Assembly: GCA_030640215.1 (NCBI GenBank)
Contig: DAOWJU010000234.1
Span: forward strand, 1-26,081
Source of the DNA: Desulfuromonadales bacterium
GTDB taxonomy: Bacteria > Desulfobacterota > Desulfuromonadia > Desulfuromonadales > BM103
Direction of reading: 5' to 3'
DNA: 26,081 nt
Shown in pieces: positions 1 to 26,081 of this stretch; positions within the stretch are counted from its first letter, which is position 1, and every line of letters begins with the position of its first letter. Position numbers and translations under genes: made by a program. The notes beneath the pieces were generated by a model. That model was not told where the DNA came from and ran no database searches. It saw nothing but the letters and a program-made list of their open reading frames with translations.

Positions 1-560
1 AGACCATCGTAGTTCATCGCCGCCCGATCAAAAATCACGACTGCTTGTTCGTGGGTATACAACCATAGCGTTTCGTCGCGTTCTTCAGTGTTCACGACCT
101 TTTCACGCGTCACTTTCTTAGTCATCGGCACACCGCCGGCGAGTAAAGTTTTACCGAGGCTGAATTTGCGCCCGGTCTCCGTGGCGATAGAGGTCTGTCC
201 GGAACTGCAGGTAGCGACAAGCAGCAGGTCAATCGTGCGGTAATCAATATCGCAAGACTCTCCATCAAACGATTCAACCTGTAACGCCTGCGACCCCAGC
301 ACAAAGCGGCGCACATGGAGAGGCTGGTTACGACTGCGTACAACCTCGGTATCAATCACCAACGCGGGGATACCATTTTGAGAGAGCTTGACGGTCAAAG
401 CATCAGCCTGATCTGGATCAGCAAAACTCGCAAGGACCGCTGGCCCGCCACCAGAGATCTTTTGCCGGGCTTCGAAAGCCACAGTGCCCATCGTTTCAGC
501 GATGATTTTGGCGACCTCGGCCTCGTCTTTCTGCCAGCGATGTACCGCAACAAGATGCAT
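1..560 (-). CDS. Conserved hypothetical protein, 3' end cut by window edge
   Basis: An open frame runs from ATG at 560 off the left edge, about 186 codons visible, starting MHLVAVHRWQKDEAEVAKII. A GGAGAG ribosome site lies about 7 nt upstream of the ATG. I do not recognise the family with certainty. The first ~70 residues read as an alpha/beta module (amphipathic helix, Gly-rich turn ISGGGPAVL, strand, helix, strand IPALVID), which recalls small L7/L12-C-terminal-like or signal-transducing folds; that is a fold guess only. The rest is mixed strand-rich sequence without transmembrane segments, a signal peptide or Cys motifs. It is divergent from the response regulator at 713, with 152 bp between them, so the two could share a control region. 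Function unknown. Confidence 0.75.
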   Translation of the reverse strand, partial: MHLVAVHRWQKDEAEVAKIIAETMGTVAFEARQKISGGGPAVLASFADPDQADALTVKLSQNGIPALVIDTEVVRSRNQPLHVRRFVLGSQALQVESFDGESCDIDYRTIDLLLVATCSSGQTSIATETGRKFSLGKTLLAGGVPMTKKVTREKVVNTEERDETLWLYTHEQAVVIFDRAAMNYDG

Positions 561-591
561 TCTGCTCTCCGCTATTAAAAAGGGATAAAGC

Positions 592-603
592 TGTAAAGTT
601 ACA
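592..603. promoter_or_regulatory. Short dyad TGTAAAGTTACA in a divergent promoter region
   Basis: A 12-bp dyad (TGTAA-AG-TTACA) lies between two divergent genes, 32 bp upstream of the minus-strand ATG at 560 and about 110 bp upstream of the plus-strand ATG at 713. The surrounding 150 bp are AT-rich, as expected for promoters. No convincing -35/-10 pair could be fixed. It could be an operator, but a dyad this short can arise by chance. Confidence 0.25.
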
Positions 604-712
604 AACTTATGATAACGTAAAGATATGAAAAGGAAAAGTCGACTGTCTGCTCCCCCAATTCAGAGTCTATTTAAGACAATAATCGGAGGCAGGGAGAAGC
701 GGGATAAACACC

Positions 713-1093
713 ATGAAAAAGATTCTAGTCATCGATGATGATCGTCTCTTTCTTGAGTTCCTCACGAACTACGTAAGTGAACGCTATCCAAAGCTGGAAA
801 TTCTTGCATACGACAATCCACTGCAGGGTCTGGCCCAGATCAACTCCGACCTTGATCTACTCTTGCTCGACCTGGAAATGCCAAGTCTCGACGGTAGCAA
901 ACTGCTTGCCTACGCCATTGAAAAGGGCGTGGACAAACGGCGTATCATCATTCTCTCTGGCCGGGACGCCGACTACCTGCACGAATGTTTCCCCATGGGA
1001 CAATGTCTGGCAGTATTAAATAAAACCGAAGCCCGGCAGAAAGCGGTATTGGATATGGTTTTTGATGCTTTACAGAAGAAGGCTGAAAGCTAG
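713..1093 (+). CDS. Stand-alone response regulator receiver domain
   Basis: The 126-residue protein is a single CheY-like receiver with no output domain. The acidic pocket is D8-D9-D10 (VIDDD), the phosphoacceptor is D53 (LLLLDLEMP), the switch Ser is S82 (IILSG) and the conserved Lys is K104 (VLNKTE), so it should be phosphorylatable. It would act by protein-protein contact, as a relay or adaptor in a two-component or chemotaxis-like pathway; no histidine kinase is in the window, so the partner is unknown. The start ATG follows a purine-rich stretch (GGAGGCAGGGAGAAG) that lies somewhat far upstream, but the domain begins immediately, which supports this start. It is divergent from the partial gene at 1-560. 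The stop codon sits inside a perfect hairpin at 1083-1112. Confidence 0.9.
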   Translation: MKKILVIDDDRLFLEFLTNYVSERYPKLEILAYDNPLQGLAQINSDLDLLLLDLEMPSLDGSKLLAYAIEKGVDKRRIIILSGRDADYLHECFPMGQCLAVLNKTEARQKAVLDMVFDALQKKAES

Positions 1094-1112
1094 CAGGCGG
1101 TCTAGCTTTCAG
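1083..1112 (+). terminator. Perfect 11-bp hairpin at the end of the response regulator gene
   Basis: CTGAAAGCTAG and CTAGCTTTCAG form a perfect 11-bp inverted repeat with an 8-nt loop. The left arm includes the last codons and the TAG stop. There is no immediate T tract (the TTTT run comes about 12 nt later), so it is either an imperfect terminator or an mRNA 3'-end stabiliser. Confidence 0.45.
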
Positions 1113-1608
1113 GGCTGAAATGAAATTTTGACCTGACACAGGGGGGTACCGTTTATCGTGATTTTTAAGAAGGAAAAGGTGTCCTAGAAGTCCTAAGATG
1201 ATTTAGGAATTGCTGCTGGAATAACTTATAAGACAGTTGAGGGAAAGTGTCTCATTCACCTTGATCCTGACACACCCGTTTTCGTGTCTCTGGAGCGTGG
1301 TTTATAGGACACTTCTTAACGGCTTACAATAACCGGCGGTGACGCGAAGGTTCGGCCACCACCGGAATTTAGATTTTGTTTTTCAATTTTGCACAGAAGT
1401 ATTTTCCGTCCGTGTTGATTTCTTGTTTAGGCATTTTCGGGCGGACCCTCTTGAAATTGGGGAAAGCCTTACAGGAGTAAAAATCCCTTTTCACCAAGGG
1501 GCGATTAGATTTTTAATGGAGTCCTTGTAAAGCATTTATCTACTTGAACCACTACAGTTGATCACCGACGTGTTTCGAGGAGGATGAGGGGCCGACCGTT
1601 TCCCTTAC
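1113..1608. other. Gene-free stretch with clustered short repeats
   Basis: No credible gene is seen in about 500 bp. The pentamer GTGTC/GACAC occurs six times between 1135 and 1312, and CCTGACACA is directly repeated at 1132 and 1266. TTAAGAA (1165) plus GTGTCCTA (1179) faces TAGGACAC (1305) plus TTCTTAA (1313), giving a ~155-bp element with inverted ends. TCCTAA/TTAGGA makes a small hairpin at 1191-1208. A 9-bp hairpin lies at 1333-1341/1357-1365; its one mispair becomes G-U in minus-strand RNA, so it may end minus-strand transcription from the lipA side. This may be a degenerate mobile or regulatory element. A 63-codon open frame at 1339-1530 has no recognisable homology and a poor start. 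Confidence 0.4.
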
Positions 1609-2512
1609 TTAACGCCCGGCAAGGTCCTGTAGCATGCGCAGCTTGCCTTGGACGTAAGCCTCAGAGGCATGGTAGGAAGTGCGGACAAAGGGTCCGGCGG
1701 CGACGAAGTCGAAGCCGAGCTGCCGGCCCAGTTCGGCCCAGTTCGGCCCAGTAATCGAACTTCTCTGGCGGAATGTACTCCGTGACCGGCTGGTGCTGGT
1801 GGGTCGGGCTAAGGTACTGGCCTATGACCAGAATCCGCACCCCGACTGCGACCAGTTGTTGCAGGGCGATTCCAATTTCTTCATCCGTTTCGCCCAGACC
1901 GAGCATCAGCGAGGATTTGGTAATGATCTCGCTATCCCGACTCGCTTCTTCAAGAACCTGCAACGAGCGCTGAAAGTTGAAGTTTTCATGCCGATAGCTT
2001 GAACTGAGCTGCTTGACCACTTCAATGTTATGCGCCACGACATCCGGTTTGGCGCGCAACAATGTGTCAAGGGCCTGCCCCTGAAAATCAGGGATCAGTA
2101 CCTCCACCTTGGGGGAACTGTGCAAATCTCGAATGCAGCGGATGGCTTCGGCAAAAACCGAGGCGCCGGCATCGGCCAGATCATCACGGGTCACCGAAGT
2201 GATGACCACGTACTCAAGCCCCATCTCTGCCGCAGCATCGGCCACCCGTTGCGGCTCTCGGGGATCGATGCGGCCGCCGGGGTTACCGCGGGTGACGGCG
2301 CAGAAAGCGCAACCCCGGGTACAGGTATCGCCCAGAATCATGAAGGTCGCAGTTCCAGTACTCCAGCACTCCGCTTGGTTGGGGCAACTCGCTTCTTCGC
2401 AGACCGTGTGCAGGGAGCGACTCGCTAGGGCTTTGCGAACGCTGCGAAACTGCTCGCCAGCAGGCCGTTTTACCCGTAGCCAGTCCGGTTTTCGCGCGTG
2501 TGGAAGGTTCAT
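1609..2512 (-). pseudogene. lipA: Lipoyl synthase gene with frameshift near the 3' end
   Basis: LipA is a radical-SAM enzyme that inserts two sulfurs into octanoyl-GcvH or octanoyl-E2 to make lipoyl groups. Seen here are the auxiliary-cluster motif C38-x4-C43-x5-C49 and the SAM-cluster motif C64-x3-C68-x2-C71 (GDTCTRGCAFC). The start at 2512 is set by AAGGAG 6 nt upstream, 10 bp after the sdaA stop, so the two are probably cotranscribed. A tandem duplication of GTTCGGCCCA (1731-1740 and 1741-1750) shifts the frame. The broken product stops at 1661 (283 aa) with an Arg-rich tail ending PHFLPCL. Removing one copy restores a normal C-terminus with FVRTSYHA and a stop at 1609-1611 (297 aa). The lost R-T-S-Y motif holds the Ser known in the family to ligate the auxiliary cluster, so the shifted protein should be inactive. 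A sequencing or assembly error is a real alternative. Confidence 0.88.
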
Positions 2513-2522
2513 CCTGATCTCC

Positions 2523-3746
2523 TTATGACTTATCATTGGTGACCTTTGTACGTTGGCGATAGGCCTCGGCAATCCCGCCGCCGCCGGTTTCACGATAGAG
2601 GGACGGCAGCGCCTGGCCGGTCTCTTTCATCACCGCAACGATCTCGGTGAAGCTGATTTTATGCACGCCGTCGGAGAGCAGGGCAAACTGGCAGCAGCTC
2701 ATGGCGCGGGCAGCGGCGTGGGCGTTGCGCTCGATGCAGGGGATTTGTACCAGCCCTTGGACCGGATCGCAGGTCAGACCGAGATGATGTTCGAGGCCCA
2801 TTTCGGCGGCGTACTCGATCTGGCGGATAGAGCCGCCGTAGAGCTGGGTGGCGGCCGCCGCCGCCATGGCGCAGGCAGTGCCGACCTCGCCCTGGCAGCC
2901 GACCTCGGCACCGGAGATCGAGGCGTTGTGCTTGACCAGGTTGCCGACTAGGCCAGCGGTGGCCAGGCCGCGCAGGATATCTTCCGCGCCGCAGTTCAGG
3001 GTCTCGTCGAGATGGCGCAGTACCGCCGGCAGGACTCCGCAGGCACCGCAGGTCGGTGCGGTGACGATCAGTCCGCCCGCGGCGTTCTCCTCGGATACGG
3101 CATGGGCATAGGCACAAAGCAGTCCGTTCTGTTTGAATTCAGGTCCGTAGAGCGAAGCCTTGCGGCACATCGACTGGGCTTTGCGGGCCAGACCCAGACC
3201 CCCGTGCAGCACGCCTTCGGTGTTCAGCCCCCGCTCGAGGGCAGCGCTCATGGTCTGCCAGGCTTCAGCCAGAAAATCCCAGATCTCCTTGCCCTCACAG
3301 GCCTCGACGTATTCCCAAAAGGATTCACCCGATTCGAGGCAGTGGCTCAAAATCTGATCCATGGTCGGCAGACAGTCAATGGTATGGAGGCTTATCGAAC
3401 CGCCTTTCTCCTGTAAGGCACCACCACCGACACTGTAGACCTCCCAACTCTTAATGAGCTTGTCCGTCTCGTCCAAAGCTTCAAAAAACATGGCGTTGGG
3501 GTGCTCCGGCCGTTCGATCTCAGGCTTCCAGATCAAGCTCAGGGCCCGAGAGCCGAAGCTTTCTTCCAGCGCCTTATCGGTCAGGTGACCCTCTCCGGTG
3601 GCGGCCAGACTGCCGAACAGGGTCACCCGATAGAGAGATGCGTCGGGTACCTGGAGAAGAAAGTTCTCGGCCGCCTTGCGCGGGCCCATGGTATGGCTGC
3701 TGGATGGGCCTGTGCCTGTGCGATATAGCTCTTTTATCGATTCCAT
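2523..3746 (-). CDS. sdaA: L-serine ammonia-lyase (iron-sulfur serine dehydratase), single chain
   Basis: It deaminates L-serine to pyruvate and ammonia with a [4Fe-4S] cluster. The 407-residue chain joins the beta-like N-terminal domain ([11 protein letters not shown], residues 12-22) to the alpha-like catalytic domain. Cys284 (EVGCQGEVG), Cys326 (GLTCDPVQG) and Cys337 (QIPCIERNA) have the 42 and 11 residue spacing of the cluster ligands in characterised type 2 enzymes; the substrate loop [12 protein letters not shown] is at 229-240. It is a little shorter than the E. coli enzymes (~455). A strong AAGGAGGAACAG site precedes the ATG at 3746. Lying between glyA and lipA on the same strand, it gives the glycine operon an exit from serine to pyruvate. 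The cluster is oxygen-sensitive in the family, which fits an anaerobe. Confidence 0.95.
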
Positions 3747-3789
3747 CTGTTCCTCCTTCCGGGGAGGGTTTGCTTCTGTTGGCGGACGG

Positions 3790-3824
3790 CCTGAGCCGGG
3801 CGGCGGAACTCTGCCCGACTCAGG
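3790..3824 (-). promoter_or_regulatory. Intercistronic stem-loop, glyA-sdaA gap
   Basis: Twelve-base arms at 3790-3801 and 3813-3824 enclose an 11-nt loop. The single mispair (C/A in plus-strand sense) is a G-U pair in the minus-strand transcript, so the structure is complete only in the mRNA of the operon. No U tract follows, so it is more likely an mRNA-stability or processing element, or a leaky attenuator, than a full terminator. Confidence 0.5.
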
Positions 3825-3842
3825 TTGTTGGCCCGCGTTCTA

Positions 3843-5093
3843 CTACAAGCGGTGGCCGTAGAGGGGGAAGTCGAGACACAGCACCTTGACCTCAGCGCGG
3901 ATGCGGGCCAGTTCTTCCTCGTTATCAAGATTGTCGATGGCCCGCTTGATCCAGGCCGCCACTTTAACCATCTGCGGCTCCTTGAGACCGCGACTGGTCG
4001 CCGCGGGGGTGCCGATACGGATGCCGCTGGTCACGAAGGGAGAGCGGGTATCGTAGGGGACCGAATTCTTGTTGACCGTAATGCCGGCATCTTCCAACGC
4101 CTTCTCGGCCACCTTGCCGGTGATCTCACTGCCGCAGAAGTCGACCAGGATCAGATGGTTATCCGTTCCGCCGGAGACCAGCTTAAACCCGTGCTGGACC
4201 AACTCGGCGGCGAGGGTCTGGGCGTTTTTTACCACCTGGGCGGCATACTCCTTGAATTCCGGGGAGAGGGCTTCCTTGAAGGCCACCGCCTTGGCGGCGA
4301 TGACGTGCATCAGCGGGCCACCCTGGATACCGGGGAAGATACTGCTGTTGATCTTCTTGCCCCACTCCTCGGTGCAGAGGATCATCCCGCCGCGCGGTCC
4401 GCGCAGGGTCTTGTGAGTGGTGGTCGTGACAAACTGGGCATGGGGGACCGGGTTGGAGTGCTGGCCACCAGCCACCAGTCCGGCGAAGTGGGCCATATCG
4501 ACCATCAGGACTGCTCCGACCTCGTCGGCGATACGGCGGAAAGCGGCAAAATCGAGGGCGCGCGGATAGGCGCTGTAGCCAGCCACGATCAATTTAGGCT
4601 GATGCTCTTTGGCGAGGGCCAGCAATTCGTCGTAATCAATCCTGCCGGTCTCCTTACTGATACCGTAGGGGACGATATTGAAGAGCTTGCCAGAGAAATT
4701 GACCGGGGAACCGTGGGTCAGGTGGCCACCGTGCGAGAGGTTCATGCCCAGTACCGTGTCGCCCGGCTGACAGATTGTCAGGTAAACGGCCATATTGGCC
4801 TGGGAGCCGGAATGGGGCTGGACATTGACGTGCTCGGCACCGAACAGTTCCTTGGCCCGATCGATGGCGAGCTGTTCGGCAACATCGACCTCCTCGCAGC
4901 CGCCGTAGTAACGCTTGCCGGGGTAACCTTCAGCGTACTTGTTGGTCATGACCGAGCCCTGAGCCTCCATGACCGCTTCACTGACAAAGTTCTCCGAAGC
5001 GATAAACTCCAGGCCGTATTCCTGGCGCTTGGTCTCCTCCACAATGGTCTCGGCGATCGCCGGATCTACTTTACTGAGGTGCTTAATCGACAT
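3843..5093 (-). CDS. glyA: Serine hydroxymethyltransferase
   Basis: This PLP enzyme interconverts glycine plus methylene-tetrahydrofolate with serine and tetrahydrofolate. The 416 residues match the family length. Visible landmarks are the N-terminal EFIASENF (residues 29-36), [10 protein letters not shown] (57-65), [12 protein letters not shown] (89-100), [13 protein letters not shown] (198-210) and the PLP-binding Lys K228 in [16 protein letters not shown]. The ATG at 5093 follows a GGAG site about 10 nt upstream. It lies between gcvPB and sdaA. In this context it joins the methylene-THF made by the glycine cleavage system to a second glycine, giving serine for SdaA; it also supplies one-carbon units generally. 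The gaps on both sides hold hairpins, suggesting its mRNA segment may be processed or attenuated separately. Confidence 0.97.
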
Positions 5094-5173
5094 GACTTAT
5101 TTCTCCATTTTCGTTGTGGGATCAGCGGCAGGGCTTAACTGCCCGGCGCTCGTGCTCCCCATAACTGTCTGAT

Positions 5174-5211
5174 CGGGAGCCTGTCGGACAACATGGCCCG
5201 ACAGGCTCCCG
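5174..5211 (-). promoter_or_regulatory. Strong intercistronic stem-loop, gcvPB-glyA gap
   Basis: GGGAGCCTGTCGG (5175-5187) pairs perfectly with CCGACAGGCTCCC (5198-5210), extended one more pair by C5174-G5211, with a 10-nt loop. It begins only a few bases after the gcvPB stop on the minus strand. There is no U tract on that side, so it may be a leaky terminator or a 3'-end stabiliser separating gcv mRNA from glyA-sdaA-lipA mRNA. Confidence 0.55.
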
Positions 5212-5219
5212 GCATCATT

Positions 5220-6682
5220 TTATGCTTCTGCCCGGTAGCGCAGCACCGGTTTACGGGCCGCCGCTGTCTCATCGAGACGACTCAGCGCGGTCACGCTCGG
5301 TGCCTCAAGCAGCAGTTCGGGGTTGTTCTCGGCTTCTTCGGCAATCGCCAGCATGGCATCGCAGAATTCATCGAGCACCTCCATACTTTCGGTCTCCGTC
5401 GGCTCGATCATGATCGCCCCCTGAACCACCAGCGGGAAGTAGACGGTCGGCGGGTGGTAGCCATAGTCAATCAGACGCTTGGCCAGATCGAGTGTGTGAC
5501 AGCCACCGCCGAGGTTCTTGTCGGAGAAGACCGCCTCGTGCAGGGAGCGGTTTTTGTACGGCAGATGGTAAGTCTCCTCGAGGCGGGCACGGATATAGTT
5601 GGCGTTGAGCACCGCCATCTCGCTCACCTGCTTCAGCCCTTCGCCCCCCATGGTGAGGATGTAGGCCCAGGCGCGCAGCATGATGCCGAAGTTACCGTAA
5701 AAGGAGCGCAGGCGACCAATTGACTCCAGACGGTCGTAGTCGAGGCGGTATTTTTCGCCCTCCCTGACCACCACCGGCTTCGGCAGGTAGGGAATCAACT
5801 TTTTGTTGATGCCGACCGGGCCGGAACCGGGGCCACCGCCGCCGTGGGGTGTAGCGAAGGTCTTGTGCAGGTTGAAGTGCATGACGTCGACCCCCGCATC
5901 GCCAGGCCGGGCGATGCCCATCACAGCGTTGAAATTGGCACCGTCACAGTAAACCAGGCCGCCTCCTTCGTGGACGATCTCACATATCTTGCGAATATCC
6001 GCTTCGTAGATGCCCAGAGTGTTGGGGTTGGTGATCATCAGCGCGGCAACATCTTCGTTCATATGAGCTGCGACAGTCTCCGCAGTCAGAACGCCCGAGT
6101 CGCCTGAGGCGATCGGCACCACGTCGTAGCCGCACAGCGCTGCAGTCGCCGGGTTGGTGCCGTGCGCGGTATCAGGGATCAGCACTTTTTTCCGTGAACT
6201 CCCCTGGGCTTCATGCCATGCACGGATCATCAACATCCCGGCCAGCTCACCGTGGGCGCCAGCGGCAGGCTGCAGGGTAACAGCATCGAAGCCGGAGAGT
6301 TCTGCCAGTGCGACCTGCAGGTCGTACATCATGCCCAGGGCTCCCTGGCTCAGTCGCTCGGGAGTGTGGGGGTGGCAGCCGGCCAGGCCAGGCAGGCGCG
6401 CCACGACCTCGTTGACCTTGGGGTTGTACTTCATGGTACAGCTCCCCAGGGGGTAAAAGCCGGTGTCGACACCATAGTTCCAGGTCGAAAGACGGGTGAA
6501 GTGACGCACCACGTCGACCTCGGAAACCTCTGGGAAACCTTCGATCTCCAGTCTGCTCAACTCTTCCGGCAGTGTTGACGGGGGCACATCGAGCGCCGGC
6601 AGACTGTAACCCTTGCGGCCTGGATCGCTGTGTTCGAAAATCAGTTTTTCTTTCAGGATAAGTCCTCTGGTTCCGATCCGGT

Positions 6683-6686
<4 letters not shown>
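5220..6686 (-). CDS. gcvPB: Glycine dehydrogenase (decarboxylating) subunit 2, P-protein C-terminal half
   Basis: With GcvPA it forms the P-protein, which decarboxylates glycine and passes the aminomethyl group to lipoyl-GcvH. The 488 residues include the PLP Lys K275 in HFNLHKTFATPHGGGGPGSG and the glycine-binding TLQPAAGAHGELAG (137-150). The start is fixed by AAAGGAGG inside the end of gcvPA and by the 4-bp ATGA overlap (6683-6686), a sign of translational coupling to give equal amounts of the two subunits. The two-subunit form is usual in deltaproteobacteria, Gram-positives and archaea, unlike the single-chain enterobacterial P-protein. Confidence 0.97.
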
Positions 6687-8032
<1,346 letters not shown>

Positions 8033-8045
8033 CTGTCACCTTCCT

Positions 8046-8429
8046 CTACTGTTCAGCAATACAGGAACGATAGGCCTCGGCGTCCATCAGGGCTTCTACC
8101 TGAGCGGCATCGCTCAATTTGATCTTTACCATCCAGGCATCGTCATAGGGGGAACTATTGACCGAGTCCGGAGCGTCGGGCAAACCCTCGTTGACCTCGA
8201 CCACCTCGCCGGAAACCGGCGCGTAGAGGTCAGAGACGGCCTTAACCGATTCGACCACACCAAAGGTCTTGCCGGCGTCTATGTTGCTTCCAACCTCGGG
8301 TAGTTCGACGAAGACCACATCGCCCATGGCGTCCTGAGCAAAATCGCTGATGCCGATGGTTGCGATACCCTCCTCAACCAGAATCCATTCATGGTCCTCG
8401 GAATATTTAAGTTCGTCACGAATTTCCAT
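8046..8429 (-). CDS. gcvH: Glycine cleavage system H protein (lipoyl carrier)
   Basis: GcvH shuttles the aminomethyl intermediate between P-, T- and L-proteins on a lipoyl arm. The 127 residues match the family; the lipoylated Lys is K63 in [21 protein letters not shown] strong AAGGAGGATAGACA site precedes the ATG at 8429. It lies between gcvT and gcvPA. Because its function needs lipoylation, the damaged lipA at the end of the operon matters: unless another LipA, a lipoate ligase or an intact allele exists, this protein would stay unlipoylated. Confidence 0.97.
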
Positions 8430-8486
8430 TGTCTATCCTCCTTGAGTTACCTGTCTGTCGGGCAGGCTTAAATAGTTGATTGTTGC

Positions 8487-9575
8487 CTAAACAAAGGGGG
8501 TCTTGACCACTTCGGCCGCGACCCTGCGATTACGGATGCCGATGCTGACTTCGGTGCCCACCGGGTGGTGTCCCGTTGCGATCAGGGCCAGGGCGATGCC
8601 GACCTTGAGGGAGGGGGACATGGTACCGCTAGTGACGACCCCAACCTCTTCGTCGCTGACGAAAACGGGGTAATTTTCGCGAGGCACGCCGGGCTCGGTC
8701 ATACGCAGGCCAACCAAGCGTCGGGGCACACCCGCCTCCTTCATCCGGCACAACGGCTCCTTGCCGATAAAGGAATGCTTGTCTAGCTTGGTGATCCAGG
8801 CGATTCCACCCTCGAGCGGGGTAATCTGCGAGGAGAGTTCGTGTCCGTAAAGGGCATACTTCTTCTCCTGTCGCAGTGTGTCACGGGCACCGAGGCCGAT
8901 GGGCTGAAGGCCGTCAGATATCCCCGTTTCCATCAACGCATGCCAGATTTTCTCGACGTGCTCAGGAGCAAAGTAGAGCTCGAAGCCGGACTCCCCAGTA
9001 TAACCGGTGCGCGAGATAACGGTTTTGACCCCTGCAACCTCACCCTCGACGAAGTTGTAAAAGACCAGCGACGCGAGGTCGCTGTCGGTCAGTCGCCCAA
9101 GGATAGCGTCAGCGGTAGGCCCCTGAAGAGCGAGCTGGGCGTAGGAGTCGCTGAGATTGGTCAGGCTGACATCAATGAACCCTCCCTTCTCCAGCACGCT
9201 CTGCATCCAGGCGAAATCCTTCTCGATATTGGAGGCATTGACACAGAACAGATAACGGTCATCAGCAAAGCGGTAGAGGGTCAAATCATCGACCACGCCG
9301 CCGTTTTCGTAGCACATGGCCGAGTACTGCACCTGACCATCGACCAGTTTCGCGGCATCGTTGGTGGTCAGTCGCTGGATGTAGTCGAGCGCTCCCTTGC
9401 CACGCACCTCGATCTCACCCATATGAGAAACATCGAAGAGCCCGGCGGCATTGCGTACCGCGAGATGTTCATCGATAACACCAGTGTACTGAACCGGCAT
9501 ATCCCAGCCGCCGAAATCGACCATCCGGGCGCCCAGTTCTCTGTGAACCTTGTTCAAGGGGGTTGTTTTCAGCAT
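8487..9575 (-). CDS. gcvT: Aminomethyltransferase, T-protein of the glycine cleavage system
   Basis: It transfers the methylene carbon from aminomethyl-lipoyl-GcvH to tetrahydrofolate, releasing ammonia. The 362 residues match the family. Landmarks are MVDFGGWDMPVQYTGVIDEH (residues 18-37), GLFDVSHMGEIEV, RTGYTGESGFELYF in the middle, and the C-terminal barrel with VGLRMTEPGVPR and GVVTSGTMSPSLKVGIAL. ATG at 9575 follows GAGAGGAACC. It is the second gene of the operon, 71 bp after lpdA, in a gap that holds a small hairpin, and 57 bp before gcvH. Confidence 0.97.
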   Translation of the reverse strand: MLKTTPLNKVHRELGARMVDFGGWDMPVQYTGVIDEHLAVRNAAGLFDVSHMGEIEVRGKGALDYIQRLTTNDAAKLVDGQVQYSAMCYENGGVVDDLTLYRFADDRYLFCVNASNIEKDFAWMQSVLEKGGFIDVSLTNLSDSYAQLALQGPTADAILGRLTDSDLASLVFYNFVEGEVAGVKTVISRTGYTGESGFELYFAPEHVEKIWHALMETGISDGLQPIGLGARDTLRQEKKYALYGHELSSQITPLEGGIAWITKLDKHSFIGKEPLCRMKEAGVPRRLVGLRMTEPGVPRENYPVFVSDEEVGVVTSGTMSPSLKVGIALALIATGHHPVGTEVSIGIRNRRVAAEVVKTPFV

Positions 9576-9596
9576 GGTTCCTCTCTTTTAGAAACG

Positions 9597-9615
9597 GTGA
9601 CTCCTGAAGAGTCAC
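9597..9615 (-). promoter_or_regulatory. Intercistronic stem-loop, lpdA-gcvT gap
   Basis: GTGACTC (9597-9603) and GAGTCAC (9609-9615) form a perfect 7-bp stem with a 5-nt loop. It lies between the lpdA stop and the gcvT ribosome site. No U tract follows on the minus strand. Possible role in mRNA processing or differential expression. Confidence 0.4.
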
Positions 9616-9646
9616 TAGTCATTGGTTCACAATCTATATACGCAAA

Positions 9647-11044
9647 TCAGAGATGTAATGCTTTATCGAAGGCAGCGAGCACTGATTCGTGCATCATCTC
9701 GGAGAGGGTCGGGTGAGCGAAGATGGTGGACATCAGCTCCTCTTCTGTCGATTCAAGATTCTGGGCGATCCCGTAGCCCTGGATCATCTCGGTGACCTCG
9801 GTGCCGATCATGTGGGCTCCCAGCAGCTTGCCGGTACCGGCATCGAAAATGGTCTTGACCATACCCTCGGTTTCTCCCAGGGCGATCGCCTTGCCGTTGG
9901 CCGTGAAGGGAAATTTGCCAACCTTGATGTCGTGACCACGCTCCCTGGCTTGATCCTCGGTGAGGCCGACGTTCGCGACCTGGGGGTGGGTGTAGGTACA
10001 GTAGGGGATCCTGTCCCGCTCCAGGGGATGAACCTTTTCAAGCCCGGCAATCTTCTCGACGCAGATCACCCCCTCATGGCTAGCCTTGTGGGCTAGGCAG
10101 GGCGCCCCGGTCACGTCGCCGATGGCATATACACCCGGCTGGTCGGTCTGGAGCCACTCGTTGACCTTGATTGCGCCTTTTTCGATCCGAACTCCGGTCT
10201 TCTCTAGCCCCAGATTTTCGGTGTTGCCGACAACCCCCATGGCCAGTAGTACTCGATCAACGGTGATCTGCTCGCACTCCCCTTCGACCTCAATGGTGAC
10301 GGTGACGGAGTCATCCTGCTTATCCATCGCCTTGAGCATGGTGCCGGTTCGGATGGCGAGCCCTTTTCTTTTCAACTCCTTGGCCAGCATGCTGGAGATT
10401 TCCTCGTCTCCGGCTGGCAGAACCTGGGGCAACGCTTCCACCACGGTGACCTTTGTTCCCAGTTCGTTGTAGAAGCTGGCAAATTCGAGGCCGATAGCAC
10501 CGGCACCGACAACCAGCAGGCTCTCAGGGAAAGACTCGGGAGTCATCGCTTCCTTGTAGGTCCAGACCAGTTTGCCGTCGGCTTCGAGCCCCTCTAACTG
10601 CATGGGCCGCGCACCCGTAGCCAACAGGATGTGGTCGGCGGCAACTTCACTCAGCTCGCCACCCTTTTCAACGCTGAGCAGTCCAGGTTCCGCTATTTTT
10701 GCGGTCCCCTCAATAAGGGTGATGTTGTTTTTCTTCAGCAGTAAACCAACCCCCTTCTGCAAGCGGCTGGAGATTCTGCGTGAGCGTTTGACCACGTCCT
10801 CGATATCGAATCCGACATTTGACACCTTGAGCCCATAGCGTTTGGCGTTCTTTATATTCCGGTAGACTTCGGCTGAGCGAAGCAAGGCCTTGGTCGGGAT
10901 GCAGCCCCAGTTCAGGCAGATGCCGCCGAGATGTTCACGCTCCACAAGTGCGGTATTGAATCCTAGTTGAGCGCCACGAATCGCCGCCACGTAACCACCG
11001 GGGCCCCCTCCAACAATAACCAAATCGAACGATTGATTCTTCAC
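9647..11044 (-). CDS. lpdA: Dihydrolipoyl dehydrogenase (L-protein)
   Basis: The FAD disulfide oxidoreductase reoxidises dihydrolipoyl-GcvH with NAD. From the GTG start at 11044 the protein has 465 residues, normal for the family; an AAAGGAAC site lies 8 nt upstream, while the longer in-frame ATG at 11119 has no ribosome site. Seen are the FAD-binding VIVGGGPGGYVAA (9-21), the redox-active C43-x4-C48 in GGICLNWGCIPTKALL, the NAD-binding VVGAGAIGLEFASFY, the second FAD motif YAIGDVTGAPCLAHKASHEG and the C-terminal catalytic FAHPTLSE. It is the promoter-proximal gene of the operon, about 160 nt downstream of the predicted sigma-54 transcription start. Being inside the gcv operon, it probably serves GcvH rather than 2-oxoacid dehydrogenases, though sharing is possible. 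Confidence 0.96.
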   Translation of the reverse strand: MKNQSFDLVIVGGGPGGYVAAIRGAQLGFNTALVEREHLGGICLNWGCIPTKALLRSAEVYRNIKNAKRYGLKVSNVGFDIEDVVKRSRRISSRLQKGVGLLLKKNNITLIEGTAKIAEPGLLSVEKGGELSEVAADHILLATGARPMQLEGLEADGKLVWTYKEAMTPESFPESLLVVGAGAIGLEFASFYNELGTKVTVVEALPQVLPAGDEEISSMLAKELKRKGLAIRTGTMLKAMDKQDDSVTVTIEVEGECEQITVDRVLLAMGVVGNTENLGLEKTGVRIEKGAIKVNEWLQTDQPGVYAIGDVTGAPCLAHKASHEGVICVEKIAGLEKVHPLERDRIPYCTYTHPQVANVGLTEDQARERGHDIKVGKFPFTANGKAIALGETEGMVKTIFDAGTGKLLGAHMIGTEVTEMIQGYGIAQNLESTEEELMSTIFAHPTLSEMMHESVLAAFDKALHL

Positions 11045-11202
11045 GATACTGTTCCTTTGATAAAAGACTAGATGAAAGGTTGCGTCGAACCCGATTTTAG
11101 CATCAACCATAAAGAACAATGAGCGACTGACTATCTAGGGATCAGGTACCCTAAAAGAACGGGATTTCCTAAATCCTCCAATTGCGATTGCATGTTCTCT
11201 TT
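11045..11202 (-). other. Long 5' leader of the lpdA-gcv mRNA
   Basis: About 160 nt separate the predicted sigma-54 transcription start (near 11203) from the lpdA GTG. It holds a small perfect hairpin, GGATTT-CCT-AAATCC (11162-11176), and the dyad-like GGGTACCTGATCCC. I looked for a glycine riboswitch, a common leader of gcv operons, and could not see its conserved core. The leader may have some other role or none. Confidence 0.35.
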
Positions 11203-11214
11203 GCGTCTCATAAC

Positions 11215-11229
11215 GCAAGGTCCTTGCCA
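11215..11229 (-). promoter_or_regulatory. Sigma-54 (-24/-12) promoter of the lpdA-gcv operon
   Basis: On the minus strand the sequence reads TGGCAAGGACCTTGC. The consensus is TGGCACG-N4-TTGC; GG and GC are separated by exactly 10 nt and only one consensus base differs (A for C). It lies about 185 bp upstream of the lpdA GTG, in the same direction, and downstream of dyad sites and an enhancer-binding protein gene, all as expected for a sigma-54 promoter. Confidence 0.8.
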
Positions 11230-11404
11230 ACTTACGGGAAACCAGATCTACACACTTCAGAAAATCTTTTAGATGAACCTTAGGTAAGGTTCAAACAGCG
11301 TTAAATCCTGGACAAGGGGAGATTGAGCGGGGCTAGGGGGAAATAGCACTTGGTAATGATCTGGCCAGTGCGCAAGACGGCCACAAATGGAGACGGGCAG
11401 GAGT

Positions 11405-11422
11405 TGGAATGAATCTGTTCCA
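11405..11422. promoter_or_regulatory. Dyad site, probable upstream activator sequence 1
   Basis: TGGAATGAATCTGTTCCA is an 18-bp dyad (TGGAA at the left, TTCCA at the right). Its centre is about 210 bp upstream of the predicted sigma-54 start, the usual range for enhancer-binding protein sites. A close relative lies 70 bp further upstream at 11475. Likely binder: the adjacent ACT/AAA+ regulator. Confidence 0.6.
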
Positions 11423-11469
11423 TTATTAAGTCAGTTTTGGTGTCAAGATGCCTGTTTGTACCAATCTTG

Positions 11470-11516
11470 CAGGGTGGAACGAAATCATTCCGCTGGTCTG
11501 TTTTCGTTCCACCCTG
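11470..11516 (-). terminator. Perfect 15-bp inverted repeat overlapping the regulator gene's 3' end
   Basis: AGGGTGGAACGAAA (11471-11484) pairs with TTTCGTTCCACCCT (11502-11515), extended by C11470-G11516, loop 17 nt. One arm lies in the last codons and the loop starts with the TGA stop of the enhancer-binding protein gene. No U tract follows on the minus strand. It may end or stabilise the regulator mRNA, insulating it from the lpdA operon, and it contains activator-like site 2. Confidence 0.5.
11475..11492. promoter_or_regulatory. Dyad site, probable upstream activator sequence 2
   Basis: TGGAACGAAATCATTCCG matches site 1 in the TGGAAYGAA start and the TTCC end. A weaker third copy, TGGTCTGTTTTCGTTCCA, with only the right half well matched, follows at 11494-11511, centre-to-centre 19 bp. 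The pair may allow cooperative binding of regulator oligomers. Confidence 0.5.
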
Positions 11517-13098
11517 AAGCATATTTCTTCATCCTATTGAGTAGGGCGGTGTGGGTGAGCCCAAGAAGCCGTGCTGCTTGGCGCTTGCTCCGGGATTGCT
11601 TCAGGGCCGCAGCGATATACTGTTTCTCAATACGTTCGACCAGGACTGGCAGAGTCGTTAGGCCCAACTCCCCGGTATCGATCTCTTTCGTTTCCTGAAT
11701 TGCCTTGCCGATCTCTTTTCCGAAGAGGATGTACTCGCCTTCAATTTGAGGAGCGTCGCTAAGGATAGCGGCTCGTTCGATGACATTTTTCAGCTCCCGG
11801 ATGTTGCCTGGCCAACTGTGCTGGCGCAACTTTTCCATGGCCCCCGACGACAGCGATTGCCAGTTCTTTTCGAGCCGCAAGTTGAGGTGAAAAAGAAATT
11901 GTTCCACAAGAAGCGGGATATCTTCTCTCCGTTCTCGCAGCGGCGGGGTATAGATCGGAAAGACACTGACACGGTAATAGAGGTCCTCACGAAACAATTT
12001 CTTCTCCACCATCTCCGCAAGGTTTTTATTGGTGGCGGTAATTATTCGAGCACTGATGGGTATCTCATGACTCCCGCCAATCTTCCGGATCTTTTTTTCC
12101 TGAATCACACGCAGCATCTTAGCCTGCAAGTTCAGTGGCATCTCAGCGATCTCATCAAGAAAAATGGTCCCGCTCTTAGCAACTTCAAAAAGACCGGTCT
12201 TTCCATTCTTTTCGGCTCCAGAAAAGGCCCCGCCGACATAGCCAAACAGCTCGCTTTCGAGTAGAGCTTCCGGCAGGGCGGCGCAGTTGATCGGGACAAA
12301 CAGACCGCTACGCCCGCTTTCGGTATGGATGGCACTGGCAAAGAGTTCTTTTCCAGTGCCACTCTCGCCATCGATGGAGACAACCGTATCGGCGCGAGCA
12401 ATCTTCTGGGCGAAGGTAATGGCCTCCATGATTGCCGGGCTGCGGCCGACCATATCGCTAAAACTGAACTGACTCGACGGGGCAACCGCGGTGGAGAGTT
12501 CTTTGATCTCCTGCATGTCCTTCATAATTTCAACGGCACCGACGATCCGCCCTGAAGAACCCTTGATCGGTTTTCCGGTGGCGAGAAACTGAAATCGCCC
12601 GTTAGGGGCAATCAGGTTCTTTTTTACATTAGTAAAAGACTTTCCTGACAGACATTCCTCCAACTTCTGGTCAGCCCGTTTCAAATCGCGGATGTTCGTG
12701 CCGGTTACCTCGCGGTCATTGCAGTCCAAAATATTCCGGGCAACCCGGTTAATGATGACCACCTCGCCCTGATTGTCGATGCCCAAAATCCCGTCGCTGA
12801 TACTGTCCAGCGCAACCTGAAGCCGTTTTTCACGTTCTTCCCGGGGGAGGGTCTGGATACTGGAAACTTCCCTGAGATCGGGAATGGTTTTCAATTTGTC
12901 GAGAAAAGAGTCCCAGTCGATCTCGGGGGCACCTTCTGCCTCCAGATAGATGGTCGTCTGGTCACCCTGAACGTCCATTTCAAAGAAGGCGATGTTGATC
13001 CTCTGTTCGGACATCAGGCTAGCAACATCAGCAGCAATCCCGACCCGGTCAGAAAAGATGAGTTGTAGCTTGCGATTCAACTTTATGGGTTGGTCCAT
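11485..13098 (-). CDS. Sigma-54 enhancer-binding protein, ACT-PAS-AAA+-HTH (TyrR-like layout)
   Basis: A transcription activator of 537 residues from the ATG at 13098. Order: ACT-like ligand domain (about 7-85; LNRKLQLIFSDRVGIAADVA), PAS domain (about 92-195), AAA+ domain (about 214-445) with Walker A GESGTGKE (244-251), sigma-54 contact loop GAFSGA (290-295) and Walker B GTIFLDE (310-316), then a Fis-type helix-turn-helix (about 503-526, KRQAARLLGLTHTALLNRMK). ACT domains often bind amino acids, so glycine or serine is a reasonable but unproven effector. GAFSGA keeps the loop with Ser for Thr, so it should still engage sigma-54, unlike E. coli TyrR. It lies directly upstream of the gcv operon, same strand, and probably binds the dyads there. 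A longer start (ATG at 13137 or TTG at 13152) is possible, but 13098 fits the domain start. Confidence 0.92.
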   Translation of the reverse strand: MDQPIKLNRKLQLIFSDRVGIAADVASLMSEQRINIAFFEMDVQGDQTTIYLEAEGAPEIDWDSFLDKLKTIPDLREVSSIQTLPREEREKRLQVALDSISDGILGIDNQGEVVIINRVARNILDCNDREVTGTNIRDLKRADQKLEECLSGKSFTNVKKNLIAPNGRFQFLATGKPIKGSSGRIVGAVEIMKDMQEIKELSTAVAPSSQFSFSDMVGRSPAIMEAITFAQKIARADTVVSIDGESGTGKELFASAIHTESGRSGLFVPINCAALPEALLESELFGYVGGAFSGAEKNGKTGLFEVAKSGTIFLDEIAEMPLNLQAKMLRVIQEKKIRKIGGSHEIPISARIITATNKNLAEMVEKKLFREDLYYRVSVFPIYTPPLRERREDIPLLVEQFLFHLNLRLEKNWQSLSSGAMEKLRQHSWPGNIRELKNVIERAAILSDAPQIEGEYILFGKEIGKAIQETKEIDTGELGLTTLPVLVERIEKQYIAAALKQSRSKRQAARLLGLTHTALLNRMKKYASGWNENRPAE

Positions 13099-13398
13099 GC
13101 TTTTTATCCCAGCCTTGTTGAGTTGCAACCGAGCCATACCCCAGCTTGGCAACCAGTTGGTCAGTCAGCTTTGTCCTGATGTCGACCAGGGGTACGACTT
13201 GGCAGTCGCCACCTCAAGCGGCTCTTTCCCTTGTATATGTATCGTCTAATTACTCACTCGAGTGTCGGAATCGTCATCTGAATTCTCCATAGAGAATTTA
13301 AATAACCGACTTCGGTATCAAACGGGAAATGTAATTGTTATCAGGCGGTGAGTTTTGGACCGGATGATATTTTGCCAGCACAGTCGGTTGTCATATAA
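13099..13398. other. Upstream region of the enhancer-binding protein gene
   Basis: No gene is recognised. The palindrome CACTCGAGTG lies at 13255-13264 and the hairpin AATTCTC-CATA-GAGAATT at 13281-13298. On the minus strand a GGAG site precedes an 8-codon mini-frame (13277-13254, encoding MTIPTLE). These could belong to the regulator's leader and operator. No clear -35/-10 pair was fixed. Confidence 0.3.
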
Positions 13399-13596
13399 AT
13401 GAAGATACAGTCAAAAGTTTTGACCAGAGTCAAGGTAAAGAAGGGTACGAAGTCTTGCACCATGACGATCAGTTGTGCTTATTCTGATACCTCACTGTTT
13501 GAGGCGGGGCAGCTCATTATTTCCACCCAACCAAAGGTGTTGCGGTCCAGAATAATGAGAGTAAATGCCCAGACCATCACTCTGGATAGAGACTAA
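13399..13596 (+). CDS. Doubtful small hypothetical protein
   Basis: A 65-codon frame between the convergent-free 5' side of the regulator gene and the end of the amidohydrolase gene, on the opposite strand to both. The C-terminal half alternates hydrophobic and polar residues (AGQLIISTQPKV, RIMRVNAQTITLDRD) like a small beta-barrel, which is why I list it. There is no good ribosome site, and its start is Met-Lys-Ile right after AT-rich sequence. A weak -24/-12-like element (GG at 13362, GC at 13374) lies just upstream. It may be a real small gene, the tail of a lost gene, or chance. Confidence 0.3.
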   Translation: MKIQSKVLTRVKVKKGTKSCTMTISCAYSDTSLFEAGQLIISTQPKVLRSRIMRVNAQTITLDRD

Positions 13597-13603
13597 TTGT
13601 GTC

Positions 13604-13631
13604 AAAAAAGGCAGGGTACTTAGTATACTGC
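13604..13631 (-). terminator. Terminator after the amidohydrolase gene
   Basis: On the minus strand, GCAG/CTGC outer pairs and TAC/GTA inner pairs form a short interrupted stem followed by CTTTTTTG. It begins about 20 nt after the amidohydrolase stop at 13650, fitting the end of the transporter operon. The stem is weak but the U tract is good. Confidence 0.5.
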
Positions 13632-13649
13632 TCAAAATAAACTACTTGG

Positions 13650-14858
13650 TTAAGGCACATGGCGATCTAGTACGATCTGGGCCAAAAGCGCGCTACCTGT
13701 CACCAGAGATTGGTCGTCAAAATTGAACTTCCCACTGTGCAAGGGGATCGGATGCTGGCCTTCTGGTGTTACACCGACCCTGATAAAGGCACCCTCTGGT
13801 ACTTTTTGTAAATAGTGTGAAAAATCCTCAGATCCCATACATGGCTGGGGCAACAAAGCAAAAGCTTCCGAAGGCATAATTCGACTGGCGGCAAGTTGGA
13901 CAGCTTCGACACCGGAAGTCGAGTTGCACAGTGATGGGACCAAATCCTCTATGATTAAATTGCCGCCACACCTATTCGTCTTAGTTACTCCTTCGACAAC
14001 TCTTTCGATGGCCGCCTTTAGACAGGCCTCAACATCCTTGTTAAGGCAGCGAATAGTGCCGGTAATGATGACCTTCTCTGGCATAATGTTAAATGCCTCT
14101 CCACCATTGATGGTGCAAACAGACAAGACCGCGCTATCCAGAGCACTCAGTTCCCGGCTAACTACGCAATTGAGGCGTTGTACTATTTCGCATGCAGTCA
14201 ACGTAGCATCTGAGGCTTGATGAGGGTAAGCACCATGACTTCCCGAGGAGGTGACGCTAATTTCGAATCGTCCGGCGGAAGCCATGTATCTTCCGGGATA
14301 TACACCTATCTGGCCAGTTGTCAGGCCTGGCCAACCATGACAAGCGTAGATGCGATCAACCCGAGGATTGTCCAGGACCCCTTGGGCGATCATACTTTTA
14401 GCTCCTCGCAGTGTTTCTTCGCCCGGTTGGAATATCAGCTTGACCACACCTCCGAAACTGGCCCGCAAGCGGGACAAAATTATTGCTGCCCCAAGCACCA
14501 TGGTCGTGTTGCCATCATGGCCACAAGCGTGCATTACTTGGGGATGTACTGAACTGTATTCCAGCCCTGTCATTTCCTTTATGGGTAGCGCGTCGATATC
14601 CCCTCTTAGAGCTGTTACTAAAGACGAATCAAGAGTGGCGTGTCCTTCTATGACACCAAGAACTCCGGTCTCTGCTTCAAGAGGAATGAAATCGATTCCT
14701 GATTGGCTCAAGAGGTTTCTAATGGCCTGAGACGTTCGCTTTTCCTGAAAACTTAATTCTGGGTGTCGGTGCAAATCGCGTCTAAAAGCGGCTAAAGTAT
14801 TAGCCAATTCTTTTGCCAATGCATTAACCTGTACAGAGAGTTTCTGCATTTTATTCAT
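13650..14858 (-). CDS. M20 family amidohydrolase (N-acyl amino acid or hippurate hydrolase-like)
   Basis: A zinc-dependent amidohydrolase of the M20D group (aminoacylase, hippurate hydrolase and IAA-amino acid hydrolase relatives), 402 residues. It would cleave an N-acyl amino acid into acid and amino acid. Metal-site landmarks are FRRDLHRHPELSFQE (25-39), MHACGHDGN (109-117; Cys112 and His114), QPGEE (144-148), CHGWPG (173-178) and the C-terminal PLHSGKF. There is no signal peptide, so it is cytoplasmic. ATG overlaps the tctA-type stop by 4 bp (ATGA), so it is translationally coupled to the transporter and probably acts on the imported substrate. The exact substrate cannot be told from sequence; dipeptides or hydantoin-like compounds are alternatives. 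Confidence 0.9.
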   Translation of the reverse strand: MNKMQKLSVQVNALAKELANTLAAFRRDLHRHPELSFQEKRTSQAIRNLLSQSGIDFIPLEAETGVLGVIEGHATLDSSLVTALRGDIDALPIKEMTGLEYSSVHPQVMHACGHDGNTTMVLGAAIILSRLRASFGGVVKLIFQPGEETLRGAKSMIAQGVLDNPRVDRIYACHGWPGLTTGQIGVYPGRYMASAGRFEISVTSSGSHGAYPHQASDATLTACEIVQRLNCVVSRELSALDSAVLSVCTINGGEAFNIMPEKVIITGTIRCLNKDVEACLKAAIERVVEGVTKTNRCGGNLIIEDLVPSLCNSTSGVEAVQLAASRIMPSEAFALLPQPCMGSEDFSHYLQKVPEGAFIRVGVTPEGQHPIPLHSGKFNFDDQSLVTGSALLAQIVLDRHVP

Positions 14859-16330
14859 ACCGTTTTTCTTCTTTTCATTTTTATGAGAATAACCACTGCC
14901 GTAACAGCCATCAACAGGAACGCCACTGAAATAGGACGGGTAAAAAAGATACCAATACTTCCATCGGAAAGGGTCAAACTCTGGCGAATAGATCGCTCGC
15001 CTATAGGTTCAAGAATGAAAGCAATCAGCAAAGGTGCCACAGGAAAGCTGAGCTTACGCATGAAGTAGGCCACTACGCCAAATATCAGCATGATCCAGAG
15101 GTCTGTAAAGCTTGCGTTGAAACCAAAGACCCCTACAGTGCAGAGAACCATCGTGACCGGATATACGATAGAACTTGGTACTTTTGCGATAAGTGCAAAA
15201 AAGCGTATAGATAAACGCCCCACTAGCGGCAAAAAAACAATAGCTATCAGCATAGCCGCGAAGATCGCATAAACAATGGAAATATTTTCCTTGAAGAGCG
15301 CTGGTCCTGGTGTGAGCCCATGGATGAGAAATGCACCCAGTAAAACTGCAGTTGTCACATCACCGGGGATACCTAGAGCCATCAAAGGGATCAAGGCTCC
15401 ACCACAGGTCGCGTTATTTCCAGACTCCGCTGCCGCAATACCTTCAATGGCTCCCTTCCCAAACTTTTCAGGATGTTTTGATACTCTTTTTGTTTCTGCG
15501 TAAGTCAAAAAGGCCGCTGGTGTTGCGCCGAGACCAGGCAGAGCACCAATCAACAATCCAATGATGCCTCCCCTGAAAATGGTCGGCAGACAGTATTTAA
15601 TGTCGGCCCAGGACGCCGAATCATTACCAACTGTAGCCATTTTTGTGGTTTTGAGGGCCTTGCCTTCTGACTGGATGAGAACCTCCGAAACGGCAAACAT
15701 GCCGATCATAAGACCCATCATATTGATACCGTTAAAGAGAGTCACCCACCCAAACGTGAACCTTGGGGTGGAAATCATAGGGTCCAACCCTACAGTTGCA
15801 AGCAAAAATCCTGCTGCAGCGGCCAGAACACCTTTGATAATTGAATCGCCGGAAACACCAGCTACAACAGCCAGCGAAAAAATGATAAGAGAAGAGTATT
15901 CAGGTGGACCGAACTTTAAAGAAAACCGGGCGAGATAAACAGCCAGAAAAATCAGACAAATGGTAGCAAAGGCGTCGGCTAACACCGAAGACCATAACGC
16001 GATGCCCATAGCTCTGCCAGCTTGCCCTTTCTTAGCCATCGGGAATCCATCAAAAACTGTCACCGCTGCGGCAGGGGCACCTGGGGTATTAATGAGTATG
16101 GCAGGTATTGACCCACCAAACAGGCAACCTTTGTAGGTGCCTAGTAGTATGCAAAATGCAGTGATTGGTGAAAGACTGTACGTTAAAGGAATGATAAGCG
16201 CGATGCCCATAGTACCGGTCAAACCAGGGATCGCTCCCATAAATACCCCGTATGCAACACCAATAAAAATTGCACCGACATTGAGGGGGGTCAGCACCAT
16301 CTCAAACCCGATCATAAGTTCATTCAACAT
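14855..16330 (-). CDS. TctA-family large membrane subunit of a tripartite tricarboxylate transporter
   Basis: The main permease of a TTT-type secondary transporter, 491 residues with about ten to twelve hydrophobic segments. Landmarks are the two Gly/Pro-rich repeats, GAIPGLTGTMGIALIIPLTY (32-51) and GALPGLGATPAAFLTYAETK, plus GGSIPAILINTPGAPAA and GGALIPLMALGIPGDVTTAV, all typical of TctA. It works with the small membrane subunit (8 bp upstream) and a periplasmic binding protein. Despite the name, TTT systems carry many carboxylates and aromatic acids; here the coupled amidohydrolase suggests an N-acyl amino acid or similar acid. The codon and base use are more AT-rich than in the gcv operon. 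Confidence 0.95.
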   Translation of the reverse strand: MLNELMIGFEMVLTPLNVGAIFIGVAYGVFMGAIPGLTGTMGIALIIPLTYSLSPITAFCILLGTYKGCLFGGSIPAILINTPGAPAAAVTVFDGFPMAKKGQAGRAMGIALWSSVLADAFATICLIFLAVYLARFSLKFGPPEYSSLIIFSLAVVAGVSGDSIIKGVLAAAAGFLLATVGLDPMISTPRFTFGWVTLFNGINMMGLMIGMFAVSEVLIQSEGKALKTTKMATVGNDSASWADIKYCLPTIFRGGIIGLLIGALPGLGATPAAFLTYAETKRVSKHPEKFGKGAIEGIAAAESGNNATCGGALIPLMALGIPGDVTTAVLLGAFLIHGLTPGPALFKENISIVYAIFAAMLIAIVFLPLVGRLSIRFFALIAKVPSSIVYPVTMVLCTVGVFGFNASFTDLWIMLIFGVVAYFMRKLSFPVAPLLIAFILEPIGERSIRQSLTLSDGSIGIFFTRPISVAFLLMAVTAVVILIKMKRRKTV

Positions 16331-16338
16331 GATTATCT

Positions 16339-16815
16339 CTATTCCAATATGGTTTTTAAGCCATAGGTAAATAAAACGTAAACAACTCCGGTAAGAACCA
16401 GGCTGATGGTTGCTATCCGTTGCGGTCTCCTCTGGCCAAAAATCAATAATAACAAAGCAACACAGGGAGGAGTCGCAATAAGAAAACCGACATGTTCAAA
16501 TAATAAAAAATAAATCGAAATTATAATCACGCTCAAAAGTGGCCCAGCCTTTGGCGTTTCCTGAGTCTGAAAGGTAAAAAGGACTGTAAATCCCTTCCAT
16601 TTTTCGTGATAAAATAGTTGTTTGAGAGAGATGATGCTCAGGAAAAAACTTAATATCAGAAGTACTGTAGCTGCCAGGTTTGGGAAAAACCTAGGCGAGA
16701 GCTCAGCATTAGAACTCTCGGTAACATAATTGGGAATTAAATAAAAGAGAATTACCAGGGAGAGCCCGAAGAGGAACAACCCGCTTAAAAAGTCCATTTT
16801 TTTTTGGCTGTACAT
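16339..16815 (-). CDS. TctB-family small membrane subunit of the transporter
   Basis: 158 residues from ATG at 16815 (GAGGA about 10 nt upstream; a GTG three codons earlier is too close to that site). Four hydrophobic segments are visible: around FLSGLFLFGLSLVILFYLIP, the segment after RFFPNLAATVLLILSFFLSI, LLSVIIISIYFLLF, and the final stretch TISLVLTGVVYVLFTYGL. SPRFFPN near residue 40 is a typical TctB motif. TctB proteins are poorly conserved and are identified mainly by this topology and by lying between the TctC- and TctA-type genes, as here. Confidence 0.88.
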   Translation of the reverse strand: MYSQKKMDFLSGLFLFGLSLVILFYLIPNYVTESSNAELSPRFFPNLAATVLLILSFFLSIISLKQLFYHEKWKGFTVLFTFQTQETPKAGPLLSVIIISIYFLLFEHVGFLIATPPCVALLLLIFGQRRPQRIATISLVLTGVVYVLFTYGLKTILE

Positions 16816-16837
16816 GATCAACACGTCCTCGATTACT

Positions 16838-16872
16838 TAGTTGGCCCAGGGCTGTCGACCCCGGGCCAACTA
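16838..16872 (-). promoter_or_regulatory. Intercistronic stem-loop after the binding-protein gene
   Basis: TAGTTGGCCC (16838-16847) and GGGCCAACTA (16863-16872) form a perfect 10-bp stem. It lies in the 62-bp gap between the tctC-type stop and the tctB-type start. Such stem-loops after binding-protein genes commonly protect the upstream mRNA, so that the binding protein is made in excess over the membrane subunits; that role is inferred here. Confidence 0.55.
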
Positions 16873-16877
16873 TTCAT

Positions 16878-17837
16878 TTACTTGGAGGCCAAGCCAGCGT
16901 CCCGAATGATTTTACCCTGTTGTTCGTAAATTTCTTTAACATAAACCCCAAAGTTTTTTGAATCTAAGTAGGCTCTTTTAATCATGATTTTGTCCATCAA
17001 TTCAATGAATTGAGGATCGTCCATCGCTTTTTTGATGGCGGTTTCCAATCGGGCCACCACTGACGCAGGCATGTCCTTTGGCCCAGCGATCCCAAGACAG
17101 GAAGGCGCAACAATGTCATAACCCAATTCTTTGAGTGTTGGCACGTCAGGGAATTCATTCATCCTTTCATCATCGAATACAGCCAGAAGGCGCATTTCCC
17201 CAGCCTTAACCTGAGGAACCCACTCGGTCACACCGGCGACCGCAGCAACATGGCCACCCAGGGTGGCAGTAACGGCTTGCGAACCGTTCTTAAAGGGTAT
17301 GGCCTTCCAGTCAGCACCGGTTGCTCTTTTTAGTCTCTCCATAACCAAATGCTGAGGATTTCCGGAACCAGACAATCCATACGAAACTTTTCCGGGATTC
17401 TCTTTTGCGTACTTGATTAGATCATCGAGAGTTTTAAAAGGCGAATCCGCTTTGACTACCAAAGCATAATGCCATAACCCATAACGTGCAATAAATGTAA
17501 AGTCAGTTAATGGATTGAATGTAAGTTTCTGCATGTGCGGTGTGATGGCCGCCGGGGCCGTGACAAGGGTGAAAATATTGTAGCCATCTGGTTTGTTGGT
17601 GGCTGCGATGCTGGCGGCTACAGAACCACCACCACCGGGCTTGTTTTGGACAACCACAGTTTGCCCCAGATCCTTCTCCAGAATAGTCGCTAGCAAGCGA
17701 GCACTCATGTCTGTTGTGCCACCTGCGCCGTAAGCAACCGTCAGCTTAATCGGTTTATTAGGCCAATCAGCGGCGAATCCATTAGTAGTTACCAAAACAG
17801 CAACCAATACCAGTAATCCAAACACACGTTTCGACAT
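16878..17837 (-). CDS. TctC/Bug-family periplasmic substrate-binding protein
   Basis: The solute receptor of the TTT transporter, 319 residues. A Sec signal peptide is clear: Lys/Arg at 3-4, a hydrophobic core VFGLLVLVAVLVTT, and a likely cut after GFA near residue 22. The mature part starts DWPNKPIKLTVAYGAGGTTD, then VVVQNKPGGGGSVAAS, both hallmark Bug motifs (substrate carboxylate is held by main-chain and Ser/Thr groups in this region). AAGGAG lies 7 nt before ATG 17837. It is the first transporter gene after the RpiR-type regulator (77-bp gap). Ligand unknown. Confidence 0.95.
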   Translation of the reverse strand: MSKRVFGLLVLVAVLVTTNGFAADWPNKPIKLTVAYGAGGTTDMSARLLATILEKDLGQTVVVQNKPGGGGSVAASIAATNKPDGYNIFTLVTAPAAITPHMQKLTFNPLTDFTFIARYGLWHYALVVKADSPFKTLDDLIKYAKENPGKVSYGLSGSGNPQHLVMERLKRATGADWKAIPFKNGSQAVTATLGGHVAAVAGVTEWVPQVKAGEMRLLAVFDDERMNEFPDVPTLKELGYDIVAPSCLGIAGPKDMPASVVARLETAIKKAMDDPQFIELMDKIMIKRAYLDSKNFGVYVKEIYEQQGKIIRDAGLASK

Positions 17838-17914
17838 AGACTTCTCCTTTAAAGTTGAATGTTAAACTACACGTCAACACGACATCCTCTGCGCCACCTT
17901 TAAAAATTGTTCAG

Positions 17915-18811
17915 TTAATTCACCTTTTCCATCATGCTTGCTGAAAATCCAAAAAATTCACTAACTATCTTCTCCGCACGGACAGAATAATCAGGGTTTG
18001 TACGGCGGCACTTGTCGGCAACATTTAATGTCATTGCTTCCAATATGACTGTCCAGGCGGCAAGGCTTTCAAAGACGACTTTCTCTGGTGGCTGCACAAC
18101 CAACTGTATGTCTGCCAAGTGGGATAGAGGTGTGACCTCGGCATCCGTCAATAGAACGAGTTCTGTCCCGATATTTTTAAGTTCCCTGGCTATATTTAGA
18201 GAATTTTGAGAGTAGCGACGACGCGAAATAATTAGGGCAATGTCACCTTTACCAACATTGAATATTTCAGGAGGAAAGGATGAATGTGCGTCACCCAACA
18301 TGTGTACGTTGGGCCTTATGTATTGAAGGTTTGTATACGCCAGGGAGGCCAGCGCATATGAGGTGCGGTGTCCCATGAGATATAACGGACGTTCTGCTTG
18401 AGCTAAAAGATTTGATATCTGTGTAAAGGCGGTGATATCCAAAAAATTATAAGCACATTGGATTGCCTGCAGAGAATAGGGGACATGCTGCATCAAAGTA
18501 CTTTCACCACCTAGTGCATCGTCACTCGAGTTTAGGTAGCACATAATAGGTGATTCAAGTCTCTGCGCCATCTTCTTCTGACGTTCGCATTGAAACTCTG
18601 CAAAATCACGGTAGCCCAAGACATGAATCAAAAAACGCACCATAGAGGCTTTGCTCACGCCAGATTTTGCACTCAAGGCAATTAGGTTTTCAAACGCGAG
18701 ACTGTTTTCATTGTTACGAAACCAATCCACTATCTTGAATTGAGTGGGCGTCAGCTTTTTTAAGGCTCTAACTCGAGAAAACAGATCTCCATCAATAGAC
18801 TTTTTGTTCAT
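17915..18811 (-). CDS. RpiR-family transcription regulator (HTH-SIS)
   Basis: From ATG 18811 (AAAGGTG about 9 nt upstream) the protein has 298 residues. The N-terminal helix-turn-helix is at about 15-80 (LTPTQFKIVDWFRN, LIALSAKSGVSKASMVRFLIHVLGYRDFAEFQ), followed by a sugar-isomerase-type SIS domain at about 125-260 (LYLMGHRTSYALASLAYTNL, GDIALIISRRRYSQNSLNIA). It leads the cluster and is divergent from the chimeric recombinase gene, so it probably controls the transporter/amidohydrolase genes and itself. RpiR regulators often sense phosphosugars, but several control carboxylate or amino-acid uptake; the SIS site here has SRRRYS where many members have S-x-S/T-G, so the ligand may differ. Confidence 0.9.
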   Translation of the reverse strand: MNKKSIDGDLFSRVRALKKLTPTQFKIVDWFRNNENSLAFENLIALSAKSGVSKASMVRFLIHVLGYRDFAEFQCERQKKMAQRLESPIMCYLNSSDDALGGESTLMQHVPYSLQAIQCAYNFLDITAFTQISNLLAQAERPLYLMGHRTSYALASLAYTNLQYIRPNVHMLGDAHSSFPPEIFNVGKGDIALIISRRRYSQNSLNIARELKNIGTELVLLTDAEVTPLSHLADIQLVVQPPEKVVFESLAAWTVILEAMTLNVADKCRRTNPDYSVRAEKIVSEFFGFSASMMEKVN

Positions 18812-18883
18812 AATAAAACACCTTTCTGTAACAAATGGTCCACAATATATTTCACACGAAGATAAACATGTCAACACAAACTT

Positions 18884-18949
18884 GTCCTAACTGTTAGTCC
18901 AAGATAGTAATGTCCCCTTTGTCCAAGTTACAAATGTCCTCTTATCAAA
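18884..18949 (+). repeat. GTCC-rich subterminal repeats, probable IS end remnant
   Basis: GTCC occurs five times in 56 bp (18884, 18897, 18912, 18921, 18936). AATGTCCCCTTTGTCCAA (18909) and AATGTCCTCTTATCAAA (18933) are imperfect direct repeats 24 bp apart. They sit directly in front of a transposase-derived gene, where transposase binding repeats of an insertion sequence end would be. The other end of the element is not seen. Confidence 0.4.
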
Positions 18950-18966
18950 TTCTGAAAGGGGACCAG

Positions 18967-19638
18967 ATGACAAGGGAAATATATTCAATGAGCAACAAAG
19001 AACTGGATCGTCTTGCGGTTATTGAGACGCTCGATTCCGGTACGATCAAACAGAAACACGCGGCTGGCCAACTTGGGCTGGGCATCCGTCAAATCAGGCG
19101 TTTGATGAAACGCTATCGCCAAAATGGTGCTGCTGCTCTGATTTCACGACGGCGAAGACGTCCCAGCAATCGTTGTCTTGCCGAATCGGTTAGGACCAAG
19201 GCGCTTGATCTTATCCGCAAACATTATCATGATTTTGGGCCAACTTTTGCTCATGAGAAGCTCAGCGAGAATCATGATCTGAAGCTCTCTGTTGAAACGC
19301 TACGCCAGTGGATGATTGCGGACAGGATAATTGTCGCAGAACACACGACAACAATTTATGGGAGACTTCAATTCAACATTTTGGCCTCCATTGGTGAATT
19401 TGAACGGGGCATAATCAGAGTAAGATCTAGAGAAGGTCGCGAGAGAGCGATTGCGAGGGGGGTAAAATTCGGGATAAGAGCCAAGCTAAGTTCTGATGAA
19501 ATTTCTGAGATGGTCAGGCTTTTTGAAACTGACGAGCTTAGTAAGCGTGACATCTGTGAAATCTTCGGTATTAGCAGATCCTCTGTCTACAGACTCTATG
19601 CCGAGTATAAGCAGGGTCAAATTGGGATTTGTCAGTAG
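18967..19638 (+). CDS. Chimera: ISNCY-type transposase N-terminus fused to serine-recombinase C-terminus
   Basis: A 223-residue intact frame. Residues 1 to ~119 are the DNA-binding front of an ISNCY/rve-type transposase: helix-turn-helix (QKHAAGQLGLGIRQIRRLMK), SRRRRRPSNR, YHDFGPTFAHEKLSENHDLK and SVETLRQWMIAD. From ~125 (EHTTTIYGRLQFNILASIGE) to 218 it is the E-helix and C-terminal HTH of a Tn3-type resolvase/invertase (EFERGIIRVRSREGRERAIA, then KRDICEIFGISRSSVYRLY). The join lies near 19324-19351. The transposase DDE domain and the resolvase catalytic Ser domain are both absent, so neither reaction is possible. GAAAGGGG sits 5 nt before ATG 18967, and a terminator follows, so it may still be expressed as a DNA-binding protein. 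Otherwise it is a deletion scar of two mobile elements. Confidence 0.85.
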   Translation: MTREIYSMSNKELDRLAVIETLDSGTIKQKHAAGQLGLGIRQIRRLMKRYRQNGAAALISRRRRRPSNRCLAESVRTKALDLIRKHYHDFGPTFAHEKLSENHDLKLSVETLRQWMIADRIIVAEHTTTIYGRLQFNILASIGEFERGIIRVRSREGRERAIARGVKFGIRAKLSSDEISEMVRLFETDELSKRDICEIFGISRSSVYRLYAEYKQGQIGICQ

Positions 19639-19649
19639 CCAAACGATAA

Positions 19650-19680
19650 GGCCACCAGGCATAACTGGTGGCCATTTTCT
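19650..19680 (+). terminator. Rho-independent terminator between convergent genes
   Basis: GGCCACCAG (19650-19658) and CTGGTGGCC (19665-19673) form a perfect 9-bp stem with a 6-nt loop, followed by ATTTTCT. It lies 11 bp after the chimera stop. The minus-strand side (TTATC) is a weaker U tract, so some bidirectional action on the Cys-rich gene is possible. The word TGGTGGCCAT recurs almost unchanged (cTTGGTGGCCATc) at about 19693. Confidence 0.75.
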
Positions 19681-19746
19681 GTCCTAAACACCTTGGTGGC
19701 CATCGCTTTGTAGATTAAATTACTGCAACAAACTCGCTGATTAAGG

Positions 19747-19938
19747 TTAAAGCGAACAACTCATATCCTCACCACAACACATAGGCGACTTTATCTTGCC
19801 GTGCCCGTTCGGACATTTTGAAACCTGCACGCTGTTACCATTGCCAAGATCAAGAGAGTCGTTTTCGAGCGGGCTATCACACTTGGCACAGGTCGCATTG
19901 ACACCCATTCCACATTTTGCACAGGTATAAGTTGCCAT
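19747..19938 (-). CDS. Small Cys-rich zinc-ribbon-like protein
   Basis: 63 residues from ATG 19938, set by AAGGAG 8 nt upstream; the longer frame upstream lacks a start signal. It has two CxxC knuckles, C6-A-K-C9 and C17-A-K-C20 (the start MATYTCAKCGM is typical of rubredoxin-like or zinc-ribbon minis), then C42, H46, C54, C55 and C61. Nine possible metal ligands in so short a protein suggest one or two bound Zn or Fe ions. I do not know a function; it could be a metal-handling or redox protein. It is 111 bp downstream of the CvfB-like gene on the same strand. Confidence 0.75.
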   Translation of the reverse strand: MATYTCAKCGMGVNATCAKCDSPLENDSLDLGNGNSVQVSKCPNGHGKIKSPMCCGEDMSCSL

Positions 19939-20049
19939 CTTGTTTCTCCTTACTTTTCTCAACATTAAGTTAGTAGCGCCTGATCGGCCGGGGGACGATC
20001 TTTCCTCTAAATTTCTACAACAACCTTCGGGGGCTGTCAAATAGAGTCA

Positions 20050-20880
20050 CTACTTTTCTTTTAATCGAATGCCATCGCCTGTCAACTCAATCAAATCTGA
20101 TTTGTACAGGCCACCAACAGCTTTCTTGAAAAGCTTCTTGCTCATGCCGAGCATATTCTGAATCTGCTCTGCTGGGCTCTTGTCGTGTAACGGCAGAAAA
20201 CCCTGGTTATCCAGTAAAGCCTGTATAATTTTATCTTTGGCGTCGTCTCTGTCTGCCTTACCACCCCTCCTGAGAGTACAATCTATCTTCCCATCGGGTC
20301 GGATAAGACGGATGAAACCTTTAAGCTGATCACCATATTTGAGATGATCGCCAATCTCATCCTGATAGAGCAAACCACCAAAGCGATGGTTGATGATCAC
20401 TTTGACGCCAAGGTCGGTAGGCTCCCAGATGATCAGGTCAACCTCCTGGCCATCGCCAATGGTATTGTCAATGCCTGATAGGCATTTGTCGAGACGCGCG
20501 GTACCGATCGGACGGCCCTGGCGGTCAAGGCGAACATTGACCAGGTAATGATGACCAATTTTCATTGGCTCCGCTTGTTCTTTAAGTGGCACCAGCAGGT
20601 CTTTAGACAAGCCCCAGTCCATAAATGCGCCATGGACATTGACTTGGCTTGCGCGCATCAAGGCAAACTCGCCGACCTCTGCAATCGGTTGACGCAGGGT
20701 CGCTACCGGACGCCCGTCGCCATCAGCGTAGACAAAGACTTCAAGCATATCCCCTTGGCTGATGGCTGCAGTAAGTTCATACTTCGGCAACAAGGCTTCT
20801 TGCCGACCAGCCTGCAGCCAGGCACCATCATCGTCTATCGCATGGACCTTGAGCTGGTTCATGTATCCGAGGTTAAGCAT
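20050..20880 (-). CDS. CvfB/YitL-like S1 RNA-binding protein
   Basis: 276 residues made of tandem OB-fold S1-type domains and a C-terminal winged helix: an N-terminal S1 (about 8-65), a canonical S1 (about 70-130; EVGEFALMRASQVNVHGAFMDWGLSKDLLVPL), a third OB-like segment with INHRFGGLLYQDEIGDHLKYGDQLKGFI, and the C-terminal wHTH (AEQIQNMLGMSKKLFKKAVGGLYKSDLIEL). This matches the CvfB family (S. aureus virulence regulator, B. subtilis YitL), which binds RNA and acts post-transcriptionally. GGAG lies 7 nt before ATG 20880. No neighbour explains its job. Confidence 0.9.
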   Translation of the reverse strand: MLNLGYMNQLKVHAIDDDGAWLQAGRQEALLPKYELTAAISQGDMLEVFVYADGDGRPVATLRQPIAEVGEFALMRASQVNVHGAFMDWGLSKDLLVPLKEQAEPMKIGHHYLVNVRLDRQGRPIGTARLDKCLSGIDNTIGDGQEVDLIIWEPTDLGVKVIINHRFGGLLYQDEIGDHLKYGDQLKGFIRLIRPDGKIDCTLRRGGKADRDDAKDKIIQALLDNQGFLPLHDKSPAEQIQNMLGMSKKLFKKAVGGLYKSDLIELTGDGIRLKEK

Positions 20881-20977
20881 TGAGAGTCTCCATTTCAGTA
20901 GGTTAGTACGGCGTTCACCTTAACACTAAGCTCCGCTCTTGGAAAAAAAATCTACGAGTCTATAAACCAATCAAGAT

Positions 20978-21070
20978 TTAACGCAAAGACGCAGAGCATA
21001 ATGACCATGATCGAGTCATTTATCAAAAGAGATTAGTCTTTCCTCTGCGTTCTTTGCGTGTTTGCGTTAA
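20978..21070. repeat. Inverted-repeat element (TTAACGCAAAGACGCAGAG type)
   Basis: TTAACGCAAAGACGCAGAG at 20978-20996 faces CTCTGCGTTCTTTGCGT at 21043-21059, followed by GTTTGCGTTAA to 21070. The arms are near-complementary with an 11-nt extra piece in the right arm, spanning ~93 bp with an AT-rich middle. Similar cgcaaagacgcagag palindromes are scattered through many environmental bacterial genomes, so this is probably a dispersed non-coding repeat. The rest of 20881-21185 holds only promoter-like sequence. Confidence 0.6.
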
Positions 21071-21128
21071 GAAATGGTTTAAACAGACTTGTCCTGCTGG
21101 AACAGCGCAACGTCGTAACCGTTTTACT

Positions 21129-21156
21129 TTGCATCAGAGCGACCTTCTGCCATAAT
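21129..21156 (+). promoter_or_regulatory. Possible sigma-70 promoter of the ABC-F gene
   Basis: TTGCAT (21129-21134) and CATAAT (21151-21156) are 16 bp apart, 30 bp upstream of the ATG at 21186. Both match the consensus at four or more positions. Assigned by eye only. Confidence 0.4.
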
Positions 21157-21185
21157 CGCCTGTATTTTTAAAAAAGTGAGTATTC

Positions 21186-23063
21186 ATGGCATTTATCAAT
21201 CTTCGCAACATCAGTCTGGCTTTCGGCGGGCCACTTCTTTTCGAGAACATTTCGCTACGCATTGCCAAAGGCGAGCGCATCTGTTTACTCGGTCGCAACG
21301 GTACCGGCAAATCGACCCTGCTTAAAGTGATTGCCGGTGAGCTGCCACCGGATGATGGTGTCATCGATCGCCAACCAGGCTTGCGGGTTGCTCGTCTGGA
21401 GCAGGACATCCCCCGCGATCTTCAAGGCACAATCTACGAGGCAATCGCACAGGGACTTGGCCCTATCGGTCTGCATCTCATTCGTTATCACAATCTGAGT
21501 CTGCGTATGGAACAGGGCGAAGCCGATCTGCACGACGAGCTGTCAGCTGTGCAGCATGAGCTAGAGAGTTGTGACGGCTGGGCACATCAGCAACAAATCG
21601 AACAGGTACTTTCTCGTCTCAAACTCTCTGCGGAACTTCCGATTGCCAGCCTCTCCGGAGGTTTGATGCGCCGGGTTCTGCTGGCTAGAGCACTGGCCGT
21701 CGCTCCCGACATTCTCTTACTCGATGAGCCAACCAACCATCTTGATATCGAATCGATTACCTGGCTGGAAGAATTTCTGAAGCGCGAGAACCTGACTCTG
21801 GTCTTTGTCACTCATGATCGTGCCTTTTTACGTAGTCTGGCAACTCGCATCGTCGAGATCGACCGTGGGCGCCTGTTTGATTTCGCCTGCGATTACGACA
21901 CTTTTCTGCAACGCAAAGAAGAGTTTTTACACGCAGAAAACCAGGAGAATAACCGCTTCGACAAAAAAATGGCCGAAGAGGAGATCTGGATCCGCAAGGG
22001 AATCAAGGCTCGTCGCACCCGTAATGAAGGTCGCGTGCGTGCGCTGAAGAAGATGCGTGAAGAACATCATCAGCGCCGTGCACGACTTGGCACAGCCCGC
22101 TTCAACCTGCAAGAGGCGGAACGCAGCGGCAAGCTGGTCGCCGAGGTAAAGGGATTGACCTTCGCCTATGGTGATGCGACCGTGGTCAAAGACTTTTCAA
22201 CAACAGTCATGCGTGGTGATCGAATCGGCATCATCGGTCCCAACGGCGTTGGCAAAACCACTCTGCTCAAACTGATTTTGGGTGAACTTTCCCCCCAGCA
22301 GGGCAGCGTCAAGCTTGGCACCAATCTACAGATCATTTACTTCGATCAGTTACGTGAACAGCTTGATCCCGAGTTAACGGTTCAACAAAATCTCGCTGGC
22401 GAACAGGACACGGTCGTCATTGGCGGTAATTCCCGTCATGTGATCGGCTATCTGCAGGATTTTCTTTTCACCCCCGACCGTATCCGCAGCCCGGTTCGCA
22501 TTCTCTCCGGTGGTGAACGTAACCGGCTCCTGCTGGCCCGCCTCTTTACTCGTGAAGCTAATGTTCTGGTCCTTGACGAACCGACCAATGACCTTGACCT
22601 TGAGACCCTTGATCTGCTTGAGGAGTTACTGGCTGATTTCAAGGGAACACTATTCATGGTCAGTCACGACCGCGCATTTCTTAATAGTGTCGTCACCAGC
22701 ACCATTGTCTTCGAAGCTGAAAACCAGATCAGCGAATACGTCGGTGGCTATGACGACTGGCTGCAGCAACGGCCGCAGCCGGAGGAAACTCCCCAAACCA
22801 AAGTCGTGGCCAAGGGGAAACCAAAGAGAGAGCGGACCCGTAAACTGACTTTTAAGGAAAAGCACGAGCTGGAAGAGTTGCCGTTGCAAATCGATACACT
22901 CGAAACAGAAATTGCCGAATTGCATGCAAAGATGGCGGACCCTGACTTTTACCGCACAGCGGGAGAACAGGTCGCTACGACAACAACCCGGCTGGAAATG
23001 ATCGAAACGGAACTAGCCGAAACCTACACCCGTTGGGAAGAGCTGGACTCTTTAAGCAATTGA
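21186..23063 (+). CDS. uup: ABC-F family ATPase, Uup-like
   Basis: 625 residues with two ABC ATPase domains in one soluble chain and no membrane segments. Domain 1: Walker A GRNGTGKST (36-44), signature LSGG (156-159), Walker B ILLLDEPTNHLD (176-187). A charged linker (EENRF..RRTRNEGRVRALKKMRE) leads to domain 2: Walker A GPNGVGKTT, signature LSGGERNR, Walker B VLVLDEPTNDLD. The end (LTFKEKHELEELPLQIDTLETEIAELHAKM) is the coiled-coil tail typical of Uup. ABC-F proteins act on ribosomes; Uup is linked to precise transposon excision and ribosome function. EttA or an antibiotic-protection factor are less likely because of the tail. The ribosome site (GTGAG) is weak. Confidence 0.92.
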   Translation: MAFINLRNISLAFGGPLLFENISLRIAKGERICLLGRNGTGKSTLLKVIAGELPPDDGVIDRQPGLRVARLEQDIPRDLQGTIYEAIAQGLGPIGLHLIRYHNLSLRMEQGEADLHDELSAVQHELESCDGWAHQQQIEQVLSRLKLSAELPIASLSGGLMRRVLLARALAVAPDILLLDEPTNHLDIESITWLEEFLKRENLTLVFVTHDRAFLRSLATRIVEIDRGRLFDFACDYDTFLQRKEEFLHAENQENNRFDKKMAEEEIWIRKGIKARRTRNEGRVRALKKMREEHHQRRARLGTARFNLQEAERSGKLVAEVKGLTFAYGDATVVKDFSTTVMRGDRIGIIGPNGVGKTTLLKLILGELSPQQGSVKLGTNLQIIYFDQLREQLDPELTVQQNLAGEQDTVVIGGNSRHVIGYLQDFLFTPDRIRSPVRILSGGERNRLLLARLFTREANVLVLDEPTNDLDLETLDLLEELLADFKGTLFMVSHDRAFLNSVVTSTIVFEAENQISEYVGGYDDWLQQRPQPEETPQTKVVAKGKPKRERTRKLTFKEKHELEELPLQIDTLETEIAELHAKMADPDFYRTAGEQVATTTTRLEMIETELAETYTRWEELDSLSN

Positions 23064-23185
23064 CAACAACCGCTTCAATCACGATGACAGCCCCGAAAGT
23101 CAACTCCGGACCTTTTACTTTCTAATCTTTGCGTTATCCTTATAGCTGAATAGAAATCCAGCCTTAATGATTATGTGGTAACAAG

Positions 23186-24196
23186 ATGAGCATACTGATT
23201 GTCGATGACTCAATGGTTTCCCGAGTTTTTATCAGCGACCTTCTCAACGAGGTTGGCTACACTGATTTGATTCTCTGTGATTCAGTTGAGGAAGCATATC
23301 TGGTGATTGGGTTCAATGAACCGGACAAGACGGAAACCGACCTTGACCTGATCCTGCTTGATATCAACCTACCCGGCAAAAGCGGCATCGATGCCTGCCG
23401 GGAATTTTCCGCACATGAGATCTTCTGTGACGTCCCTATTATCATCATCAGTGGTTCTGATTTCCTCGAGGGGCTGGACTCTGCGTTCACTGCCGGTGCC
23501 ATTGACTACATTACCAAGCCACCAAGCCACACGGAGCTGTTGGCCAGAGTCCGTTCAGCCCTCCGCCTGAAAACCGAGATGAATCGCCGAAAAGCTCGAG
23601 AAGAGGACCTTATGGTTCTCAACGAACGCCTGGCCGAAGTCAATCTGGAGTTGGAAAGACTCTCTGTAACCGACAGCCTGACCGGCCTGGCGAACCGACG
23701 CTCATTCAATGAATTTCTGGCACGCGAATGGTTGCGCGAGCAACGCAATCAACAGCCGTTTTCAGTCGTCATGATCGATATTGATCATTTCAAAAAGTAC
23801 AATGATCACTACGGCCACCTTGAAGGCGATGTCTGTTTACAGAAAGTATCATGGGCATTACAGGGGGCGCTCTGCCGCGCCGGGGATATGCTGGCTCGCT
23901 ACGGTGGTGAAGAGTTTATCGCCATTCTGCCTCATACGCATATCCAGGGAGCAACCGAGCTCGCCGCCGCCTTTCATGCCCGTGTTCGGGAGTTGGCATT
24001 ACCACACTGCGGGTCGCCAGTGTCGTCAATAGTCACTATCAGCATTGGTATCGCCAGCGTTATTCCAAGCCAAAATCTCTCTCCTTCAGATGTGGTTGCT
24101 ATGGCTGACAAAGCTCTTTACCAGGCCAAAGATTCCGGCCGTAATCAGTGTGTGATAGCCGAATCCTCCACATGCGATGATCAAACAGCGAGTTAG
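23186..24196 (+). CDS. Response regulator with GGDEF output, diguanylate cyclase (PleD/WspR-like layout)
   Basis: 336 residues: receiver (1-125), short coiled coil (about 130-160; EEDLMVLNERLAEVNLELERLS) and GGDEF domain (162-325). In the receiver, D7-D8, phosphoacceptor D59 (LILLDINLPG), S89 and K111 (TKPPS) are present. The active-site loop is GGEEF at 240-244, and the metal Asp is in MIDIDHFKKYND. RAGD at 231-234, five residues before GGEEF, is a proper RxxD inhibitory site, so product inhibition by c-di-GMP is expected. Phosphorylation of the receiver should control dimerisation and c-di-GMP synthesis. The kinase is not in the window. It ends inside or just before the Dus start, suggesting cotranscription. 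Confidence 0.95.
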   Translation: MSILIVDDSMVSRVFISDLLNEVGYTDLILCDSVEEAYLVIGFNEPDKTETDLDLILLDINLPGKSGIDACREFSAHEIFCDVPIIIISGSDFLEGLDSAFTAGAIDYITKPPSHTELLARVRSALRLKTEMNRRKAREEDLMVLNERLAEVNLELERLSVTDSLTGLANRRSFNEFLAREWLREQRNQQPFSVVMIDIDHFKKYNDHYGHLEGDVCLQKVSWALQGALCRAGDMLARYGGEEFIAILPHTHIQGATELAAAFHARVRELALPHCGSPVSSIVTISIGIASVIPSQNLSPSDVVAMADKALYQAKDSGRNQCVIAESSTCDDQTAS

Positions 24197-25211
24197 CAGA
24201 CAAACGACCATGCACCCAGATCAATCCTTACCTGCGACCGCAGACAACGCGTTGCGCATACTCCCCTGGCAAGAAGGGACAAAGCCCCTGATGCTGGCCC
24301 CGTTACAGGGGCTGACCAATCGAGCCATGCGCGCGCTCTTTATCGACTGGGTGCGTCCCGATGTGGTGTTTACCGAGTTCATGCGCGTCAGTAATGTCAG
24401 CCGCAAGCGTCTGCTCCGCAGTGACCTGAAAGAAGTGACCAGCACAACCGGAGATGTGCCCCTGATCGCACAACTGGTCGGCAACAACAGTGAGGCCTTG
24501 ATGGCTGCCGCCCGCAACGCTGAAGCCGCCGGTGCTTGTCACATCAATCTCAACATGGGTTGTCCTTATGGACGCATGACCTCAGGCGCAACCGGCGGTG
24601 CTATGTTGCAGCATCCCGACCTTCTGGCTGAGGTCATACCTGCCCTGCGCACGGCCATCTCGGGAACTTTTTCCATCAAAATGCGAGCCGGTTATAATGA
24701 TCCAGACCAGATCTTGTCGCTTCTGTCGCTCTTTGAAGACGCTGAAGTTGATTTTCTGGTTCTGCATCCACGTACGGTCAAGCAAAAGTATGCCGGGGCT
24801 GCCGATCACAGCATCACGGGACGGGTTGTTCGTGGAACCTCACTGCCGGTGATCGCCAATGGCGATATCCGCACTGCCGCTGAAGGCTTACGGATATTGG
24901 GAGAAACCGGGGCTGCCGGGCTGATGCTCGGGCGCGGCGCAATCGCCGACCCGTTACTTTTTGAACGTTTGCGGGCTCAACGCACTGAAGAGCCGACAAA
25001 AGCCGAAACGGCAGAGATGTTACATCATTATCTGAACGATCTTCTGGCTCGCTACAGCAAACTCTTTTGCGGAGAGAGACAGATCCTCGACAAGCTGAAG
25101 AATGTCCTGATGTTCATCGACACCGCGGACTTCTCCGCACAGATCAGCAAGATGAAAAGGATTCGCAGCATCGATGCAATGCACGACATGATAGAGGCTT
25201 TCAAACCATGA
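24177..25211 (+). CDS. tRNA-dihydrouridine synthase (Dus family)
   Basis: A flavin enzyme that reduces uridine to dihydrouridine in tRNA. 344 residues if ATG 24177 is used (20-bp overlap with the upstream gene); ATG 24210 would give 333 residues with a 13-bp gap. Neither has a clear ribosome site, so the start is uncertain. FMN barrel motifs are MLAPLQGLTNRAMRALF (39-55), QLVGNN, NLNMGCPYGRM with the catalytic Cys129, IKMRAGYND, LHPRTVKQKYAG, VIANGDI and LMLGRGAI. The sequence resembles the DusC-like branch, but the subtype is not certain from inspection. It overlaps the DUF3820 gene by 4 bp. Confidence 0.93.
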   Translation: MIKQRVSRQTTMHPDQSLPATADNALRILPWQEGTKPLMLAPLQGLTNRAMRALFIDWVRPDVVFTEFMRVSNVSRKRLLRSDLKEVTSTTGDVPLIAQLVGNNSEALMAAARNAEAAGACHINLNMGCPYGRMTSGATGGAMLQHPDLLAEVIPALRTAISGTFSIKMRAGYNDPDQILSLLSLFEDAEVDFLVLHPRTVKQKYAGAADHSITGRVVRGTSLPVIANGDIRTAAEGLRILGETGAAGLMLGRGAIADPLLFERLRAQRTEEPTKAETAEMLHHYLNDLLARYSKLFCGERQILDKLKNVLMFIDTADFSAQISKMKRIRSIDAMHDMIEAFKP

Positions 25212-25432
25212 GTGAGACCCCCGCTTACGATCACACGCAGCTTCTCGAACTGGTCAAGGCACGCATGCCGTTCGGCAAGTACGAAGGCCAGTTGATTATC
25301 GATGTCCCGGAGGATTATCTGGTCTGGTTTGCCAGCAAGGGGTTTCCGCAAGGCAAGGTGGGCAGGATGATGCAGGCGGTCTACGAGTTCAAGCTCAATG
25401 GCCTTGATGAGCTTTTTGATCCGTTGCGCTAA
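25208..25432 (+). CDS. DUF3820 family small protein
   Basis: 74 residues starting MSETPAYDHTQLLEL at ATG 25208, coupled to the Dus stop by an ATGA overlap. The hallmark is MPFGKYEGQLIIDVPEDYLVWFASKGFPQGKVG, matching the family's MPFGKYKG...YLxWFxxKGFPxGxLG pattern (described here in pieces). The family is annotated as a putative quorum-sensing-regulated virulence factor, and the fold is linked to exonuclease appendages, but no firm function is known. Coupling to a tRNA-modifying enzyme is suggestive of a housekeeping RNA/DNA role. Confidence 0.85.
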   Translation: MSETPAYDHTQLLELVKARMPFGKYEGQLIIDVPEDYLVWFASKGFPQGKVGRMMQAVYEFKLNGLDELFDPLR

Positions 25433-25478
25433 GACGTGATTGTATCTTAAAGAATGTGAATTCAGGTTCAATTATGAG

Positions 25479-25511
25479 GTCAGGATCCAAGCCGTTTGTT
25501 CCTGGACTTTT
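25479..25511 (+). terminator. Weak terminator between convergent genes
   Basis: GTCAGGA (25479-25485) and TCCTGGAC (25500-25507) pair with one bulged base and a 14-nt loop, followed by TTTT. It lies between the DUF3820 stop and the cupin stop. Weak, but placed where a terminator is expected. Confidence 0.35.
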
Positions 25512-25524
25512 ACGAAGCCAACAT

Positions 25525-25839
25525 CTAAACGAACCATGCCTCATCCACGACATTAAAATCATATCGGCCCACACCCTGCACCAGAAGATATTTTGCAGCT
25601 TCAGCGCCCAGGTTGACGACCCTGTGCACCCGCTCAACAGTCACCTCACAGCGTCCACCAGGGCGGAGCACAACACGTTCCTGCGGACCTTGTTGCTCTA
25701 TAGCAATCTGACCTTCCAGACAAAACATTCTGTCGGTCACTTCAGTGTGAAAGTGCCAGGAGGTTGCCTGCCCACCTTCGAGAATAAGAATGCGAACAAG
25801 GGCATCAGCTGTTTTAAGAATTACTTCATCACAATTCAT
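25525..25839 (-). CDS. Small single-domain cupin
   Basis: 104 residues, a lone cupin barrel. Motif 1 is GGQATSWHFHTEVTDRMFCLEG (described by positions): G22, metal ligands H29 and H31, and G43; motif 2 carries H72 (ERVHRVV). The conserved histidines suggest a bound metal ion. GAGG lies 8 nt before ATG 25839. Such mini-cupins can be enzymes or sensors; function unknown. It is convergent with the Dus/DUF3820 genes and starts a divergent region to the right. Confidence 0.85.
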   Translation of the reverse strand: MNCDEVILKTADALVRILILEGGQATSWHFHTEVTDRMFCLEGQIAIEQQGPQERVVLRPGGRCEVTVERVHRVVNLGAEAAKYLLVQGVGRYDFNVVDEAWFV

Positions 25840-26081
25840 TGGTCAGCCTCTTTAGCGTTAAAAAAATCAGGTTTCAAATTCCATACGACCCTCATTGACA
25901 AAACAAGGGAGATACGGCCAAATGGCCAATATGTTGGAAGAATTAACATTCTAATCCGTCAATTGACGTTCTTTCCTCCAAGCGCACCCCACAGATTACC
26001 CATAGTATCAGCAACTTATCCAACAAGGCCCAATCTATGCAGTAGAAACTAAAGACCGGGATTTTACGGAGGGTGTAAACG
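25840..26081. other. Promoter-like spacer at the right edge
   Basis: No gene is seen. GGCC-AAAT-GGCC at about 25917-25928 is a short dyad. At the very end, GGAGG (26069-26073) with GTGTAAACG after it looks like a ribosome site, so a plus-strand gene may start just beyond 26081. Confidence 0.35.

Follow-up and report, generated by a model that had tools for sequence, protein, structure and literature searches.

The window analysed here, a stretch of 26,081 nucleotides that constitutes contig C198 of the draft genome G000 (347 contigs, 82.94% complete, 3.47% contaminated), carries a row of serine- and glycine-catabolic genes that begins with a sigma-54 activator and ends with a lipA whose reading frame is broken as assembled. 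The genes that precede lipA in this row, and the segment in which the row lies, are as follows.

1087..19750, no strand assigned: inserted segment of ~18.7 kb; the genome G010 aligns up to 1086 and resumes at 19751, the two parts being 89 bases apart in G010
2523..3746, minus strand: sdaA, L-serine ammonia-lyase (TIGR00720 over cut-off)
3843..5093, minus strand: glyA, serine hydroxymethyltransferase (NF000586 over cut-off)
5220..6686, minus strand: gcvPB (NF003346 over cut-off)
6683..8032, minus strand: gcvPA (NF001696, 648.5 bits, cut-off 364)
8046..8429, minus strand: gcvH, lipoyl carrier protein (TIGR00527 over cut-off)
8487..9575, minus strand: gcvT (TIGR00528, 405.7 bits, cut-off 235.85)
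9647..11119, minus strand: lpd, dihydrolipoyl dehydrogenase (TIGR01350 over cut-off)
11485..13152, minus strand: sigma-54 activator with a PAS domain, first gene of the conserved order (best NCBIfam match PrdR, under cut-off)

The gene row and the inserted segment

The order regulator-lpd-gcvT-gcvH-gcvPA-gcvPB-glyA-sdaA-lipA is identical in the window and in the genomes G045 and G106, and the activator at its head also gives a weak ACT match that falls under the Pfam cut-off. Searched at E ≤ 1e-85, the 136 genomes of the order include four that match this LipA, among them that of the window itself; none of the 10 genomes of the same genus (G001–G010) does so. The gene row itself was observed in three of these four. 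The nearest lipA relatives with readable DNA are those of G045 (73%), G106 (72%) and G096 (68%). The 10-kb lipA contig of G096 gave no gcv match; its sdaA match is split in two and is located ~4.3 kb away from lipA, on the opposite strand. The lpd of G106 (L138, 3381–4460) matches over residues 182–413 only, at 59%, and looks degenerate; here, too, a redundant gene of such a row may have been lost.

The segment from 1087 to 19750 is bordered by a response regulator on one side and a cvfB-like gene on the other, and is absent from the same-genus genome G010 at an otherwise conserved site. As G010 has only 89 bases between the aligned flanks, ~18.7 kb is inserted in the window; in three further genomes of the genus (G001, G002 and G003) the two genes that flank this site are separated by 2.8 to 3.4 kb. 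The cargo comprises the serine/glycine row, an M20 peptidase, a tripartite tricarboxylate transporter and an RpiR-type regulator. The G+C content of the whole insert (52.9%) is near that of its flanks (49.9% and 51.0%), with 58.6% at 2523–11119 and 47.2% at 11485–18877, such that by G+C only the gcv part stands out from the flanks. We considered and rejected a contaminated bin as the origin of the window: with 93% identity to G010, the Uup next to the insert places the contig in the genus, and the flanking DNA is 86–87% identical to G010. Unless the contig is chimeric, the gene row is thus an insertion into this genome. Near the right end of the insertion, the frame 18910–19638 joins N-terminal helix-turn-helix domains, which we take to be transposase-like, to a resolvase end with a helix-turn-helix, and appears to be the fused remains of mobile elements. 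An imperfect 24-base tandem repeat (2.0 copies, 18897–18943) overlaps the start of this frame.

The repeat tract and the lipA frame

Three features describe the end of the row.

1609..1740, minus strand: C-terminal part of LipA, read in a different frame, RTSYHA then a stop; 1 of 43 residues differs from P0003, the closest public protein
1661..2512, minus strand: broken lipA as assembled, 283 aa, with a 23-residue Arg-rich tail lacking R-x-S-Y; ATG at 2512; LIAS_N and Radical_SAM domains
1724..1752, minus strand: perfect period-10 tract, the frame-breaking duplication in lipA (Tandem Repeats Finder: 2.9 copies, 100% matches)

The unit GTTCGGCCCA is present twice in tandem in the window sequence, at 1731–1740 and 1741–1750, and the full tract extends over 1724–1752. 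The 9-base word CGGCCCAGT (plus strand) occurs at 1724, 1734 and 1744 and at no other plus-strand site in the window, and the longest exact offset match inside the tract is 19 bases. At offsets of 5–30, a run of at least 18 consecutive matches is found once in the window and not at all in a total of 20 first-order Markov surrogates, thus the repeat tract is beyond chance. None of the three lipA orthologues read at the DNA level has kept the perfect tandem repeat: at the tract site their offset matches extend over no more than 5, 6 (G106) and 5 bases, as against 19 in the window. Two CGGCCCAGT words stand 10 bases apart because the codons of Y-W-A-E-L-G-R produce them, and from the short matches in the orthologues the repeat in the window is therefore regarded as a by-product of the codons and not as a kept switch.

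Upstream of the break, the lipA frame is otherwise intact-looking. The N-terminal CX4CX5C of the auxiliary cluster is present (CEEASCPNQAEC; LIAS_N 32.9 bits, cut-off 27), as are the CxxxCxxC of the radical SAM cluster (CTRGCAFC) and the core (Radical_SAM PF04055, 61.3 bits), and the longer frame 1661–2593 reaches 313.2 bits with the TIGR00510 lipA model (cut-off 310.25). The C-terminal end of the broken frame reads WAELGRTGPAARLRLRRRRTLCPHFLPCL. The C-terminal R-S/T-S-Y is not in frame 1661–2512 and sits in a different one at 1609–1740, where the normal LipA end, WAELGRQLGFDFVAAGPFVRTSYHASEAYVQGKLRMLQDLAGR followed by a stop, is read. The original prediction, made on the letters of the window, had claimed a 10-bp tandem duplication that breaks the lipA frame and removes this motif, and each of these points agrees with what is found, the public protein P0003 holding both parts as one protein. 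It had further proposed that the last ~35 residues become an unrelated Arg-rich tail; the tail is there, and its size is amended, as a stretch of 37 P0003 residues gives way to one of 23.

Relatives of the broken LipA and the second lipA of the genome

P0003, a 297-aa protein whose cluster comprises 5 member sequences (1 contig, longest contig 1571 bases), has the normal C-terminal end and is 99% identical to the window protein over 254 residues. Three of the first 254 residues differ and one of the last 43, and beyond residue 254 the window frame first diverges at residue 261. A scan of genome contigs with P0003 gave at least 80 loci, with at most 53% identity among the matches listed and with the window's own and very near genomes possibly omitted; L055 is the only locus used from that scan. 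Among the 120 homologues listed (8000 scored), R-x-S-Y occupies its C-terminal place in 118, the other two having RTSH and RTSF, and R-x-S is kept in all 120. As natural relatives carry the normal end, we regard it as ancestral.

The Arg-rich end, by comparison, was found in no protein when residues 244–283 were used as the query (54 candidates at E ≤ 10, the P0003 cluster being represented by P0003 itself). The one candidate of the 54 that matched is P0003 itself (E 0.18, 43% of the region), a coverage that fits the 17 residues before the break, and the relative with a conserved Arg-rich end that would have spoken against a lesion is accordingly not among these candidates, since P0003 has the normal end. 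One out-of-frame reading of the G045 lipA also starts with TGP and is Arg-rich, so that the character of the tail is what the frame alone gives.

A second lipA of G000 lies in two pieces, one at 11540–12220 of contig C160, running up to the contig end, and the other, a C-terminal part with RSSYHA, on contig C31; the ends of these two contigs have exactly 141 bases in common. The C160 piece matches PRK05481 at 313.9 bits (cut-off 203) and, being incomplete, falls under the TIGR00510 cut-off (297.1 against 310.25). In a tree that 16 of the 17 chosen loci entered (L005 was dropped, its start-finding motif being unmatched), this piece falls within a set of 13 housekeeping LipA rows from the genus and order (support 100/100). 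A second gcvT-gcvH-gcvPA-gcvPB cluster of G000 is on contig C209, and a single candidate for lipoate attachment was found.

L037, 1384–2190 of contig C66: LplA-B_cat protein, the only one found in G000, beside accC (TIGR00514)

This protein resembles lipoate ligases and lies far below the cut-offs of the named subfamilies. The second lipA and the ligase-type gene that the original prediction had thought worth seeking elsewhere in the genome are thus represented by the lipA pieces on C160 and C31 and by the one LplA-B_cat protein on C66. Its implication that GcvH would go without lipoylation, in turn, is not supported in a genome with a second lipA, an LplA-B_cat protein and a second gcvT-gcvH-gcvPA-gcvPB cluster. 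The housekeeping LipA of G000 is presumably able to serve both GcvH proteins, and the break in the lipA of the row probably matters little for the cell.

Consequence and origin of the lesion

According to a preprint on E. coli LipA (PMC13232139), formation of the lipoyl cofactor needs Arg306 and Ser308 of RSSY; Ser308 supplies the fourth ligand to the auxiliary cluster, and the remaining RSSY residues are described as not essential. The earlier claim that the Ser of R-S/T-S-Y ligates the auxiliary cluster is in agreement with this role of E. coli Ser308. As the assembled protein is without the R-T-S-Y tail, a loss of lipoyl synthase activity is expected, and judging from its sequence the assembled LipA should not be capable of forming the lipoyl cofactor.

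We consider it likely that a recent slippage disabled a redundant, imported lipA paralogue, the loss being tolerated under cover of the housekeeping LipA. In such a course of events, slipped-strand mispairing at two 9-base direct repeats that stand 10 bases apart would lengthen lipA by a single 10-base unit, and the added unit would shift the frame and thereby remove the C-terminal R-T-S-Y tail. As the housekeeping LipA can presumably serve both GcvH proteins, the loss of the lipA of the row would be tolerated. The gene in the window appears to be an extra LipA paralogue at the end of a putatively imported serine/glycine-catabolic row, and its lesion is probably recent, given that no other lesions are visible in the gene.

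The extra unit might instead have been introduced during sequencing, library preparation or assembly, or represent the minor allele of a mixed population whose main allele is intact, and the existence of the near-identical intact protein P0003 as well as the origin of the sequence in a 347-contig draft speak for such a reading, which we nevertheless hold to be unlikely. The word lengths usual in de Bruijn assemblers exceed 19 bases. The longest exact offset match of the tract, at 19 bases, is under these lengths, and a loop in the assembly graph is not expected. The 141-base overlap between C160 and C31, the single contig overlap found, would fit a word length of 141 that spans the tract, an estimate from one pair of contigs; the right end of the window has no contig overlap. 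In addition, no second version of window positions 1500–2100 was found in the genome.

The original prediction had also offered a reversible slipped-strand switch; lipA would then be a contingency locus, inactivated when a 10-base unit is gained and restored when it is lost. With 10 bases the unit is no multiple of three, a perfect tract of 2.9 copies can contract, and a change of tandem repeat copy number, in promoters, is a described route of phase variation (PMC12817950). However, the perfect repeat is absent from the three orthologues read (5, 6 and 5 bases versus 19), and the switch is not supported. Switch loci usually have more units than the 2.9 copies seen here, and phase switching rarely targets a biosynthetic enzyme, both of which count against this explanation; we judge it very improbable. 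Still less credence is given to the more elaborate proposal that the row has a dedicated LipA for its own GcvH, with the 10-base repeat as a reversible switch that would render the row dependent on or independent of the host LipA. It is finally conceivable, albeit barely, that the altered end is functional, either by recoding that restores the frame or by an Arg-rich tail that gives LipA a new role, for which the intact-looking frame before the break may be cited. Against a functional end stand the search with residues 244–283, where the only match among 54 candidates (P0003, 43% of the region) fits the part before the break, the Arg-richness that looks like a by-product of the frame (the TGP start of the out-of-frame G045 reading), and the junction, at which no X-XXY-YYZ slippery heptamer is seen by eye.

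Recent slippage in a redundant lipA is thus the explanation we favour, and the lesion looks like an ordinary loss and not a mystery, with the enzyme-level reading sound. Under this explanation, a lesion in a seemingly indispensable enzyme turns ordinary after a search of the whole genome, the gene being a spare, and the wider point would be that an imported glycine/serine module brings its own lipoyl synthase. Among the literature matches listed, no title names an lpd-gcv-glyA-sdaA-lipA row or such a lipA lesion.

In comparison with known slipped-strand frameshifts by short tandem duplication, the lesion has the same make-up, one extra unit between direct repeats and of a length that is not a multiple of three; nothing in it is distinctive, and a single event is seen. 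The gcv-linked LipA proteins of Geothermobacter hydrogeniphilus (P0009; G045, contig C21) and of G106 fall with the window LipA in a well-supported part of the tree, which also includes public proteins of unread context, and share its gene order, and G045, like G000, has a separate housekeeping lipA too. Unlike the window, the lipA genes of G045 and G106 have a frame that is continuous to RTSY and no perfect tandem repeat at the site. With respect to LipA in general (TIGR00510; solved relatives 8trw, human LIAS, 5exi–5exk and 4u0o), the window LipA shares both Cys motifs and the core, whereas as assembled it is without the R-S/T-S-Y tail, which bears the fourth auxiliary-cluster ligand. Over residues 7–285, the intact P0003 can be aligned with human LIAS (8trw), and the RTSY of P0003 falls on the RSSY of LIAS.
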